NCBI RefSeq assembly: GCF_015351025.1
Contig: NZ_JADKRV010000002.1
Span: 1 to 64,000 of the forward strand
Direction of reading: 5' to 3'
DNA length: 64,000 nucleotides
Origin: Curtobacterium sp. VKM Ac-1376
GTDB taxonomy: Bacteria > Actinomycetota > Actinomycetes > Actinomycetales > Microbacteriaceae
This document shows positions 1 to 64,000 of this stretch, piece by piece. The position numbers and the translations under genes are program-made. Position 1 is the first letter of the stretch. Every line of letters starts with the position of its first letter. The notes beneath the pieces were generated by a model. That model was not told where the DNA came from. It saw nothing but the letters and a program-made list of their open reading frames with translations, and did no database searches.

Positions 1-60
1 CCACTCCACCACCGGGAGGCCTTCTTCGATCAGCGCGTCAACGACCGCCCAACGACACAA
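1..60 (-). CDS. possible partial reading frame at left edge
   Basis: From a TTG at 60 the minus strand stays open for 20 codons to the window edge; the reading ends in DALIEEGLPVVEW, which looks protein-like. The frame one step away, from the ATG at 73, stops after 11 codons. There is no good ribosome binding site for the TTG. In related genomes a threonylcarbamoyl-AMP synthase often follows prmC, but these 20 residues do not resemble its start. Too little is visible to name it, and it may not be a gene. Confidence 0.2.
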   Translation of the reverse strand, partial: MCRWAVVDALIEEGLPVVEW

Positions 61-78
61 CGTCCCTGGACATCACAG

Positions 79-954
79 CTAGCGCGTCGCGGTGGTCGTG
101 CGGTCGCGCCCCGTCAGGTCGACGTGCGTCTCCGGCGTGCGGAACCCCCGGCGCGCCAGCGCCTCGCGCACGCCGGCGCCCTGCGGCTCGGCGTGCTCGA
201 TGACCAGGACTCCCCCGGGCACGAGCAACCGCCAGGCCGTCTCGGCCAGGGCGCGCACGGCGTCGAGGCCGTCCGGCCCGCCGTAGAGCGCCATCGCCGG
301 GTCGTGGTCGCGGACCTCGGGGTCGATCGGGACCGCGTCGTCCGGCACGTACGGCGGGTTCGACACGACGACGGAAACGGTGCCGTCGAGTTCGGGCAGC
401 GCGTCGGCGAGGTCGCCCTCGACGAGACGGACGGTCCCGCCGTGGGCGTCGACGTTGCGCCGGGTCCAGGGCAGGGCCTCTGCTGACCGCTCGACGGCGT
501 AGACCACGGCGTTCGGTACCTCGGTGTCCATCGCGATCGCGATCGCACCGCTGCCGGACCCGAGGTCGACGGCGATGGGCTCGGGGACGGCGGTCGCCCG
601 CAGTGCGTCGATGCCGAACTGCACGACGCCCTCGGTCTCCGGACGGGGCACGAAGACGCCGGGTCCGACCGCCAGGGTCAGCGCACGGAAGTACGCCTGT
701 CCCGTGATGTGCTGCAGCGGCTCGCGGGTGGCCCGCCGGGCGGTCGCGTGCCGGAAGCGCTCGACGTGCTCCGGGGCGATGCTGCCACCGATCATCGCGC
801 GGGCCTGGACGGCACCGCGCGAGGTGTCGGTCGCCCAGGCGAGCAGCAGCTCGGCGTCCACCCGCGGAGTCGGCACACCGGCGGCGACGAGCGCCGCGGC
901 CGCCTGCTCGAGCAGGCGGTCCGCGGCGAACGTGAGGGGCGTGTCGGCGGTGAT
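79..954 (-). CDS. prmC: peptide chain release factor N5-glutamine methyltransferase
   Basis: PrmC uses S-adenosylmethionine to methylate the glutamine of the GGQ motif in release factors RF1 and RF2, which speeds peptide release. The SAM-binding loop DLGSGSGAIAIAM and the substrate motif SNPPY that holds the glutamine are both present. It directly follows prfA, its own substrate, in the same transcription unit. The start is unclear. The only ATG in frame lies inside prfA at 1062 and would add 36 Arg/Ser/Pro-rich residues that look like a shadow of prfA. There is no ATG, GTG or TTG between there and the first homologous residues. A GGAGG sequence sits 5 bases before an ATC codon at 954 that begins ITADTPLTFA, so an ATC start is proposed here; a CTG at 966 is another option. 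The product is certain, the start is not. Confidence 0.93.
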   Translation of the reverse strand: MTADTPLTFAADRLLEQAAAALVAAGVPTPRVDAELLLAWATDTSRGAVQARAMIGGSIAPEHVERFRHATARRATREPLQHITGQAYFRALTLAVGPGVFVPRPETEGVVQFGIDALRATAVPEPIAVDLGSGSGAIAIAMDTEVPNAVVYAVERSAEALPWTRRNVDAHGGTVRLVEGDLADALPELDGTVSVVVSNPPYVPDDAVPIDPEVRDHDPAMALYGGPDGLDAVRALAETAWRLLVPGGVLVIEHAEPQGAGVREALARRGFRTPETHVDLTGRDRTTTATR

Positions 955-959
955 CCGGG

Positions 960-964
960 CCTCC
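960..964 (-). promoter_or_regulatory. Shine-Dalgarno sequence for prmC
   Basis: GGAGG on the minus strand, 15 to 20 bases after the prfA stop codon and 5 bases before the ATC proposed as the prmC start. It is the only strong ribosome binding site near the start of the conserved PrmC sequence, and it is the reason for preferring the short form over the long overlap with prfA. Confidence 0.5.
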
Positions 965-979
965 AGGCGGGGTGTGCGG

Positions 980-2062
980 TTACGCGTCCTGGTCGCCGAT
1001 GGCGGCCAGTCGCGCCTCTTCGTCCGCCTGGATGGCGGACTGGATGACGGGTTCGAGCGCACCGTTCATCACGCGGTCCAGGTCGTACGCCTTGTACCCG
1101 GTGCGGTGGTCCGCAATGCGGTTCTCCGGGAAGTTGTACGTGCGGATGCGTTCGGAACGGTCCATTCCGCGGATCTGCGACTTGCGCGCGTCCGAGGCGA
1201 TCGCGTCGAGCTCCTCCTGCTGCCGCGCGAGGATGCGTGCGCGAAGCACGCGCATGCCGGCCTCACGGTTCTGCAGCTGCGACTTCTCGTTCTGCATCGC
1301 CACCGTGATGCCCGTGGGCAGGTGCGTGATGCGGACCGCGGAGTCCGTCGTGTTGACGGACTGGCCGCCCGGGCCGGAGGACCGGTAGACGTCGATCTTG
1401 AGGTCGTTCTGGTTGATCTGGACCTCTTCGGGCTCGTCCACCTCGGGGAACACCAGCACGCCGGTGGTCGAGGTGTGGATGCGCCCCTGCGACTCGGTCT
1501 GCGGCACGCGCTGGACGCGGTGCACGCCACCCTCGTACTTCAGGTGCGCCCAGACGCCCTGGGACGGATCGGTCGTGTTCGACTTGATCGCGACCTGGAC
1601 GTCCTTGTAGCCGCCGAGATCGGATTCGGTGCGCTCGAGGAGCTCGACCTTCCAGCCCTTGGTCTCGGCGTAGTGCGAGTACATGCGCAGCAGATCGGCC
1701 GCGAACAGCGCCGATTCCTCGCCGCCCTCGCCGCCCTTGATCTCCATGATGACGTCACGGCCGTCGTCGGGGTCGCGCGGGATGAGCAGCCGGCGGAGAC
1801 GCTCCTGGCGCTCCGACAGCTGCTCCTCGAGCCCGGGGACCTCGTCCGCGAACGCTGCGTCTTCACGCGCGAGTTCCTGGGCGGCGACGAGGTCCTCCCC
1901 CGCCGCCTGCCAGGCCTCGTAGGCGGACTTGATCTGGTTGAGCTCGGCGTACCGCCGGTTCACCTTCTTCGCCCGGGCCGCATCGGCGTGGAGCGCGGGG
2001 TCCGACAGCTGCTGCGTCAGGTCCTCGTGTTCCGCCAGCAGCCCTGCTACCGACTCGAACAC
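980..2062 (-). CDS. prfA: peptide chain release factor 1
   Basis: RF1 reads UAA and UAG stop codons and triggers hydrolysis of peptidyl-tRNA in the ribosome. The 360-residue length is normal for the family. The GGQ peptidyl-hydrolysis motif is at residues 232-234 within [16 protein letters not shown], and the stop-codon reading tripeptide, usually P-x-T in RF1, is PQT at 187-189. The N-terminal third is helical and charged, as expected for domain 1. The start at 2062 is only 3 bases from the rho stop codon, so prfA is in one unit with rho upstream and prmC downstream. PrmC modifies the GGQ glutamine of this protein. Confidence 0.98.
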
Positions 2063-2065
2063 GCG

Positions 2066-4318
2066 TTACTCCTGGTGGCCGTTGTGGTGGGCACCGGTCG
2101 ACGGGACCGACTTCTGCACCTGCACCAGGAACTCGACGTTCGACTGCGTCTCCTTGAGGTTCCGCAGCACGATCTCGAGGGCCTGCTGCGGGTCGAGCCC
2201 GGCGAGGGCCCGGCGCAGACGCCAGGTGATCTTGACCTCGTCGGCGGAGAGCAGCTGCTCCTCGCGACGGGTGCCGGAGGCGTTGACGTCGACGGCCGGG
2301 AAGATCCGCTTGTCGGCGAGGTGCCGGTTCAGGCGGAGCTCCATGTTGCCGGTGCCCTTGAACTCCTCGAAGATGACCTCGTCCATCTTGGAACCGGTCT
2401 CGACGAGCGCGGTGGCGAGGATGGTCAGCGAGCCGCCGTCCTCGATGTTGCGCGCCGCGCCGAAGAAGCGCTTCGGCGGGTAGAGCGCCGCGGAGTCGAC
2501 ACCACCGGAGAGCACGCGGCCCGACGGCGGGGTCGACAGGTTGTACGCGCGGCCCAGGCGGGTGATCGAGTCGAGCAGCAGCACGACGTCGTGGCCGAGC
2601 TCCACCAGGCGCTTCGCACGCTCGATGGCGAGCTCGGCGACGGTGGTGTGGTCCTCGGCGGGACGGTCGAAGGTCGAGGCGATGACCTCGCCCTTCACCG
2701 TGCGCTGCATGTCGGTGACCTCTTCGGGCCGCTCGTCGACGAGGACGACCATCAGGTGCGCCTCGGGGTTGTTCTTGGCGACGGCGTTCGCGATGGCCTG
2801 CAGCACGACGGTCTTGCCGGCCTTCGGCGGCGACACGATGAGGCCGCGCTGGCCCTTTCCGATCGGCGACACGAGGTCGATGATGCGGGTCGAGAGCTTG
2901 CCGGGCTCCGTCTCGAGGCGCAGGCGCTCGTTCGGGTACAGCGGGGTGAGGTCGTTGAAGTCGACCCGTGCGGCTGCCTCGTCGGTGGTCTGGCCGTTGA
3001 TGGACTCGACCGTGACGAGCGCGTTGTACTTCTGGCGGCTCTGCTGCTCGCCGTCACGCGGCTGCTTGATCGAACCGACGACCGCGTCGCCCTTGCGGAG
3101 GTGGTACTTCTTCACCTGGCCGAGGGAGACGTAGACGTCGCTCGGTCCGGGCAGGTAGCCGGTGGTGCGCACGAAGGCGTAGTTGTCGAGGACGTCGAGG
3201 ATGCCCGCGATCGGGATCAGGACGTCGTCCTCGGTGACCTCGGGCTCGAAGTCGTCGTTCTGGCCGCCACGACCGCGCTTGCGGTCACGCTGACGACGGC
3301 TGCGGCCGCTCTCCGCCTCGTCGGCGTGCTGCTGTTGCTGCTGCTTCTGCTGGCCGGCGCTCTGCTGCTTCTGCTGGCCGGCGTTCTGCTTCTGCTCGGC
3401 CTTGTCGTCCTGCTTGGCCTCGGCCTGCTTGGCGTCCGCCTGCTTGGCCTCGGCCTGCTTCGGCTGGTCGGCCCCGTTCTGCTTCTGGGCCTGGCCGCCG
3501 TTCTGCTGCGCGCCCTGCTGGCCGTTCTGCTGCGTGTTCTGCTGGCCGGCGGTCTGGTCGCCGCTCTGCTGATCGCCGTTCTCGACGTTCTGCCCACGAC
3601 CACGACCGCGGCCGCGGCTGCGGCGCCCGCGACGCGAGCCGCCCTCACCCTGGTCGCCGGACTCGTTCTGGTCCTGCGCGTCGGACTGGTTCTGCTCGGA
3701 CTGCTCGCCCTGCTCGGCCTGGGCCGACACGGGTGCCTGCTGCTCCGTCTGCTCGGTTGCCTGGGCCTCGTCAGGCTGCTGGCCCTGCTGCTCGGCGTTG
3801 CGCTGGCCACGACCGCGGCGCTGCGAGCCGGACTGCGCGGCTTCCTGGGCGTCCTTCTCGGCGCGGACCTGGTCGAGACCGGCGAGGAGGTCCTCGGTGC
3901 CGGTCTGGCCGTGGTTGGTGTGCTCGGCGGCCGAGGTCGGCGCGGCGTTCACGGTGCCGCCGGACGAGGCGCGACGCGAGCGACGGGCACGCGACGGCGC
4001 GGCCTGCTCGTCGGGGGCCTCGGGCTCGGCGACGGGAGCCTCGGCGGCGGGGTGCTCCGGGGTCTCGGCGGGCTCGGGCAGGGTCGGCTGCGCGGTGACG
4101 GCCGGCTCGGCCGGGGTCTCGGCAGCGGCGGCGGGTGCCGGGGCAGCCGGGGTCTCGTCGACGGGACGCTTGTCCTCGATCGAGGCGATCAGGTCGCCCT
4201 TGCGGAGCTTGGAGAGCCCGGTGATGCCGAGCGAGGAGGCGATGCGCTGGAGTTCCGGGAGACGGAGGGCGCGCAGATCGCTGGGGATCTCCACCTGGGC
4301 GGAGTTGTTGTCGGTCAA
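2066..4318 (-). CDS. rho: transcription termination factor Rho with long disordered insert
   Basis: Rho is a hexameric RNA-dependent ATPase that ends transcription of untranslated RNA. The 750 residues have an N-terminal Rho_N/SAP-like part (about 10-50), a low-complexity insert (about 55-350) rich in Gln, Ala, Glu, Asp and Arg, a cold-shock RNA-binding domain (about 362-440) and the ATPase core. Walker A is PPKAGKT at 497-503 and Walker B is DVVLLLDS at 577-584. The insert carries an RGRRSRGRGRGRG block near 230-242, repeated AKQAE/AKQAD units near 290-305 and a Q-rich run near 315-330. Escherichia coli Rho has 419 residues; long inserts are usual in actinobacteria. The start codon is TTG at 4318, with AAAGGAAA about 10 bases upstream. 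The 179-base leader after thrB may hold an autoregulatory promoter, but I could not place one with confidence. Confidence 0.97.
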   Translation of the reverse strand: MTDNNSAQVEIPSDLRALRLPELQRIASSLGITGLSKLRKGDLIASIEDKRPVDETPAAPAPAAAAETPAEPAVTAQPTLPEPAETPEHPAAEAPVAEPEAPDEQAAPSRARRSRRASSGGTVNAAPTSAAEHTNHGQTGTEDLLAGLDQVRAEKDAQEAAQSGSQRRGRGQRNAEQQGQQPDEAQATEQTEQQAPVSAQAEQGEQSEQNQSDAQDQNESGDQGEGGSRRGRRSRGRGRGRGQNVENGDQQSGDQTAGQQNTQQNGQQGAQQNGGQAQKQNGADQPKQAEAKQADAKQAEAKQDDKAEQKQNAGQQKQQSAGQQKQQQQQHADEAESGRSRRQRDRKRGRGGQNDDFEPEVTEDDVLIPIAGILDVLDNYAFVRTTGYLPGPSDVYVSLGQVKKYHLRKGDAVVGSIKQPRDGEQQSRQKYNALVTVESINGQTTDEAAARVDFNDLTPLYPNERLRLETEPGKLSTRIIDLVSPIGKGQRGLIVSPPKAGKTVVLQAIANAVAKNNPEAHLMVVLVDERPEEVTDMQRTVKGEVIASTFDRPAEDHTTVAELAIERAKRLVELGHDVVLLLDSITRLGRAYNLSTPPSGRVLSGGVDSAALYPPKRFFGAARNIEDGGSLTILATALVETGSKMDEVIFEEFKGTGNMELRLNRHLADKRIFPAVDVNASGTRREEQLLSADEVKITWRLRRALAGLDPQQALEIVLRNLKETQSNVEFLVQVQKSVPSTGAHHNGHQE

Positions 4319-4450
4319 GGTCGGTGTTTCCTTTCGAACCGCAGAACGCGGAGAGTTTCCACCGTCCCGGATGCAGGGAGCATCGACCGCCGTTCAGACG
4401 ACGGATCGGGATTCGGTGATCAGAAAGAGATGCACACCCGCGCACCGGAC

Positions 4451-4466
4451 CCTGCGACGTCGCAGG
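4451..4466 (-). terminator. palindrome after thrB, possible terminator
   Basis: A perfect 16-base palindrome CCTGCGACGTCGCAGG begins about 32 bases after the thrB stop codon and lies in the leader of rho. As RNA it would form a 6-bp stem with an ACGT loop. There is no T-run behind it, so it could be a weak terminator, a rho-leader regulatory hairpin or a protein site. Confidence 0.35.
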
Positions 4467-4497
4467 AGCTGTCCATGAGGACGGGCAATCCGTACGG

Positions 4498-5517
4498 TTA
4501 CGCGGGTTCGGCTTCGAGCGCCGAGTGCGCCCCAACTGTAGCACCACCGAGATCGACGGCCAGCATGAGCGGCCGCCAGTCGGAATCGGCGTGTCGCTGC
4601 ACGAGGTCCGCGGCCGTGAGCCGCTGTGCCGGGTCGCTGCCGAGCACCAGCAGGCTGGGACCGGCACCCGAGACGACGGCGGCCAGCCCGTGCTGGCGGA
4701 GCAGGCGGATCAGGGCGTCGGTCTCCGGCATGGCGCTGGCGCGGTACGCCTGGTGCAGACGGTCCTCGGTCGCGGCGAGCAGGAGCTCGGGGCTCTGGAT
4801 GAGCGCGGCGACGAGGAGCGCCGACCGCGAGACGTTGAACGCGGCGTCCGCGTGCGGCACCTGCTCGGGCTGCAGGGAGCGCGCGAGCTTCGTGGAGAGC
4901 GTCGAGGTCGGCACGAACACCACCGGCGCGACACCGCGGTGCACGAGCAGGCGCTTGTAGGCCGGGCCGTCGGCGGTCATCCACGCGATCGTGAGGCCGC
5001 CGAAGAGCGCGGGGGCGACGTTGTCCGGGTGCCCCTCCATCTCGGTGGCCAGGGTGAGGAGCGTCGAGGCGTCGAGGTCGACGATGCCCTCGAGCAGCCC
5101 GCGAGCCGCCATCAGGCCGGCGACGATCGCCGCGGCCGACGACCCGAGACCGCGACCGTGCGGGATCGCGTTCGTGGCGTGCAGCTCGAGCCCGGGCTGC
5201 TGCACCCCGGCGTGCTCGAGGCCACGCCGGACGGCGCGGACGACCAGGTTCGAGTCGTCCGTGGCGACCTCACCTGCACCGACGCCGTCGACCGTGACGG
5301 TCGCGCCGGGTTCGGGGCGCACGCGCACCGTCACCTCGTCGTAGAGCGACAGCGCGAGGCCCAGGGAGTCGAAGCCGGGACCGAGGTTCGCGGACGTGGC
5401 CGGCACGCGGACGCGGACCGCCCGCCCCGCCGGTACCGCGCGGACCGCCCGTCCGGCCGGTACAGCGCTGCGGGCGGTGACGCCCTCCCCCGGTCTGGAC
5501 GAGCGGCCGACGCTCAC
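4498..5517 (-). CDS. thrB: homoserine kinase
   Basis: ThrB phosphorylates homoserine with ATP, giving O-phosphohomoserine for ThrC. It is a GHMP kinase: the N-terminal motif [16 protein letters not shown] and the phosphate-binding loop GRGLGSSAA are both visible. The GTG start at 5517 overlaps the thrC stop (GTGA), which decides the start and shows translational coupling. The protein is 339 residues, about 30 longer than usual, because the stretch before the first conserved strand contains a 27-base tandem duplication (5414-5467) that repeats [12 protein letters not shown] codons further in could also be used. It is the last threonine gene before the rho leader. Confidence 0.96.
5414..5467. 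repeat. 27-bp tandem duplication inside thrB
   Basis: Two head-to-tail 27-base copies (5414-5440 and 5441-5467) differ at 3 positions and encode two nine-residue units of the PAGRAVRA type before the catalytic fold of ThrB begins. The unit is a multiple of three, so the frame is kept. Confidence 0.85.
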
Positions 5518-6593
5518 CGCGCGCTGACCAGTCCGAGGACGCCCGCGATCGCGGCGGTGTCGACCGGCACGCTCGTCGGGGTGACCTCGCCGCCGTCCTG
5601 CGTGCGGAGGGCCCACTGCGGGTCCTTCAGGCCGTGGCCCGTGACCGTGATGACGACCTTCGCGCCCTTCGGCACGACACCGGCGTCGGCGCGCTCGAGC
5701 AGCCCGGCGACACCGATGGCCGATGCGGGTTCGACGAACACGCCGACCTCGGCGGACAGGATCCGGTGCGCGGCGAGGATGCCCTCGTCGGTGATCGCGC
5801 CGAAGTACCCGTCGGTCTCGTCACGCGCCTCGAGTGCGAACTCCCACGACGCCGGGTTGCCGATGCGGATGGCCGACGCGATGGTGTCCGGATTGCGGAC
5901 GACCTCACCGCGGACGATCGGGGCGGAGCCCGCGGCCTGGAACCCGAACATGCGGGGCAGCTTCGAACTGCGGCCGGCGGCGACGTCCTCGCGGTAGCCG
6001 CGCGAGTACGCGGTGTAGTTGCCCGCGTTGCCGACGGGCAGGAAGTGGAAGTCCGGGGCGTCACCGAGGACGTCGACGACCTCGAACGCAGCGGTCTTCT
6101 GCCCCTCGATGCGGTCGTTGTTCACGGAGTTGACGAGGTGCACCGGGTAGTTCGCCGCCAGGTCGCGGGCGATGTCGAGGCAGTCGTCGAAGTTGCCCTG
6201 CACCTGCAGCAACTGGGCGTCGTGCGCCACGGCCTGGCTGAGCTTGCCCATGGCGATCTTGCCCTCGGGCACGAGCACCGCGGCGGTGATGCCGGCGTGC
6301 GTGGCGTACGCGGCGGCCGAGGCACTGGTGTTGCCGGTCGAGGCGCAGATGACGGCCTTCGCGCCGTGCTCGACGGCCTTCGAGATCGCCATCGTCATGC
6401 CGCGGTCCTTGAAGGACCCGGTCGGGTTCATGCCCTCGAACTTCACGTAGACGTCGGCGCCGGTGCGCTCGGACAGCCGACGAGCCGGGATGAGCGGCGT
6501 GCCGCCCTCACCGAGCGTGACGATCGGCGTCGCCTCGGTCACGTCGAGTCGGTCGGCGTACTCGCGCAGGACTCCCTGCCACTGGTGGGCCAT
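5514..6593 (-). CDS. thrC: threonine synthase
   Basis: ThrC converts O-phosphohomoserine to threonine with pyridoxal phosphate. The PLP lysine is K62 in [12 protein letters not shown], typical of fold-type II enzymes, and the phosphate-binding glycine region [11 protein letters not shown] follows. At 359 residues this is the short actinobacterial form without the N-terminal extension of plant enzymes. The ATG at 6593 is preceded by GAGAGAAG. It lies 97 bases after hom and overlaps the start of thrB by 4 bases, so the three threonine genes form one operon fed by aspartate semialdehyde. Confidence 0.97.
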
Positions 6594-6690
6594 CAGGCTT
6601 CTCTCTCTGTCCGGTGGGTCGGTCTGGTGTCGGGTGACTGGTGGGGCGGGCGCTGCGGCCCGGTCGGTCGGTCTGGAGGCGCGTGGTGCG

Positions 6691-7998
6691 TCAGGCGCCG
6701 ATGACGCGAAGGACGCTGGTGACGTCCAGGACCACGTCCTCGCCGCGGAGGGCGACGACGGTGTCCGCGAGGTCGGCTTCGCGCGCCAGGTGCGTGCCGA
6801 TGACGAGCGCGGCGGTGCCCTCGGCGGTGCCGTTCGTGGTCTGTTCGACCGTCTCGACGCTCACGCCGTGCCGCGCGAGCACCCCCGCAACGGCCGACAG
6901 CACGCCGGGGGCGTCTGTGACGTGCAGCGTGATCTGGTACCTCGTGCGGACGGTGCCGATCGGGAACACCGGCAGCTCCGACTGCGTCGACTCGGCCACA
7001 CCGGGGCCGCCGATGACGTGCCGTCGGGCGGCGGACACCAGGTCGCCGAGGACCGCTGAAGCCGTCTCGACGCCGCCGGCACCGGCGCCGTAGAACATCA
7101 GGTCGCCGGCGGCCTCGGCCTCGACGAACACGGCGTTCTTCGCGCCGTGCACGCTCGCGAGCGGGTGCGACTCCGGCACCAGGGCCGGGTACACGCGGGC
7201 ACTGACGCCCTCGCGGCCGTCCTCATCGGTCAGGCGCTCGGCGGTCGCCAGGATCTTCACGACGTAGCCGGCCTTGCGCGCGGCGCGGACCTGCTCGATC
7301 GTGACGTGGGTGATGCCCTCGCGGTGCACGGCGGCGAGCGGCACCGAGGTGTGGAACGCGAGCGAGGCCAGGATCGCGGCCTTCTGCGCGGCGTCGTAGC
7401 CCTCGACGTCGGCGGTCGGGTCGGCCTCGGCGTACCCGAGCTCCGTCGCGGTCGCCAGGGCGTCCTCGAACGTGGAGCCCTTGCGGTCCATCAGGTCGAG
7501 GATGAAGTTGGTGGTGCCGTTGACGATGCCCATGATCCGCTCGATGCGGTCGCCGGCGAGCGAGTCGTGCAGCGGGCGGATGATCGGGATCGCACCGGCG
7601 ACGGCGGCCTCGTAGTACAGCTGCGCGCCGACCTGCTCGGCTGCGGCGAAGAGCTCGGGGCCGTGGGTCGCGAGCAGTGCCTTGTTGCCGGTGACGACGT
7701 CGGCGCCGGACTGCAGCGCCTGCAGCACGAGGGTGCGCGCGGGCTCGATGCCGCCGATGAGCTCGACGACGATGTCCGCACCGAGGATGAGCGACTCCGC
7801 GTCCGTCGTGAAGAGCTCCTTCGGCAGGTCGACGTCACGCGGCGCCTCCACGTCGCGCACGGCGATCCCGACGAGCTCGAGCCCGGCACCAGCGCGGGAG
7901 GCCAGTTCGTCACCGTGCTCGAGGAGGAGCCGTGCGACCTGGGAACCGACCGAGCCGGCCCCGAGCAGCGCGACGCGGACGTTGCGGTATTCGATCAT
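6691..7998 (-). CDS. hom: homoserine dehydrogenase
   Basis: Hom reduces aspartate semialdehyde to homoserine with NAD(P)H, the branch point to threonine and methionine. The Rossmann loop GAGSVG is at the N-terminus, the catalytic domain follows (for example GGIEPAR and [11 protein letters not shown]), and the C-terminal 80 residues have the pattern of an ACT domain ([20 protein letters not shown]), which in this family carries threonine feedback inhibition. The length of 435 residues is normal. The ATG at 7998 comes 44 bases after lysA. The stop codon falls inside a CTGGAGGCGCG half-element of the dispersed repeat described at 12857. Confidence 0.97.
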
Positions 7999-8042
7999 CT
8001 GGGAGTGGTTCCTGTCGGTGGGGTGAGCCCTGTTGGTCGGGG

Positions 8043-9464
8043 TCAGCGGCCGGTGCCGTCGAACGGTGCGGCGGCGACGCCGGTGTCACGGGCGAGGAGG
8101 TCGTCGATCGTCTCGCCCCGCACGAGGATACGGGCTGTGCCGTCCGCGACGGCGACGACGGGCGGACGCCCCACGTGGTTGTAGTTGCTCGCCAGCGACC
8201 AGCAGTAGGCCCCGGTGGCGGCGACGGCGAGCAGGTCGCCGCGCTGCACGTCACCGGGCAGGTACTCGTCGTTCACCACGACGTCACCGCTCTCGCAGTG
8301 CTTGCCGACGACGCGGCTCAGGACCGCCGGGGCATCGGATGCACGGGCGAGCCGCGCCGTGTAGTCGGCGCCGTACAGGGCGGGACGGATGTTGTCACTC
8401 ATGCCGCCGTCGACGGAGACGTAGGTGCGGGTCGCGCTGCCGCCGTCGTCGGTCTCGAGCGTCACGGGCTTGATCGTGCCCACGCGGTACAGGGTGAGCC
8501 CGGGCGGGCCGATGATGTAGCGCCCCGGCTCGACGGCGATGTCCGGCACCGGGATCCCCCGCTCAGCGCAGGCGTCGCCGATGATCGCGGCGAGGGCGTC
8601 GGCGACGTCCTCGGGGGCGAAGGCCGAGTCGGCCTCGGTGTAGTCGATCCCCCAGCCGCCGCCGAGGTTGAGCTCGGGCACCGGGCCGGACGCCACGAGG
8701 GTCGCGTGCACGTCCATCAGTCGCCGCGCGGCCTCGCGGAAGCCGGCGTCGTCGAAGATCTGCGAACCGATGTGCGAGTGCAGCCCGACGAAGGCCAGTG
8801 ACGGCTCGGCACGGACGGCCTCGGCGGCGGCGACGGCCTCGGCGAGCGGGATGCCGAACTTCTGGTCCTCGCGCGCGGTCGCCAGGTACTCGTGGGTCGA
8901 GGCGTGCACCCCGGTGTTGATGCGGATGCGCACCCGCTGCACGACTCCGGCGTCGGCCGCGGCACGAGCGACGCGCTGGACCTCTTCGTGGCTGTCGAGC
9001 ACGATCGTGCCGATGCCGGCCTCGACCGCGCGGGCGATCTCGGCGTCGGACTTGTCGTTGCCGTGGAACCCGAGCCGACCCGGGTCGATGCCGCCGGCCA
9101 GGGCGACGGCGAGCTCACCGGCGGTGCAGACGTCGACGCGGAGGTCCGCCTCGGCCATCCACGCCACGACCTGGGTCGTCAGGAAGGCCTTGCCGGCGTA
9201 GTACACGTGCGCGTGGCTGCCGATGCGCTCGAAGGCCTCGGCGAACGCGTTCCGGACGCGAACGGCGCGGGACTGCACGTCGCGCTCGTCGATGACGTAC
9301 AGCGGGGTGCCGAACTGCGCGACGAGGTCGGTCGCGCTGACACCGCCGACCGCCAGGGTGCCGTCGTCGGTCCGCGTCGCGGACGCAGGCCAGATGCGGT
9401 CCACCAGTTCGGAGGCGTCCGTCGGGAACCGCAGCCGGGGCGGTGCAAGGGGGTTCTCGCTCAC
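8043..9464 (-). CDS. lysA: diaminopimelate decarboxylase
   Basis: LysA decarboxylates meso-diaminopimelate to lysine, the last step of lysine synthesis. It is an alanine-racemase-fold PLP enzyme: the PLP lysine is K92 in YYAGKAFL, the phosphate-binding loop is GGGWGIDY, and CESGDVV with the C-terminal AYCWSLASNYN supply the other active-site half across the dimer. The 473 residues include an N-terminal extension of about 40. The GTG start at 9464 lies 8 bases behind a TAGGAT box, so the mRNA is probably leaderless. It heads lysA-hom-thrC-thrB. In other actinobacteria argS is directly upstream; here an LmeA-like gene lies between. Confidence 0.97.
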   Translation of the reverse strand: MSENPLAPPRLRFPTDASELVDRIWPASATRTDDGTLAVGGVSATDLVAQFGTPLYVIDERDVQSRAVRVRNAFAEAFERIGSHAHVYYAGKAFLTTQVVAWMAEADLRVDVCTAGELAVALAGGIDPGRLGFHGNDKSDAEIARAVEAGIGTIVLDSHEEVQRVARAAADAGVVQRVRIRINTGVHASTHEYLATAREDQKFGIPLAEAVAAAEAVRAEPSLAFVGLHSHIGSQIFDDAGFREAARRLMDVHATLVASGPVPELNLGGGWGIDYTEADSAFAPEDVADALAAIIGDACAERGIPVPDIAVEPGRYIIGPPGLTLYRVGTIKPVTLETDDGGSATRTYVSVDGGMSDNIRPALYGADYTARLARASDAPAVLSRVVGKHCESGDVVVNDEYLPGDVQRGDLLAVAATGAYCWSLASNYNHVGRPPVVAVADGTARILVRGETIDDLLARDTGVAAAPFDGTGR

Positions 9465-9472
9465 GGGACCCG

Positions 9473-9478
9473 ATCCTA
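9473..9478 (-). promoter_or_regulatory. -10 box of lysA, leaderless start
   Basis: TAGGAT on the minus strand, followed by 8 bases and the GTG of lysA. This spacing puts transcription start at the start codon. The same TAGGAT, 8 bases, GTG layout occurs in front of argS. No clear -35 box was found. Confidence 0.55.
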
Positions 9479-9522
9479 CCGACGCGAGCCGTGCCTCCCG
9501 GCCGCGTTACGCAACCAGCCAC

Positions 9523-10278
9523 TCAGCCGCAGCTGCCCACGGTCCGCAGGCCGTCTTCGTTGAGCGGCAACGCGTCCGCGGTGATGCGGACCGTCGCGTC
9601 CGACTTCGACACGTCGAGCGAGCGCACCCGGAGCGCCTCGGGCAGGAACTGTGCGGTGCAGACCTGCACCGGGACGCCGGTGACACCCGGGATCGAGTCG
9701 ACCTTGAGGCCGAGGTCCGAGTTCGTGATCCGGACGCTCTCCGGGGTGATCGTGATGCCGCGGCCGTCGTCCTGTGCGACCACGGCACCCTTGGCGGCGT
9801 AGGTGATGTCGTACCCGAGCACGGACGACGACCCCGTCAGTTCGACGCCGCCGTCGGCCAGGCTGAGCCGGTCGAAGAGCGGGCTGTACTTCGCCAGGTC
9901 CTTGACGCTCGACGACGCCAGGGTGACCGTGCCGTCGACGTCGCGGACGTCGCCCTTGCCGTCCACCGGGACGTCGCGCGCGGTGACGTCGGCGGCGAGC
10001 GGGATGCCGTCGACGGTGAGTTCCGCCGAGGAGATCTCGACGCGGTTGAGGGTGCCGCTGATGAGCTGCGGGATGACGATGCCCTCGGCGTGGGCGTCGA
10101 CCTGGCCGGTCGTGCCGTCGGGCAGGGACTGCTCGACCTGCTGGGCGATGATCCGGTCGACGACCCCGCGCAGCACGAACTCGGCGATGACGACGAGGGT
10201 GGCGAGCACGACGACGACCACGAGCAGGACGACGGGCCAGCGGCGGCGCGTGGTTGGGCGTTCGGTGGCTGCGGGCAT
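9523..10278 (-). CDS. LmeA-like (DUF2993) membrane-anchored lipid-binding protein
   Basis: A 251-residue protein with one N-terminal membrane helix (about residues 12-36) after an Arg-rich start, then an all-beta extracytoplasmic domain with patterns of the DUF2993/LmeA family (GTLNRVEISSAELTVDGIPL, ADGGVELTGSSSVLGY). The mycobacterial member LmeA binds phospholipid and supports lipoglycan elongation; a comparable envelope role here is inference. The ATG at 10278 is chosen because the membrane helix follows it and AGGGTGGGA precedes it; a longer upstream frame has no protein-like sequence. It sits between argS and lysA, which are usually adjacent, so it may be an insertion into that pair. Confidence 0.85.
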   Translation of the reverse strand: MPAATERPTTRRRWPVVLLVVVVVLATLVVIAEFVLRGVVDRIIAQQVEQSLPDGTTGQVDAHAEGIVIPQLISGTLNRVEISSAELTVDGIPLAADVTARDVPVDGKGDVRDVDGTVTLASSSVKDLAKYSPLFDRLSLADGGVELTGSSSVLGYDITYAAKGAVVAQDDGRGITITPESVRITNSDLGLKVDSIPGVTGVPVQVCTAQFLPEALRVRSLDVSKSDATVRITADALPLNEDGLRTVGSCG

Positions 10279-10366
10279 GCGTCCCACCCTGCCAGCTCGT
10301 CCCGGCAGCCTGCCTGGAGGCGCGGGCTGCATCGGACGGCGTTCTTCGACACCGTCGATCGGACTC

Positions 10367-10390
10367 AGCACCGCGGGTTTCCGCGGTGCT
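10367..10390 (-). terminator. hairpin terminator after argS
   Basis: A perfect 10-bp inverted repeat, AGCACCGCGG and CCGCGGTGCT, with a 4-base loop, starts 38 bases beyond the argS stop on the minus strand. There is no T-run, as is common for actinobacterial terminators. Confidence 0.6.
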
Positions 10391-10427
10391 GTGTCCGGAG
10401 CCTGGTTCCGGGGCGACGCCGGGCCCG

Positions 10428-12098
10428 CTACATGCGGGACGGGGCGGTCACGCCGAGCAGACCGAGGCCGTTGCGGACGACCTGGCCGGTGGCGTCGTTC
10501 AGCCACAGGCGGGTGCGGTGCAGGTCGGTCACTGGCTCGTCACCGAGTGGCGTGACGCGGCACGAGTCGTACCAGCGGTGGTACAGCCCCGCGAGCTGCT
10601 CGATGTACCGGGCGATGCGGTGCGGCTCGCGCAGTTCGGCCGCGTGCCGCACGACGCGCGGGTACTCGGCGAGGGCACCGAGGAGCGCGCTCTCGGTCTC
10701 GTGCGTCAACAGCGAGGCGTCGAACACGGACCGGTCGACGCCGGCGGCCTCGGCGTTGCGGGCCACCGACTGCGTGCGCGCGTGGGCGTACTGCACGTAG
10801 AAGACGGGGTTGTCGTTCGTCCGCTTCGTGAGCAGGTCGAGGTCGATGTCGATCGCGGTGTCGCTGGCGAACCGGACGAGGGCGTAGCGGCCGGCGTCGA
10901 CACCGACGGCGTCGACGAGGTCCTCCATCGTGACGATGGTCCCGTTGCGCTTCGACATGCGCATCGGCTCGCCGTCCTTGAGCAGGTTGACCATCTGCCC
11001 GATCAGGATCTCGAGGTTCTTGCCCGGCTCGTCGCCGAACGCGGCGCACATCGCCATCATGCGACCGACGTAGCCGTGGTGGTCAGCACCGAGCATGATG
11101 AGGTTCCGCTCGAAGCCGCGCTCACGCTTGTCGAGGTAGTACGCCAGGTCACCGGCGATGTAGGCGGGTTCGCCGTCGGACTTGATGACGACGCGGTCGC
11201 GGTCGTCGCCGAAGTCGGTGGTGCGGAGCCACTCGGCACCCTCGGCCTCGTACATCACGCCTGCCGACCGCAGTCGGGCGATGGCGCGCTCGACGGCCTT
11301 CGACTCGTGCAGGGCGTTCTCGTGGAAGTACACGTCGAAGTCGACGCCGAAGTCGTGCAGCGACGACTTGATGTCCGCGAACATGAAGTCGACGCCCTCG
11401 CGGCGGAAGAGCTCCTGCGCCTCGGCGCGCGGCAGGTCCCGCACGTCGATGCCCGGCTCGAGGGTCGCGATGACCCGCGCTGCGATCTCGGCGATGTACG
11501 CGCCGCCGTAGCCGTCCTCCGGCGTGGGCTCGCCCAGCGCGCTGGCCACGAGCGAGCGAGCGAAACGGTCGATCTGCGCGCCGTGGTCGTTGAAGTAGTA
11601 CTCGCGGGTGACGAGTCCACCCTGCGCCTGGAACACGCGGGCCAGGCTGTCGCCCACCGCGGCCCAGCGCACGCCGCCCATGTGGATCGGGCCGGTCGGG
11701 TTCGCGGACACGAACTCCAGGTTGATCCGGACGCCGTCGTACAGGTCGCCCGTGCCGAAGGACGCGCCGCCGTCCACGATGGTGCGGGCGATCTCGCCGG
11801 CGGCCGCGGCCTCGAGCGTGATGTTGATGAAGCCCGGGCCGGCGACGTCGACCGAGTCCACACCGTCGAGCTCGGTCAGCTCACCGGCGATCTCGGTGGC
11901 GAGCTCGCGCGGGTTCGTGCCGAGCCGCTTCGCGAGCTGCATCGCGGCGTTCGAGGCCCAGTCACCGTGCGCACGGTTCTTCGGACGCTCGAGCACCACG
12001 TGGGACTCCTCGATCGTCACGGTGTCGGACGCGCCTCGGCGCTCGACGATCCCGGTCAGGATCGACAGGTACGCGGCGGAGAGTTCGGCTGGAGTCAC
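10428..12098 (-). CDS. argS: arginyl-tRNA synthetase
   Basis: ArgS attaches arginine to tRNA-Arg. The class I signature after SANPTGPIH is HMGG, the HIGH equivalent, and the second signature is MSKRNG, the KMSKS equivalent. The C-terminal 120 residues match the DALR anticodon-binding domain, ending in [12 protein letters not shown]. The N-terminal tRNA D-loop binding domain is complete. The GTG at 12098 gives 556 residues and follows a TAGGAT box by 8 bases, so it is favoured over the longer open frame to 12329, whose extra residues are unlike the family. A gene for tRNA-Arg(CCG) lies 0.9 kb away on the opposite strand. Confidence 0.97.
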
Positions 12099-12106
12099 GA
12101 GGATCG

Positions 12107-12112
12107 ATCCTA
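12107..12112 (-). promoter_or_regulatory. -10 box of argS, leaderless start
   Basis: TAGGAT on the minus strand with an 8-base spacer to the GTG of argS. It matches the box before lysA in sequence and spacing. Confidence 0.55.
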
Positions 12113-12157
12113 CCGGGACACCCAGGTCCGCACCGGTCGATGCAGGATCATGTCGGG

Positions 12158-12727
12158 ATGACCCCCCGCAGCCGTGCCCGGGCGCTCGCCGTCGCCACCG
12201 TCGCCACCGCCGCAGCCCTCGTGCTCGCCGGGTGCTCGGGCGGCGGAGACAGCGCTCCGTCGGCCAGCGCGACGCCCGCCGGCAAGCCGGTGTCGGAGAC
12301 CTGCGCCGAACTCCTGCCGGCGAGCGCACTGACGGTGTACGGGCAGTCCTTCGAACTCGACGACTCCTTCACTCCGGCGAAGGGTTCCCCCGCCGCCACC
12401 ATCGCGAAGCAGCGGGGCCGCGTCTGCCGGTTCGTGAGCACCGACACGGACGCCACGACCATCACGCTCGCCGTCGCCGACCTGCCTGAGAAGTCGCTCA
12501 CCAACCTGAAGGACGCCCTGTACGAGCGCGGCGGCTCCGTCCCGACTTACCGGGTGGAGGGGTACTTCGCCCTGGGCGACGGGGTCGGTCGCGCGGATGC
12601 GTTCACCGACCCGTACTGGATCACCGCGCAGTCGACGCTGTTCACCGAACCGGGTGGGGCGCAGCCCGTCGTCGACACGGTGCGGGCCGCGCTGCAGCCG
12701 TCGGCGTCGGCGACGCCCGCCGGCTGA
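12158..12727 (+). CDS. predicted lipoprotein of unknown function
   Basis: A secreted lipoprotein of 189 residues: an Arg-rich start, a hydrophobic stretch and the lipobox LAGC, with the cysteine near residue 26. After a Ser/Ala/Thr/Pro linker the domain has two further cysteines (SETCAEL and RVCRFV), which could pair. I do not recognise the domain. The linker word SASATPAG recurs as the last residues of the protein. An in-frame ATG at 12140 would add 6 residues; the ATG at 12158 puts the charged region right before the hydrophobic core and is preferred. It is divergent from argS and stands alone before the tRNA gene. Confidence 0.85.
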
Positions 12728-12856
12728 CGCGGCACCCTGCGGCCGGGCGCGCGCGGCGGCCCGCCGTCCGGTGCGAGGTTCCGCACGTGGTGCGCTGCTC
12801 GCAACGCAGCACGGAACACGGAACCCCGCACGGGAACGCGACGTCGGCACGGTGCG

Positions 12857-12900
12857 GACGGGAGGCGCGGGGCGGGCCCGCACCGCGCCTCCCGGCCGTC
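12857..12900. repeat. dispersed inverted repeat, copy 1
   Basis: Left arm GACGGGAGGCGCGG and right arm CCGCGCCTCCCGGCCGTC pair over about 15 bases around a GC-rich loop. The same arms recur at 37791, 47134, 58293 and 62548, always between genes. This copy lies between the lipoprotein gene and tRNA-Arg and would work as a factor-independent terminator. The rest of the 249-base gap holds no convincing gene. Confidence 0.7.
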
Positions 12901-12955
12901 CGTGCCCGCGTCCACGGCGCGACACGCGCTGTCCAGGACCACCCGCCGGACCTGC

Positions 12956-12961
12956 TACGGT
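12956..12961 (+). promoter_or_regulatory. possible -10 box of tRNA-Arg
   Basis: TACGGT 16 bases before the first base of the tRNA gene. It fits TANNNT, but no good -35 box is seen. Confidence 0.35.
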
Positions 12962-12976
12962 TGTTGACACCCCTTG

Positions 12977-13048
12977 GCCCCCATAGCTCAGGGGATAGAG
13001 CACTGCCCTCCGGAGGCAGGGGCGGAGGTTCGAATCCTCCTGGGGGCA
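12977..13048 (+). tRNA. tRNA-Arg, anticodon CCG
   Basis: A complete cloverleaf. The 7-bp acceptor stem is GCCCCCA with TGGGGGC, the D arm GCTC with GAGC, the anticodon stem CTGCC with GGCAG around the loop CTCCGGA, and the T stem GGAGG with CCTCC around TTCGAAT; A is the discriminator. The anticodon CCG reads CGG arginine codons. CCA is not encoded. No integrase or duplicated 3' end is nearby, so it does not look like an occupied integration site. Confidence 0.95.
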
Positions 13049-13105
13049 CTGTCACATTGCCGCGCAAGCAGTTGTCTTCGCTTTGCCCAGTCAGCTGCGC
13101 GCGAT

Positions 13106-13120
13106 GTCGCCTGCGGCGAC
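13106..13120 (+). terminator. hairpin after tRNA-Arg
   Basis: GTCGCC and GGCGAC with a TGC loop, followed by CTTCCCTCGT, 58 bases after the tRNA. The 289-base gap from 13049 to 13337 is less GC-rich than its surroundings, has this hairpin and a small CACTC/GAGTG repeat near 13170, and no gene that I can support. Confidence 0.4.
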
Positions 13121-13290
13121 CTTCCCTCGTCGAGACTCCTCCGGGTGGGTCGCCAGCCTCGTGGGCGATCGCACTCGTCGAGTGAGCGGAAGACGACGGG
13201 TCGGCGTGAGGGCCACGGCGTGTCCTGCTCACTCGCTCGTCGCCGTCGCCCGCGCTCCCGCGTGTTTCCGAGCCGGACACCTGGGTCCCC

Positions 13291-13296
13291 TAGGAT
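13291..13296 (+). promoter_or_regulatory. -10 box of the synthetase gene
   Basis: TAGGAT 42 bases before the ATG at 13338, which would give a short leader. It is the same hexamer as in front of argS and lysA. Confidence 0.4.
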
Positions 13297-13337
13297 CACG
13301 GGCCGGTCGTCCCGCACACGACCGGGAAGAGGCTCCG

Positions 13338-16300
13338 ATGACCACCGGCACCGCGAACGCGCAGCTCGAACTCGCCCGCAGCGGGCACGCCCCCTCCGCA
13401 CGGACGCTGTTCGACGTCCTCTCGGCCACCGCGGCGGCCCATCCGGACGCCACCGCGCTCGAGGACTCCGCCGGCACCGTCGACTACGCCACCATGCTCG
13501 ATCTCGTTCGCGCGCAGGCCGACGACCTCGCCCGCCGCGGTGTCCGACGGGGCGCCCGGGTCGGTGTGCGGATCCCCTCCGGCGGCCGGGACCTGTACCT
13601 GTCGATCCTCGCCGTCCTCGCCGCCGGCGCCGCCTACGTGCCCGTCGACGCGGACGACCCCGAGGAGCGTGCCACCCTGGTGTTCGGCGAGGCGGGCGTC
13701 GTCGGCGTGATCGGCGCGGGCGGCGTCCTGCGGAACCGTGACGGCGCCGAGCTCCCGGTGAGGGACCCCGCGGCGAGCGCCGAACTCCCCCGCGAGACCG
13801 ACGACGCGTGGATCATCTTCACGTCCGGGTCCACCGGGGTGCCGAAGGGGGTCGCGGTGACGCACCGGTCGGCCGCGGCGTTCGTGGACGCCGAGGCGCG
13901 GATGTTCCTGCAGGCGGCGCCGATCGGTCCGGGCGACCGGGTGCTGGCGGGGCTGAGTGTGGCGTTCGACGCGTCGTGCGAGGAGATGTGGTTGGCGTGG
14001 GGGCACGGTGCCGCGCTGGTGCCGGCGCCCCGGTCGCTGGTCCGGACCGGGGCGGATCTGGGGCCGTGGCTCATCGCGCACACGATCACGGTCGTGTCGA
14101 CGGTGCCGACGCTCGCGGCGCTGTGGCCCGACGATGCGCTGGAGCAGGTACGGCTGGTCATCTTCGGTGGCGAGGCGTGCCCGCCGGAACTGGCGGCGCG
14201 CATCGCGAGCCGTGACCGCGAGGTGTGGAACACGTACGGTCCGACCGAGGCGACGGTGGTGGCCTGCGGGTCCCTGCTCGACGGGAGCCAGCCGATCCGG
14301 ATCGGGCTGCCGTTGGACGGCTGGGACCTGGCGGTCGTGGACGCCGCGGGCCGGCGGGTCGATCCTGGTGGGGTCGGTGAGCTGGTGATCGGCGGTGTCG
14401 GACTGGGGCGGTACCTGGACCCGGCGAAGGACGCGGAGAAGTACGCGCCGTTCCCGGAGCTCGGGTGGGACCGGGCGTACCGGAGCGGGGACCTGGTGCG
14501 GTACGAGCCCGAGGGGCTGGTGTTCCAGGGTCGTGCGGACGACCAGGTGAAGCTCGGTGGTCGCCGGATCGAACTCGGGGAGATCGACGCGGCGTTGCAG
14601 GCGCTGGACGACGTCGCCGGTGGGGCTGCCGTGGTGCAGCGGACGCCGGCGGGCAACCAGGTGCTGGTCGGGTACGTGGCCCCGGTGGCGGGGGCGACGG
14701 TGGACGTGGCGGCGGCGAACGCCCGGCTGCGTCAGGAGCTGCCGGCGGCGCTGGTGCCGCTGGTCGCGGTGGTCGAGTCGCTGCCGACGCGGACGTCGGG
14801 CAAGGTGGACCGTGCCGCGCTGCCGTGGCCGTTGCCCGGGGCGTCGGACGCGGCGATGCTGCCGGACACCGTGGCGTGGATCGCGGAACGGTGGTCGGCG
14901 ATCCTCGGGGTGCCGGTGGCGAGCGTCGACGACGACTTCTTCGCGCACGGGGGTGGGTCGCTGACGGCGGCGCAGCTGGTGTCGGCGATCCGAGAGCGTT
15001 TCCCTACGACGACCGTCGCCGACGTCTACGACCACCCGCGCATCGGGGCTCTGGCCGACGCGCTGGACGAGTCCGGACCGGTGGTGGCGTCGTCGCGGGA
15101 CGTGACGCCGGTCCCCCCGGCGACCGGGCTGCTGATGACGCTGCTCGGGTTGCCGGTGCAGGTGGTGCGGGGCCTGCGGGTCCTGACGTGGACGGCGCTG
15201 GTGGCTGCGGTCCTGCACGTGACGACGCTGCCGTTCCTGCCGGTGCTCCCGTGGCCGGCCCTGGTGGTCGCCCTGCTGGTCTTCGTGACGCCGATCGGCA
15301 AGATGGCGCTCACGGTGGTCCTCGCTCGGCTGCTGCTCGCCGGGGTCCGTCCGGGTGACCATCCCCGCGGGGGCGCGGTGCACCTGCGGGTCTGGCTGGC
15401 CGAGCGGATCGCCGAGGCCGTCGACGGCCCCTCGACCGCCGGTGCCCCGTGGATCAGCTACTACGCCCGGGCACTGGGGGCACGGATCGGCAAGGACGTC
15501 GACCTGCACACGCTCCCCCCGGTGACGGGCATGCTCACCATCGGCAAGCGGGCATCGATCGAGCCGGAGGTCGACCTCGCCGGCCACTGGCTGGACGGCG
15601 ACGTCTTCCACCTGGGCCACGTGCGCATCGACGATGACGCCGTGGTGCGGAGCCGCACCGCGCTGCTGCCGGGAGCGCACGTCGGCGCGGGCGCCGAGAT
15701 CACCGCCGGCTCGGCCGTCGGCGGCCCGGTGCCGGCGGGTGAACGGTGGGCCGGAGCGCCGGCGGCACGCGTCGGGTCGGCGCGCGGCGACCGGGAGGCC
15801 CGTCCCCCGGCCCGTCGCCGCTGGCTGCTGGCGTACGGGGCCGGGTCCCTGGCCGTGGCCGGGTTGCCGGTGGTCGGTGTCGCGGTCGGACTGCTGGTCG
15901 CGGTCGCCCTGGTCGGCCGGGCGTCGACCCTGGGCGACGCGGTGTTCGGTGCGCTGGTGACGGTCCCCCTGGCGACGGTCGTCGCCGGTGCGGTGTACGC
16001 GCTGCTGGTGGTGGTCGCGGTGCGGCTGCTCGGGATCGGCCTGCACGAGGGGCGGCACCCGGTGCGCTCCCGGATCGGCTGGCAGGTGTGGTCGACCGAG
16101 CGCGTCCTCGACGCGGCTCGCACCCTGTTGTTCCCGCTGTACGCCTCGCTCGTCACGCCGGTGTGGTTGCGGCTGCTCGGTGCCCGGGTCGGTCGGGACA
16201 CCGAGATCTCCACGGTGCTGCTCATCCCGGCGCTGACGCAGATCGCGTCGGGGGCGTTCCTGGCCGACGATACGATGGTGGCGACGTACGAGCTCGGCGG

Positions 16301-17213
16301 TGGTCGGGTGCGGATCGGCCGGTCGAAGGTGGGGCGTCGGGCGTTCCTCGGCAACAGCGGCATGACGGGCGCCGGACGTTCGGTGCCGCGTGAGGCCCTG
16401 GTGGCAGTGCTGTCCGCGGTGCCGAAGAAGGCCAAGCGCGGGTCGTCGTGGCTCGGGTCGCCCCCGGTGCGGCTGCGGCGTGCGGCGACGGAGTTCGACG
16501 AGGCGCGCACGTTCCGTCCGTCGCGGCGGCTGAAGGTCGCCCGCGGCTGCTGGGAGCTGCTGCGCCTGGTCGCCCCGATGGTCTCCGCCGCCATCGCGCT
16601 CGGCGTGGCCGGTGCGCTCTTGGCGCTGTGGTCGGCCGTCGGGATCGGGTGGACCGTGCTGCTCGCGGGCCCGGTGCTCATCGCCGCCGGAGCCGTCGCC
16701 GCCGTGGTGTCGACGATCGCGAAGTGGGCGTTCGTCGGCCGGATCACCGCCCGCGAGCACCCGCTGTGGTCGTCCTTCGTGTGGCGCAACGAGGTGCAGG
16801 ACACCTTCGTCGAGACCGTCGCCCGCCCCTGGTTCGCCGAGCAGGCCACCGGCACTCCTGCACTGGCCGTCTGGCTGCGGAGCCTCGGCGCGACGATCGG
16901 CCGTGGCACCTGGCTCGAGACGTACTGGTTGCCCGAGGCCGACCTGGTCACGATCGGGTCCGGCGCCTCGGTGGCGCGCGGCACCGTCGTGCAGACGCAC
17001 CTGTTCCACGACCGGGTGATGCAGCTCGACACCGTCCGGCTCGACGCGGGCGCGACGCTGGGCCCGCACAGCGTGGTCCTGCCCGCCGCCGGCATCGGTA
17101 CCGGAGCCACCGTCGGGCCGTCCTCGCTCGTGATGCGTGGTGAGCAGGTGCCGCCGGGGTCGCGGTGGTCGGGCAACCCGATCGCTCCGTGGACAGCCGT
17201 ACCGGCCCCATGA
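13338..17213 (+). CDS. Pls/PosA-type single-module nonribosomal peptide synthetase
   Basis: A 1,291-residue membrane enzyme laid out like epsilon-poly-L-lysine synthetase, which joins one amino acid many times. Residues 20-500 are an adenylation domain: P-loop [11 protein letters not shown] at 161-171, [10 protein letters not shown] with D211, [10 protein letters not shown] near 298, YRSGDLVRY near 381, and [13 protein letters not shown] with catalytic K489. A carrier domain follows with [14 protein letters not shown], the phosphopantetheine serine being S541. Then come about six membrane helices (around 618-633, 636-652, 838-858, 872-898, 1080-1100, 1104-1125) alternating with three hexapeptide-repeat-like domains (705-810, 930-1020, 1170-1285), the tandem C-domains of Pls. 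There is no condensation or thioesterase domain. The first pocket residue is Asp (D211) and the residue at the usual Trp position is E215, which could suit a basic side chain; the real substrate (lysine, ornithine, diaminobutyrate or other) cannot be told here. An M1 peptidase overlaps its end and a phosphopantetheinyl transferase lies 2.4 kb on. The start follows GAAGAGG. Confidence 0.9.
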
Positions 17214-18556
17214 GGTTGACTGTCCCCGTGCCGACCGATCCTGCCGCCGACCCGTACACCCCGCACAGCGGCGACCGACGCTGGAGCGCAGAGCACTACG
17301 ACCTGCGCCTGGACTACCGCGTCGCCACGAACCGCCTGGACGCCACGGCGACGATCACCGCGCGCGCCCACGAGCCGCTCGACCGGATCGTGGTCGACCT
17401 GCACGGCCTGTCGGTGGACCGGGTCGACGTGGACGGACGCCGGGCGAAGAAGGTGTCGACGGCCACGCACAAGGTCACCGTGACCCCGGCCGACCCGATC
17501 GCCGCCGGCACCGTGTTCAGCGTGCACCTGAAGTACCGCGGCACCCCGCACCCGGTGCGGAGCCCCTGGGGGCAGCTCGGGTGGGAGGAACTGTCCGACG
17601 GCGTCATCGTCGCGGCGCAGCCGACCGGGGCGCCCTCGTGGTTCCCCTGCAACGACCGCCCGGATGACAAGGCCACCTACCGGTTCGAGATCGCCACCGA
17701 GGCCGCGTACGACGTCGTGGCGAACGGCGAGCTGCTCGCCAAGGAGCGTGACCGGGCCGGTACCCGCTGGACCTACGCCACCACCGAGCCGATGGCGACG
17801 TACCTCGCGACGGTGCAGATCGGCCGCTACCGCAGCACGAAGCTCCACTCCGGTGGCGTGCCCGTCACGCTGCACCACCCCGCCGACCTCACCGCGGCCG
17901 CGAAGACCGACTTCGGTCAGGTGCCCGAGATGCTCGCGCTGTTCGACGATCGGTTCGGCCCGTACCCGTTCGCGGCCTACGGGGTCGTGGTGACCGACGA
18001 CGAGCTCGAGATCCCGCTCGAGGCCCACGGCCTGGCGGTGTTCGGACGCAACCACGTCGACGGCGAGCACGGCACCGACCGGCTCATCGCCCACGAGCTG
18101 GCGCACCAGTGGTTCGGCAACTCGGTGACCGCCGCCCGCTGGCAGGACATCTGGCTGCACGAGGGCTTCGCCTGCTACGCGGAGTGGCTGTGGTCCGAGG
18201 AGCGCGGGGACGACACCGCCGATGCCCTCGCCGAGCGACACCGACAGGGTCTGCTCGACCAACCGGAGGACCTGGTCGTCGGCGACCCCGGCGCGAAGGA
18301 CATGTTCGACGACCGCGTGTACAAGCGCGGCGCACTCGCCCTGCACGCCCTCCGCCGCACCGTCGGTGACGACGCCTTCTTCACCGGGCTGCGGAGCATC
18401 ACCGAGCGGCACCGGCACGGTTCGGTGACGGTGCCGGACGTGCTCGGCGCCTTCGCGGACGCCACCGGCCGTTCCGTCGCGGACGTCCGTGCGGTGACCG
18501 GCCCCTGGATCGACGAGGCATCGGTGCCGGCACTGCCCGTGCCGGACGCCGCCTAG
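17210..18556 (+). CDS. short M1-family zinc aminopeptidase
   Basis: A 448-residue metallopeptidase. The zinc site is complete: HELAH with H295 and H299 and the third ligand E318 in LHEGFACYAEW. The N-terminal half is the beta-sandwich domain and the catalytic domain ends soon after; the long helical C-terminal part of PepN (about 850 residues in all) is absent, which defines the short M1 subgroup. The substrate loop that is GAMEN in PepN reads LEAHG here. There is no signal peptide, so it is probably cytoplasmic. The ATG at 17210 overlaps the synthetase stop (ATGA), so the two genes are coupled. It may trim or degrade small peptides; a link to the synthetase product is inference from position. 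Confidence 0.92.
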   Translation: MRLTVPVPTDPAADPYTPHSGDRRWSAEHYDLRLDYRVATNRLDATATITARAHEPLDRIVVDLHGLSVDRVDVDGRRAKKVSTATHKVTVTPADPIAAGTVFSVHLKYRGTPHPVRSPWGQLGWEELSDGVIVAAQPTGAPSWFPCNDRPDDKATYRFEIATEAAYDVVANGELLAKERDRAGTRWTYATTEPMATYLATVQIGRYRSTKLHSGGVPVTLHHPADLTAAAKTDFGQVPEMLALFDDRFGPYPFAAYGVVVTDDELEIPLEAHGLAVFGRNHVDGEHGTDRLIAHELAHQWFGNSVTAARWQDIWLHEGFACYAEWLWSEERGDDTADALAERHRQGLLDQPEDLVVGDPGAKDMFDDRVYKRGALALHALRRTVGDDAFFTGLRSITERHRHGSVTVPDVLGAFADATGRSVADVRAVTGPWIDEASVPALPVPDAA

Positions 18557-18574
18557 CGTGCTCCGTCGCCTCGG

Positions 18575-18850
18575 TTAGCCCGCCAGCTCGCCGTCGACCG
18601 GGTCGCAGCTGACCTCGGTCCACACCGCGTCGAGGGACAGCCCGACCACCCCGGCGACCGAGGCGATCGTCGAGAACGCCGGCGTCGCGATCCGACCGGT
18701 CTCGATCTTCCGGAGCGTCTCCGGCGAGATGCCGGCGGCCAGGGCGGTGTCGACGATCGACCGCGGCCCGCGGGTACGGCGGAGGAGAGCACCGAGGCGA
18801 CGGCCGCGGGCGACCTCGTCGGGACGGAGCGGGAGACGGACCATGGCCAC
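18575..18850 (-). CDS. XRE-family transcriptional regulator
   Basis: A 91-residue protein with a single helix-turn-helix domain covering most of its length (RTRGPRSIVDTALAAGI, then SPETLRKIETGRIATPAF). Its GTG start at 18850 is 14 bases from the start of the divergent aminopeptidase gene, with a perfect palindrome between, so it probably controls that gene and itself. An ATG two codons in (18844) is an alternative. It converges on the M1 gene, leaving 18 bases between. Confidence 0.88.
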   Translation of the reverse strand: MAMVRLPLRPDEVARGRRLGALLRRTRGPRSIVDTALAAGISPETLRKIETGRIATPAFSTIASVAGVVGLSLDAVWTEVSCDPVDGELAG

Positions 18851-18856
18851 ATAGTA

Positions 18857-18866
18857 ATACCGGTAT
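18857..18866. promoter_or_regulatory. palindromic operator between XRE regulator and map
   Basis: ATACCGGTAT, a perfect 10-base palindrome in an AT-rich patch (ATAGTAATACCGGTATGAT) in very GC-rich DNA. It overlaps the map start codon and lies 7 bases from the regulator start, so a bound regulator would block both. A TAGTAAT stretch just upstream could serve as a -10 box for map. Confidence 0.5.
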
Positions 18867-19644
18867 GATCATCCGCGTGATCGAGATCCTGACCCCGGCC
18901 GAAGTCGAGAAGGCCCGTGCCACCGGTGCCCTGGTCGGCACGATCCTGCAGACCCTCCGCGAGCGCGCCCGCGTCGGCACGAACCTGCTCGAGATCGACC
19001 GGTGGGCCCGCGAGATGATCGAGGCCGCCGGCGCCGACTCCTGCTACGTCGACTACGCACCCTCGTTCGGCCGGGGCCGCTTCGGCCACCACATCTGCAC
19101 CGCCGTGAACGACGCCGTGCTGCACGGGCTCCCGCACGACCGGGTGCTGGCGGACGGCGACCTGCTGACCCTCGACCTCGCGGTGTCGCTCGACGGCATC
19201 GCCGCGGACGCCGCCGTCAGCTTCGTCGTCGGCGCCCCGCGCCCCGAGGACCTCGCCCTCATCGACGCGACCGAACGCGCCCTCGCCGCCGGCATCGCCG
19301 CCGCCGGACCCGGCGCCCGGATCGGAGACCTGTCGCATGCGATCGGCACCGTGCTCGACGCCGCGGGCTACCCCGTGAACGTCGAGTTCGGCGGACACGG
19401 CATCGGGTCGACCATGCACCAGGACCCGCACGTGTCGAACACCGGACGACCGGGCCGCGGGTACACACTGCGGCCGGGGCTCATGCTCGCGCTCGAGCCG
19501 TGGGTCATGGCGGACACCGACGTCCTGGTCACAGACGCCGACGGCTGGACCCTGCGGAGCGCCACCGGGGCACGGACCGCACACACGGAGCACACCATCG
19601 CGATCACCGAGGACGGCGCGGAGGTGCTCACGCTCCCCCGCTGA
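18865..19644 (+). CDS. map: type I methionine aminopeptidase
   Basis: Removes the starting methionine from new proteins. All metal ligands of the family are visible: D104 and D115 in LTLDLAVSLDGIAADAAV, H178 in GGHGIGSTMHQDP, E211 in LALEPWV and E242 in HTEHTI, plus the substrate-side H87 in VLHGLP. The length of 259 residues is normal and there is no N-terminal zinc extension. The ATG at 18865 sits inside the palindrome and there is no ribosome binding site, so the mRNA may be leaderless; a GTG four codons in is an alternative. Actinobacteria usually have a second map in the ribosomal or secY region, so this is probably a paralogue under local control. Its 3' end overlaps the convergent transferase gene by 17 bases. 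Confidence 0.93.
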   Translation: MIIRVIEILTPAEVEKARATGALVGTILQTLRERARVGTNLLEIDRWAREMIEAAGADSCYVDYAPSFGRGRFGHHICTAVNDAVLHGLPHDRVLADGDLLTLDLAVSLDGIAADAAVSFVVGAPRPEDLALIDATERALAAGIAAAGPGARIGDLSHAIGTVLDAAGYPVNVEFGGHGIGSTMHQDPHVSNTGRPGRGYTLRPGLMLALEPWVMADTDVLVTDADGWTLRSATGARTAHTEHTIAITEDGAEVLTLPR

Positions 19645-20206
19645 TCACTCCGCCCGTCCCTCCGCCCCTCGATCCGGTGACCCGCACCGCCGCGCCGCCG
19701 GCCGCGACCACGAGCACGAGGTCCGGTCCGGGTCGCAGGACGGTCAGGGGCTGGACGGCGTCCTCGAACCACGCTGTTCCTGCGGCGACCTCGACGTCGA
19801 CGTCGAGGGGGTCCACCCGGAGCCCCCGGCCGTCGCGCTTCAGCACGGCCTCCTTGGCGGCCCACGTGGCGGCGAGGACGGTCGGGTCCCCGGCGGCACG
19901 ACGGAGTTCTCCGGCCGTGAACGCGTCGAGGGGCGCTGCGGCGACACGGGACACCCGCTCGACGTCGACCCCGAGGGGTCCGGGGCCGACCGCGATCGCG
20001 ACGACGCCCGGTGCGCGCGACAGGCTCACCCCCACGGCGGCGCCGGACACGCTCGCCCACGGACGGCCGTGGTCGGTCCCCGCGCAGTGCGGACAGACGC
20101 GCCCCGCGCGCACGGCCGACGTCTCGACACGGGTGGCCGACGCGACGGCGGCGACCAGGGCCTCCCGGTCGGCCGCGCGGTCAGGACCCGGCGTGCGCAG
20201 CGTCAC
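19628..20206 (-). CDS. 4'-phosphopantetheinyl transferase (Sfp type)
   Basis: Moves the phosphopantetheine arm of coenzyme A to a serine of carrier domains. Motifs are LGVDVERV (magnesium ligands D81 and E83) and WAAKEAVLK (115-123), with an early CPHCAGTDHGRPW that is common in actinobacterial members. At 192 residues it is slightly shorter than Sfp. The GTG at 20206 is the start. It is the likely activator of S541 in the synthetase encoded 2.4 kb away, though it may also serve other carrier proteins. A CTGGAGGCGCG half-element of the dispersed repeat lies just upstream (20217-20227). Confidence 0.9.
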   Translation of the reverse strand: MTLRTPGPDRAADREALVAAVASATRVETSAVRAGRVCPHCAGTDHGRPWASVSGAAVGVSLSRAPGVVAIAVGPGPLGVDVERVSRVAAAPLDAFTAGELRRAAGDPTVLAATWAAKEAVLKRDGRGLRVDPLDVDVEVAAGTAWFEDAVQPLTVLRPGPDLVLVVAAGGAAVRVTGSRGGGTGGVISGGA

Positions 20207-20278
20207 CAGGACGGTCTGGAGGCGCGGCGCAGCATCCGGGGTGGCCCCCGTCGGTGCCGTGGTCGCGCGCAGGGCGGA

Positions 20279-20482
20279 TCAGGCGTGCGTCAGCGCGATC
20301 AGCGCGACGTTCATGGTGCTGTAGAGCCCCTCGGAGCGGGTCGCCTGGCGAACCCGTCCGCGCAGGACCTCGTAGCGTCCGTCGTGCTCGTGCACGAAGC
20401 CGATCACACCCGTCGCCGGTGTCGACACCCGGTGGTAGCCGTCCTCGAGCGGGACGACCTCGGTGCTGGTGGTGCGTTCCAT
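20279..20482 (-). CDS. small protein of unknown function (67 residues)
   Basis: The ATG at 20482 has a strong binding site (AAGGGGAAG, 5 bases upstream) and opens a 67-residue frame. It has the look of a compact beta-strand protein, with DGYHRVSTPATGVIGFVHEH followed by RYEVLRGRVR, and no membrane helix or signal. I recognise no family. A further ATG 7 codons upstream overlaps the binding site and is less likely. It lies 72 bases upstream of the transferase gene on the same strand and is divergent from the TPM-domain gene. Confidence 0.65.
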   Translation of the reverse strand: MERTTSTEVVPLEDGYHRVSTPATGVIGFVHEHDGRYEVLRGRVRQATRSEGLYSTMNVALIALTHA

Positions 20483-20610
20483 CGTTCTTCCCCTTCCGTT
20501 CATCCTCGAACAGTGGCGCCAGCATACCCCGGTTGGGGGACAAGGCGTCCACAGCATCGACGGTCCCCAGCGTTCCCCGGGAGTCTGTCCGAACGCCCGC
20601 GGGGCCTGGA

Positions 20611-20616
20611 TAGACT
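20611..20616 (+). promoter_or_regulatory. possible -10 box of the TPM-pspA unit
   Basis: TAGACT within GGATAGACTCC, 75 bases before the ATG at 20691. It fits TANNNT; no clear -35 box. Confidence 0.3.
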
Positions 20617-20690
20617 CCGGGCGACAGCGCTCTCGTGGCGCGGTCCGGGGCGGTGCCACGGGGTACCGACCGGCGACGGACGGAGGACGG

Positions 20691-22691
20691 ATGCGAGCGG
20701 TCCAGCACGGATCGGGCACGGACGGATCGAGCGGGCACAGGGGGACAACGCGGCTGTGGAGCCGCGCGACGGCGGCCCTGGTCGCGATGCTGATCGTCCT
20801 GGCTCCGGCAGCGACCGCCCGCGCCACGGCGCCCGTCGACCTGGGCGGCGCGTACGTCCTCGACGAGGCCGGCGTGCTCAGTTCGTCGGAACAGGCGCAG
20901 GTCGAGCAGGCCGTGCAGGACCTCTACTCCGAGACCCAGACCCAGCTCTTCGTCGTCTTCGTGCCCTCGTTCACCGACCCCGGCGACCACACCGAGTGGG
21001 GCGGGGCCGTGCTCGAGCAGAACCAGATCGACACCGACGGGATCCTGCTCTCGGTCGCCGTCGACGAGCGCAACTACGACGTGCAGCAGACGAACGAGAC
21101 CGCCATCTCCGAGTCCGACGTGCAGAACGCGGTGAACGACGCCCTGCTCCCCGAGCTCAAGCAGAGCGACTGGTCCGGCGCCGCTGTCGCGTTCGCCGAC
21201 GGGCTGACACAGTCGCAGGCCCCGGTGGACCTCACCTGGCTGTGGATCCTGCTGCTCGTCGTGGTCGTCGGGCTGATCGTCGTCGTCCTGGTCGTCCGCA
21301 CCCGCAACAAGCGCCGCACCGCAGCGGCCACCCGGGCGCAGGAAGCCTCGCTCGCCGACCTCGAACGCACCGCCGGCGGCGCGCTCGTCACCATCGACGA
21401 CGAGCTCCGTACCGCCGAGCAAGAGGTCGGGTTCGCGAGCGCGCAGTTCGGCCCCGACGCCGCCAAGCCCTTCGCCGACGCCGTGCAGGCCGCGCAGCGC
21501 GAGGTCCGCAAGGCCTTCACGATCCGCCAGCAGCTCGACGACGAGATCCCGGACTCCCCACAGCAGCGTGCCGAGTGGGCCGACCAGATCATCGCGATCT
21601 GCGAGCGAGCCCACGCCGCGATCGAGGAGCAGACCGAGGCGTTCGACCAGCTCCGCTCGCTCGAGGACGGCGTCGAGGACGCCGCCGCGTCGCTCGCCCA
21701 GGCCGTGGCCGCCGCACCGGCATCGGTCGGTGCCGCTGCGGCCGCCCTCGACCGCGTCCGCGCCCGGTACACCGGCCGGACGCTCGCGACGGTCGCCGAC
21801 AACGTCGACCAGGCACATCAGGTGCTCGCCTACGCGACCGAACGCTCGAACGCCGCGACCGCGTCCATCGCCGCCGGCGAGAAGGGCGAGGCCGTCGTGG
21901 CCGTGCGGGACGCCCAGCACGCCCTCGCGCAGGTGCAGCAGCTCACCGACGGCGCCCTCGCCGCCGAGAACTCCTTCACCGAGGCGACAGCCCGCGCCGA
22001 GGCGATGCGCATCGACATCGAGGGCGACGTCGCCGCCGCCCGCACCCTGCGCGCCAGCGGCCCGGACCTCGCCGCGGCGGTGACCCGTGCTGAGGCCGTG
22101 CTGCGGCAGGGCCTCGACCCGAAGGACCCCGTCGCGGCCGTCGACGCCCTGACCCGCGCGAACACCGAGATCGACCAGGCGATCGCCGCCGCGCGCGGTG
22201 CCGAGGAGCAGCGCCGACGAGCCGCCAAGGCCATCGACGAGGCCCTGCGGGACGCCCGCACGCGGATCAGCCAGGCCCGCGACTACATCTCACTGCACCG
22301 CGGTGCCATCGGCCCCACCGCACGCACACGGTTGTCCGAGGCCGAGCGCGCCTTCGACGATGCCGTGCACTTCGCCGCCACCGATCCCGGGCAGGCGCTC
22401 AACGCGGCCCGCGCGGCCGAGCAGTACGCCGCAGCAGCGATGGACGCCGCGAACGACGACCTGGGCGGCTGGGGCGGCCAGAGCGGCGGCGGGGGCGGCG
22501 GCGCGCAGCTGGGCGGGCTCGTCACCGGCATCGTCCTCGGCGGACTGCTCGGGGGTCGCGGCGGCAGCTTCGGCGGGGGCTCCTTCGGGGGCGGCGGCTT
22601 CGGCGGAGGCGGCGGCTTCTCCGGCGGTGGCGGCTTCGGCGGGGGCGGGGGCGGGGGCGGCGGCGGCTTCTCCGGCGGCGGCCGCTTCTGA
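20691..22691 (+). CDS. TPM-domain membrane protein with coiled coil and glycine-rich tail
   Basis: A 666-residue envelope protein. Residues 1-47 hold a signal sequence, and about 50-175 a TPM domain (AYVLDEAGVLSSSEQAQVEQ, then TQTQLFVVFVPSF), known from photosystem repair proteins and some phosphatases. A membrane helix at about 181-203 is followed by roughly 380 residues of Ala/Glu/Arg-rich coiled coil. The last 65 residues are nearly all Gly, Ser and Phe in GGGGFGGG-type repeats ending GGGRF. Such glycine tails are common in TPM proteins and may self-associate. It is followed after 78 bases by pspA, a recurring pair that suggests membrane stress repair. GGAGGACGG precedes the ATG at 20691 and fixes the start. 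Confidence 0.88.
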   Translation: MRAVQHGSGTDGSSGHRGTTRLWSRATAALVAMLIVLAPAATARATAPVDLGGAYVLDEAGVLSSSEQAQVEQAVQDLYSETQTQLFVVFVPSFTDPGDHTEWGGAVLEQNQIDTDGILLSVAVDERNYDVQQTNETAISESDVQNAVNDALLPELKQSDWSGAAVAFADGLTQSQAPVDLTWLWILLLVVVVGLIVVVLVVRTRNKRRTAAATRAQEASLADLERTAGGALVTIDDELRTAEQEVGFASAQFGPDAAKPFADAVQAAQREVRKAFTIRQQLDDEIPDSPQQRAEWADQIIAICERAHAAIEEQTEAFDQLRSLEDGVEDAAASLAQAVAAAPASVGAAAAALDRVRARYTGRTLATVADNVDQAHQVLAYATERSNAATASIAAGEKGEAVVAVRDAQHALAQVQQLTDGALAAENSFTEATARAEAMRIDIEGDVAAARTLRASGPDLAAAVTRAEAVLRQGLDPKDPVAAVDALTRANTEIDQAIAAARGAEEQRRRAAKAIDEALRDARTRISQARDYISLHRGAIGPTARTRLSEAERAFDDAVHFAATDPGQALNAARAAEQYAAAAMDAANDDLGGWGGQSGGGGGGAQLGGLVTGIVLGGLLGGRGGSFGGGSFGGGGFGGGGGFSGGGGFGGGGGGGGGGFSGGGRF

Positions 22692-22769
22692 CAGATCGCC
22701 CTTCCCTCCCCAGAGCAGACACGACCCGACCAACTCCCCTCCACAGGACTTCCACGAAAGGGAACAGCA

Positions 22770-23495
22770 ATGGCAAAGCAGACCATCTTCGGGCGCATCT
22801 CGACCCTCCTGCGCGCGAACATCAACCAGCTCATCGACGACGCCGAGGACCCGCAGAAGATGCTGGACCAGCTCGTGCGTGACTACACGAACAACATCGC
22901 CGACGCGAAGACCGCGATCGCCCAGACCATCGGCCACGTGCGCCTGCTCGAGCAGGACCACGAAGAGGACAAGAAGGCCGCGGTCGAGTGGGGCCAGAAG
23001 GCCGCGAACGCCTCCGCCGCCGCCGACAAGTACCGTGCCGAGGGCAAGGCGTCCGAGGCGGACAAGTTCGACAACCTGGCGAAGATCGCGATCGGCAGGC
23101 AGATCGCCGCCGAGCAGGAGGTCAAGGACGCCGAGCCGAACCTGGCATCGCAGAACGAATCCGTCGAGAAGCTCAAGGCCGGACTCGCCGGCATGGAGCA
23201 GAAGCTCGAGCAGCTCCGCGCCAAGCGCGACAACCTCGTCGCCCGCTCGAAGACCGCCGAGGCGCAGTCCCGTGTCAACGACGCGCTCGGCAACATCGAC
23301 GTGCTCGACCCGACGAGCGACCTCGGCCGCTTCGAGGAGAAGGTCCGTCGGGAAGAGGCGAAGGTCCTCGGCCAGCAGGAGCTGCAGTCGTCGAGCCTCG
23401 ATGCCCAGTTCGAGAGCCTCGAGGACGTCGGCAAGGACGCCGAGGTCGAGGCACGGCTCGCCGCCCTCAAGTCGGGCGGATCGTCGAGCATCTGA
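22770..23495 (+). CDS. pspA: PspA/IM30 family membrane-stress protein
   Basis: A 241-residue, almost entirely helical protein starting MAKQTIFGRISTLLRANINQ, the typical amphipathic first helix, followed by long coiled coils with alternating Glu, Lys and Ala. PspA/IM30 proteins form ESCRT-III-like rings that hold damaged membranes. It is slightly longer than the 222-residue E. coli protein. GAAAGGGAACAGCA before the ATG is a clear binding site. No PspF or other Psp regulator is nearby; the partner is the upstream TPM protein. Confidence 0.93.
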   Translation: MAKQTIFGRISTLLRANINQLIDDAEDPQKMLDQLVRDYTNNIADAKTAIAQTIGHVRLLEQDHEEDKKAAVEWGQKAANASAAADKYRAEGKASEADKFDNLAKIAIGRQIAAEQEVKDAEPNLASQNESVEKLKAGLAGMEQKLEQLRAKRDNLVARSKTAEAQSRVNDALGNIDVLDPTSDLGRFEEKVRREEAKVLGQQELQSSSLDAQFESLEDVGKDAEVEARLAALKSGGSSSI

Positions 23496-23539
23496 CGACG
23501 ACCCTGACGACGCCGGACCCCAGCTGACAGACTGAGACG

Positions 23540-24361
23540 ATGCAGTTCCTCGTGGTCGGTCAGTGGCAGGGTTCGGCGTCGTCGCGCGCGATGCGTCTCG
23601 GGGACGGAGCGTCGGCCATCGCCGCGGACCTCCCCCGGGCGTCGACCACCGTGATCGAGGTGCCCGCGGGCGCGGGTGATCGGATCGAGACCGCCGTCGC
23701 GCGCTACACCTCGGTGCTGGCCGTCGCCGAACGGGTCGCCGAGGAGACCGCCGTCGCGACCGAACCCGTGCTCGTCGTCGGCGGGGACGGGGCGAGCGTC
23801 CTCGGCGCGACCTCCGGCGTCGGGCCGGACACCGCTTTCGTGCGCATCTCCGGCTCCAGCGGCTACCGCGCCCTGAACCGTGCGCAGCCCGTCGCCGCCG
23901 AGACCGCCGCGCTGCGGATCCTCGTCGACCGGCCCGCGGAGCTCTTCCCCGCGCTGCGGGTACTGCCCGCGTCCTCCGTCGTCGTCGCCGGCGTGCGGGG
24001 GGTCGAGGACGCCGAACGCGCCGCGCTCGACCGTGCCGGCGTGACGCACCTCGACGTCGACGCCGCCACACCGGACGCCCTCGCCGCAGCGGTGGACGCC
24101 ACCGGGGCGACCTCGGTCTTCGTCCACGTGGACCTCGACGTCCTCGACCCGTCCGAGGTGGACGGCCTGCTCGAGCCCGTGCCGTTCGGCCTCGACGGCG
24201 CCGGGCTCGTCGAGCGCATCCAGGCCGCGGCACGCGGCCGGCGCCTTGCGGGCGCGGCGCTCACCGGCTTCGCGCCCGTCGACCCGGACCGGGCAGTGGA
24301 CGACCTCGGCGTGATCCTGCGCGTCGTCGGGGCGTTGACCAGCGCCTCCCGGCTCGTCTGA
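23540..24361 (+). CDS. arginase-fold protein with an incomplete metal site
   Basis: A 273-residue protein of the ureohydrolase superfamily. The C-terminal metal motif is intact: VFVHVDLDVLDPSEVDGL carries the two Asp of the SxDxDxxDP signature. The other two signatures are changed. GGDHS reads GGDGAS near residue 80, so the metal-binding His is gone, and the DAHxD motif expected about 25 residues later is absent (FVRISGSSGYRAL). A two-manganese arginase or agmatinase reaction is therefore unlikely. It could bind one metal, do another reaction, or be a regulatory or structural remnant. It follows pspA by 44 bases on the same strand without a strong binding site of its own. Confidence 0.8.
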   Translation: MQFLVVGQWQGSASSRAMRLGDGASAIAADLPRASTTVIEVPAGAGDRIETAVARYTSVLAVAERVAEETAVATEPVLVVGGDGASVLGATSGVGPDTAFVRISGSSGYRALNRAQPVAAETAALRILVDRPAELFPALRVLPASSVVVAGVRGVEDAERAALDRAGVTHLDVDAATPDALAAAVDATGATSVFVHVDLDVLDPSEVDGLLEPVPFGLDGAGLVERIQAAARGRRLAGAALTGFAPVDPDRAVDDLGVILRVVGALTSASRLV

Positions 24362-24382
24362 GCGCGCACTCGGCGCCACCGA

Positions 24383-24445
24383 CGGACGCCCTACCGGTCC
24401 CGGCGGACCCCCTACCGGTCCCGGCGGACCCCCTGCCGGTCCGCG
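24383..24445. repeat. three tandem 21-bp repeats before the reductase promoter
   Basis: Units at 24383-24403, 24404-24424 and 24425-24445 follow the pattern CGGACCCCCTACCGGTCCCGG; the first differs by one base and the third by a few. Each centres on ACCGGT or GCCGGT, and 21 bases is two helical turns, so the cores face the same side of the DNA. The array ends exactly at the -10 box of the next gene. Confidence 0.8.
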
Positions 24446-24451
24446 TACGCT
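24446..24451 (+). promoter_or_regulatory. -10 box of the flavin reductase gene, leaderless start
   Basis: TACGCT, then 7 bases, then the ATG at 24459. It touches the tandem repeat array, so repeats 2 and 3 cover the -35 region. Confidence 0.55.
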
Positions 24452-24458
24452 CAGCAGC

Positions 24459-25862
24459 ATGACGGACTACGACCTCATCGTGATCGGAGCCGGCGCAGTC
24501 GGCGAGAACGTGGCGGACTCCGCCAGGAAGCGCGGCCTGTCGGTCGCGATCGTGGAGGCCGAGCTCGTCGGTGGTGAGTGCTCGTACTGGGCGTGCATGC
24601 CCTCGAAGGCACTCCTCCGCAGCGGACACGCGCTCGCCGCTGCCGAGCGGCTCGACGGCGCGAAGCAGGCCGTCACCGGCTCGCTCGACGCCGCGCACGT
24701 GCTCGCCCGACGCAACTCCTTCACCTCGAACTGGAAGGACGACAGCCAGGTGTCCTGGCTCGAGTCCGCCGGCATCGACCTCATCCGCGGCCACGCCCGC
24801 CTCACCGGGCCGAAGACGATCGAGGTCGACGGCGAGACGCACACCGCCCGCGCTGCCGTCGCGATCGTCACCGGGTCCCTGCACGCGCTGCCCCCGGTCC
24901 CGGGACTCGCCGAGGCGCAGCCGTGGGGCACCCGCGAGGGCACGAGCGCGCAGCAGGTCCCCGAGAGCCTGCTCGTCATCGGCGGCGGCGTGTCCGGCTC
25001 CGAGCTCGCGACCGCGTGGGCGTCCCTCGGCGCGAAGGTCACCCTCGTCGCGCGGCACGGCCTGCTCGGCGGCATGGAGCCCTTCGCCGGTGAACTCGTC
25101 GCCGACTCCCTGCGCGTGCTCGGCGTCGACGTCCGCACCGGCGTGAACCCGGTCCGGGTCGACCGCGACGAGCACGGCCTGGTCACGACGGAACTCGACG
25201 ACGGCACGACCGTGATCACGAGCGAGGTGCTCGCCGCCACCGGTCGTGCCCCGCACACCCGTGACCTCGGGCTCGAGACCGTCGGGCTGACCCCCGGCGA
25301 GTGGCTCGACGTCGACGACACCATGCTCGTGCACGGCACCGACTGGCTGTACGCCGTGGGCGACGTGAACCACCGCGTGCTCCTCACCCACCAGGGCAAG
25401 TACCAGGCGCGTGCCGCGGGCGAGGCGATCGCCGCCCGTCACCAGGGCACGCCGCTGCACACCGAGCCGTGGGGCGCGCACGTCGCGACCGCCGACCACG
25501 CCGCCTCACCCCAGGTGACGTTCACCGACCCCGAGGTGGCGAGCGTCGGCCTGACCGAGGCGAAGGCCCGCGAGCAGGGGCTGAACGTCCGCGCGGTCGA
25601 GTACGACCTCGGTGCCGTCGCCGGGTCGTCCCTGCAGGCTGACGGCTACACGGGCCGGGCGAAGATGGTCGTCGACGAGGACCGCGGGGTCGTCGTGGGC
25701 GTCACGTTCGTCGGCCAGGACGTCGCCGAGATGCTGCACGGAGCCACGGTCGCCGTCGTGGGCGAGGTGCCGATCGGCCGCCTCTGGCACGCGGTGCCGG
25801 CGTACCCGACGATGAACGAGGTCTGGCTGCGCCTGCTCGAGACGTACGGCCGACCGGCCTGA
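24459..25862 (+). CDS. class I pyridine nucleotide-disulfide oxidoreductase, atypical
   Basis: A 467-residue flavoprotein of the lipoamide dehydrogenase/mercuric reductase family. The FAD loop is DLIVIGAGAVGENVA, the NAD(P) loop is VIGGGVSGSELA, and the second FAD motif is WLYAVGDVN. The redox-active pair is present as CSYWAC (C-x4-C) in GGECSYWACMPSK. The C-terminal motif that is normally HPTxxE reads AYPTMNE, so the acid-base His is replaced by Tyr; full lipoamide or glutathione chemistry is therefore doubtful. Many actinobacterial genomes have such a paralogue, often just called an NAD(P)/FAD-dependent oxidoreductase. A leaderless start behind a tandem repeat array points to regulation. 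The next gene begins 2 bases after its stop. Confidence 0.9.
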   Translation: MTDYDLIVIGAGAVGENVADSARKRGLSVAIVEAELVGGECSYWACMPSKALLRSGHALAAAERLDGAKQAVTGSLDAAHVLARRNSFTSNWKDDSQVSWLESAGIDLIRGHARLTGPKTIEVDGETHTARAAVAIVTGSLHALPPVPGLAEAQPWGTREGTSAQQVPESLLVIGGGVSGSELATAWASLGAKVTLVARHGLLGGMEPFAGELVADSLRVLGVDVRTGVNPVRVDRDEHGLVTTELDDGTTVITSEVLAATGRAPHTRDLGLETVGLTPGEWLDVDDTMLVHGTDWLYAVGDVNHRVLLTHQGKYQARAAGEAIAARHQGTPLHTEPWGAHVATADHAASPQVTFTDPEVASVGLTEAKAREQGLNVRAVEYDLGAVAGSSLQADGYTGRAKMVVDEDRGVVVGVTFVGQDVAEMLHGATVAVVGEVPIGRLWHAVPAYPTMNEVWLRLLETYGRPA

Positions 25863-25864
25863 GC

Positions 25865-26221
25865 GTGCGCAACCCGCTGGTCGACTCCCCCGTGTCCCGC
25901 GCGGGGTGGGCGTTCGCGACGGCCGTGGGGCTGGCCGTGGGCGTCCCCCTGTCGACGGGAGCCGTCCGGGTGGTCGACGGACTCGTGGTCTGCACGGGGC
26001 TGCCGCGCTGGGTCTTCCGGCGCGGCGGCACCTGCGTCGGCTCGGTCTACCTCACCCGCGACAACGACGGCCCCCGGGTGCTCCGGCACGAGCGGGTGCA
26101 CGTCGAGCAGTGGCGGCGGTACGGCATGCTCATGCCGCTGCTGTACGCCCTGGCCGGGCAGGACCCGCTGCGCAACCGCTTCGAGGTCGAGGCCGGTCTG
26201 GAGGACGGCGGCTACCGCTGA
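25865..26221 (+). CDS. small HExxH-containing protein of unknown function
   Basis: A 118-residue protein from a GTG 2 bases after the reductase stop, so co-transcribed. It has a hydrophobic stretch near residues 14-32, an LPRWVFRRGGTCVGSVYLT strand region and LRHERVHVEQWRRYG. HERVH fits the zinc-protease motif HExxH, and the second helix YGMLMPLLYALAGQDPLRN is hydrophobic. Homologues in actinobacteria are often labelled Fe-S oxidoreductase without evidence; only one Cys pair is present, so I do not support that. A zincin-like fold is possible, with no downstream third ligand that I can fix. Confidence 0.75.
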   Translation: MRNPLVDSPVSRAGWAFATAVGLAVGVPLSTGAVRVVDGLVVCTGLPRWVFRRGGTCVGSVYLTRDNDGPRVLRHERVHVEQWRRYGMLMPLLYALAGQDPLRNRFEVEAGLEDGGYR

Positions 26222-26294
26222 CGCGTGCCCGCCTGACGGGCGCGGAGCTCGTGTCGCGGGTGGTCGAGGTCGCTCGACACGCCGCGTACGCGTC

Positions 26295-26355
26295 GCCGAG
26301 GTCGCACGAAGCGCCGTCCGGACGTCAGTCGGGCGGCAGTTCGTGCGACCTCGGC
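26295..26355. terminator. long hairpin between convergent genes
   Basis: A perfect 16-base inverted repeat: GCCGAGGTCGCACGAA at 26295-26310 and its complement at 26340-26355, with a loop that can itself pair (GCCGTCC with GGGCGGC). It sits between the HExxH gene and the convergent ABC ATPase gene and would end transcription from both sides. The rest of the 151-base gap shows no gene. Confidence 0.7.
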
Positions 26356-26372
26356 GCGCGCGGCCGGGCGCG

Positions 26373-27191
26373 TCAGGCGGCGCGGCGGCGCGGGACGACG
26401 AGGGGCGTGCCCGTCTCGGGGTCGGGGACGACCACGCACGGCAGGCCGAAGACGTCCTCGACGAGGTCCGCGGTGAGCACCGACGCCGAGGCCCCTGATG
26501 CCACGATCGACCCGCTGCGCATCGCGATGACGTGGGTGGCGTACCGCGCAGCCTGGTTCAGGTCGTGCAGCACCGCCACGACCGTGCGACCGGCGGCGTG
26601 CAGCGCGGAGGCCAGCTCGAGCACGTCGTACTGGTGCGCGATGTCGAGGAACGTCGTCGGCTCGTCGAGCAGCACGATGTCGGTCTGCTGCGCCAGCACC
26701 ATCGCGATCCAGACCCGCTGCCGCTGCCCGCCGGACAGCTCGTCGACGCTCCGATCGGCGAGCGACACCGTGTCGGTCTGCTCCAGCGCGGCCTGCACGG
26801 CCTGCCGGTCGGACCCGGACGACGGGTGCAGCAGGTCCTGGTGCGGGAACCGGCCCCGGGACACGAGATCACGCACGGTGATGCCGTCCGGGGCGATCGG
26901 GGTCTGCGGGAGCATGCCGACCCGCCGGGCGACGGCCTTCGGGCGGTACGAGTCGATCGGCGCCCCGTCGAGGAACACGGTGCCGGCACGCGGCTTCAGC
27001 GTCCGCGCGAAGGACTTCAGCAGCGTCGACTTGCCACAGGCGTTCGGCCCGACGATGACCGTCAACTCACCGTCGGGGATGTCGACGTCGAGCGTGTCCA
27101 CCACGACCCGGTCGTCGTACGCCAGGGTCAACCCGCGGGCCCCCAGCGCCGTGGTCGGGACCGGACCGAACGCGGAGCCCGCGGTCGGCAT
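26373..27191 (-). CDS. iron-siderophore ABC transporter ATP-binding protein
   Basis: A 272-residue ATPase of the FepC/FecE family: Walker A GPNACGKST, signature LSGGQRQRVWIAMVL, Walker B IVLLDEPTTFLD and switch His in AVLHDLNQAARYA. The ATG at 27191 overlaps the stop of the upstream siderophore-interacting protein gene (ATGA), so both are expressed together under the iron box at 28103. No permease or binding protein for it is in the window, so it must work with partners coded elsewhere. It is named from sequence pattern; the cargo is most likely a ferric siderophore. Confidence 0.92.
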   Translation of the reverse strand: MPTAGSAFGPVPTTALGARGLTLAYDDRVVVDTLDVDIPDGELTVIVGPNACGKSTLLKSFARTLKPRAGTVFLDGAPIDSYRPKAVARRVGMLPQTPIAPDGITVRDLVSRGRFPHQDLLHPSSGSDRQAVQAALEQTDTVSLADRSVDELSGGQRQRVWIAMVLAQQTDIVLLDEPTTFLDIAHQYDVLELASALHAAGRTVVAVLHDLNQAARYATHVIAMRSGSIVASGASASVLTADLVEDVFGLPCVVVPDPETGTPLVVPRRRAA

Positions 27192-28093
27192 CAGTGCTCG
27201 GCCTTGCCGTGCCGCCAGTAGCCCATGAACGCGACCTGCGCGCGGTCGATGCCGACGCCGCGGACCAGGTGGCGGCGGAGTTCCTTGACGCAGCCGGCCT
27301 CGCCCGCGATCCACGCGTAGACGGGGCGCTCGTCGATCGGTGCCGGCACGTCCCACAGCACCTGCTCGTCGACGTCGACGTCCGTGAACTCGGCGGCGGA
27401 CCCGCACGTCGCCGCCGACCCCGGTGCGACACTGGAGGCCCAGGCGTGCACCTGGTCGGTCATCCGGACGCCGTAGGTGGCGCCGTTCCGGGCGATCCAG
27501 CGGACCTCGACCCCGGCGGGCGCGGTGACGGGCAGGCGGTCGGCGTCGGTCGGCACCTCGATGAAGACGTGACCGACGGTGGAGACGTCGAGCGCCTCGA
27601 GGATGGCGCAGATGGCCGGGGCGGCGGTCTCGTCGCCGGCGAGCAGGATGCGGTTCGCGTGGCCCGGGGCGAACTCGGCAGCACCGGTCGGCAGGTCCTC
27701 GGGCGACTCCGGCACGCGCGGCCCGACGACGCGGATCTCGTCACCGACGCGGCAGGACGACACCCACCGCGACGCGGGACCGGCGTCGCCGTGGGCGACG
27801 AAGTCGATGTCGAGCTCACGGGCGTCCGGCCGGAACGAGCGGACCGTGTAGGTGCGCAGCGGGTTCCGGGTCTCGTCGGGCAGGGCACGCCAGGCGGCGT
27901 ACCAGTCCTCGTCCTCCGGCAGTTCGGAGAAGCCGATGCCGGGCAGGGGCAGCACGATCTTGATCCGCTGGTCGAGCCCGACCGAGGAGAAGTCGGCGAG
28001 GGCGTCGCCCGTCAGCGTCACCCGGACGAAGTGCGGGGTGAGCGACGTGACGGCGGCCACGCGGACGGAGAAGACGCGATACCGGGTTGCCAC
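27191..28093 (-). CDS. siderophore-interacting protein (FAD-binding ferric reductase)
   Basis: A 300-residue flavin reductase of the SIP/ViuB family that releases iron from siderophores in the cytoplasm. The FAD-binding beta-barrel has the typical RTYTVRSFR, the linker carries GDETAAPAI, and the C-terminus has the conserved WIAGEAGCVKELRRHLV and FMGYWRHGKAE. The GTG start at 28093 is 9 bases from the iron box. It is the first gene of a two-gene unit with the ABC ATPase and is divergent from the hydrolase gene. Confidence 0.94.
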   Translation of the reverse strand: MATRYRVFSVRVAAVTSLTPHFVRVTLTGDALADFSSVGLDQRIKIVLPLPGIGFSELPEDEDWYAAWRALPDETRNPLRTYTVRSFRPDARELDIDFVAHGDAGPASRWVSSCRVGDEIRVVGPRVPESPEDLPTGAAEFAPGHANRILLAGDETAAPAICAILEALDVSTVGHVFIEVPTDADRLPVTAPAGVEVRWIARNGATYGVRMTDQVHAWASSVAPGSAATCGSAAEFTDVDVDEQVLWDVPAPIDERPVYAWIAGEAGCVKELRRHLVRGVGIDRAQVAFMGYWRHGKAEH

Positions 28094-28102
28094 GGGATCG
28101 AG

Positions 28103-28121
28103 TATGGCATGCCTTACCTAA
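28103..28121 (-). promoter_or_regulatory. DtxR/IdeR-type iron box
   Basis: On the minus strand TTAGGTAAGGCATGCCATA matches 13 of 19 positions of the established box TTAGGTTAGGCTAACCTAA, with the conserved TTAGGT half intact. It starts 9 bases before the SIP start codon and overlaps a CATACT that can act as the -10 box, so Fe2+-loaded repressor would block transcription directly. Confidence 0.75.
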
Positions 28122-28159
28122 CGTCTCCAGGCCCCCGGAACGGTGCGAGGATCGTCCCC

Positions 28160-29170
28160 GTGCCCGAAGCCCCCGACGACGAATTCGCCGACCTGCCCGC
28201 CCTCGCCCGCGCGAGCGGCGTGACGGAGCCGCTCCGCGCCTCCAGGCAGGTGGTCCGCACCGCTGGCGGACAGGAGATCTCCGCGATCCGGTGGGGCGAG
28301 GACGGCCAGGAGGCCCGGATCACCTACCTGCACGGGCTCGGCATCGACGCCCACAGCTTCGACACCACGGCGCTCGCAGTCGGTGAGCCGGCGGTCGCCC
28401 TCGACCTGCCCGGACACGGCCGGTCGTCGTGGCGGGACGACGCGGACTACGCGGCGGCCGCGACGGCGCCGAGCGTGCTCGCCGCCCTCGATGCACTCGA
28501 CGTGCCGCCCGGGATCGTCGTCGGGCACTCGCTCGGCGCGATCCTGTCCGCCCGCCTGGCCGCGACCGCGCCGGAGCGGGTCACCGGCCTCGTGCTCGTC
28601 GACATGTCGCCGGACTTCGCGCAGCGTGCGGTGGACCGGATCGCCCGTGCACTCGAGGCCGAGGAGCCGTTCGAGTCGCTCGAGCAGGTGGTCGACCGGG
28701 CGATCGAGGCCCGGGTCGGTGACGACCGCCAGGTGCTGCTGCGCGAGGCCCGGCACACCACCGCCCTCGGTGCCGACGGTCGGCTCGTGCGCCGACACCA
28801 CTTCCCGCACCTGCCCGCCGGTCGGATGTCCTCGGTGGGGCGCTTCGCCGACGCGTGGCCGGACCTCGAGGCCCTGCGCGTGCCGATCCTGCTCGTCCGC
28901 GGGGACCGCGGGTACGTGTCGCCGAAGCTGCACGCCGGGTTCGCCGAACGTCTGCCCGCCGCCGAGATCGTCACCGTCGCCGCACGGCACGCGGTGCAGA
29001 ACCAGGCTCCCCTCGAACTGGCGTCGGCGATCCGGGCATGGGCGGAGCGGCACGGATTGTTGCACCCGATCGAAGAACCGTCGTCGGACGGCGCCGGCCG
29101 CCGGTACCCTCGTGCGAGCGCGAGGCCCGACGACCGCCCTCGCGCCCGGAAGGAACCCACACCCCCATGA
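28160..29170 (+). CDS. alpha/beta hydrolase
   Basis: A 336-residue alpha/beta-hydrolase. The catalytic triad is readable: nucleophile Ser in VVGHSLGAILSA, the acid in LLVRGDRGYVS and the base in VAARHAVQNQ. The oxyanion region is ITYLHGLGIDAH. The last 30 residues are Arg/Pro-rich and low in complexity. The substrate is unknown; esters or amides are possible. The GTG at 28160 is preceded by a weak signal only. Its stop overlaps the ATG of the peptide-binding protein gene, so it is coupled to the ABC importer and could process what is imported. Confidence 0.85.
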   Translation: MPEAPDDEFADLPALARASGVTEPLRASRQVVRTAGGQEISAIRWGEDGQEARITYLHGLGIDAHSFDTTALAVGEPAVALDLPGHGRSSWRDDADYAAAATAPSVLAALDALDVPPGIVVGHSLGAILSARLAATAPERVTGLVLVDMSPDFAQRAVDRIARALEAEEPFESLEQVVDRAIEARVGDDRQVLLREARHTTALGADGRLVRRHHFPHLPAGRMSSVGRFADAWPDLEALRVPILLVRGDRGYVSPKLHAGFAERLPAAEIVTVAARHAVQNQAPLELASAIRAWAERHGLLHPIEEPSSDGAGRRYPRASARPDDRPRARKEPTPP

Positions 29171-30711
29171 GTCCGCTCCTGACCCGTCGCACCGCGCGCA
29201 CCACGCGCTTCGGGCGCGCTGCCCTCGCCGCCACCGCGGTCGCCGTCGTGTCCGCCCTCGCGCTGACCGGCTGCTCCGGCTCGTCCGACACCACCGGGGG
29301 CGATGACGCCACGGTGCGCGTCGGGCTGGTGCTGGAACCGACGAGCCTCGACATCCGGACCCAGTCCGGGGCCGCGCTCGACCAGGTGCTCATCGACAAC
29401 GTGTACCAGGGGCTCGTCGGACGCACTCCGGAGGGCGAGATCCGCGACGTGCTGGCGTCGTCGCACGAAGTGTCCGACGACGGCTTGACCTACACGTTCA
29501 CGTTGCGCGACGGCACGACGTTCCAGGACGGCGAGCCGGTCACCGCGGCCGACGTCGTCTGGTCGCTCGAGCAGGTCAAGTCGAACGAGACCTACGTCGA
29601 CTCCTCCAAGCTCGCGGGCGTCACCTCGATCACGTCCCCGTCGACGGGTGTGGTCGAGCTCACGCTCGCGAAGCCCGACTCCGACCTGCTCTGGAACCTG
29701 ACCGGCCGCTCGGGCCTGGTGCTCGAGAAGGCCGCGAAGAACGACCTGTCCGACAGCGCGAACGGCACCGGCCCATTCGAGGTCACGAGCTGGAAGCAGG
29801 GCGACTCGCTCACCTTCGACCGCAACGACGACTACTGGGGCACGAAGGCGAAGGTGGCGACGATCGTCTTCCGCTACATCACGGATCCGTCAACCGCGGT
29901 GAACGCGATGGCGAACGGTGACCTCGACGTCCTGAACCCGGTCGACGGCACGCTGAAGAGCCAGCTCGAGGGCAGCTCCGACATCGCGCTGCACAGCGGC
30001 AAGACGACGGACAAGTACACGTTGGCGTTCAACGACCGCAAGGAACCGTTCACCGACAAGCGGGTCCGCCAGGCGATCCGGCAGGCCATCGACCCGACGG
30101 CACTCATCACGGCGATCGGCGGCACGGGCGTCGAGCAGGGCGGGCCGATCCCCGAGCTCGACCCCGGCTACGAGGACCTGACCGACGTCGACGCGTACGA
30201 CCCTGCGAACGCGAAGAAGCTCCTCGCCGCCGCCGGGCAGCAGGACCTGCAGCTCACCCTCACCTACGCGAACGTGTACCCCACCACCATCGGTGACGTG
30301 CTCAAGTCGCAGCTCGCCGACGTGGGCATCACGCTGACGGTCAAGCGGGTGGACTTCGCCACCTGGCTGTCGACGGTGTTCCAGGCGCCGAAGTCGGGCG
30401 AGCGCGACTTCGACCTGTCGATGGTCGACCACGTCGAGGCCCGTGACTTCGGCAACTGGGCGAACCCGGACTACTACTTCGGCTACGACAACGCCGACGT
30501 GCAGGCGCTCTACGCGGAGTCGATCGCGGCGACCGACGAGGCCACCAAGACCGAGGCCCTGCGGAAGGCAGCCCGGATCGTCAGTGAGGACGCGGCCGGC
30601 GAGTGGCTGTACACGGCGACCGAGATCACCGCGGTGCGCTCGGGTGTGACGGGCTTCCCGGTCGACGGCGGCAACTCGCGCCTCGACCTGGCGGAGCTCG
30701 CCGTCGAGTGA
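29167..30711 (+). CDS. peptide/nickel-type ABC transporter substrate-binding lipoprotein
   Basis: A 514-residue family 5 solute-binding lipoprotein: Arg-rich start, hydrophobic stretch and lipobox LTGC near residue 38. The family pattern is clear (RVGLVLEPTSLDIRTQSG, TYTFTLRDGTTFQDGEPVTA, FNDRKEPFTDKRVRQAIRQA). It captures oligopeptides or similar ligands outside the cell. It overlaps the hydrolase stop by 4 bases and is followed by two permeases and two ATPases. The 82 bases before the permease carry a separate promoter. Confidence 0.93.
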   Translation: MSPLLTRRTARTTRFGRAALAATAVAVVSALALTGCSGSSDTTGGDDATVRVGLVLEPTSLDIRTQSGAALDQVLIDNVYQGLVGRTPEGEIRDVLASSHEVSDDGLTYTFTLRDGTTFQDGEPVTAADVVWSLEQVKSNETYVDSSKLAGVTSITSPSTGVVELTLAKPDSDLLWNLTGRSGLVLEKAAKNDLSDSANGTGPFEVTSWKQGDSLTFDRNDDYWGTKAKVATIVFRYITDPSTAVNAMANGDLDVLNPVDGTLKSQLEGSSDIALHSGKTTDKYTLAFNDRKEPFTDKRVRQAIRQAIDPTALITAIGGTGVEQGGPIPELDPGYEDLTDVDAYDPANAKKLLAAAGQQDLQLTLTYANVYPTTIGDVLKSQLADVGITLTVKRVDFATWLSTVFQAPKSGERDFDLSMVDHVEARDFGNWANPDYYFGYDNADVQALYAESIAATDEATKTEALRKAARIVSEDAAGEWLYTATEITAVRSGVTGFPVDGGNSRLDLAELAVE

Positions 30712-30780
30712 GGCGGAGTCGCACCGCCCTCCGGGGCGCGGCTCGGACCGGCCGCGTTCCCGGGGCGCGCTCCCTCCCCG

Positions 30781-30786
30781 TAGCAT
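30781..30786 (+). promoter_or_regulatory. internal -10 box before the permease genes
   Basis: TAGCAT, 7 bases before the GTG of the first permease. It would give a leaderless mRNA for permeases and ATPases apart from the binding protein, allowing unequal subunit levels. Confidence 0.45.
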
Positions 30787-30793
30787 CGGTGTC

Positions 30794-31747
30794 GTGACCC
30801 GGTTCCTCATCGGGCGGGTGCTCCTGCTCGTCGTCGGCCTGCTCGTGGCGAGCGTCATCATCTTCGCCACGCTCCGCGTGCTGCCCGGTGACGTCGCCCA
30901 GGTCGTCGCCGGCACGCAGTCGACCCCCGCGCAGGTCGAGCAGCTCCGCGAGCAGCTCGGGCTCGACCGCCCCGTCGTCGTGCAGTACCTCGACTGGATC
31001 GGCGGGGTCTTCCGCGGCGACCTCGGGCGTTCCCTCGTCACCAACGGCGCCGTCGCGCCGGAGATCGCGCAGAAGCTCGCGATCACGCTGCCGCTCGCCG
31101 CCATGTCGCTCGCGACCGCACTGGTGATCGGGGTCCCGCTCGGGGTCGTCGCCGCGGTGCTCCGTCGTCGACCCGGCGGTGCCGTGATCGGGTTCGCGGC
31201 ACAGGCCGTCGCCGCGGTCCCCGTGGTGTGGGCCGGCATGCTCCTCGTCGCCCTGTTCGCGGTGACGCTGCACTGGCTGCCGACGCAGGGCTTCCCGCTC
31301 GACGGCTGGTCGGAGCCGGGCCGGGCGTTCGCGTCGCTCGTCCTCCCGGCACTGACCATCGGCGCGGTCGAGGGTGCCGTCATCCTCCGGTTCACCCGCT
31401 CCGCGACCCTGTCCGTGCTCGACGCCGACCACGTCCGGACCGCCGCGGCCATCGGCCTCACCCGCACACAGGCGCTGCTCCGGCACGGGCTGCCGTCGGT
31501 GGCCCTCACCGTGCTCGCCGTGCTGGGGGTGCAGATCGCCGGGCTCCTCGTCGGGGCCGTCGTCGTCGAGCAGCTGTTCTCGCTGCCCGGGGTCGGTCGG
31601 ATGCTCGTCGCCGACGTCGGCCGCCGCGACATCACGAAGGTGCAGTCGGAGCTGCTCGTGCTCACCGGCCTCGTGCTGCTCGTCGGGTTCGCCGTCGACG
31701 TCGTGCACCGCGCCCTCGACCCCCGCCAGCGGGAGGTGCAGGGATGA
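30794..31747 (+). CDS. peptide ABC transporter permease (DppB type)
   Basis: A 317-residue inner-membrane protein with six membrane helices, the first at about 5-28. The N-terminal pattern RVLPGDVAQVVAGTQST and the cytoplasmic loop RFTRSATLSVLDADHVRTA with its A-A-x-x-x-G region are typical of DppB/OppB. It pairs with the next gene, whose ATG overlaps its stop, to form the channel. Confidence 0.93.
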   Translation: MTRFLIGRVLLLVVGLLVASVIIFATLRVLPGDVAQVVAGTQSTPAQVEQLREQLGLDRPVVVQYLDWIGGVFRGDLGRSLVTNGAVAPEIAQKLAITLPLAAMSLATALVIGVPLGVVAAVLRRRPGGAVIGFAAQAVAAVPVVWAGMLLVALFAVTLHWLPTQGFPLDGWSEPGRAFASLVLPALTIGAVEGAVILRFTRSATLSVLDADHVRTAAAIGLTRTQALLRHGLPSVALTVLAVLGVQIAGLLVGAVVVEQLFSLPGVGRMLVADVGRRDITKVQSELLVLTGLVLLVGFAVDVVHRALDPRQREVQG

Positions 31748-32673
31748 TCCGCCGCCTGGTGTCCCGGCCGACCGGGGTCTTCGCCGTCGTCGTGCTCGGC
31801 CTGCTGGTCGTGCTCGCCGCTGTGTCGCTCGTGTGGACGCCGCAGAACCCGTTCCGCGCCGACCCGTTCCACCAGTGGGAGGGTCCGAGCGCCGCGCACT
31901 GGTTCGGCACCGACGCCGCCGGCCGCGACATCGCGAGCTACCTGCTCGCCGGCACCCGCACCACCGTGCTCGTCGCGGTCGGCTCCGGCGTGATCGCGAG
32001 CATCGTCGGCATCGTCCTCACCGCCATCGGCTCCCTCACCGCCCGCTGGGTGCGCGAGGGCACGGCGGTCCTGCTCGACATCCTGGTGGCGTTCCCGACC
32101 CTGCTCACCGCGATGCTCCTCACCGCGGTCTTCGGCGGCTCCCTGGGCGTGGTGATCGTCAGCGTCGGGCTGTCCTTCGGCGTGACGATCGCGCGCGTCG
32201 CCCGCGGTGAGATCCGGCGGATCGCCCGGAGCGACTACGTCACCGCGGCCCGGGCCTCCGGCGTCGGTGGTGCCGGCGTGCTCGTCCGCCACCTGGTGCC
32301 GAACGCGGCGCCGCTGTTCACCGTGCAGCTGTCCCTGGCGATGGCCACCGCGGTCCTCGCCGAGGCGGGCCTGTCGTACCTGGGGTACGGCGCGGGGTCG
32401 GACACCGCGTCGTGGGGCACACTGCTCGCCGACCTGCAGACCTACATCGGCGTGCACCCGTGGAGCGCGACCTGGCCGGGTGCCGCGATCGCCCTCGTCG
32501 TCGCGGCGCTGTCGCTGCTGGGCGACGCCGTCCGCGACGCGGCCGACCCGCGCCTGACGACGAACGACCGTGCGTCGGACCGCCCCGCGACGGGCGGTAC
32601 CGGGCGTCCCGACCGCATCGACCGTATCAACCGCACCGACCCGCCAACGACCACCCCGGGGGTGACCGCATGA
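31744..32673 (+). CDS. peptide ABC transporter permease (DppC type)
   Basis: A 309-residue partner permease with about six helices. It has the DppC marker HWFGTDAAGRDIASYLL in the first periplasmic part and the loop RGEIRRIARSDYVTAARASG for ATPase docking. The C-terminal 30 residues (from about 280) are a hydrophilic Arg/Asp/Thr/Pro tail not usual in the family. The ATG overlaps the upstream stop (ATGA) and its own stop overlaps the next ATG. Confidence 0.93.
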   Translation: MIRRLVSRPTGVFAVVVLGLLVVLAAVSLVWTPQNPFRADPFHQWEGPSAAHWFGTDAAGRDIASYLLAGTRTTVLVAVGSGVIASIVGIVLTAIGSLTARWVREGTAVLLDILVAFPTLLTAMLLTAVFGGSLGVVIVSVGLSFGVTIARVARGEIRRIARSDYVTAARASGVGGAGVLVRHLVPNAAPLFTVQLSLAMATAVLAEAGLSYLGYGAGSDTASWGTLLADLQTYIGVHPWSATWPGAAIALVVAALSLLGDAVRDAADPRLTTNDRASDRPATGGTGRPDRIDRINRTDPPTTTPGVTA

Positions 32674-33464
32674 GCGGGCGTCCGACCGCAGCCTCCGGGC
32701 TCGAGGTGCGCGGTCTGTCGGTCCGCATCGCGGGGCGGACGATCCTCGACGACGTCACCTTCACCGTGCCTCCCGGCCAGCGCGTGGGCGTGATCGGAGC
32801 GAGCGGATCCGGCAAGTCCATGACCTCGCTCGCCCTGATGGGGCTGGAGCCGGCCGGCGCCGTCGTGACCGGCAGCGTGCGTCTGGACGGCACGGAGCTC
32901 GTCGGCCTGCCGGACCGCGAGCGCGCGCGACACCGCGGTGCGGGCATCGCGATGGTGTTCCAGGAGCCTGGTACCGCGCTCGACCCGCTGCGCCGCGTCG
33001 GCGCGCAGATCGCGGAGCCGCTCCGGCTGCACCGCAGACTCGACCGGCGTGCGGCCCGCGCGGCAGCCGCAGAACTGGCGGCGTCCGTCGGCCTGCCCGA
33101 CCCGGAGTCGCTGCTGCGGCAGTACCCGCACCAGCTGTCCGGCGGGCAGCGCCAGCGGATCTGCATCGCGATGGCGATGGCCGGGCAGCCGTCGTACCTG
33201 GTGGCGGACGAGCCGACCACCGCGCTCGACGTCACCACCGAGGCCCGCATCCTCGACCTGTTCGAGGGGCTGCCGGCCGGCATGGTCTTCGTGACGCACG
33301 ACCTCGCCGTGCTCGCGCGCATCGCCGACACCGCGGTCGTGCTCGACGCCGGGCGGGTCGTCGAGCACGGCACCGTCGCGGGACTCCTCGCCGCGCCGCA
33401 GCACCCCACCACCGTCGCCCTCGTCGAGGCCGCCCGCGCCACCGCCAGGAGGACCGCCCCGTGA
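32670..33464 (+). CDS. peptide ABC transporter ATP-binding protein (DppD type)
   Basis: A 264-residue ATPase with Walker A GASGSGKSM, signature LSGGQRQRICIAMAM, Walker B YLVADEPTTALDV and switch FVTHDLAV. It ends soon after the ATPase core, without the Cys-rich C-terminal motif that DppD/DppF use to bind a 4Fe-4S cluster, so it is at the short end of the family. Both ends overlap neighbours by 4 bases. Confidence 0.92.
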   Translation: MSGRPTAASGLEVRGLSVRIAGRTILDDVTFTVPPGQRVGVIGASGSGKSMTSLALMGLEPAGAVVTGSVRLDGTELVGLPDRERARHRGAGIAMVFQEPGTALDPLRRVGAQIAEPLRLHRRLDRRAARAAAAELAASVGLPDPESLLRQYPHQLSGGQRQRICIAMAMAGQPSYLVADEPTTALDVTTEARILDLFEGLPAGMVFVTHDLAVLARIADTAVVLDAGRVVEHGTVAGLLAAPQHPTTVALVEAARATARRTAP

Positions 33465-34246
33465 CGACCCCCGTTCTCGAAGCCTCCGGACTGCACCGCA
33501 CCTACCGGCTCCCCCGCCGCGGCCCCTTCGAACCCGGCCCGGTCCGCACCGCCGTCGACGGCGTCGACCTGACGATCGCCCCCGGCGCGCGGCTCGGGAT
33601 CGTCGGCGAGTCGGGTTCCGGCAAGTCCACCCTCGTACGGCTGCTCGCCGGCCTGGAGGCCCCGTCCGCCGGCGCCGTCGACGCCTCCGGTCGTCCGGTG
33701 GTCGCGACCAGGTCCGCACGTGCGTTGCGCTGGTTCCGTCGCGAGACCGGGGTGGTGTTCCAGGACCCGTACGCGTCGCTCGACCCCAGGATGCGCGTCG
33801 GGTCGATCGTCGCCGAGCCGCTGCGAGCGCTCCGGGTCCCCGGCTCGCACGACGACCTGGTGCGAGCCGTGCTGGAGCGCGTCGACCTGCCCGCCGACGC
33901 GGTCGACCGGTACCCGCACGAGTTCTCGGGAGGGCAACGGCAGCGCATCGCGATCGCCCGGGCCGTCGTGCACGCGCCGCGGATCCTGTTCGGGGACGAG
34001 CCGATGAGCGCCCTCGACGTGGTGGTCCGCGCCCGCGTGATCGAGCTCTTCCGATCGCTCGCCGACGACCTCGGGCTGACGCTCGTGCTGGTGTCGCACG
34101 ACATCGGCGTGGTCCAGCGGCTGTGCGACACGGTGGCGGTGATGTCCGCCGGGAGGATCGTCGAGCACGGGCCGGTGTCGCTCCTCGATGCGCCGCAGCA
34201 CCCGGTGACCCGGGCGTTGGTCGAGGCGGCACCGACGCTGCCGTAG
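33461..34246 (+). CDS. peptide ABC transporter ATP-binding protein (DppF type)
   Basis: A 261-residue ATPase with Walker A GESGSGKST, FQDPYASLDPRM (typical of DppF), signature FSGGQRQRIAIARAV, Walker B ILFGDEPMSALDV and switch LVSHDIGVV. With the DppD-like protein it makes the ATPase pair of the importer. The GTG start overlaps the upstream stop. Transcription appears to end in the 114 bases before the decarboxylase gene, where I see no clear hairpin. Confidence 0.92.
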   Translation: MTTPVLEASGLHRTYRLPRRGPFEPGPVRTAVDGVDLTIAPGARLGIVGESGSGKSTLVRLLAGLEAPSAGAVDASGRPVVATRSARALRWFRRETGVVFQDPYASLDPRMRVGSIVAEPLRALRVPGSHDDLVRAVLERVDLPADAVDRYPHEFSGGQRQRIAIARAVVHAPRILFGDEPMSALDVVVRARVIELFRSLADDLGLTLVLVSHDIGVVQRLCDTVAVMSAGRIVEHGPVSLLDAPQHPVTRALVEAAPTLP

Positions 34247-34360
34247 GGGCGCTGCGGGGCGTGCGCCGAGCGAGCCCTGTGCCGACGTGGAACGACACCG
34301 ACTTCGTCGCACCGTGCTCCGCTGAGCCGGCGGTGAACACGGGTCGGGTACACGGGAACG

Positions 34361-35839
34361 ATGAGCGACGACCTCGACCAGACCGACGCACCGTTCCTCG
34401 ATGCGCTCCGGGACTACCACGCCCGCGACCGCTACGGCTTCTCGCCGCCGGGGCACCGGCAGGGCCGCGGGGTCGACGCCGACACCCTCGCCGTGCTCGG
34501 GAAGGACCCGTTCCGCGCCGACGTCCTCGCGAGCGGCGGGCTCGACGACCGGAAGTCCTCGAACGGGTACCTGGCCACCGCCGAAGCGCTGATGGCCGAG
34601 GCGGTCGGCGCGGACACGGTGTTCTTCTCGACGTGCGGCAGCTCCCTGTCGGTGAAGGCGGCGATGCTCGCCGTGGCCGGTGTCGACGGTGGGATCCTGG
34701 TCAGCCGCGATGCCCACAAGTCCGTCACCGCAGGGCTGGTGTTCTCCGGACTGCAGCCGTACTGGGTCGAGCCGAGACTCGACCGCGACCAGGGGATCTC
34801 GCACCCGCCGTCGCCGTCCGACTACGCGGCGGTGTGGGACGAGCACCCGGATGCCGCGGCCGCGCTGGTCGTCAGCCCGACGCCGTACGGCACCTGCGCG
34901 GACATCGCCGGCATCGCCGCGGTGTGCCACGAGCGCGGCAAGCCCCTCATCGTCGACGAGGCCTGGGGCGCGCACCTGCCGTTCTCGGACCGGCTGCCGT
35001 CGTGGGCGATGGACGCCGGCGCCGACGTCTGCGTGACGAGCGTGCACAAGATGGGCCTCGGGTTCGAACAGGGGTCCGTCCTGCACCTCCGCGGCGACCT
35101 CGTCGACCACGACCACCTCTGGGCCTGTGCCGACATGCTCATGACGACGAGCCCGAACGTGCTCGTCTACGCGGGCATGGACGGCTGGCGTCGGCACATG
35201 ATGCGGGACGGCGCCGAGCTGATCGCCTCGACGATCGGCCTCGCTGACCGGACGCGGGAGCGCATCGAGGCGATCGACGGCATCCACGTGCTGCACGACG
35301 AGCTGCTGGGCGCGGAGGCGTCCCACCAGCTCGACCCGATGCGGATGCTCCTGGACGTGGAACCGCTCGGCATCACCGGCTACCAGGCCCACGACTGGAT
35401 CCGCGAGCACCACCGGCTCGACCTCGGCCTGTCCGACCACCGACACCTCGGCGTCGACGTCTCGCTGGCGGACGACGAGTTCACGACCGACCGCCTCGTG
35501 CACGCACTGCGGTCACTCGCAGCGGCGGCACCGCAGTTCCGACAGACGCCTCCCGTCCGGATCCCGGACGCGTCCGGCCTGCTGCTCGAGTCCGTGATGA
35601 CACCCCGTGCAGCGTTCTTCGGCGAGGTCGAGCTCGTCCCCGCCGAGCAGGCCGCGGGACGGATCGCCGCCGAGCAGGCCACGCCCTACCCGCCCGGGGT
35701 CCCGGCCTTCGTGCCCGGCGAGCGTCTCACCGCCGAGGTCATCGACTACCTGCGCAGCGGGCTCGAGGCCGGGATGGTCATGCCGGACCCCACGGACGGC
35801 AGCCTCGGCCTGATCCGGGTGGTGCGCGAGACGTGCTGA
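34361..35839 (+). CDS. Orn/Lys/Arg decarboxylase family protein
   Basis: A 492-residue fold-type I PLP enzyme. The Schiff-base lysine is K230 in TSVHKMGLGFEQGSV and the PLP ring Asp is D199 in DEAWGAHL. The N-terminal FSPPGHRQGRG and the C-terminal domain ending in PTDGSLGLIRVV match the family. It is shorter than the 700-residue inducible enzymes because it lacks the N-terminal wing domain. Substrates in this group include lysine, ornithine and arginine; none can be assigned from sequence alone. A cadaverine or putrescine product is likely. It is single, with no adjacent antiporter or agmatinase, and converges with the amidotransferase gene. Confidence 0.9.
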   Translation: MSDDLDQTDAPFLDALRDYHARDRYGFSPPGHRQGRGVDADTLAVLGKDPFRADVLASGGLDDRKSSNGYLATAEALMAEAVGADTVFFSTCGSSLSVKAAMLAVAGVDGGILVSRDAHKSVTAGLVFSGLQPYWVEPRLDRDQGISHPPSPSDYAAVWDEHPDAAAALVVSPTPYGTCADIAGIAAVCHERGKPLIVDEAWGAHLPFSDRLPSWAMDAGADVCVTSVHKMGLGFEQGSVLHLRGDLVDHDHLWACADMLMTTSPNVLVYAGMDGWRRHMMRDGAELIASTIGLADRTRERIEAIDGIHVLHDELLGAEASHQLDPMRMLLDVEPLGITGYQAHDWIREHHRLDLGLSDHRHLGVDVSLADDEFTTDRLVHALRSLAAAAPQFRQTPPVRIPDASGLLLESVMTPRAAFFGEVELVPAEQAAGRIAAEQATPYPPGVPAFVPGERLTAEVIDYLRSGLEAGMVMPDPTDGSLGLIRVVRETC

Positions 35840-35855
35840 CCCGCCCGGGCCGGGG

Positions 35856-37649
35856 TCACCGGATCCCCTGACGCTGCAGCCAGAGCTCCAGGACCGCGAG
35901 CAACCAGAGCGTGGTCCCACCGACGCGGGTGCGGTACCGCCGCGGGTCCTGCAGCAGGGCCGCGGCAGCCTCGGGCCGGACCAGGCCACGTGCCCGTGCC
36001 TCCGGTCCGAGCAGGGCGTCTCGTGCGACCGCCAGCACCTCGCCGTCCAGGTTCCGGACCGCCGGCACGGGGAAGTACCCCTTCGGGCGGTCCACGACAC
36101 CGGGCGGCAACAGCCGCCGGCCGATCGCCTTCAGCACCCCCTTGCCCCCGTCGGCGGCCTTCAGCTCCGGTGGGCAGGCCGCGGCGAGGGCGACGAGGTC
36201 CTGGTCGAGGAACGGGACCCGTGCCTCCAGGCCGGACGCCATCGTCATGCTGTCCACGCGCTTCACGGGGTCGTCGACCATCAGCACGTGCGTGTCGAAC
36301 CGGAGCACGGCGTCGAGCGCTGTCTCGGCACCCGCCGCTCCCAACCGGTCCTGCAGGAGCACGTGGCTGACGTCCGTCGCAGGCAGGATGCCCGGCTCGA
36401 GCAGGGCGTGCGCGGTCGCGCTCGGATCGACGAAGGCCCGGGTGAACGCGGCGAGCGCCCCGGTTCGGGTCGCGGCGACGGCGGGCCGGTGGTACTCGTA
36501 CCCGGCGAAGACCTCGTCGGCGCCCTGTCCGGACTGCACGACCTTCCGCGACTCGGACACCCGTTGCGCGAGCAGGTGGAACGCTGCGACGTCCTGGGTC
36601 GCCATCGGCTCGGTCATCGCGTCCACCGAGTCGAGGAGCGCACCGGGCAGGGTCGAGGCGGGGATGTGGATGCGGGTGTGCTCGGTGGCGAAGCGGTCGG
36701 CCACGGCATCGGAGTACGCGAACTCGTCACCGGACTCGCCGCCGGCAGCGTCGAACCCGATGCTGTAGGTGCTCGTGGTTCCGCCGCCCTCCTCGGCGAG
36801 CAGTGCGACCAGGAGGCTCGAGTCCAGTCCGCCGGACAGCAGGACGCCGACGGGGACGTCCGCGACGAGCCGTCGGCGGACGGCCACCCGGAGCGCCTCC
36901 TCGATGCCGTCCTCCCAGTCGCGGGCGGTCCAGTCGGCGTGCTCGGCGTCGCGCTCGTACCCGGGCGACCAGTAGGTCCGGTCCGTCGTGCGTGTCCCTC
37001 CGGTGGTGCCGTCCCGGTCGATCGTCCGGACGGTCGCGGCCGGGAGCTTCTGCACGCCGCGGAGCAGGGTGCGTGGGGCGGGGACGATCGAGTGCCAGCT
37101 GAGGTAGTGGTGCAGGGCGATCGGATCGAGCGCGGTGTCGACGCCGCCCGCCGCGAGGAGAGCCGGCAGGGTCGAGGCGATCCGGACGCCGCCGTCGACC
37201 TCGGCGAGGTACAGCGGTTTGATCCCGAGCCGGTCCCGGGCGACGACCACGCGGTCGCGCGCCCGGTCGACGAGCACGACGGCGAACATCCCCACCAGAT
37301 GGTCGACGAACGCGTCGCCCCACTTCGCGTAGGCGGCGAGCAGCACCTCGCTGTCGCCGGTGGTGCGGAAGGGGTAGTCCGCTGCGAGGTCACGGCGGAG
37401 CTCCTCGTGGTTGTAGATGCACCCGTTGAACACCATGGTGACGTCCTGCACGGCCGAGGTCATCGGCTGCGCGGCACGGTCGGACAGGTCGATGACGCTG
37501 AGACGCCGGTGTCCGAGGACGGCCCACCCGCCGTCCCACACCCGGCCGCCGTCCGGACCGCGGTCCTCCATGCACGCCGCCATCCGTCGGACGGCGTCGA
37601 CGTCAGCCCGTCCCCCGTCGAACCGCACGTCCGCGGCCAGTCCACACAT
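35856..37649 (-). CDS. asparagine synthetase-type amidotransferase, NAGGN-like
   Basis: A 597-residue class II glutamine amidotransferase. C2 after the start Met is the nucleophile, followed by RGPDGG and GHRRLSVIDLSDRAAQP; the synthetase domain carries the ATP loop VLLSGGLDSSL. Details such as ALHHYLSWHSIVPAPRTLL, GFDAAGGESGDEF and RVDSMTMASGLEARVPFLD are closer, by memory of the family, to the N-acetylglutaminylglutamine amidotransferase subgroup (osmoprotectant NAGGN) than to plain asparagine synthetase B. The NAGGN partners (an ATP-grasp/acetyltransferase protein and an M42 peptidase) are not in this window. The ATG at 37649 is fixed by the required Cys at position 2. It is monocistronic or follows the amidase, 182 bases upstream. 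Confidence 0.88.
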   Translation of the reverse strand: MCGLAADVRFDGGRADVDAVRRMAACMEDRGPDGGRVWDGGWAVLGHRRLSVIDLSDRAAQPMTSAVQDVTMVFNGCIYNHEELRRDLAADYPFRTTGDSEVLLAAYAKWGDAFVDHLVGMFAVVLVDRARDRVVVARDRLGIKPLYLAEVDGGVRIASTLPALLAAGGVDTALDPIALHHYLSWHSIVPAPRTLLRGVQKLPAATVRTIDRDGTTGGTRTTDRTYWSPGYERDAEHADWTARDWEDGIEEALRVAVRRRLVADVPVGVLLSGGLDSSLLVALLAEEGGGTTSTYSIGFDAAGGESGDEFAYSDAVADRFATEHTRIHIPASTLPGALLDSVDAMTEPMATQDVAAFHLLAQRVSESRKVVQSGQGADEVFAGYEYHRPAVAATRTGALAAFTRAFVDPSATAHALLEPGILPATDVSHVLLQDRLGAAGAETALDAVLRFDTHVLMVDDPVKRVDSMTMASGLEARVPFLDQDLVALAAACPPELKAADGGKGVLKAIGRRLLPPGVVDRPKGYFPVPAVRNLDGEVLAVARDALLGPEARARGLVRPEAAAALLQDPRRYRTRVGGTTLWLLAVLELWLQRQGIR

Positions 37650-37790
37650 CCGGTGCCTCCCGTTCACCGTCGACCGAACTCGGGGCGGCCCTGGTGGTGG
37701 CCCAGGTGGCGTGCTCGTCCGCGCAGACCGGACGGGCTGTGGACGGGAGCGGACGGCACCTGCGGGCGCGGTTGGGATGCGCACCGTGTG

Positions 37791-37837
37791 CCGGAAGGCA
37801 GGCACGGTGCCAGCCCGCCACGGGCCTCCCGTCAGGC
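37791..37837. repeat. dispersed inverted repeat, degenerate copy
   Basis: On the minus strand, right at the amidase stop, GACGGGAGGCCCGTGG is followed by GGCACCGTGCC and then a decayed right arm. It resembles the copies at 58293 and 62548. The remaining 182 bases between the amidase and amidotransferase genes hold no gene that I can see. Confidence 0.5.
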
Positions 37838-39277
37838 GGTCCAGGCGGACGGGTGCCGCCGCTGCCAGCGCACCCGCCGCTCGAGCTGCGCACCGACGGC
37901 GAGCAGGACCCGCTCGCCGCCGGGCCGCCCGATGAGCTGCACACCCATCGGCAGCCCGCCGCCGTCCGGGTGGTCGTCCTCGGTGACCCCGACGGGCAGC
38001 GTGATCGCGGGGAGTCCCGCCACGTTGGCCATCGAGGTCCACGGCGAGTAGGCGCACTGGCGGCGGAAGTCCTCTTCCGGGTCGTCGCCGTACCAGCCGA
38101 GCGGCCGCGGCGTCAGCGCCAGGGTCGGCGTGAGCACGGCGTCGAAGCGGCCGAAGGTGCTGATCAGCGTCGTCGAGAAGGTGTCGAGCGTCGTCATCGC
38201 GTCGAGGAGCTGCGTGCCGGTGAGCCGCTGCCCGCGTGCGACCAGCCAGGACACCAGCGGGGTGAGCGCGGCGAGGTCGATGCCGGGGACCTCGGGCAGG
38301 CGGGCGGCGCCGGACTCCCACGCCACCCGGAACGCCTCGGCGTAGGGCACCCGGGGCATCCTGACGTCCTCGACACCGTGCCCGACCTCGCCGAGGAGCC
38401 GGACGGCGGTGTCGACCGCGGCACGAGCGGCGGGGTCGACGACCACGTCGACGGTGTCGTCCCAGGGCGAACCCTCGAGCAGCCCGACGACGAAGCGGCC
38501 CTCACCGCGGACGGCGGCCGCGGTGAACGGTCCATCGCCGACGTCGGGGGTGACGAGGGCGTACGGCGACGGTTCCGGCAGCCCGGACGGCGCCACCAGG
38601 GCGTCGAGGAGCATGCCGGCGTCGGCGACGGAACGGGTGAGCGGCCCGGCGACGGACAGCCCGCCGACACCGGAGCGGCCGGGCATGGACGGCACACGGC
38701 CCCGGCTCGGCTTCAACCCGACGAGCCCGGTCGCCGCTGCCGGGATGCGCACCGATCCACCGCCGTCGCTGCCGACCGCGGCCGGCAGCAGTCCGGCGGC
38801 GACGGCGACGGCGGCTCCGCTCGACGACCCCCCGGGCGCCCGGGCGGTGTCGTACGGGTTGCGGGTGGCGCCGAGCCGGGTCTCGGACGACGAGGACATG
38901 CCGAACTCCGGCGACGCCGTCTTGCCGAGGCTGACGGTGCCGGCGGCGTCGAGGGCCGCGACGAGCGGGTGGTCGGCCCGTGCCGGCCGGTCCGGCAGGC
39001 TCGCGGTGCCGTTCCGCGTGGGGACCCCGGCGCGGTCGTACAGGTCCTTGTCGGCGGACGGGAGGCCCCACAGCGGTCTGGACGTCGGCACCAGGTGACC
39101 GAGGCGCTCGGCTCGGGTTCGGGCCGCGTCCGCCGTGACCGTGACGAAGGCGCCGAGTCCCGGGTCGAGACGCTCGACGCGGGACAGGGAGTGCTCGGTG
39201 ACCTCGAGGGCGGTCACCTCGCCGCGGCGGATCCAGTCCCAGAGTTCCTGTGCGGAGAGGTGGTGGAGTTCGAACAC
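37832..39277 (-). CDS. amidase (amidase signature family)
   Basis: A 481-residue amidase with the Ser-cisSer-Lys triad: K77 in GLPSADKDLYDR, the cis-Ser S151 in PGGSSSGAAVAVAAG and the nucleophile S175 in GSDGGGSVRIPA. It hydrolyses an amide bond; the family ranges from small amides to GatA-like transamidation, and no GatB or GatC is nearby, so a degradative role is favoured. There is no signal peptide. The GTG start at 39277 follows a TAGGCT box by 7 bases, giving a leaderless mRNA divergent from the small gene at 39318. Confidence 0.92.
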   Translation of the reverse strand: MFELHHLSAQELWDWIRRGEVTALEVTEHSLSRVERLDPGLGAFVTVTADAARTRAERLGHLVPTSRPLWGLPSADKDLYDRAGVPTRNGTASLPDRPARADHPLVAALDAAGTVSLGKTASPEFGMSSSSETRLGATRNPYDTARAPGGSSSGAAVAVAAGLLPAAVGSDGGGSVRIPAAATGLVGLKPSRGRVPSMPGRSGVGGLSVAGPLTRSVADAGMLLDALVAPSGLPEPSPYALVTPDVGDGPFTAAAVRGEGRFVVGLLEGSPWDDTVDVVVDPAARAAVDTAVRLLGEVGHGVEDVRMPRVPYAEAFRVAWESGAARLPEVPGIDLAALTPLVSWLVARGQRLTGTQLLDAMTTLDTFSTTLISTFGRFDAVLTPTLALTPRPLGWYGDDPEEDFRRQCAYSPWTSMANVAGLPAITLPVGVTEDDHPDGGGLPMGVQLIGRPGGERVLLAVGAQLERRVRWQRRHPSAWTA

Positions 39278-39284
39278 GGTTCCG

Positions 39285-39290
39285 AGCCTA
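39285..39290 (-). promoter_or_regulatory. -10 box of the amidase gene, leaderless start
   Basis: TAGGCT on the minus strand, 7 bases before the GTG. It shares the 40-base divergent region with the -10 box of the opposite gene. Confidence 0.5.
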
Positions 39291-39305
39291 GGCGGCGGTG
39301 GCCCG

Positions 39306-39311
39306 TATCCT
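39306..39311 (+). promoter_or_regulatory. -10 box of the 99-residue protein gene
   Basis: TATCCT, 6 bases before the GTG at 39318. Together with the amidase box it makes a compact divergent promoter pair with both starts leaderless. Confidence 0.5.
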
Positions 39312-39317
39312 TCGACG

Positions 39318-39617
39318 GTGGACACCACTCTCCCCTCCGGCACGACGAAGCGCCGGATCGAACTCCGGCTCGTCCGGCCCCTGTTCGCCTGGTTCGCCCG
39401 GCCGACCGTCACCGTCGACGGGGTGGGGCACCCGGCCCAGTGGGGCACCGGCACGTGGGCGGTGCCGGACGACGGGGACACGGTGATCGGTGTGTACCTG
39501 TTCAACCGCGCGTGGCGGTTCGGGGCGGCCTCGGTGCCGGTCGGTGGTTCGACCGCGCTCGAGTACCGAGGCGGGCTGCTGCCGGTCGGTGCGGGTCGGT
39601 TGGTGCCGCGGAGCTGA
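39318..39617 (+). CDS. hypothetical protein (99 residues)
   Basis: A GTG-started frame that reads like a small beta-rich protein: a basic start (TKRRIELRLVRPLFAWFARP), then VTVDGVGHPAQWGTG, TVIGVYLFNRAWRFG and a run of Gly/Val turns. No signal peptide or membrane helix is clear. I recognise no family. The promoter box 6 bases upstream and normal third-position GC use support a real gene. It converges with the HIT gene. Confidence 0.65.
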   Translation: MDTTLPSGTTKRRIELRLVRPLFAWFARPTVTVDGVGHPAQWGTGTWAVPDDGDTVIGVYLFNRAWRFGAASVPVGGSTALEYRGGLLPVGAGRLVPRS

Positions 39618-39653
39618 GGGTCGCGCCGGGCCGGGCCGGGCTGGCTGGGGCGG

Positions 39654-40070
39654 CTACTCGAACATCTCGGCGAGGAGCGCGTGCGGGTCACCGTCGACCA
39701 CGTGCGCCGATCGTCGCTCCGGCCAGTGGGTCGTGCCGTCGTCCGGCCAGCACGGCACGACGTGGAGGTGCAGGTGGGGCACGCTCTGGCCGGCATCGGC
39801 CCCGGATGCCTGCAGCAGCACCGTGCCGGTCGCGCCGAGTGCCCCCTTCATCGCCCGCGCCACACGCTGTGCCAGGGCCGTTGTGGCGGCGAGCGCGGTC
39901 GGACCGGCGGTGAGCAGGTCGGCGGTGTGCTCGACCGGCGCGACGAGGGTGTGACCGGGGGCGAGCGCCGAGTCGGGCAGCGGTGCGAATGCGACGGCGT
40001 GTTCCTCGCGCTCCACCCACACGGTGGGCTCGTCCCCGGCGATCAGGGCACAGAAGACGCAGGAGTCCAT
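39654..40070 (-). CDS. HIT-family nucleotide hydrolase
   Basis: A 138-residue HIT protein with the active-site histidine triad VPHLHLHVVPCW. The N-terminal CVFCALIAGDEPTVWVERE is typical. Members cleave dinucleoside polyphosphates or AMP-linked lysine and amines. The length is normal. The ATG at 40070 is 71 bases from the divergent ABC-F gene. Confidence 0.92.
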   Translation of the reverse strand: MDSCVFCALIAGDEPTVWVEREEHAVAFAPLPDSALAPGHTLVAPVEHTADLLTAGPTALAATTALAQRVARAMKGALGATGTVLLQASGADAGQSVPHLHLHVVPCWPDDGTTHWPERRSAHVVDGDPHALLAEMFE

Positions 40071-40141
40071 CCACCCAGTCTCCTGCACGTCGTCCCCGCC
40101 GTGCGACGTGCAGCTCGCGCTCCGCATGGGACGATGGCCCC

Positions 40142-41806
40142 ATGACCGCCACGCTCGTCGCCAAGGGCCTGTCCGGCGGGTACGCCGCTCGCACGCTGTT
40201 CGACTCCCTCGACCTGACGGTGGCACCCGGGGACGTGATCGGGGTCGTCGGCGTGAACGGTGCCGGCAAGTCCACGCTGCTCCGGCTGCTGGCCGGCGTC
40301 GACGAGCCCCTGACGGGCACCGTCTCCCTCGCCCCGACCGACGCGTTCGTGGGGTGGCTCCCCCAGGAGCACGAGCGGATCGCGGGCGAGACCGTCGCCG
40401 GGTACATCGCACGACGAACCGGATGCGCCGAGGCGACGGCGACCATGGACGCCGCCGCGGCCGCGCTCGGCGACCCCGACGCCGATGACGCGGCGGCCGA
40501 CCGCTACTCGGCTGCCCTCGACCGGTGGCTGGCGGCCGGCGCCGCGGACCTCGAGGACCGGATCCCGGCTGTGCTCGCCGAGCTCGGGCTCGAGGTCGCG
40601 TCCGGTGCGGACGGCGTCGGCCCCGACTCGCTGATGACGTCGCTGTCCGGTGGGCAGGTCGCCCGCGTCGGCCTTGCCGCGCTGCTGCTGTCGCGGTTCG
40701 ACATCGTCCTGCTCGACGAACCCACGAACGACCTGGACCTCGACGGGCTCGACCGGCTCGAGGGCTTCGTCCGCGGCCTCCGCGGCGGGGTGGTGCTCGT
40801 CAGTCACGACCGCGAGTTCCTGGCCCGCTCGGTGACGTCGGTGCTCGAGCTCGACCTGGCGCAGTCGTCGAACCGGCTGTTCGGCGGCGGCTACGACGCG
40901 TTCCTCGAGGAGCGCGAGATCGCCCGCCAGCACAAGCGCGACGCGTACGACGAGTTCGCATCGACGAAGGCCGACCTGGTCTCCCGCGCACGGACCCAGC
41001 GGGAGTGGTCGAGCCAGGGCGTGCGCAACGCCATGAAGAAGAACCCCGACAACGACAAGATCCGCCGTCGTGCCGCCTCGGAGTCGAGCGAGAAGCAGGC
41101 GCAGAAGGTCCGGCAGATGGAGTCCCGCATCGCCCGGCTCGACGAGGTCGACGAGCCGCGCAAGGAGTGGCAGCTCGAGTTCACCATCGGCAGCGCACCC
41201 CGCTCGTCGGCCGTCGTCGCCACCCTCTCCGACGCCACCTTCACGCAGGGTGACTTCACCCTCGGCCCGGTGTCGCTGCAGGTCGACGGCGGCGACCGCA
41301 TCGGCATCACGGGGCCGAACGGTGCCGGCAAGTCGACACTGCTGCGGGCCCTGCTCGGCAAGCAGGCGCCGACGACCGGCACCGCCTCGCTGGGGTCGAG
41401 CGTCGCGGTCGGCGAGGTCGACCAGGCCCGCGGGGCGTTCACCGGCGACCAGCCACTCGCCGCCGCGTTCGAGGCGATCGTGCCCGAGTACACCACAGCC
41501 GACGTCCGCACCCTGCTCGCGAAGTTCGGGCTGAAGGCGGACCACGTCGGCCGTCCCGCCTCGGCGCTCTCCCCCGGCGAGCGCACCCGTGCCGGCCTCG
41601 CGCTGCTGCAGGCCCGCGGGGTGAACGTGCTCGTGCTCGACGAGCCGACGAACCACCTCGACCTGACGGCGATCGAACAGCTCGAGCAGGCGCTGGAGTC
41701 CTACGACGGAACCCTGCTGCTCGTCACACACGACCGGCGCATGCTGGAGACCGTCCGACTCGACCGGCAGTGGCTGGTCGAGGGCGGCCGGGTCACGGAG
41801 CGCTGA
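40142..41806 (+). CDS. ABC-F family ATPase
   Basis: A 554-residue cytoplasmic protein with two ATPase domains and no membrane part. Domain 1 has GVNGAGKST, SLSGGQVARVGLAALL and IVLLDEPTNDLD; domain 2 has GPNGAGKST, ALSPGERTRAGLAL and VLVLDEPTNHLD. The linker between them (about 245-340) is charged and helical, with SSQGVRNAMKKNPDNDKIRR, the P-site tRNA interaction motif region. ABC-F proteins act on ribosomes as translation factors or antibiotic-protection proteins. The closest look is the actinobacterial group resembling macrolide-protection proteins; resistance is not shown. A CATGGG/CCCATG inverted pair overlaps the start codon. Confidence 0.9.
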   Translation: MTATLVAKGLSGGYAARTLFDSLDLTVAPGDVIGVVGVNGAGKSTLLRLLAGVDEPLTGTVSLAPTDAFVGWLPQEHERIAGETVAGYIARRTGCAEATATMDAAAAALGDPDADDAAADRYSAALDRWLAAGAADLEDRIPAVLAELGLEVASGADGVGPDSLMTSLSGGQVARVGLAALLLSRFDIVLLDEPTNDLDLDGLDRLEGFVRGLRGGVVLVSHDREFLARSVTSVLELDLAQSSNRLFGGGYDAFLEEREIARQHKRDAYDEFASTKADLVSRARTQREWSSQGVRNAMKKNPDNDKIRRRAASESSEKQAQKVRQMESRIARLDEVDEPRKEWQLEFTIGSAPRSSAVVATLSDATFTQGDFTLGPVSLQVDGGDRIGITGPNGAGKSTLLRALLGKQAPTTGTASLGSSVAVGEVDQARGAFTGDQPLAAAFEAIVPEYTTADVRTLLAKFGLKADHVGRPASALSPGERTRAGLALLQARGVNVLVLDEPTNHLDLTAIEQLEQALESYDGTLLLVTHDRRMLETVRLDRQWLVEGGRVTER

Positions 41807-41854
41807 CCCACGCAGGACCGGAACCAGCACGCAGACGACCGAGGGGGACGCACG

Positions 41855-42772
41855 ATGCGACGGACGACCTGGATCGCCGTGACCGGTGGCGCGGTGGCGC
41901 TCGCCGTCGCCGCGGTCGTCGTGGGAGTGACGGCCGGTGCCCCGGCGCCGGAGCCGACCCGGGCGGCGCGGACGACCGCGACGCCGACCCCCACCCCGAC
42001 GCCGACCCCCACCCCGACGCTCGCGGCAGTCCCGGCCGCTCCGTCCGACGCCACCCTGGCGGCGCTGCCGCTGGCGTACCACGACGGCGTCATCCCGCAG
42101 CTGCTCGACGGCGGGGACGTCGAGCCCGAGGACACGTGGCAGATCGCGACCCCGCGCACCGACCTCGTCGCCCTGTACGCGAGCCCGTCGAGCCGTGCCC
42201 GACCGGTGGCATCGCTCTCGCACCAGGTGTCGACGATCAACCGTCCCGCGGCGACGGCGGTCTGGGGCCGTTCGCCGGGCAAGGACGGCGGGATGCTGCT
42301 GGTGTCGACCCCGGCCCGGAACCGCACCCCGGGTGACGGCGGTGACCCGGACGCCCCGAGCGCGACGTTCGCGTGGGCCCGCGCCGCGGACTTCACCGTC
42401 ACCCGCACCGACCGGATGATCACCGTCGACGTGGCCGCCAGCACGGTTTCCGTCGTCACCCGGAAGGGCAAGGTGACCGCGACCGAGGTCGCACGGCTCG
42501 GCACCCCCGAGGACCCCACCCCGACGGACACCGCGACCTACGTCGAGGCCGCGTACGTCGACACCCGGGTGACCTACACGCAGGGCAACCCGATCATCCT
42601 GACGGGGGCGCACTCGTCGCGCATCCCGTCGTACGGCGGCAACGCGGCCCTGACGGCGCTGCACTACTACCCGGACCCGACCGGCAGCTCGCACGGCTGC
42701 GTGCGGATCTCGGCCGAGATGACCCGCACCCTCGCAGCCCTGCCCGTCGGCACCCCGATCCGGTTCAGCTGA
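41855..42772 (+). CDS. L,D-transpeptidase with Thr-Pro linker
   Basis: A 305-residue secreted protein. A membrane or signal helix is at about 6-29. A (Thr-Pro)7-like linker at about 42-55 comes from an 18-base tandem repeat. The C-terminal YkuD domain has the active-site motif SSHGCVRIS with Cys 282 and His 280. It crosslinks peptidoglycan or attaches proteins to it through 3-3 linkages. GAGGGGGACGC precedes the ATG. The gene ends 4 bases before the convergent P450 gene. Confidence 0.9.
   Translation: MRRTTWIAVTGGAVALAVAAVVVGVTAGAPAPEPTRAARTTATPTPTPTPTPTPTLAAVPAAPSDATLAALPLAYHDGVIPQLLDGGDVEPEDTWQIATPRTDLVALYASPSSRARPVASLSHQVSTINRPAATAVWGRSPGKDGGMLLVSTPARNRTPGDGGDPDAPSATFAWARAADFTVTRTDRMITVDVAASTVSVVTRKGKVTATEVARLGTPEDPTPTDTATYVEAAYVDTRVTYTQGNPIILTGAHSSRIPSYGGNAALTALHYYPDPTGSSHGCVRISAEMTRTLAALPVGTPIRFS
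41981..42016. repeat. 18-bp tandem repeat coding for the Thr-Pro linker
   Basis: Two perfect copies of ACGCCGACCCCCACCCCG (41981-41998 and 41999-42016), each coding for three Thr-Pro pairs. Slippage would change the linker length without shifting frame. Confidence 0.85.
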
Positions 42773-42776
42773 GCGA

Positions 42777-44072
42777 TCAGTGGAAGGGGCAGCGACCCCG
42801 TACCGTGCCGCCCGACGCGGGCTTCGTGGGCAGTCGGCGGCGATCGACCTCGAGCCCGTCGTCGAGGATCGTGACCCGCGGGTCGCTCAGCACCGCCACC
42901 GCGCTCGCGAGGGCTGCGATCGCCACCTTCTCCCCCGGACACCGGTGACCCGTCGCGACCTCGGCACCCCCGTGCGGGACGAAGGTCGCGACGGCCTCGT
43001 AGTCCTCCACGCCGACCCACCGCTCCGGGTCGAAGCTGCCGGCGTGGTCCCACGACCGCTCGTCGGTGTCGGTGCCGAGGATGTCGAGCAGCACCCGTCC
43101 GCCGGCGCGGAGTCGCTCGCCGTCGAGTTCGACGTCAGTGGTGGCCCAGGCCGGCAGCATCGGGACGAAGGGCGCGGTCCGGCGGATCTCCTGCGCGAAG
43201 GCGACGGCGAGGGGCCCGTCGACCGGCGGCGCGTCGACAGGTCCGTCGACGCCGCTGCCGCCCGACGTGGTCTCCGCGGCGATCCGCTCCCGCCACACCG
43301 GCCGGTCGTGGAGCTCCTTCGCGGCGAACGCGACGAACCGGGCCACGGCGATCGCGGGACGGATGCTGTTCTGCAGCTCGACACCGGCCAGTCGCGGCGG
43401 CAGGAGCGCCCCCTCGGCGTCCCGGTGCCAGGCCCACTCGTACAGGGCCGTGTGGGGCTCCGGGGTGAGTCGCCCGCCCCGGACGGCCTCGATCAGACGC
43501 CGGGCGTGCCGGTCGGACCAGTGCCGGTTCAGCACGGCCTGCAGGTACTCCGGCGAGTACGGCACCCCGAAGCCGTCGACGATCTGCGCGAGCTTCGCCG
43601 CCCACCGGGTCTTCGCCGCAGGGGTTCCCGGCAGCCCCGCCCAGCGCATGACCGCACGGCCGATCGCCCCGACCGCCGCGTCGTACGCCGACCGGGTCCC
43701 GCCGGTGATCCAGGCGTCGCGTTCCGCCGACCACTCCTCGCGCAGCAGCGGTGCGAGTCGGCGCACCTGCTCGTCCTCGTACGCCACGTCGACGAAGGTG
43801 GCCTTGCGGTGGTGGTGCTCCGCCCCGTCGAGGCTGTGCACCGAGCCGACGCAGAACAGGGTGCGCTGCACGATCGGTGGCATCGCCCCGTGCCGCGCCG
43901 TCCGGTCACCGTCGTAGAACAGGTCGACGCCCTCGGCACCCCTGACGAGCAGTGCCGGACGGCCGAGCAGTCGGAACGGCACCGCTCTGGCGTCGGTGCG
44001 GGTCCCGCGCCAGAGGTGGGCGCCGAACCCGTACCCGCGGGTCAGGAGCGAGAGGGAGTCGTCGATCGCCAT
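42777..44072 (-). CDS. CYP152-family P450 (fatty acid peroxygenase/decarboxylase)
   Basis: A 431-residue cytochrome P450. The heme Cys is C378 in ATGHRCPGEK. The sequence ELQNSIRPAIAVARF has the Arg-Pro pair of CYP152 enzymes, which use hydrogen peroxide and bind the fatty acid carboxylate through that Arg (R238). Lined up with OleT by TLFCVGSVHSLDG and HHHRKATF, F73 matches OleT F79 and H79 matches OleT H85, the residue tied to decarboxylation; the hydroxylating P450 BS-beta has Gln there. A terminal alkene-forming activity is therefore possible, not shown. As usual for CYP152 there is no need for a redox partner, and none is coded nearby. The start at 44072 is followed by a normal N-terminus. 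It faces the L,D-transpeptidase gene tail to tail. Confidence 0.9.
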   Translation of the reverse strand: MAIDDSLSLLTRGYGFGAHLWRGTRTDARAVPFRLLGRPALLVRGAEGVDLFYDGDRTARHGAMPPIVQRTLFCVGSVHSLDGAEHHHRKATFVDVAYEDEQVRRLAPLLREEWSAERDAWITGGTRSAYDAAVGAIGRAVMRWAGLPGTPAAKTRWAAKLAQIVDGFGVPYSPEYLQAVLNRHWSDRHARRLIEAVRGGRLTPEPHTALYEWAWHRDAEGALLPPRLAGVELQNSIRPAIAVARFVAFAAKELHDRPVWRERIAAETTSGGSGVDGPVDAPPVDGPLAVAFAQEIRRTAPFVPMLPAWATTDVELDGERLRAGGRVLLDILGTDTDERSWDHAGSFDPERWVGVEDYEAVATFVPHGGAEVATGHRCPGEKVAIAALASAVAVLSDPRVTILDDGLEVDRRRLPTKPASGGTVRGRCPFH

Positions 44073-44099
44073 GCAGCCATGCTGCCGAGCGCCGCCCGA

Positions 44100-44678
44100 T
44101 CAGGTTCTCGGGATCGGGACCAGTCCGAGCCGCTCCACGACCTCGGCGCTCTCCTGCTCCGGGGTGCGGTCGGCGGTGATCGTCACGTGCGCCTCGTCGT
44201 CCTGCGGCGGCTCGAGCGTGGCCAGCTGCGACTGCAGCAACGACGTCGGCATGAAGTGCCCGGAGCGCTGCGACATCCGCTCCTCGATGAGCGCGCCGTC
44301 ACCGGCCACGTGCACGAACACCACGCCGGGCGCCCGCAGCACGTCACGGTACGAGCGCTTCAGGGCCGAGCAGGTGACGACACCGTTCGTCCCGGCGTCC
44401 AGGTGCCCACGGATCCACCCCGCGACGACCTCGAGCCACGGCCAGCGGTCCTCGTCGGTCAACGGGGTGCCGGCCTGCATCTTGTCGACGTTCGCCGGCG
44501 GGTGCATCGCGTCGCCCTCGGCGAACTCCCACCCGACCTGCTCCGCCACCATCGCGGCGACGGTCGACTTGCCCGAGCCGGACACGCCCATGACGACCAG
44601 GACCCGAGCGTCCAGCCCGGCGTCGGCCGCGCGAGCAGCACCGGCAGCACCGGCACCGGCGTCCGATGCGCCGATCAT
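44100..44678 (-). CDS. gntK: gluconokinase
   Basis: A 192-residue kinase that makes 6-phosphogluconate from gluconate and ATP. Walker A is GVSGSGKST, followed by the substrate region EGDAMHPPANVDKM and PLTDEDRWPWL, then TCSALKRSYRDVLR, all typical of GntK/IdnK. An extra Ala/Gly-rich N-terminus of about 20 residues precedes the fold. The ATG at 44678 overlaps the stop of the permease gene, so transport and phosphorylation are coupled. The product enters the pentose phosphate pathway. Confidence 0.95.
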   Translation of the reverse strand: MIGASDAGAGAAGAARAADAGLDARVLVVMGVSGSGKSTVAAMVAEQVGWEFAEGDAMHPPANVDKMQAGTPLTDEDRWPWLEVVAGWIRGHLDAGTNGVVTCSALKRSYRDVLRAPGVVFVHVAGDGALIEERMSQRSGHFMPTSLLQSQLATLEPPQDDEAHVTITADRTPEQESAEVVERLGLVPIPRT

Positions 44679-46219
44679 CGGATGAACACCCCGGCCAGCA
44701 GTACGCCGAGCAGCCCGAACACCGAGATGAGGCACTCGAGGACCGTCCACGTCTTGAACGTCTGCCCGACCGTGGTGTTCAAGTACCCCTTCACCAGCCA
44801 GAAGCCGGCATCGTTGACGTGCGACAGGAACACCGACCCCGCACCGATCGCGAGGACCAGCAGCGACGTCATCGGCGACGACAGGTCGGCGGCGATGGGC
44901 GCCATGATGCCCGCGGCCGTCACCGTCGCGACGGTCGCCGACCCGGTCGCGACGCGGACCAGGGCCGAGACCACCCAGGCGACGAGGAGCACCGAGACCC
45001 CGGAGTCCTTCACGGCGTCGGCGATGACCCCGCCGATGCCCGTGTCGATGAGGACCTGCTTGAAGCCACCGCCCGCACCGACGATGAGCAGCACGCCCGC
45101 CACCGGGGGCAGCGCGCTCTCGAGCGACTTCGACACGGCTGACCGGTCCATGCCGCCGCCGATCGCGAAGAAGACCATCGCGTAGACCGCAGCGATCCCG
45201 ATGGCGATCACGGGCGATCCGAGGAAGTCGAGCAGGCTCACCCACGATCCCGTGGCGTCGGGCGCCGACGCTTCTCGGATGGCCTGGGCGAGCATGAGCA
45301 CCACCGGCAGCAGGATACCGATCAGTGCGACGGTGAAGGAGGGGCTGCGCGGCTCGCTGATGACGCGCGTGAAGTCGCTCTTGCCGCTGGGCAGGGACGC
45401 GGTGTCCTGCGTGGCGGGGCGTCGGCGGGCCTGACGTCCGGAGTGCGCCGGGTCGTCGGAGAAGGAGCCCGACCCGGCAGCGGCGCCAGCCGTGGCGACC
45501 GACCCGCGCGACCCGAACATGTCGGGGGCGGGGATGTCGACCCATCGAGCCGCGACGCGGGCGAAGAGCGGACCGGCGAGGATGATGACCGGGATCGCCA
45601 GGACGATGCCGAAGGCGAGGGTCGTGCCGAGGTTCGCCCCCACGGTCGAGATCGCGACGAGCGGGCCAGGGTGCGGCGGCACGAACGCGTGCATCGTCGA
45701 CAGGCCGACCAGGGCGGGCACGGCGATCTTCATGATCGGCACCTCGCTCCGTCTCGCGACCAGGACGATGATCGGGATGAGCAGGACGAGCCCGACCTCG
45801 AAGAACATCGGCAGGCCGATGAGCGCGCCGATCAGGGCCATCGTCCACGGCAGCGCCGCCTTCGACGACTTCCGGACCAGGGTGTCCACGATCCGGTCGG
45901 CTGCGCCGGAGTCGACGAGCATCTTGCCGAACATCGCGCCGAGCCCGACCAGGATGCCGACGCTCGTCATCGTCGCGCCGAAGCCGTCGCCGAAGCTCGT
46001 GACCGCCTTGTCCGGCGCGAGCCCGGCACCGATGCCGACGCCGAGTGCACCGATGGTGAGCGCGATGAAGGGGTGCACCTTGAGCCAGGTGATGAGCGCG
46101 ATGATCACCACGATGCCGATGAGTGCCGCGATGATCAGCTGCGGGATCGACCCGGACGGGTCGACCGTCTCGGTGGTGCCACCTGCGGCGAGCACGTGTA
46201 CTGGGAGAGCGTGAGGCAT
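44675..46219 (-). CDS. GntP-family gluconate permease
   Basis: A 514-residue membrane protein with about 12 helices. GntP-family marks include the MFFEVGLVLLIPI region, the STMHAFVPPHPGPLVA loop and HVNDAGFWLVKGYLN. Residues about 240-285 form a long hydrophilic loop (Ser/Ala/Gly/Arg-rich), longer than in E. coli GntP (about 440 residues), which accounts for the extra size. It imports gluconate by proton symport. The gene is divergent from the GntR regulator, with a palindromic operator between. Confidence 0.93.
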   Translation of the reverse strand: MPHALPVHVLAAGGTTETVDPSGSIPQLIIAALIGIVVIIALITWLKVHPFIALTIGALGVGIGAGLAPDKAVTSFGDGFGATMTSVGILVGLGAMFGKMLVDSGAADRIVDTLVRKSSKAALPWTMALIGALIGLPMFFEVGLVLLIPIIVLVARRSEVPIMKIAVPALVGLSTMHAFVPPHPGPLVAISTVGANLGTTLAFGIVLAIPVIILAGPLFARVAARWVDIPAPDMFGSRGSVATAGAAAGSGSFSDDPAHSGRQARRRPATQDTASLPSGKSDFTRVISEPRSPSFTVALIGILLPVVLMLAQAIREASAPDATGSWVSLLDFLGSPVIAIGIAAVYAMVFFAIGGGMDRSAVSKSLESALPPVAGVLLIVGAGGGFKQVLIDTGIGGVIADAVKDSGVSVLLVAWVVSALVRVATGSATVATVTAAGIMAPIAADLSSPMTSLLVLAIGAGSVFLSHVNDAGFWLVKGYLNTTVGQTFKTWTVLECLISVFGLLGVLLAGVFIR

Positions 46220-46307
46220 CAGCGCCCCTTCCTGGAGTCGCTGCTGCGCGGCTCCGTCGCCTTCGTGTCGAGGGCCGTCTGGCGTGTCGAACGCCGGCCC
46301 TCAATAA

Positions 46308-46321
46308 TCTGATTAATCAGA
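46308..46321. promoter_or_regulatory. palindromic operator of the gluconate genes
   Basis: TCTGATTAATCAGA, a perfect 14-base palindrome in AT-rich DNA between gntP and gntR. TATAGT on the minus strand and TAATCT on the plus strand flank or overlap it as TANNNT boxes for both genes. It is the likely site of the divergent GntR-type protein, which would release when bound to gluconate or a derivative. Confidence 0.7.
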
Positions 46322-46424
46322 CTATACGCCGTCCTTCCGCGCGCCGACCGCCCGTCACCGGAGTCTGCCGCTTCGATGGGGTCGACGTCACGGCGCCGCG
46401 TGACCTGTACTGCATGGAGGAACG

Positions 46425-47123
46425 ATGCCCACCGCACGCGGACTGCACGCCCACGTGCTCGACACCCTCGGGCAGCGGATCGTCGACGGCGACCTGGCCA
46501 CCGGTACCGTCGTGCGCCCGGAGCTGGTCGCCGACGAGTTCGGCGTCTCGCGCTCCGTCGTGCGCGAGGCGCTCCGGGTCCTCCAGTCACTCGGCCTGGT
46601 CGAACCCCGGCAGCGGGTCGGCACGCGCGTCCGGGAAATCGCGGCGTGGGAACTGCTCGCCCCGACCGTCATCCGGTGGCGCGGCACCTCGCCGGCGTAC
46701 TTCGTGCAGCAGCGCGAGTTGCTCGAGCTGCGGCTCGGCGTCGAGCCCGTCGCCGCGTCGCTGACGGCCGGTTCCACGGGGGCGCCCGCCGTGCTCGCCG
46801 CCGCACAGGACATGCTCGAGGCCTGCGGGCGCGAGGACAGCCCCGCCTACCTCGAGGCCGACGTCCGCTTCCACCGGGCACTGCTCACCGGGTCCGGCAA
46901 CGCCGTCTTCGCGCACTTCGCCGGCACCGTCGAAGCGCTCCTCCGCACCCGCACGTCGGAGTCGCGCGACCCCATCACCCGCTGGACGCGCGAGGCGGCC
47001 CTCCGCCACGAGGCGGTCGGGCACGCGGTGGTGGCGGGCGACGGTGCCGCCGCCGCGACGGCGGCGACCGCGCTCGTGCGCGTGACGCGCGACGAGTTCA
47101 TCACCGAGGCCCCGGCGGGCTGA
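46425..47123 (+). CDS. GntR-family (FadR/FCD) regulator of gluconate use
   Basis: A 232-residue regulator with an N-terminal winged helix (ADEFGVSRSVVREALRVLQS) and an all-helical FCD domain whose metal-binding residues lie in YLEADVRFHRALL and the later RHEAVGHAVV. It probably represses gntP-gntK and possibly itself. GGAGGAACG precedes the ATG. A GTGACCTGTAC stretch upstream is not needed for this call. Confidence 0.92.
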   Translation: MPTARGLHAHVLDTLGQRIVDGDLATGTVVRPELVADEFGVSRSVVREALRVLQSLGLVEPRQRVGTRVREIAAWELLAPTVIRWRGTSPAYFVQQRELLELRLGVEPVAASLTAGSTGAPAVLAAAQDMLEACGREDSPAYLEADVRFHRALLTGSGNAVFAHFAGTVEALLRTRTSESRDPITRWTREAALRHEAVGHAVVAGDGAAAATAATALVRVTRDEFITEAPAG

Positions 47124-47133
47124 CACGACCCAG

Positions 47134-47183
47134 CGGCGGACGGGAGGCCCGTGGCGGCCCCGCACCGCGCCTCCCGTCCGCCG
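47134..47183. repeat. dispersed inverted repeat, copy between gntR and acetyltransferase
   Basis: Perfect 15-base outer arms, CGGCGGACGGGAGGC at 47134-47148 and its complement at 47169-47183, with partly paired inner arms. It begins 11 bases after the gntR stop, in the convergent gap before the acetyltransferase gene, and probably ends transcription. The rest of this 136-base gap shows no gene. Confidence 0.75.
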
Positions 47184-47259
47184 GTGACGCGCGTCTCGTG
47201 CTCGTGGTCGGGCCTGTGCGCGTCCGTGTGCGCGTACCAGCCTGCTCGCGCGCCGTCCG

Positions 47260-47865
47260 CTACCGGCGGCGGGCGAAGCGGCGCGGTCCGCGCAGCCGCA
47301 GGCGCATCGTGACGGTGCCGAGCCAGCGGTCGTACTTGTAGCCGACCTTGCCCATGCGACCGACCTCCTCGAAGCCCAGGCGCTCGTGCAGCCGGATCGA
47401 CGCCTCGGCCTGCCGGTCCGCGATCACCGCGACGACCTCGCGGACGCCGGCGGACCGGCACTCGTCGAGCAGTGCCTCCATCAGCGCCCGCCCGAGCCCC
47501 TTGCCGCCGGACGCCGCCCCGAGGTAGATGGAGTCCTCGACGACGTGGTTCGAGCGGTCCCGGGGGTTCCAGGCGTCGACCAGCGCGTACCCGAGGATCT
47601 GCCCGGCCGGGTTCTCCGCCACCAGGAACGGCAGCTTCCGCTTCCGGATGTCGTCGTAGCGCTTCTTCCACGCCGCGAACGTGAACGCCGAGGGGTCGAA
47701 CGTCACCGACGAGTTCCGGACGTAGTGCGTGTGGATCTCGCGCACGTGGGGCAGGTCGCCCACCTCGGCCGCGCGGATCCGGTACTCGAACGCCGTCTCG
47801 GTCGCCGCCGGGGCACGCAGGTGTCGCGGCAGGACCCGCCGTCGCTGGTATTCCTCCTCGAGCAC
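47260..47865 (-). CDS. GNAT acetyltransferase, phosphinothricin-acetyltransferase-like
   Basis: A 201-residue GNAT protein. The acetyl-CoA loop is YLGAASGGKGLGRALMEAL; the FEYRIRAAEVGDLPHVREIH start and LHERLGFEEVGRMGKVGYKY end resemble Pat-type N-acetyltransferases. About 30 N-terminal residues and a basic C-terminus are extra. The substrate is not known; family members act on phosphinothricin or methionine sulfone/sulfoximine, and on other amines. The GTG at 47865 is 9 bases after the ung stop, and its own -10 box overlaps that stop. Confidence 0.85.
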   Translation of the reverse strand: MLEEEYQRRRVLPRHLRAPAATETAFEYRIRAAEVGDLPHVREIHTHYVRNSSVTFDPSAFTFAAWKKRYDDIRKRKLPFLVAENPAGQILGYALVDAWNPRDRSNHVVEDSIYLGAASGGKGLGRALMEALLDECRSAGVREVVAVIADRQAEASIRLHERLGFEEVGRMGKVGYKYDRWLGTVTMRLRLRGPRRFARRR

Positions 47866-47871
47866 GTGCCG

Positions 47872-47877
47872 AGCCTA
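47872..47877 (-). promoter_or_regulatory. -10 box of the acetyltransferase gene
   Basis: TAGGCT on the minus strand, overlapping the TAG stop of ung, and 6 bases before the GTG. It would give a leaderless acetyltransferase mRNA in addition to read-through from ung. Confidence 0.4.
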
Positions 47878-48558
47878 CTGAGCGGGCAGGGTCCAGTCGA
47901 CGGGCGGCGCGCCCTGCGCCTCGAGCAGGGCGTTCACCTGCGAGAACGGGCGGCTGCCGAAGAACCCGCGCGAAGCGCTGAGCGGGCTGGGGTGCGCCGA
48001 CGCGACGACCGGGGTGTCGCCGAGGAGGGGCCGGACCGAGCCGGCCTGGGCACCCCAGAGGACCGCCACGAGCGGTGTCCCGCGGGCGACGAGCGCGCGG
48101 ACGGCCTGGTCGGTGACCGTCTCCCAGCCCTTGCCGCGGTGACTGCCGGCGTCACCCGCACGCACGGTGAGCACCCGGTTGAGCAGCAGGACGCCCTGAT
48201 CCGACCACGCACGCAGGTCGCCGTGCGGCGGGGGCGTCACGCCGAGGTCGTCGGACAGCTCTCGGTAGATGTTCGCCAGGCTGCGCGGCACGGGTCGGAC
48301 GGCGGGGTCGACGGCGAACGACAGGCCGACCGGGTGGCCGGGCGTCGGGTACGGGTCCTGCCCGACGACCAGGACCTTCACGGCCTCGAACGGACTCGTG
48401 AACGCCCGCAGCACGTCAGGACCGGCGGGCAGGTAGCGGCGGCCGGCAGCGGTCTCGTCACGGAGCCAGGCGCCGATCCGGTGCACGTCGCCCTCGACGG
48501 GTGCGAGCGCCGACACCCAGCCGGGGTCGACCAGGTCGGCGAGCGGCCGCGGTTCCAC
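47875..48558 (-). CDS. ung: uracil-DNA glycosylase
   Basis: A 227-residue family 1 uracil-DNA glycosylase that removes uracil from DNA. The water-activating loop is GQDPYP (66-71) with catalytic D68, and the DNA-minor-groove motif is [11 protein letters not shown] with H189. The length is normal. The GTG start is 5 bases after the upstream stop, so it is in a unit with the S51-type and phosphoribosyltransferase genes. Confidence 0.96.
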
Positions 48559-48563
48559 GACGA

Positions 48564-49283
48564 CTACGCGCCCATGGTGGCGACGGCCACCGACTCCTCG
48601 CCGGCCATGACACGCCAGACGCTGCCGGTGCCGCGGACCTGGAGCGCGCCCTCGCCGACGACCAGGGTGGTGTCCTCGTCGATCGCGAGCCCGGCAGTGA
48701 CGAACTCAGCCTCGGCGCTGGCGATGAGTCGCGCGAGCGTGCCGGCCTGCACCGCGTGCACGTCGATGGTCAGGTCGACCAGGCCGAGGCCCTCGCGGAG
48801 CTCGACCTCGTCCAGCCCCTCGGACGCGGCCTCTGGACAGATCTCGACGCCGCCGATGCGCCAACCGCCCACCAGGGCACGATCGGCGGCGATCATCGCG
48901 CCGGCCGAGTAGCCGAGGTAGGGCAGGCCGTCGGAGACGAGCAGGCGGAGCTGGTCGACGAGCGGGGCGATGGCCGCGAGGTAGTCGGGGGTGACCCCGC
49001 CACCGACGACGAGTGCGTCGACGTCGCTCAGGACCGTCGTGTCGAAGACCTGGCCGGCCGCGACCTCGGTGACGAGCACCTCGGCCGTGCGCGGGCCGCC
49101 GAGGACCTCGGCGATGTCGCTGGTCGACGACGGGCTGCCACCGTCGGGGCCGGCCACGGAGAGCAGGGCGATGCGCGGCACCGTGCGGCCGACCGCGGCC
49201 GAGCGTGCGGTGGCCTCGGCGAGGAACGGGGCGGCGGCGTCCGACGCGGCGAAGAGTCCGCCGCCGACGAGGTGGATGCTCAC
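48564..49283 (-). CDS. peptidase S51/cyanophycinase-type protein
   Basis: A 239-residue protein of the class I glutamine-amidotransferase-like superfamily, peptidase E/cyanophycinase side. The nucleophile elbow is [10 protein letters not shown] with Ser, preceded by [15 protein letters not shown], and a later His is in [10 protein letters not shown]. Dipeptidase E cleaves Asp-X dipeptides, while cyanophycinase works on beta-Asp-Arg polymers; the sequence does not decide. The GTG start overlaps the stop of the phosphoribosyltransferase gene (GTGA). Confidence 0.85.
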
Positions 49284-49807
49284 GACTCGGCCGTCACCGG
49301 GGCGAGGGCGCTCCACGGGAACGTGATCCAGCCGTCGACCCGGCGCCACACGTGGTCGGGCTCGAGGACCGTGCCGGGCTTCGAGTAGAGGCAGGCGCTG
49401 CGGACGTCGGCACCGGCGTTCGCGATGATGTCGACCACCAGGCGCAGGGTGCGGCCGGAGTCGGACACGTCGTCGACGACGAGGACCCGCTTGCCGGCCA
49501 GGCTCGGGGCGTCGAGGGCGGGGGCGAGCACGACGGGCTCCTCCAGCCGCTGCTCGACGTCGGTGTAGAACTCGACGTTGATCGAGCCGCACTCCTTGGT
49601 GCCGAGGGCGTAGGCGACGGCACCGGCGATGATCAGTCCGCCGCGGGCGACGGCGACGACGACCTCGGGCTCGAAGCCGCTGGACAGGACGTCCTTGGCG
49701 AGCAGGCGCGCGGCGTCGCCGAACTCCAGCCAGCCGAGCACCTCGGGCCCGCTCGTCACGGTCACGGTCGACGGAGCCGCGGGTTCGGGTTCACTGCTGA
49801 TCGGCAT
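49280..49807 (-). CDS. phosphoribosyltransferase (purine type)
   Basis: A 175-residue type I phosphoribosyltransferase. The PRPP loop is RVLVVDDVSDSGRTL, and an earlier VVAVARGGLIIAG loop binds pyrophosphate. It resembles xanthine/guanine or hypoxanthine enzymes; the base cannot be fixed. The N-terminal 18 residues are Pro/Ser/Thr-rich. A TACCGT box 6 bases before the ATG suggests a leaderless mRNA and the start of a unit that runs through the S51-type gene, ung and the acetyltransferase gene. Confidence 0.88.
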   Translation of the reverse strand: MPISSEPEPAAPSTVTVTSGPEVLGWLEFGDAARLLAKDVLSSGFEPEVVVAVARGGLIIAGAVAYALGTKECGSINVEFYTDVEQRLEEPVVLAPALDAPSLAGKRVLVVDDVSDSGRTLRLVVDIIANAGADVRSACLYSKPGTVLEPDHVWRRVDGWITFPWSALAPVTAES

Positions 49808-49813
49808 CCGACC

Positions 49814-49819
49814 ACGGTA
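49814..49819 (-). promoter_or_regulatory. -10 box of the phosphoribosyltransferase gene
   Basis: TACCGT on the minus strand with a 6-base spacer to the ATG. No -35 box is clear. Confidence 0.4.
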
Positions 49820-49878
49820 CCGGCAGGGACCCCGCGCCCGCGACCCGCGGCCGCCGCCCGGGCGCTGCGCGGATGTGC

Positions 49879-50652
49879 TCAGCGCGGAGTCAGGGGGCCG
49901 CGCGCCAGCTTGTGCTGCGCGGACTGCGCCACCGGCCGGATCGTGACCAGGTCGAGGTTGACGTGGGCCGGCAGCTCCACCGCGTGCACGATCGCCTCGG
50001 CGACGTCCGCGGCTACGAGCGGCTCGGGTACGTCGTCGTAGACAGCGGCGGCCTTCTGCTCGTCACCGCGGAACCGGGTCAGCGCGAACTCGTCGGTCTT
50101 CACCATGCCGGGGGCGATCTCGACCACCCGGATCGGCTCACCGTTCAGCTCGAGGCGGAGCGCGCCGACCAGGGCGTGCTCGGCGAACTTCGCGGCGTTG
50201 TAGCCGCCACCGTTCTCGTACGCCACGAAGCCCGCGGTGCTCGTCACCGTGACGATGTCCGCTCCCCCGGTCGCTCGGGCACGGTCACGAAGGTGCGGCA
50301 GCAGCGCCGCGACGACGCGCTTCGTGCCGATGACGTTGACCTCGAACATGGCGCGCCAGTCGTCGACGTCGGACTCCTCCACGCTCGCCGAACCGAACGC
50401 CCCGCCGGCGTTGTTCACGAGCACGTCGGCGCCGCCGAGTCCGCCGACCCGGGCGGCCAGTGCCGCCACATCGTCACCGCTCGTGATGTCCGCCACCAGG
50501 ACGTCCGCCCCGGTCTCCTCGGCGAGCGCCTCGAGCTTCGACGCCCGGCGTGCGACGGCGAGCACGTCCCAGCCCCGCGAGCGGAACAGCCGGACGGTGG
50601 CCGCTCCGATGCCCGAGCTCGCTCCGGTGACGACTGCGCGTCGTGCTGCCAT
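49879..50652 (-). CDS. short-chain dehydrogenase/reductase
   Basis: A 257-residue classical SDR. Cofactor loop TGASSGIG, the NNAG strand, catalytic Ser in VTSTAG and the Y-x-x-x-K pair in GGGYNAAKFAEHA are complete; an Arg after the first strand (AVARRAS) favours NADP. It resembles SDRs acting on serine and similar 3-hydroxy compounds (IAPGMVKTDEFALTRF), though the substrate is not certain. AGGAGG 7 bases before the ATG fixes the start. It is divergent from the acyltransferase gene. Confidence 0.93.
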   Translation of the reverse strand: MAARRAVVTGASSGIGAATVRLFRSRGWDVLAVARRASKLEALAEETGADVLVADITSGDDVAALAARVGGLGGADVLVNNAGGAFGSASVEESDVDDWRAMFEVNVIGTKRVVAALLPHLRDRARATGGADIVTVTSTAGFVAYENGGGYNAAKFAEHALVGALRLELNGEPIRVVEIAPGMVKTDEFALTRFRGDEQKAAAVYDDVPEPLVAADVAEAIVHAVELPAHVNLDLVTIRPVAQSAQHKLARGPLTPR

Positions 50653-50718
50653 GTGATCTGCCTCCTGGGTGGATGAGTGTCCACCGTACCGAGCCGGACC
50701 GAGCAGGTCACGATCCGG

Positions 50719-50724
50719 TAACGT
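50719..50724 (+). promoter_or_regulatory. -10 box of the acyltransferase gene
   Basis: TAACGT, 8 bases before the ATG at 50733; a leaderless start with no ribosome binding site. Confidence 0.5.
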
Positions 50725-50732
50725 GACCGGCG

Positions 50733-51821
50733 ATGACGACGGACGCCGCCCCTCCCGCCCCCTCGGCCCCGGCGACGGAGCTCGAACCCGGCCGGACGCC
50801 ACGCCGGATCCCGATGTGGGACACCGCGCGGTTCGTCGCGGTCACGCTCGTCGTGATCGGCCACGCGATCCAGCGGCAGACCCCCGCGAGTGAGCACGCC
50901 CTGGCGCTCTACACGTTCATCTACGCGTTCCACATGCCGGCGTTCGGCGTGATCAGCGGGTACTTCTCGTCGGCGGACACCCCGACGGCGAAGCGGATGC
51001 GCCGTACGATCACGGACATCGTGGTGCCGTACATCATCATGCAGACGATCTGGACAGTGGTGCAGGGCATCGTCGAGGGCGGCAAGGACTTCAACCCCAC
51101 CAAACCGACCTGGACCCTCTGGTTCCTGCTGGCCCTCGGCATCTTCAAGCTGATCCTGCCGTACCTGGCACAGCTGCGGTGGCCGCTGTTCTGGGCCGTC
51201 GTCTTCAGCATCGGCGTCGGGTACTTCGACAACGTCGACTCGACGCTCTCACTGTCCCGCGCGATCAGCCTGCTGCCGTTCTTCCTGCTCGGCTGGCAGG
51301 TCAAGCAGTGGGGCGTCTTCGACCGCTGGTACGAGGCCTCGCGCCGCACGGTGGTCCGGATCCGCATCGCGGCCGCCGTGGTCTTCGCGGGGTGGGCGGT
51401 GTCCTGTGCGATCTGGATCCCGCAGTTCAAGGAGTTCGACCTGCACCACTGGTTCTTCTACGACGACTCGTACTCGGGTCTCGGCGAGGACGCCTGGTGG
51501 GCCGGCGCGGTGCGGTTCGGCCTGATGCTGCTCGCGACGCTCCTGACCGCGTCGTTCCTGGTGCTCATCCCCCGGCGAACGGTCTGGATCACCCGGTTCG
51601 GCGCCGCCACGATGTACGTCTACCTGCTGCACACGTTCGTCCTCTACCCGATCCGCGAGTCCGGCGTGTTGGCTGGCCCGCACTCCGCGTGGCCGTTCGT
51701 GCTCCTCATGGTCGTCATCGCGTGCGCCGTCAGCCTCTTCCTGGCGCAGCCCTTCGTGCGGCGCGGGATGCGGTGGCTGCTCGAGCCCAAGGTCGACTGG
51801 CTCTTCCGCCGGGCGCAGTGA
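50733..51821 (+). CDS. acyltransferase-3-type membrane protein
   Basis: A 362-residue protein with about ten membrane helices. The family start is clear: RIPMWDTARFVAVTLVVIGH, then AFHMPAFGVISGYF, where the His and the H-M-P-A-F loop are conserved in fucose 4-O-acetylase-like acyltransferase-3 enzymes. They move acetyl or similar groups to sugars of the cell envelope. The N-terminal 25 residues are Pro/Ala-rich. The target is unknown. Confidence 0.9.
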   Translation: MTTDAAPPAPSAPATELEPGRTPRRIPMWDTARFVAVTLVVIGHAIQRQTPASEHALALYTFIYAFHMPAFGVISGYFSSADTPTAKRMRRTITDIVVPYIIMQTIWTVVQGIVEGGKDFNPTKPTWTLWFLLALGIFKLILPYLAQLRWPLFWAVVFSIGVGYFDNVDSTLSLSRAISLLPFFLLGWQVKQWGVFDRWYEASRRTVVRIRIAAAVVFAGWAVSCAIWIPQFKEFDLHHWFFYDDSYSGLGEDAWWAGAVRFGLMLLATLLTASFLVLIPRRTVWITRFGAATMYVYLLHTFVLYPIRESGVLAGPHSAWPFVLLMVVIACAVSLFLAQPFVRRGMRWLLEPKVDWLFRRAQ

Positions 51822-51827
51822 CCTCGA

Positions 51828-51945
51828 CCCTCGCACCGTGCGAGGGCCGTCCGCGAACGGTGCGAGGATCCGTCCGTGGTGCAGGGGGCGCGGGCTCGCA
51901 CCGAGTCCGGAACCTCGCACCACAGGTGACCTCGCACGGTGCGAG
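51828..51945. repeat. cluster of CCTCGCAC/GTGCGAGG sites before metY
   Basis: CCCTCGCAC and GTGCGAGGG form a perfect 19-base palindrome at 51828-51846 and CTCGCACGGTGCGAG a 15-base one at 51931-51945. Single CTCGCAC or GTGCGAGG copies lie between, near 51859, 51894 and 51912. The 298-base gap from 51822 to 52119 shows no gene and no S-adenosylmethionine riboswitch that I could recognise. Confidence 0.7.
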
Positions 51946-51955
51946 CGCACGCGGT

Positions 51956-52080
51956 CGGCCTGGAGGCCCGTGGCGCGTCGGGCGCGTGCGTTACGCCCCG
52001 AGGCGGGTGCGCTGGTGCGGACCCGATCACCTGCGTACCGTGACCGGGGACGCAGCGCCGCACCGTGCCTCCGGGCCGAC
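51956..52080. repeat. dispersed inverted repeat arms, widely spaced
   Basis: GGTCGGCCTGGAGGCCCG near 51954-51971 and CACCGTGCCTCCGGGCCGAC near 52061-52080 are inverted relatives about 90 bases apart. The left arm is close to the half-element at 6666-6699. The metY ribosome binding site starts 31 bases after the right arm, so this is in the metY leader. Confidence 0.5.
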
Positions 52081-52119
52081 GGCGCGACCGCACGAGAACC
52101 GCACCCGACAGGAGCACCG

Positions 52120-53451
52120 ATGAGCACGAACGACGCAGCCGCCTGGCGGTTCGAGACCGCCCAGGTCCACGCCGGCGCACAGCCGGACCCGACCACCGGC
52201 GCCCGCGCGACGCCGATCTACAAGACGACCTCGTACGTCTTCGCGAACTCGGACGAGGCGCGTGACCTGTTCGCCCTGGCCAAGCCGGGCAACATCTACT
52301 CGCGGATCATGAACCCCACGAACGACGTCGTCGAGCAGCGCATCGCCGCGCTCGAGGGTGGCAGCGGCGCGCTCCTCGTGGCCTCCGGCCAGGCGGCGGA
52401 GACCTACGCGGTCCTGAACATCGCGGGGGCCGGTGACCACATCGTGTCGTCGTCGTCCATCTACGGCGGCACGTACAACCTGTTCAAGTACACGCTCGCC
52501 AAGCTCGGCATCGAGACGACCTTCGTCGAGGACCAGGACGACCTCGAGGAGTCGCGTCGCGCGGTCCGCCCGAACACGAAGCTGTTCTTCGCCGAGACGA
52601 TCGGCAACCCGAAGATCAACGTGCTGGACATCACCGGCGTCAGCGACGTCGCCCACGAGTCCGGTGTCCCGCTGATCGTCGACAACACGATCGCGACGCC
52701 GTACCTCATCCGTCCGTTCGAGCACGGTGCCGACATCGTGGTGCACTCGGCGACGAAGTTCCTCGGCGGGCACGGCACGGTCATCGGCGGGATCATCGTC
52801 GACGGCGGGAAGTTCGCCTGGTCCGAGCACGCCGACCGGTTCCCGGAGTTCAACACGCCGGACCCGTCGTACCACGGCGCCGTCTTCGCCGACGCGGTCG
52901 GCAATGAGCTCGCCTTCATCGTGAAGGCCCGCGTCCAGCTGCTCCGCGACCTCGGCGCGTCGAACTCGGCGGACACGGCGTTCGCGCTGCTGCAGGGCAT
53001 CGAGACCCTGTCGCTCCGCATCGAGCGGCACGTGTCGAACGCGCAGGAGATCGCCGAGTGGCTCGACCAGCACCCCGACGTCGCCACGGTCGCCTACGCC
53101 GGGCTGCCGACCTCGCCGTGGTACGCCGCCGCGAACCGCTACGCACCGAAGGGCGTCGGTGCGGTGCTGTCGTTCGAGCTCAAGGGCGGGGTCACCGCGG
53201 GCAAGGCGTTCGTCGACAACCTGCAGCTGTTCTCGCACCTGGCGAACATCGGTGACGTGCGGTCGCTCGTGATCCACCCGGCGTCGACCACGCACTCGCA
53301 GCTCACGCCCGAGCAGCAGCTGACCACCGGGGTCACGCCGGGCCTGGTGCGCCTGTCCGTCGGCATCGAGAACGTCGAGGACCTGAAGGCCGACCTCGAG
53401 GCCGGGCTCGCCGCGGCCCGGGCGGTCGCGCAGGAGAGCCAGCGCGCGTAG
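52120..53451 (+). CDS. metY: O-acetylhomoserine sulfhydrylase
   Basis: A 443-residue Cys/Met-metabolism PLP enzyme that makes homocysteine from O-acetylhomoserine and sulfide. The PLP lysine is in VVHSATKFLGGHGT, the N-terminal AQVHAGAQPDPTTGARATPI and YSRIMNPTND are typical of MetY, and the length is longer than cystathionine synthases (about 390). AGGAG 5 bases before the ATG fixes the start. metX, its substrate-making partner, follows. The leader is long and repeat-rich, which suggests regulation. Confidence 0.96.
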   Translation: MSTNDAAAWRFETAQVHAGAQPDPTTGARATPIYKTTSYVFANSDEARDLFALAKPGNIYSRIMNPTNDVVEQRIAALEGGSGALLVASGQAAETYAVLNIAGAGDHIVSSSSIYGGTYNLFKYTLAKLGIETTFVEDQDDLEESRRAVRPNTKLFFAETIGNPKINVLDITGVSDVAHESGVPLIVDNTIATPYLIRPFEHGADIVVHSATKFLGGHGTVIGGIIVDGGKFAWSEHADRFPEFNTPDPSYHGAVFADAVGNELAFIVKARVQLLRDLGASNSADTAFALLQGIETLSLRIERHVSNAQEIAEWLDQHPDVATVAYAGLPTSPWYAAANRYAPKGVGAVLSFELKGGVTAGKAFVDNLQLFSHLANIGDVRSLVIHPASTTHSQLTPEQQLTTGVTPGLVRLSVGIENVEDLKADLEAGLAAARAVAQESQRA

Positions 53452-53474
53452 CGCTCGTTCGCCACGCTGCCGAT

Positions 53475-53522
53475 GCGGAACGACAGGGCCGATGTCGCAC
53501 GACGTCGGCCCTGTCGTTCTGC
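53475..53522 (+). terminator. hairpin between metY and metX
   Basis: 18-base arms (53475-53492 and 53505-53522) pair with a single mismatch around a 12-base loop, 24 bases after the metY stop. It would stop or attenuate transcription before metX. A half-arm of the dispersed repeat (GCGCCTCCCGGC, near 53573) lies between it and metX. Confidence 0.7.
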
Positions 53523-53602
53523 GTCGTCGAGGCCCGGCCACGCGCCGGACGTGACGTAACACGGCGGCGACGACCCGCGCCTCCCGGCAGACTGGACCCA
53601 CG

Positions 53603-54805
53603 ATGGACTGGCAGACGACCCCCGAGGACTCCGTGCCGTCCACCCTGGTGCCCGGCACCGAACTCGGCACCCTCGGCAAACCGCCGGTCACAGGCGCCTG
53701 GCGCCCCGGCGACCACCCCGGCGCCCGTCACTTCGCATCGCTCGGCGAGCAGTGGGTGCGCGGCGGCCGTCTGCCGGTCGTCCGCGTGGCGTACGAGTCG
53801 TGGGGCACGCTCAACGCGGCGCGCGACAACGCCGTCCTCGTCCTCCACGCGCTCACGGGCGACTCGCACGTCGCCGGCGACGCCGGTCCCGGACACCGCA
53901 CCGCCGGCTGGTGGGGCGACGTCGTCGGCCCCGGCAAGCCGATCGACACCGACCGCTGGTTCGTGATCGCGCCCAACATGCTCGGCGGCTGCCAGGGCAC
54001 GACCGGGCCGTCGTCGGTGTCGCCGACCGGGGTCGAGTGGGGATCGCGGTTCCCGTTCGTCACGGTGCGCGACCAGGTCGCGGTGCAGGCACGGCTGGCC
54101 GACCGACTCGGCATCGACACCTTCGCAGCGGTCATCGGCGGGTCGATGGGCGGCATGCACGCGCTCGAGTTCGCGATCGCGCACCCCTCGCGGGTGGAGC
54201 GCCTGGCGGTCCTCGCATCGACGGCGCAGACCACGGCCGACCAGATCGCGGCGAACTCGCTGCAGCGCTCCGCGATCCGGATGGACCCGGCGTTCGGGAA
54301 CGGCGACTACTACGAGGCCGACGCCGGCGAGGGACCGCACCGCGGGCTGGCGCTCGCGCGGCGGATGGCGCTGATGACCTACCGGGCGTCGGACGAGCTG
54401 AACGGGCGGTTCGCCCGGTCATGGCAGAGTGACGTCTCGCCGCTCGGCGACGACGGACGGTTCTCGGTGGAGAGCTACCTGGACTTCCACGGCAACAAGT
54501 TCACGCGGCGGTTCGACGCCTCGAGCTACGTGACACTCACGCACGCGATGGACTCGCACGACGTCGGGGTGGGCCGGGGCGGTGTCGCCGCGGCGCTCGG
54601 GCTCGTGACCGCGCGGACGCTCGTCGTCGGGATCTCGAGCGACCGGCTGTTCCCGATCGAGGACCAGCACCGGATCGCAGCGGGGGTGCCGAACACCCTC
54701 GACGGCGAGTCGGCGGCGGTGGTCGAGAGCGAGTTCGGGCACGACGGGTTCCTCATCGAGCACGAGCAGGTCGGCGCGCACCTGCGGCGGTTGCTCCCCG
54801 ATTGA
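53603..54805 (+). CDS. metX: homoserine O-acetyltransferase
   Basis: A 400-residue alpha/beta-hydrolase-fold enzyme that acetylates homoserine with acetyl-CoA. Nucleophile Ser is in VIGGSMGGMHALEFA; NMLGGCQGTTGPSSV is the conserved substrate loop; the catalytic Asp lies in GISSDRLFPIEDQ and His in SEFGHDGFLIE. With metY it forms a direct-sulfhydrylation route to homocysteine from the homoserine made by hom. It is separated from metY by a hairpin, so the two may not be strictly co-transcribed. Confidence 0.96.
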   Translation: MDWQTTPEDSVPSTLVPGTELGTLGKPPVTGAWRPGDHPGARHFASLGEQWVRGGRLPVVRVAYESWGTLNAARDNAVLVLHALTGDSHVAGDAGPGHRTAGWWGDVVGPGKPIDTDRWFVIAPNMLGGCQGTTGPSSVSPTGVEWGSRFPFVTVRDQVAVQARLADRLGIDTFAAVIGGSMGGMHALEFAIAHPSRVERLAVLASTAQTTADQIAANSLQRSAIRMDPAFGNGDYYEADAGEGPHRGLALARRMALMTYRASDELNGRFARSWQSDVSPLGDDGRFSVESYLDFHGNKFTRRFDASSYVTLTHAMDSHDVGVGRGGVAAALGLVTARTLVVGISSDRLFPIEDQHRIAAGVPNTLDGESAAVVESEFGHDGFLIEHEQVGAHLRRLLPD

Positions 54806-54958
54806 TGGACCTGCGATAACGATCTCGCCCCATCCGGGACCAACTGGCGCGCCGGAGTCCCCCCAACGGGTGGCGCGCGTGGAATGATGGCGTGGAGCCC
54901 GGCACTGACCGACGCTCGGTTTCCCGCACCACCCAGATCGTCACCAACCAGGACATCG

Positions 54959-56116
54959 ATGGACTTCATCGCACAGGAACGCGACCGCTTGCTGCGGTCG
55001 ACGACCCGTGTCGTGGGGATCGTCTGCGCGCTCGTCAGCGTCGTGGGGATTATCTCCGCCGCCGCGGTGCCCGCGTTGCCTCTCACCACGGCGCTCCTCT
55101 GCATCGCCGCGATGATCGCCGCGCTCGTCGTCTTCGGACGGAGCGGCGCCGTCTGGTGGACCGCCGCCATCGTCGTGACCGGCCTCGCCACGATGGTGCT
55201 GCTCTTCCTCGGCGTCGACGAGTCCGTGCGCCCGCTCATCGCGAGCGCCGTGATGCCCCTCGCTGCGGGCGGCTTGTCAGCGCCGCTGATGGCGCAGCGC
55301 GGGCACCCGGTCGGCCTCGGTATCACCATCGCGGGCGGCGGGGCAGTCGTCGTGCTCATGGTGTGGGGCTCGGGCACACTCCTGTCCACGCCCGTCAGCG
55401 GCGCGCTGCTCGGCTGGGTCCTGATGGCCGTCGTCGCCATCTGGATCTCCCGCAGCATCCCCCGAGTGGCCCGCCGGATCTACAGCATCGGGACGGCCCA
55501 CCGCGCCGAACGACAGGCCAGCGAGACCGAGGCGCAGCGCCGCCAGGGGGCCCGGCTGCTGCACGACACCGTGCTCGCCACACTCACCCTCCTCGCGCAC
55601 TCCGGCGTCGGCGTCTCCGAGCAGGCCATGCGCGAGCAGGCCGCTGAGGACGCCCGACTGCTCCGCCACCTCCGCCTCGGCGCCACCCCGCAGCCGTCGC
55701 AGTCCGGCGACTACTCGCTCACGCGCCAGGAAGAGTCGCCGCTCGGACAGACCCTCGAGTCGGTCAAACAGCGATTCGGCCGGATGGGGCTCGAGGTGAG
55801 CTGGCACGGCACCGGGCAGGTGCTCCTGCCCTCGCACGTGCTCGACGCGTTCCTCCTCGCGCTCGGCGAGTGCCTGGAGAACGTCCGCCGGCACGCCGGC
55901 GTCGGCGAGGCCCACGTGACGATCGTCCACGACAACGAGGTCGTCCGTGCGATGGTCACCGACTCCGGCGTCGGCTTCGACCTCATCACCGTCAGCGCCG
56001 AGCGGCTCGGCTTCAAGGAGAGCGTCGTCAACCGCCTCCGCGAGGTCGGCGGCGACGCGAAGCTCTTCTCCGCGCCGGGCTCCGGCACCACCGTCGTCCT
56101 GGAGGCACCGCGATGA
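54959..56116 (+). CDS. membrane sensor histidine kinase (HisKA_3 type)
   Basis: A 385-residue kinase with five or six N-terminal membrane helices between about 17 and 165, then a dimerisation helix with the phospho-acceptor H202 in RLLHDTVLATLTLLAH. The ATPase domain has the N-box ECLENVRRH (N308), the G1 box DSGVGFD (335-341) and a closing GSGTTV. Little lies outside the membrane, so it may sense membrane state or a lipophilic signal. The ATG at 54959 is preceded by CCAGGACATCG. Its stop overlaps the next gene, and a LuxR-type response regulator follows. Confidence 0.9.
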   Translation: MDFIAQERDRLLRSTTRVVGIVCALVSVVGIISAAAVPALPLTTALLCIAAMIAALVVFGRSGAVWWTAAIVVTGLATMVLLFLGVDESVRPLIASAVMPLAAGGLSAPLMAQRGHPVGLGITIAGGGAVVVLMVWGSGTLLSTPVSGALLGWVLMAVVAIWISRSIPRVARRIYSIGTAHRAERQASETEAQRRQGARLLHDTVLATLTLLAHSGVGVSEQAMREQAAEDARLLRHLRLGATPQPSQSGDYSLTRQEESPLGQTLESVKQRFGRMGLEVSWHGTGQVLLPSHVLDAFLLALGECLENVRRHAGVGEAHVTIVHDNEVVRAMVTDSGVGFDLITVSAERLGFKESVVNRLREVGGDAKLFSAPGSGTTVVLEAPR

Positions 56117-57435
56117 CCCGCGTCCCCGAGGACACCATCGGCCGCAGCCTGCCCGGCGAGACCGCTCCCCCCGCACCCCGCACCCGGCGCGAGGCCCGCG
56201 AGCGCTACCGCACGAGCGAACGCCGTCAAGCCCGCGGCCTCCCCTCGACCTCCACGGGTGCCCGGTCGCTGCGCCAGGCCGCGAAGCCCGGCGCTTCGCT
56301 CGGTGCGGGCTACCTCGGCCTCGGCGCCGCGATCCTCACCGCGATCGAGGCCGTCGTCGGCATCGCCTCCTTCCTGCTCCGCTGGAACGACTACTCCGAC
56401 CCGTGGCTGCCCGCGGCCGCCTGGGCGCTGTACATCGTCGCCGCGGTCGGGGTCGTCCTCAGCGTGCTGACCTACGGCGAGCGACTGACCGGTCTCGCCT
56501 TCGCGCTCATCTGCGTCGTCCTCGCCTGCGTCGTCACGCTCGACTTCATCGGCATCTGGCCCGAGCACGACGTCGCCCACACGGCCACGGCGTCGATGGC
56601 GGCAGGGTTCGCCCTGCTGCCGATCGCCACACTCCGTCCCGCGCGCGAGGTCGCCGTCGCGATCGGGGTCCTCGGCGCCGCGTTCATCGGCATGGCCGTG
56701 GTGTCGACGCCGATCACGAGCGACACCCTGCCGGGCATCGTCTCCCTCCTGTCGCTCGTCGTCGTGCCGCCGGCCATCGCCCTGTACGTCGTGCAGCGGT
56801 TCCGGCAGCTCGTCCAGCGCGAACTCGACCGGGTCCTGGTGCAGAGCAACGTGCAGGCGCCGCAGTTCGCCGTCGGCATGCTCGCCTCCGACGAGCTCGC
56901 CCGGCTCGACCTGGCCGCCGAGAAGCTGCTCGACGCCGTCGCCAACGGCACCGACCCGCTGCCGCTCTCCGACGCCTCGAGCTCCGTCGCCGCCTCACTC
57001 GCCACCGAACTCCGCCTGCACCTGATCGAGGGCCGCCGCGAGACCTGGCTCTACCACGCGATCACGGAGTCCGACCACCTGGGCCGCTCGGTGAGCGTCG
57101 CCGACCCGACGGCCCTGGCCGGGCACCTCTCTCCCGCGCAGCGCGACGGGCTGCTGCAGGCTGTCTGGCAGATGGTCGGCGACGGTCGCACCGCGCAGCC
57201 CGGCATGCCCGTCGTCTCCGTCACCCTCGGTCCGATCGGCTCCGACGGCCACCCGGTCTCCGACGAGACGATGGACGTCCCCGTGGTCATCGAGTCCCGG
57301 GGGGTCCCGCGCCGCAGCCTCGGCCCGACGGCCTGGAGCGCCCTGCAGCGCATCGGCCCGTACACCGAGACCGTCCGGGACGGCACGCTGCACATCGTCG
57401 CGCACTGCGTCGTGAACCGACATCCGTCGATGTAG
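56113..57435 (+). CDS. membrane protein resembling a histidine kinase without catalytic motifs
   Basis: A 440-residue protein: a basic cytoplasmic start of 55 residues, six membrane helices (about 65-90, 100-121, 126-146, 158-174, 178-198, 207-227) and a cytoplasmic domain. The part behind the membrane runs like a kinase: a helix SDELARLDLAAEKLLDAVAN at 259-278 where the His helix should be but without His, then LSPAQRDGLLQAVWQMVGDG at 339-358 where the N-box should be but without Asn, then beta strands. No G box is seen. The start overlaps the kinase stop (ATGA), so equal synthesis is likely. I read it as a pseudokinase or kinase partner; the kinase resemblance is inference from layout and needs a structure comparison. 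Confidence 0.8.
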   Translation: MTRVPEDTIGRSLPGETAPPAPRTRREARERYRTSERRQARGLPSTSTGARSLRQAAKPGASLGAGYLGLGAAILTAIEAVVGIASFLLRWNDYSDPWLPAAAWALYIVAAVGVVLSVLTYGERLTGLAFALICVVLACVVTLDFIGIWPEHDVAHTATASMAAGFALLPIATLRPAREVAVAIGVLGAAFIGMAVVSTPITSDTLPGIVSLLSLVVVPPAIALYVVQRFRQLVQRELDRVLVQSNVQAPQFAVGMLASDELARLDLAAEKLLDAVANGTDPLPLSDASSSVAASLATELRLHLIEGRRETWLYHAITESDHLGRSVSVADPTALAGHLSPAQRDGLLQAVWQMVGDGRTAQPGMPVVSVTLGPIGSDGHPVSDETMDVPVVIESRGVPRRSLGPTAWSALQRIGPYTETVRDGTLHIVAHCVVNRHPSM

Positions 57436-57465
57436 CTGCGGGACACCCGCACGCCTCCCCGTCTT

Positions 57466-57493
57466 CCGGCCGCGATCCTCCTAGGATCGGCCG
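57466..57493 (+). promoter_or_regulatory. hairpin with embedded -10 box before the response regulator gene
   Basis: CGATCCT and AGGATCG (57473-57479 and 57483-57489) with a 3-base loop, extended by CCGGCC and GCCGG after a one-base bulge. TAGGAT inside it (57482-57487) fits a -10 box 35 bases before the ATG of the regulator gene. It may act as terminator after the membrane gene, as promoter, or as operator. Confidence 0.45.
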
Positions 57494-57521
57494 GGCAACC
57501 GCACCGAGAAAGGACGCCAGC

Positions 57522-58193
57522 ATGGCGACTCCAGAGGAACCGATCCGACTCGCACTGGTCGACGACCACAGGATGCTCCTCGGCGCGCTGACGGAGTGGA
57601 TCCGGAACGCCGCCGACGACATCACCCTGGTGGCCGCCGTCACGACGTGGCCCGAGCTCCTGACGAGTCCGGCTTTCCCGGTCGACGTCGTGCTGCTCGA
57701 CCTGGACCTCAAGGACTCCATCCCGGTGTCGCTGAAGATCTCCACGCTCAAGACCGCCGGTGTGAAGACCGTCGTGATGAGCACCTACTCGGAGCCCAAC
57801 GTGGTGCGCGAGGCCCTCGGTGCCGGCGCCCTCGGCTACCTGGTCAAGAGCGAGGACGCCGACATGATCGTCGAGGCCATCCGCTCCGCCCAGCGCGGCG
57901 AGCAGTACGTCTCCGCCGAGCTCGACCTCGCCATCAACAGCGGTGACGTCGGTGGCGTGCCGAAGCTGAGCGCCCAGGAGCGCCGCGTCATGGCCCTGTA
58001 CGGCGGTGGCGAACCCGTCAAGAGCGTCGCGTACCAGCTCGGCATCTCCGAGGAGACGGCGAAGAGCTACCTCAAGCGCATCCGCGAGAAGTACCGGGTC
58101 GCCGGCTTCGACGTGGGCACGAAGGTGGCGCTCCGGAAGCGTGCGATCACCGACGGCATCATCGTGCAGGACGGCAGCCCCATGAACCTGTAG
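57522..58193 (+). CDS. LuxR-type response regulator
   Basis: A 223-residue regulator. The receiver has acidic DD at 14-15, phospho-acceptor D60 in VVLLDLDLKD, the conserved Thr in VVMSTYS and Lys in GYLVKSED. The C-terminal HTH is SAQERRVMALYGGGEPVKSV with GISEETAKSYLKRIREKY, LuxR/NarL-like though not identical to the usual T-x-E-x-E-V-L start. AAAGGA 7 bases before the ATG fixes the start. It is the output of the two upstream membrane proteins. Confidence 0.92.
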   Translation: MATPEEPIRLALVDDHRMLLGALTEWIRNAADDITLVAAVTTWPELLTSPAFPVDVVLLDLDLKDSIPVSLKISTLKTAGVKTVVMSTYSEPNVVREALGAGALGYLVKSEDADMIVEAIRSAQRGEQYVSAELDLAINSGDVGGVPKLSAQERRVMALYGGGEPVKSVAYQLGISEETAKSYLKRIREKYRVAGFDVGTKVALRKRAITDGIIVQDGSPMNL

Positions 58194-58216
58194 CGTGCGT
58201 CGCGGTTCGCTTCGAG

Positions 58217-58261
58217 AGCAGGAATGGTCGGGTCCCGTGACGGGACCCGACCATTTCTGCT
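58217..58261 (+). terminator. strong terminator after the response regulator gene
   Basis: AATGGTCGGGTCCCG and its exact complement (58223-58237 and 58241-58255) around TGA, extended by AGCAG/CTGCT after one mismatch, with TTTCTGCTC at the end. It lies 24 bases after the stop codon. Confidence 0.85.
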
Positions 58262-58292
58262 CACCATGGGCGGCCTGCCGCACAACACGGCC

Positions 58293-58332
58293 GACGGGAG
58301 GCCCGTGGCGGCGTCACCACGGGCCTCCCGTC
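58293..58332. repeat. dispersed inverted repeat, copy between regulator and MFS genes
   Basis: GACGGGAGGCCCGTGG at 58293-58308 and its exact complement at 58317-58332 with an 8-base loop. It lies in the convergent gap right behind another terminator and would stop transcription from the MFS side. Confidence 0.8.
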
Positions 58333-58359
58333 CGGTGGGGTGCGCGTGGACCCCGCGGG

Positions 58360-59625
58360 TCAGGCTGTCGGGACCGGTGCGGTGATCGGGCCCGTGGACG
58401 GTGTCGAGGAGCGCAGCGCCGCACGGCGATGGCTGCGGCGCTCCACCGAGTAGCTGACCATCGTGACGAGGACGCCGAGCAGGGCGAGGCCGATGCCGAG
58501 CCAGCCCGGCGCGAGGAACCCGAACCCAGCCGCGATGACGGCGCCACCCAGGGCCGCGCCGAGCGAGTTGCCGATGTTGAACGCCGAGTGGTTGAGCGCC
58601 GCCGCGATGGTGCGAGCGTCGCCAGCAACGTCCATCAGGCGCGACTGCACGGCCGGCGGGATCGCCGACGAGGTCGCTCCGAGCAGGAACGCGCCGAGCA
58701 GCATCCCCCAGAGCCACTGCGCGGTGAGCACCGTCAGGAGCAGCGCCCCGATGAGCGCGAACATCCCGACGTAGATCGTGCGCTTCACACTGCGGTCCGC
58801 CAGCAGGCCGCCGAGGACCCCGCCGACGACCATACCGATGCCGACGACGACCAGGACGATCGGGACGAACGACTCCGGCATGCCCGTGACGTGCTGGACG
58901 AGCGGCGAGATGTACGAGTACACCGCGAAGAACCCCCCGAAGCCGACGGCGCCGAGGCCCATGACGATCCAGACCTGTGGCACGCGGAAGGCCCTGAGCT
59001 CGCGACCGATGGTGGCGTGCTTGTCGCGGGCGCTCTTCGGCACGAAGGCCGCGACCGCCAGGAACGTCAGGGCGAACAGGGCCGCGACGACACCGTACGC
59101 GACCCGCCATCCGGCCATCTGCCCGATCCAGGTGATCGCCGGGACTCCGACGACGTTCGCGACGGACAGCCCCAGCAGGACCATCGCGATGCCCTTGCCG
59201 CGCTTGCCCGGGCCCATCATGTCGCCGGCGACGATCGACGCGATGCCGAAGTAGGCGCCGTGCGGCAGACCTGCGACGAAGCGGGCGACGAGCACGAGGC
59301 CGAAGGACGGCAGCAGTGCGCTCGCGACCGTCGCGAGGACGAAGCCGACGAGCAGCACGAGGATCAGCCCCTTGCGCGGGAACCGGGCGGACATCGCCGC
59401 GATCGTGGGCGCACCGACCACGACCCCGAGCGCGTACGCGCTGACGAGCCAGCCGGCGTGCGCGATGCCCGCGTCCGGGTCGATGCCGTACTGCTGCGGG
59501 AGCAGGGCCTGCGCGATGTTCGGCAGCAGCCCCATCGCGACGAACTCGGTCGACCCGATGGCGAACCCGCCGAGGGCGAGCGAGATGAGCGCGAGGGTGC
59601 GACGCGCAGGCGTGAGCGGTGACAT
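58360..59625 (-). CDS. MFS transporter (DHA1/AraJ type)
   Basis: A 421-residue exporter with 12 membrane helices. The start ALGGFAIGSTEFVAMGLLPN and the loop GWLVSAYALGVVVGAP are typical of the AraJ/YdhP branch of drug:H+ antiporters; the motif A position reads ARFPRKG. Hydrophilic N- and C-termini are short. The cargo is unknown. A small hairpin (CCCCGC/GCGGGG at 59669-59683) lies upstream in the leader. Confidence 0.92.
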   Translation of the reverse strand: MSPLTPARRTLALISLALGGFAIGSTEFVAMGLLPNIAQALLPQQYGIDPDAGIAHAGWLVSAYALGVVVGAPTIAAMSARFPRKGLILVLLVGFVLATVASALLPSFGLVLVARFVAGLPHGAYFGIASIVAGDMMGPGKRGKGIAMVLLGLSVANVVGVPAITWIGQMAGWRVAYGVVAALFALTFLAVAAFVPKSARDKHATIGRELRAFRVPQVWIVMGLGAVGFGGFFAVYSYISPLVQHVTGMPESFVPIVLVVVGIGMVVGGVLGGLLADRSVKRTIYVGMFALIGALLLTVLTAQWLWGMLLGAFLLGATSSAIPPAVQSRLMDVAGDARTIAAALNHSAFNIGNSLGAALGGAVIAAGFGFLAPGWLGIGLALLGVLVTMVSYSVERRSHRRAALRSSTPSTGPITAPVPTA

Positions 59626-59668
59626 GGGGCCTGTTCTCGTGCGAGCGGAGCGGGACGACGGTGCAGCA

Positions 59669-59683
59669 CCCCGCTGAGCGGGG
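59669..59683 (-). terminator. short hairpin between the zinc-ribbon and MFS genes
   Basis: CCCCGC and GCGGGG around a 3-base loop, about 105 bases after the zinc-ribbon stop. It could end that transcript or be a leader hairpin for the MFS gene. Confidence 0.35.
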
Positions 59684-59787
59684 CGGCCGTGTGGTATCCG
59701 GGTCTCAGCAGTGTAGACCGCTCCAACCGACCAGCGAAAGCCCGCTCGTCCAGCGCATCAGCGTGCAGGCGGACTTCCGGACAGGCG

Positions 59788-59967
59788 TCAGGCCGCCCTG
59801 CGCTCCGGGGTGCGGGTCTGTGCCGGGGTCTGCTCGGGCAGCTCGTCGCGGTGCACCCATCCGCTGCCGCACTCCGCGCAGGTCGCCCACGCGTGGTCGC
59901 CCCGTTCGTCCGTGTCGATGACGACCGTTCGCAGGTCGCAGTCGGGGCACCAGCCGTCGTGCATCAT
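59788..59967 (-). CDS. small zinc-ribbon protein (59 residues)
   Basis: Two Cys pairs, CPDC near residue 7 and CAEC near 31, make a compact zinc ribbon, with WATCAECGSGWVHRDEL in the second half and a Thr/Pro/Arg tail. GAGGAG lies 6 bases before the ATG at 59967; an ATG one codon later and a GTG one codon earlier are also possible. The function is unknown; such proteins often bind nucleic acid or other proteins. Confidence 0.75.
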   Translation of the reverse strand: MMHDGWCPDCDLRTVVIDTDERGDHAWATCAECGSGWVHRDELPEQTPAQTRTPERRAA

Positions 59968-60051
59968 CACGCGCTCCTCATCGTCGTCTCGGGACCACCC
60001 GATGTGGCTCGATGCAGACCATGAGACACCCGACCACCGACATCCGAGGGA

Positions 60052-60082
60052 CCGCTCCGGCGTGTCGCGGGCGGCGGAGCGG
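60052..60082 (-). terminator. hairpin after the thiamine-binding-fold gene
   Basis: CCGCTCCG and CGGAGCGG (60052-60059 and 60075-60082) with a 15-base loop, next to the stop codon at 60084. It probably ends the two-gene unit to its right. Confidence 0.5.
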
Positions 60083-60083
60083 G

Positions 60084-60392
60084 CTAGTCGCCGAGCGCCG
60101 CCTCGAGCCGTTCGAGCTTGCCGTCGATCTCACCGGTGTGCCCGGGTCGGATGTCGGCCTTGAGCACGAGCGACACCCGCGTGCCGTACTCGCCGACGGC
60201 CTCGGTTGCGCGCTTGACGACGTCCATGACCTCGTCCCACTCCCCCTCGATCTCGGTGAACATCGACGAGGTGCGGTTCGGGAGCCCGCTCTCGCGGACC
60301 ACCCGCACGGCTGCGGCGACGGCATCGTGCACGGACCCGTCCGACGTTGCAGCGGGACCACCGGACGGAGCGACGGAGAAGGCGACGATCAT
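60084..60392 (-). CDS. MTH1187-family thiamine-binding-fold protein
   Basis: A 102-residue protein of the DUF77/MTH1187 family: MIVAFSVAPSG start, SVHDAVAAAVRVVRESGLPN helix and VSLVLKADIRPGHTGEIDG end. Structures of the family bind thiamine or its pyrimidine part. The ATG at 60392 overlaps the stop of the transferase gene upstream (ATGA). Confidence 0.88.
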   Translation of the reverse strand: MIVAFSVAPSGGPAATSDGSVHDAVAAAVRVVRESGLPNRTSSMFTEIEGEWDEVMDVVKRATEAVGEYGTRVSLVLKADIRPGHTGEIDGKLERLEAALGD

Positions 60393-61717
60393 GCGTCCAT
60401 CCTGCCCGGCTCGGGCTCGTCGCGCACCGACGATCCGACGCCCGAACCCGGCCCCGCGCCCTGCCCCGCACTTCGCCCCGCGCCGATTCCCATCCGCACC
60501 AGCACCGCCACGCTCCACACCAGGATCGCCACCTCGAGCACGTTCCGCAGCGTGAGCACCACGAGGATCCAGGGCTGCACGGCGAGCAGCTGGTCGTAGT
60601 AGCCCGGGTAGACCAGCTGCGTCAGCAGGGCCATCGGCAGCGCGAGCACCGCGACGGGCACGAACCGGCGCGCACTCGGGGTGCCGGCCGCGAGCCCCCA
60701 CACGATCGGCACCGCGAACCAGCCGATGTACTGCGGCGACCCCACCTTGTTCGTTGCGATGAGCGCGGCGACGAACAGCAGCGCGAGGACCGGGGCGAGC
60801 TCGGCCCGTCGGGCTCCGCGGTGTGCGGCCCAGAGTGCGAGCACGACACCCGCCACGACGACGACGGCCATCAGCGGCGTCGACACCGCGGCGGCCGCGT
60901 CCGTGCCGGCACCGGACACCTCGAAGGTCAGGATCTCCTGGTTGTAGAACACCGCAGCTCCGGGAGCACCGAACGCCGCCGCCCACACGAACGGCGTGGC
61001 GAGCGGCGACTCGATCTGCAGCGCGCGGCCGGTCTGCTCGCCGATGAACGACAGCAGGTACGGCGCCCCACCCCACAGCACGTCGACCAGCACGATCAGG
61101 GCGCTCAGCACCAGCGCCCCGGCGAGCACCCCACGGCGGTGCCCGCGGCGCAGGAGCAGCAGCACCGCGACGAGCGCCGCGGGCCACACCTTCGTCCAGG
61201 CACCGGCGGTGAAGAGCGCCGAGGCGACGGCCGGTCTCGAGGCCACGAACGCCACGGCGACCAGCGCGAACACGGTCGCCACGGTGTCGATCCGACCGAG
61301 CGCGATCGGCCCGAGCGCGAGCAGGAACAGCAGCCACCACCAGACCACCCGCACGCCGTCACCGCCGAACCGGTGGGACGATGCCACCCGTGCCCGGAAC
61401 CGCCAGAGGAACGCGCACGCCACGGCGTCGAGCAACACCATCAGCAGGAGCCACCCGGAGCCGATCGACGCGGCGCCCCCGAGGGCAGCGGCAGCCATCG
61501 GCACGATCGCCAGGATCGGGTAGACCCACGCTCCGTCGATGCCGACCCAGAAGTCGGCGGTCCGCCCGGTCTCGATCCACCGGCTGTACGTGATCGTCAC
61601 GTCGCCGAGGGGCAGGTTCGCCGACACGAGGGTCAGCCGCCACAGGAACGCGTGCACCGCGGCGAACGCCAGGACGAAGCCGGCGAGTTCGAGCCACCGC
61701 TCCGAGGTCCTCTGCAC
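60389..61717 (-). CDS. GT87-type membrane glycosyltransferase (DUF2029)
   Basis: A 442-residue membrane protein with about ten helices and an early PLGDVTITYSRWIE loop, whose Asp fits the catalytic Asp of GT-C mannosyltransferases. The KVWPAALVAVLLLLRRG and NKVGSPQYIGWF motifs also fit GT87, which adds mannose from a lipid carrier to envelope glycans. The last 30 residues are Gly/Arg-rich and cytoplasmic. The GTG at 61717 is preceded by a TACGCT box at 6 bases, which favours it over upstream starts (a frame to 61900). It is divergent from the YceI gene. Confidence 0.85.
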   Translation of the reverse strand: MQRTSERWLELAGFVLAFAAVHAFLWRLTLVSANLPLGDVTITYSRWIETGRTADFWVGIDGAWVYPILAIVPMAAAALGGAASIGSGWLLLMVLLDAVACAFLWRFRARVASSHRFGGDGVRVVWWWLLFLLALGPIALGRIDTVATVFALVAVAFVASRPAVASALFTAGAWTKVWPAALVAVLLLLRRGHRRGVLAGALVLSALIVLVDVLWGGAPYLLSFIGEQTGRALQIESPLATPFVWAAAFGAPGAAVFYNQEILTFEVSGAGTDAAAAVSTPLMAVVVVAGVVLALWAAHRGARRAELAPVLALLFVAALIATNKVGSPQYIGWFAVPIVWGLAAGTPSARRFVPVAVLALPMALLTQLVYPGYYDQLLAVQPWILVVLTLRNVLEVAILVWSVAVLVRMGIGAGRSAGQGAGPGSGVGSSVRDEPEPGRMDA

Positions 61718-61723
61718 CGATCG

Positions 61724-61729
61724 AGCGTA
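61724..61729 (-). promoter_or_regulatory. -10 box of the glycosyltransferase gene
   Basis: TACGCT on the minus strand with a 6-base spacer to the GTG, so a leaderless start is likely. It is the same hexamer as before the reductase gene at 24459. Confidence 0.5.
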
Positions 61730-61745
61730 GCGGCCGGATCGCAGA

Positions 61746-61762
61746 GGACCACGCCGTGGTCC
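61746..61762. promoter_or_regulatory. inverted repeat in the divergent region, possible operator
   Basis: GGACCAC and GTGGTCC around GCC, a perfect 7-bp pair 17 bases from the -10 box of the glycosyltransferase gene and 38 bases before the YceI start. It could bind a regulator of both genes. Confidence 0.4.
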
Positions 61763-61799
61763 CAGGCTCTCCCGAGCATGCCGTGTCAACGTTCTGATC

Positions 61800-62510
61800 G
61801 TGACCCCAGCCACCCCGCGCAAGCGCCGCAAGGCCGTCATCTGGATCTCCGTCATCGCCGCCGTCGTCGTCCTCGGCGTCGTCGGCGCGGTGGTCTTCAC
61901 GAACGTCTACACGAGCACCGAGAACGCGAAGGCCTCGGCCGCCCCCTCCGTCGCCGCGTCGCGCCAGGCTTCGACCCTCGAAGCCACGGACCTGTCCGGC
62001 GAGTGGACGGTCGGCGGTGACTCCGAGGCCGGGTACCGCGTCCACGAGGTCCTCAACGGCTCCGACGTCACCGTCACCGGCCGCACCGACAGTGTGTCCG
62101 GTACCGCGACCGTCGACGGCTCGAGCATCACCGCCGCGACCATCACGGTGCAGGTCGCCGACATCACCACCGACTCCGACCAGCGCGACGCGTACTTCCG
62201 CGACTCCGCGATGGACGCGGCGGCCTTCCCCGAGGCCACGTTCGAACTCAAGGCGCCGATCGCCGACGCGGTGCCGAGCGGATCCGACACGACGACGGTC
62301 GAGGCCGCCGGTACCCTCACGCTGCACGGGGTCACGAAGGACGTCACCGCGACGCTGCAGGTCGGTCTGAACGGCGACGGCGTGGACATCTCCGGCTCGG
62401 TCCCGGTCACGTTCTCGGACTACGACGTGCAGGCGCCGAACCTCGGTTTCGTCAAGGTCGACGACTCCGGCGCCGTCGAGTTCCTGGTCCACGCGACCCC
62501 CGCCGACTGA
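61800..62510 (+). CDS. YceI-family lipid-binding protein, membrane-anchored
   Basis: A 236-residue protein with a basic start and one membrane helix (about 12-35), then a Ser/Ala linker and a YceI beta-barrel domain (about 65-232). Family signs are DQRDAYFRDSAMDAAAFPEA and GTLTLHGVTKDVTA. YceI barrels hold isoprenoids or other lipids. The GTG start is followed directly by the charged N-terminus. It lies next to a GT87-type enzyme that would use polyprenyl-linked sugars, a possible functional link only. Confidence 0.9.
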   Translation: MTPATPRKRRKAVIWISVIAAVVVLGVVGAVVFTNVYTSTENAKASAAPSVAASRQASTLEATDLSGEWTVGGDSEAGYRVHEVLNGSDVTVTGRTDSVSGTATVDGSSITAATITVQVADITTDSDQRDAYFRDSAMDAAAFPEATFELKAPIADAVPSGSDTTTVEAAGTLTLHGVTKDVTATLQVGLNGDGVDISGSVPVTFSDYDVQAPNLGFVKVDDSGAVEFLVHATPAD

Positions 62511-62547
62511 CGTCCGCGACGCGCGTCACGCCCGTGCCGTGACCGCC

Positions 62548-62595
62548 GACGGCCGGGAGGCGCGGTGCCAGCTGGCACCGCGCCTCCCGGCCGTC
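62548..62595. repeat. perfect 48-bp palindrome, best copy of the dispersed repeat
   Basis: The 24 bases from 62548 (GACGGCCGGGAGGCGCGGTG then CCAG) are exactly complementary, inverted, to the next 24. It begins 37 bases after the YceI stop in the convergent gap before nnrD. It would form a 22-bp or longer hairpin in RNA. The other 100 or so bases of the gap show no gene. Confidence 0.9.
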
Positions 62596-62694
62596 ATTGG
62601 TTGCGTACCGCAGGCACCCGTTGCGTGTGCATCGTCCGACAGAACACGCGTCGATCACCTGGTGGATCGTCGGAAGATGCGCGCGCACCGGCCC

Positions 62695-63555
62695 CTACCC
62701 GCGCGCGTCCCCGTTGACGACGAGGTCCCGCACGACCCCCGGCAGCTCGGCGATCAGCGACGTCATCGGGAACGGGCCCCCGCCCGATGCCCGCCGCGCG
62801 GCGAGACCGTGCACCACTGCGGCCGACGCGGCCAGGTGCGCGAGGTCCGACGGTGTGAGCGACGAACCGGCGGCCTCGACGGATCCCTGCCGAGCGGCGA
62901 CGAGCGCCCCGAGCACCCCGCCCAGGACGTCCCCGGCACCGGCGGCCGCGAGCCACGGCGTGGCGGAGGACGCCACCAGCCGCACCGACCCGTCCGGGGT
63001 GACCACGTGGGTCCGCTCCCCCTTGAGCAGCACGACGCTGCCGGTCTGCTCGGCGGCGCGGAGGGCGGCCGCAGCGGGATCCTGCTCGATCGACTCGCGG
63101 GAGACCCCCAACATGGACGCGAGTTCGCCCGCGTGCGGCGTCAGGACGGCGAGCGGGCCGAGGTCGACGAGCGGGATCGCGCCCGCGTCCACGACGACCG
63201 GGACCCGGTCGTCGGAGGCACGGGTGAAACCCGACGCCGTCGTGTCGTCCAGGTCGCTCAACGACGACGCCGAGATCCCGGAGCCGACGAGCCAGGCCTG
63301 CACGCGTCCGACACCCGCCACGGCCTCGGGGCGGCGGGTGAGCACGTGGTCGGTGGCACGCGCGGGCCCGACGTACCGGACCATCCCGACCCCGGTGTGC
63401 ACGGCGGCGTCGACGCCGAGCACCGCGGCCCCGGGGTACTGGTCGGAACCCGTCGCGATGCCGAGCACCCCACGGCGGTACTTCGTCGACTCCCCGGTCG
63501 GCGCGGTGATCCACCGGGCGGCATCGGACGGCTGGACGGGCACGAAGTCGTTCAC
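62695..63555 (-). CDS. nnrD: ADP-dependent NAD(P)H-hydrate dehydratase
   Basis: A 286-residue ribokinase-fold enzyme that repairs hydrated NADH and NADPH. The N-terminal KYRRGVLGIATGSDQYPGAA, the middle AVLTPHAGELASMLG and the catalytic loop AAAGAGDVLGGVLGAL are typical of NnrD/CARKD. The epimerase domain (NnrE) that is often fused is absent. The GTG at 63555 lies 7 bases after a TAACGT box; a GTG three codons upstream overlaps that box and is less likely. Confidence 0.92.
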   Translation of the reverse strand: MNDFVPVQPSDAARWITAPTGESTKYRRGVLGIATGSDQYPGAAVLGVDAAVHTGVGMVRYVGPARATDHVLTRRPEAVAGVGRVQAWLVGSGISASSLSDLDDTTASGFTRASDDRVPVVVDAGAIPLVDLGPLAVLTPHAGELASMLGVSRESIEQDPAAAALRAAEQTGSVVLLKGERTHVVTPDGSVRLVASSATPWLAAAGAGDVLGGVLGALVAARQGSVEAAGSSLTPSDLAHLAASAAVVHGLAARRASGGGPFPMTSLIAELPGVVRDLVVNGDARG

Positions 63556-63562
63556 TCCGCCC

Positions 63563-63572
63563 ACGTTACGGT
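63563..63572. promoter_or_regulatory. overlapping divergent -10 boxes of nnrD and HAD genes
   Basis: ACGTTACGGT holds TAACGT on the minus strand (63563-63568) and TACGGT on the plus strand (63567-63572), sharing two bases. Each is 7 bases from its start codon. The two polymerases could not bind at once, so nnrD and the HAD gene would compete. Confidence 0.55.
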
Positions 63573-63579
63573 GGACCGC

Positions 63580-64000
63580 ATGAGCCTGTTCCTGCGTGAC
63601 CGTGTCGTCGTCTTCGACTACGGCGAGGTGATCAGCCGGACTCCGCACGCCGCGCGGGATTCCCTGGTGGCGGCGACCGGGGTCCCCGCCGAGGAGCTGT
63701 TCCCCGTCTACCAGGAGCTCCGGCACGACCTGGACCGCGGCGACCTGTCCGTCGTGGCGTACTGGCGCGCGATCGCGGCACGGACGGGGCGGACCTGGAG
63801 CATCGCGGACGTCCACCGGTTCTGGGCGATCGACTTCACCGGCTGGTTCGAGGTCGAGCCGGAGACGCTCGAGATCGTCGAGGAACTGCACGATGCCGGC
63901 ACCCGTCTGGCGCTGCTGTCCAACGCCGGGTTCGACTTCGGTGACCCGTACCGCCGTTCCCCGATGGGCTCGCTGTTCGAGACCGTCGTGGTGAGCGCCG
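63580..64000 (+). CDS. HAD-family hydrolase (partial, cut by window edge)
   Basis: An open frame of 140 codons that runs out of the window. Motif I is VVVFDYGEVIS with the nucleophile Asp, as in the YihX-like HAD phosphatases (D-x-G instead of D-x-D), and motif II is LALLSNAGFD with the Ser. The cap domain lies between. The substrate is unknown; relatives hydrolyse sugar phosphates. The ATG follows TACGGT by 7 bases, so a leaderless mRNA is likely. Confidence 0.85.
   Translation, partial: MSLFLRDRVVVFDYGEVISRTPHAARDSLVAATGVPAEELFPVYQELRHDLDRGDLSVVAYWRAIAARTGRTWSIADVHRFWAIDFTGWFEVEPETLEIVEELHDAGTRLALLSNAGFDFGDPYRRSPMGSLFETVVVSA

Follow-up and report, generated by a model that had tools for sequence, protein, structure and literature searches.

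The window, the whole stretch of 64,000 nucleotides of Curtobacterium sp. VKM Ac-1376 DNA that we analysed, carries pls, a gene of the epsilon-poly-L-lysine (epsilon-PL) synthetase type, followed by the gene of a pldII-like M1 metallopeptidase and, in convergent orientation, by a gene of the 4'-phosphopantetheinyl transferase superfamily (Table 1). The M1 gene overlaps the stop of pls, as a preliminary description of this DNA had claimed; it starts in an ATGA at 17210-17213, which gives an overlap of 4 nt. Two features that went unmentioned there are an M24 gene between the peptidase and the transferase, and a tRNA-Arg(ccg) gene 288 bp before pls.

Table 1. Features at the pls locus, with positions in the window
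Feature	Position	Strand	Description
tRNA-Arg(ccg)	12977..13049	+	Flanks the pls block and marks the chromosomal site; not in the system
pls	13338..17213	+	Epsilon-poly-L-lysine synthetase-type, 1,291 aa; profile, pocket and model evidence
Parts of Pls			A domain ~22-500; T domain ~514-576 (Ser541 in GGGSL); three units of TM pair + beta-helix, ~594-1280
Pocket code of Pls			Residues 211, 212, 215, 254, 275, 277, 299, 307, 308, 489 = DAESIGTVVK
Codons of residues 211-215	13968..13982	+	D211, A212 and E215 are the first three code positions
M1 gene	17210..18556	+	pldII-like two-domain M1 zinc metallopeptidase, 448 aa; HELAH (295-299), Glu318, Tyr371
M24 gene	18865..19644	+	Type-I methionine-aminopeptidase paralogue; membership doubtful
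Transferase gene	19628..20206	-	4'-phosphopantetheinyl transferase superfamily, 192 aa; Pfam ACPS; convergent with pls-M1

A Pfam search of the synthetase matched AMP-binding (residues 30-356) and PP-binding (514-576), with Hexapep below its cut-off, and returned no match to a condensation or thioesterase domain, in agreement with the 1,291-residue adenylation and carrier protein described earlier. TIGR02353 covers residues 605-1282 (profile 8-695 of 695) with 686.9 bits against a cut-off of 423.1, which makes it a full-length Pls-type synthetase, and hydrophobic stretches lie at about 615-670, 830-904 and 1073-1133. With AlphaFold, residues 590-1291 gave a model (mean pLDDT 83.6, pTM 0.86) in which each hydrophobic stretch becomes two long helices and a beta-helix domain comes after every one of the three pairs. 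Comparing this model with the PDB by Foldseek gave nine matches at E <= 0.001, six of them hexapeptide-type acetyltransferases and three designed proteins, all local, with target TM-scores of 0.28-0.54. The predicted fold thus bears out the membrane helices, about six, and the three hexapeptide-like domains that had been proposed, the latter being acetyltransferase-like and in tandem, and relatives without the tandem C-terminal domains, which the preliminary description had named as evidence against its reading, were looked for and not found.

The best sequence match in the PDB is 7wew, the A domain of an epsilon-poly-L-lysine synthase (E 4e-187, 628 bits), ahead of gramicidin synthetase (388 bits). 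The two A domains share 64.9% identity (315/485), and their pocket codes agree at 10/10 positions. As a control for the column map, an Acinetobacter baumannii gene yielded the published code of PosA, DMEHNGTVSK. A basic substrate had been proposed from D211 and E215, and these residues do fill code positions 1 and 3 of a pocket that is the same as in the solved epsilon-PL synthetase A domain and differs from the PosA code; a neutral code was looked for and not seen. Because of this identity we sharpen the reading to L-lysine. According to the available part of the PosA report (PMC10522769), substrate length is governed in that enzyme by the second code residue, which is Ala in lysine enzymes, and in the window Pls this residue is Ala212. 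Among 80 related loci (32 Curtobacterium-type and 48 others) the same code is found in 75, by elimination from the printed groups, and four differ by Val at position 5 only; in the remaining one, assembly L062, the frame is broken within the A domain.

The peptidase matches Pfam Peptidase_M1 with 102.9 bits (cut-off 27.7), and H295, E296, H299, E318 and Y371 are invariant in all 82 aligned M1 sequences. An M1 gene directly follows pls in 79 of the 80 loci, the remaining locus being a contig end. The preliminary description had left it open whether the enzyme acts on the product or is there by chance; the 79 loci lead us to reject chance, and degradation of the product fits the known PldII. The window enzyme is 42-47% identical to the M1 proteins adjoining pls in two Streptomyces records and one Kitasatospora record. 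In Streptomyces albulus pls and pldII, the gene of epsilon-PL-degrading enzyme II, are described as one operon with a 4-nt overlap (PMC4361855, available part), and the pldII frame is given as 1404 bp (PMC9223678, available part); in Streptomyces sp. NBC_01454 the M1 gene overlaps pls by 4 nt and is also 1404 bp long. From operon position, overlap and length we infer that S. albulus PldII would itself be an M1 enzyme. The homology model of the PldII study, in the part of PMC9223678 consulted, has two zinc ions at D44, T45, D173 and K174, residues that do not make up an M1 site, and the same source places PldII at the outer face of the membrane; unlike what an external PldII would lead one to expect, the window M1 sequence has no hydrophobic N-terminal stretch. 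Since the fetched pls stretches of Rhodococcus opacus pROB01, Streptomyces viridifaciens pKVP2 and Streptantibioticus cattleyicolor pSCAT gave no M1 match, the peptidase is not universal among Pls relatives.

The transferase passes Pfam ACPS (PF01648, 34.0 bits, cut-off 25) and fails NCBIfam TIGR00556 (23.9 bits, cut-off 45.35), so our claim is limited to membership of the superfamily, which is less than the Sfp-type transferase announced earlier. Such a gene lies inside the pls locus in 66 of the 80 related loci, over 13 named genera, and because so many loci share the linkage its proximity to pls is not accidental. The enzyme may supply the prosthetic group of the Pls carrier domain, and on the strength of this linkage it is plausible to call it Pls's own. 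The literature searched, to which subscription journals contributed little, yielded in its available parts no pls-linked transferase.

The other neighbours are less constant. The M24 gene, which 18 of the 32 Curtobacterium-type loci carry, was found in none of the 48 others, and the genome gives four type-I MAP matches that pass the cut-off; for both reasons we rejected this gene as a core member. The genes argS and lysA (the latter at 8043-9464) form a housekeeping neighbourhood and, among the 80 loci, lie near pls only in those of Curtobacterium type and of Plantibacter; for these reasons we make no claim that lysA supplies lysine to the synthetase. A search for conserved neighbours, with a strict GC3 filter that kept 827 of 4,667 ORFs and so would overlook numerous real genes, gave six clusters in at least four genera: three of the transferase, two of transport genes and one apparently spurious frame.

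The architecture, the operon and its function are already published for relatives, and genus-wide occurrence and transferase linkage are the additions of the present analysis. With S. albulus pls-pldII, known here from published descriptions, the locus shares the A-T-(TM pair + C domain)x3 layout, the overlapping peptidase gene and the lysine pocket of 7wew, whereas its chromosomal place differs. The likeness to S. albulus follows that description; to the Streptomyces relatives in L118 and L119 the window Pls is 53-54% identical. The Streptomyces and Kitasatospora stretches (L118, L119, L124) differ in that no linked transferase was found in them. For coryneform bacteria, the available part of PMC8117764 reports Pls beside a peptidase gene, as here, with A-domain pockets identical or highly similar to those of confirmed Pls and with Microbacterium among the genera; Curtobacterium is absent from its genus list, and its Results and Discussion do not mention transferase linkage. 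Epsilon-PL clusters with A, T, six TM and C1-C3 are described, in the part of PMC12067966 consulted, for Agrococcus phoenicis, Microbacterium canaveralium, M. jepli and Leifsonia virtsii, genera also present among our related loci, but none is reported there for Curtobacterium phoenicis. The available part of PMC10456417 assigns an 'NRPS-like' cluster to one Curtobacterium isolate and NAPAA to two isolates of Microbacterium. The accessible literature, again with little from subscription journals, contained no paper on epsilon-PL production by Curtobacterium.

The overall layout is also that of enzymes making other cationic homopolymers (PMC8117764, PMC10522769, available parts), and a pocket prediction is by itself no assay; a product of ornithine, diaminobutyrate, diaminopropionate or beta-lysine is nonetheless highly improbable. 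PosA, the delta-poly-L-ornithine synthetase of A. baumannii, shares the domain layout and, in its code, the Asp of position 1 and the Glu of position 3, but that code is DMEHNGTVSK and not DAESIGTVVK, and PDAP and PDAB enzymes are reported to have Phe at position 2 (PMC10522769, available part). The window code is not that of an ornithine, Dap or Dab enzyme, and the comparison led us to reject a non-lysine substrate. In addition, the window Pls has an overall identity of 31% with the L122 protein of A. baumannii, against 53-54% with the Streptomyces proteins, and the L122 stretch, unlike the window locus, gave no M1 match. Within the lysine reading, the M1 enzyme might mainly set chain length, by trimming or maturation, and not serve self-protection. 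Repression of pldII in S. albulus gave chains of more than 40 residues, as such a role would have it, but it also lowered tolerance and caused cell lysis (PMC9223678, available part); both roles may hold, and we regard a chiefly chain-length function as unlikely.

It is also unlikely that the linked transferase has nothing to do with pls and acts on carrier proteins elsewhere. The genome would offer it such partners, with four PP-binding places (pls included) and another carrier-domain synthetase, an A-T-TE-like protein on contig C10, and it has two further ACPS-family places; moreover, no transferase was found in the pls loci of Nocardia (0/5), Kribbella (0/1) and Lacisediminihabitans (0/1) among the 80, or in eight plasmid pls stretches. 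Against this stands the linkage over 13 genera, which by contrast the argS and lysA flanks do not show. The operon could also be intact but silent or non-antimicrobial, with no free epsilon-PL accumulating, which is compatible with the enzymatic part of our preferred explanation. In the available part of PMC8117764, S. coelicolor produced epsilon-PL when it expressed the Corynebacterium variabile homologue, which comes from an operon of pls and a peptidase gene, but native C. variabile culture gave no detected product or, by proteomics, Pls protein. Because neither its own host nor C. glutamicum yielded epsilon-PL from that gene, the Curtobacterium cluster may be silent too. A scan of 12700-20700, weak for actinobacteria, found no consensus sigma-70 promoter, and the promoter and terminator scan as a whole, uninformative at such GC content, found nothing. 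On the other side, pls is intact over the TIGR02353 region, above cut-off and with no internal stop, in 33 of 33 Curtobacterium genomes at least 90% complete, the frame-broken L062 being a single assembly. This retention suggests selection for use, and we consider a silent operon a minority possibility.

The locus is very probably the Curtobacterium pls-pldII operon, which would make short epsilon-poly-L-lysine that the M1 enzyme would hydrolyse. The domain layout, the lysine-type pocket, the 4-nt overlap, the conserved catalytic M1 residues and the conserved linkage are seen directly; substrate use, polymer chemistry and the role in degradation are inferred from characterised relatives. The A domain would adenylate L-lysine and load it as a thioester onto the phosphopantetheine of Ser541, an arm that the convergent transferase probably puts in place. 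The C-terminal part in the membrane, with its three predicted acetyltransferase-fold beta-helix domains and a pair of membrane helices before each, would then link lysines through their epsilon-amino groups, needing neither condensation nor thioesterase domains. Hydrolysis of the resulting short polymer by the metallopeptidase would protect the producer, limit chain length, or both.

This is clearly a known, and in that sense ordinary, kind of system, in which short antimicrobial lysine chains are built and then cut, with a probable helper gene nearby; its biology has already been established for Streptomyces and for coryneform bacteria. For heterologous production, the linked transferase gene would make a practical partner of pls. 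Curtobacterium, largely plant-associated bacteria, would on these comparisons be a probable epsilon-PL producer, and its synthetase appears to belong to the core of the genus. Provided that the cells make it, the polymer would matter for self-resistance and for how bacteria compete on plants. More tentatively, and with somewhat less than even confidence, synthetase, M1 hydrolase and dedicated transferase may form a self-contained three-gene epsilon-polylysine module in Microbacteriaceae and some neighbouring families that is a core trait of Curtobacterium, and epsilon-polylysine would then be a standing part of plant-surface chemistry.

The product of the pls gene carries Pfam matches for AMP-binding (residues 30-356) and PP-binding (514-576) domains, a hexapeptide match below the cut-off, and no match for a condensation or thioesterase domain, which bears out the adenylation and carrier layout proposed in the preliminary description. 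Residues 605-1282 score 686.9 bits (cut-off 423.1) against the NCBIfam model TIGR02353 ("Pls/PosA family non-ribosomal peptide synthetase"). The named loci that best match the synthetase come from Curtobacterium flaccumfaciens (96% over the best segment) and other Curtobacterium, which places the organism in this genus. The top PDB sequence match is 7wew, an epsilon-poly-L-lysine synthase (4e-187), which covers the adenylation (A) domain. Among the best 60 of 151 PDB matches no best stretch extends past residue 579, so that none of them is a solved structure related to the membrane part, and we therefore predicted the structure of residues 590-1291 from 25 aligned sequences (the window protein and those of 24 of 80 related pls loci). 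The model (mean pLDDT 83.6, pTM 0.86) contains three pairs of long helices, each followed by a beta-helix domain, in line with the six or so membrane helices and three hexapeptide-like domains described before, and this predicted arrangement agrees with the C1-C3 and TM1-TM6 layout published in PMC8117764. With an E-value limit of 0.001, Foldseek returned nine PDB matches to the model, of which six are hexapeptide-type acetyltransferases and three are designed proteins; every match is local, with target TM-scores of 0.28-0.54.

Features of the synthetase locus (window positions) and of the predicted membrane part (model residues)
Feature	Position	Strand	Description
pls	13338-17213	+	ORF, 1,291 residues
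M1 gene	17210-18556	+	both M1 domains; start inside pls stop (ATGA)
M24 gene	18865-19644	+	type-I methionine-aminopeptidase paralogue, between M1 and transferase
Transferase	19628-20206	-	Pfam ACPS, 34.0 vs 25 bits
Helix pair 1	5-40 and 50-60/63-77		predicted structure, Pls 590-1291
Helix pair 2	238-270 and 276-285/287-310		predicted structure, Pls 590-1291
Helix pair 3	474-512 and 514-544		predicted structure, Pls 590-1291

The substrate pocket was located with the A-domain motifs, and its columns were checked with an Acinetobacter baumannii protein (locus L122); this read DMEHNGTVSK, as published for the delta-poly-L-ornithine synthetase PosA. The window pocket, DAESIGTVVK, is the same as that of 7wew at all ten positions. 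It is common to 75 of the 80 related loci (by elimination); L049, L056, L061 and L103 differ only at position 5 (Val), and L062 has a broken pls frame. According to PMC10522769, position 2 sets substrate length and is Ala in lysine enzymes, and PosA mutants at Asp (position 1) and Glu (position 3) are inactive. Because the pocket equals that of 7wew at ten positions, with Ala at position 2, L-lysine is the expected substrate, in keeping with the basic substrate suggested earlier.

The L062 break (Curtobacterium sp. Leaf183, about 4103-4887, near residue 263) reflects either a pseudogene or a sequencing error. A Pls-like synthetase on a Streptomyces sp. NBC_00648 plasmid (L125, 5001-8756) has the pocket DSECYGGVTK, listed as uncharacterised for a Bdellovibrionales protein in PMC10522769; hypothetical genes follow it, three of similar length (1365, 1365 and 1383 bp), and its product may be an unknown polymer. 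The Curtobacterium genome (3.77 Mb in 61 contigs, with the window at positions 1-64000 of contig C12) encodes a second NRPS-like protein (stretch L114, 664-3186, minus strand; near 48 kb of contig C10) with a carrier match, which reads by eye as adenylation, carrier and thioesterase-like parts; a condensation domain was not matched anywhere in this genome.

The M1 gene directly follows pls in 79 of 80 related loci (the L042 copy is cut short), and Peptidase_M1 matches one other place in the genome. Its nearest solved relatives are the 474-residue zinc metalloproteases 6a8z and 6iff, and residues H295, E296, H299, E318 and Y371 are invariant in 82/82 aligned sequences (window, 78 related loci and 3 plasmid records, leaving out L042, cut by its contig, and L110, whose contig ends inside pls, with no M1). 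The 4-nt overlap of the window genes recurs in Streptomyces albulus, where pls and pldII belong to a single operon (PMC4361855); PMC9223678 describes the 1404-bp pldII as translationally coupled to pls, and its repression as lowering tolerance and lengthening the polymer. Streptomyces sp. NBC_01454 has the same 4-nt overlap between pls and an M1 metallopeptidase gene of 1404 bp, and the A domain of its Pls shares 81.6% identity with 7wew. Against a PldII reading, PMC9223678 names zinc sites unlike the M1 site in a homology model of PldII, and places PldII outside the membrane, whereas no hydrophobic N-terminal stretch was found in the window M1; nor was an M1 match found in the fetched plasmid pls stretches of R. 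opacus, S. viridifaciens and S. cattleyicolor. By analogy, the window M1 would be a PldII-like hydrolase.

The transferase falls below the TIGR00556 cut-off (NCBIfam). A profile grown from it detected homologues in 66/80 related loci (78 of the 80 reach >1.5 kb past M1), directly convergent with M1 and within 700 bp in 45 of the 66. It occurs in 30/32 Curtobacterium-type, 16/17 Microbacterium and 2/6 Leifsonia loci, in all loci (one or two each) of Plantibacter, Arsenicicoccus, Rathayibacter, Frigoribacterium, Terrabacter, Rhodoglobus, Sinomonas, Agrococcus, Agromyces and Amnibacterium, and in pls loci of three MAGs; two Frigoribacterium loci carry it upstream of pls, on the plus strand. The profile found none in Nocardia (0/5, one locus cut short), Kribbella (0/1), Lacisediminihabitans (0/1) or the 8 plasmid pls stretches examined. 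The genome has three ACPS-family places in its 3.77 Mb, so that chance alone would put one no more than 7 kb from any given gene about 1% of the time (an arithmetic estimate). The linkage is therefore real, although the loci share ancestry and are not independent. We infer that the transferase serves Pls.

The M24 gene is present in 18/32 Curtobacterium-type loci; of the other 14, one is truncated where its contig stops, and 12 of the remaining 13 have the transferase as the immediate neighbour of M1. The genome holds four type-I MAP matches above the cut-off. The pls block adjoins tRNA-Arg(ccg) and argS-lysA (window 8043-20206), and in both Plantibacter loci (L070, L086) the pls-M1-transferase block lies at the same landmark, inverted relative to Curtobacterium, which suggests either an inversion or more than one insertion at the same site.

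TIGR02353 exceeds its cut-off in 34/36 genomes of the genus, this one included, and in 33/33 of those at least 90% complete, the two misses being 73% and 65% complete; beyond the genus it does so in 7/23 same-order and 1/14 control genomes. Plasmids of Mycobacterium avium and M. intracellulare also carry Pls-type synthetases (57.7% identity over 98% of the query).

Judged by its sequence, the window locus is a genuine operon of a kind already known, for an epsilon-polylysine synthetase and hydrolase, with the polymer as its predicted product; PMC8117764 reports a Corynebacterium variabile pls homologue as functional in S. coelicolor and without product in its own host. Our literature search found no report of genus-wide pls in Curtobacterium or of a pls-linked transferase. 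What is new, but modest, is the genus-wide occurrence in Curtobacterium together with the conserved linked transferase.
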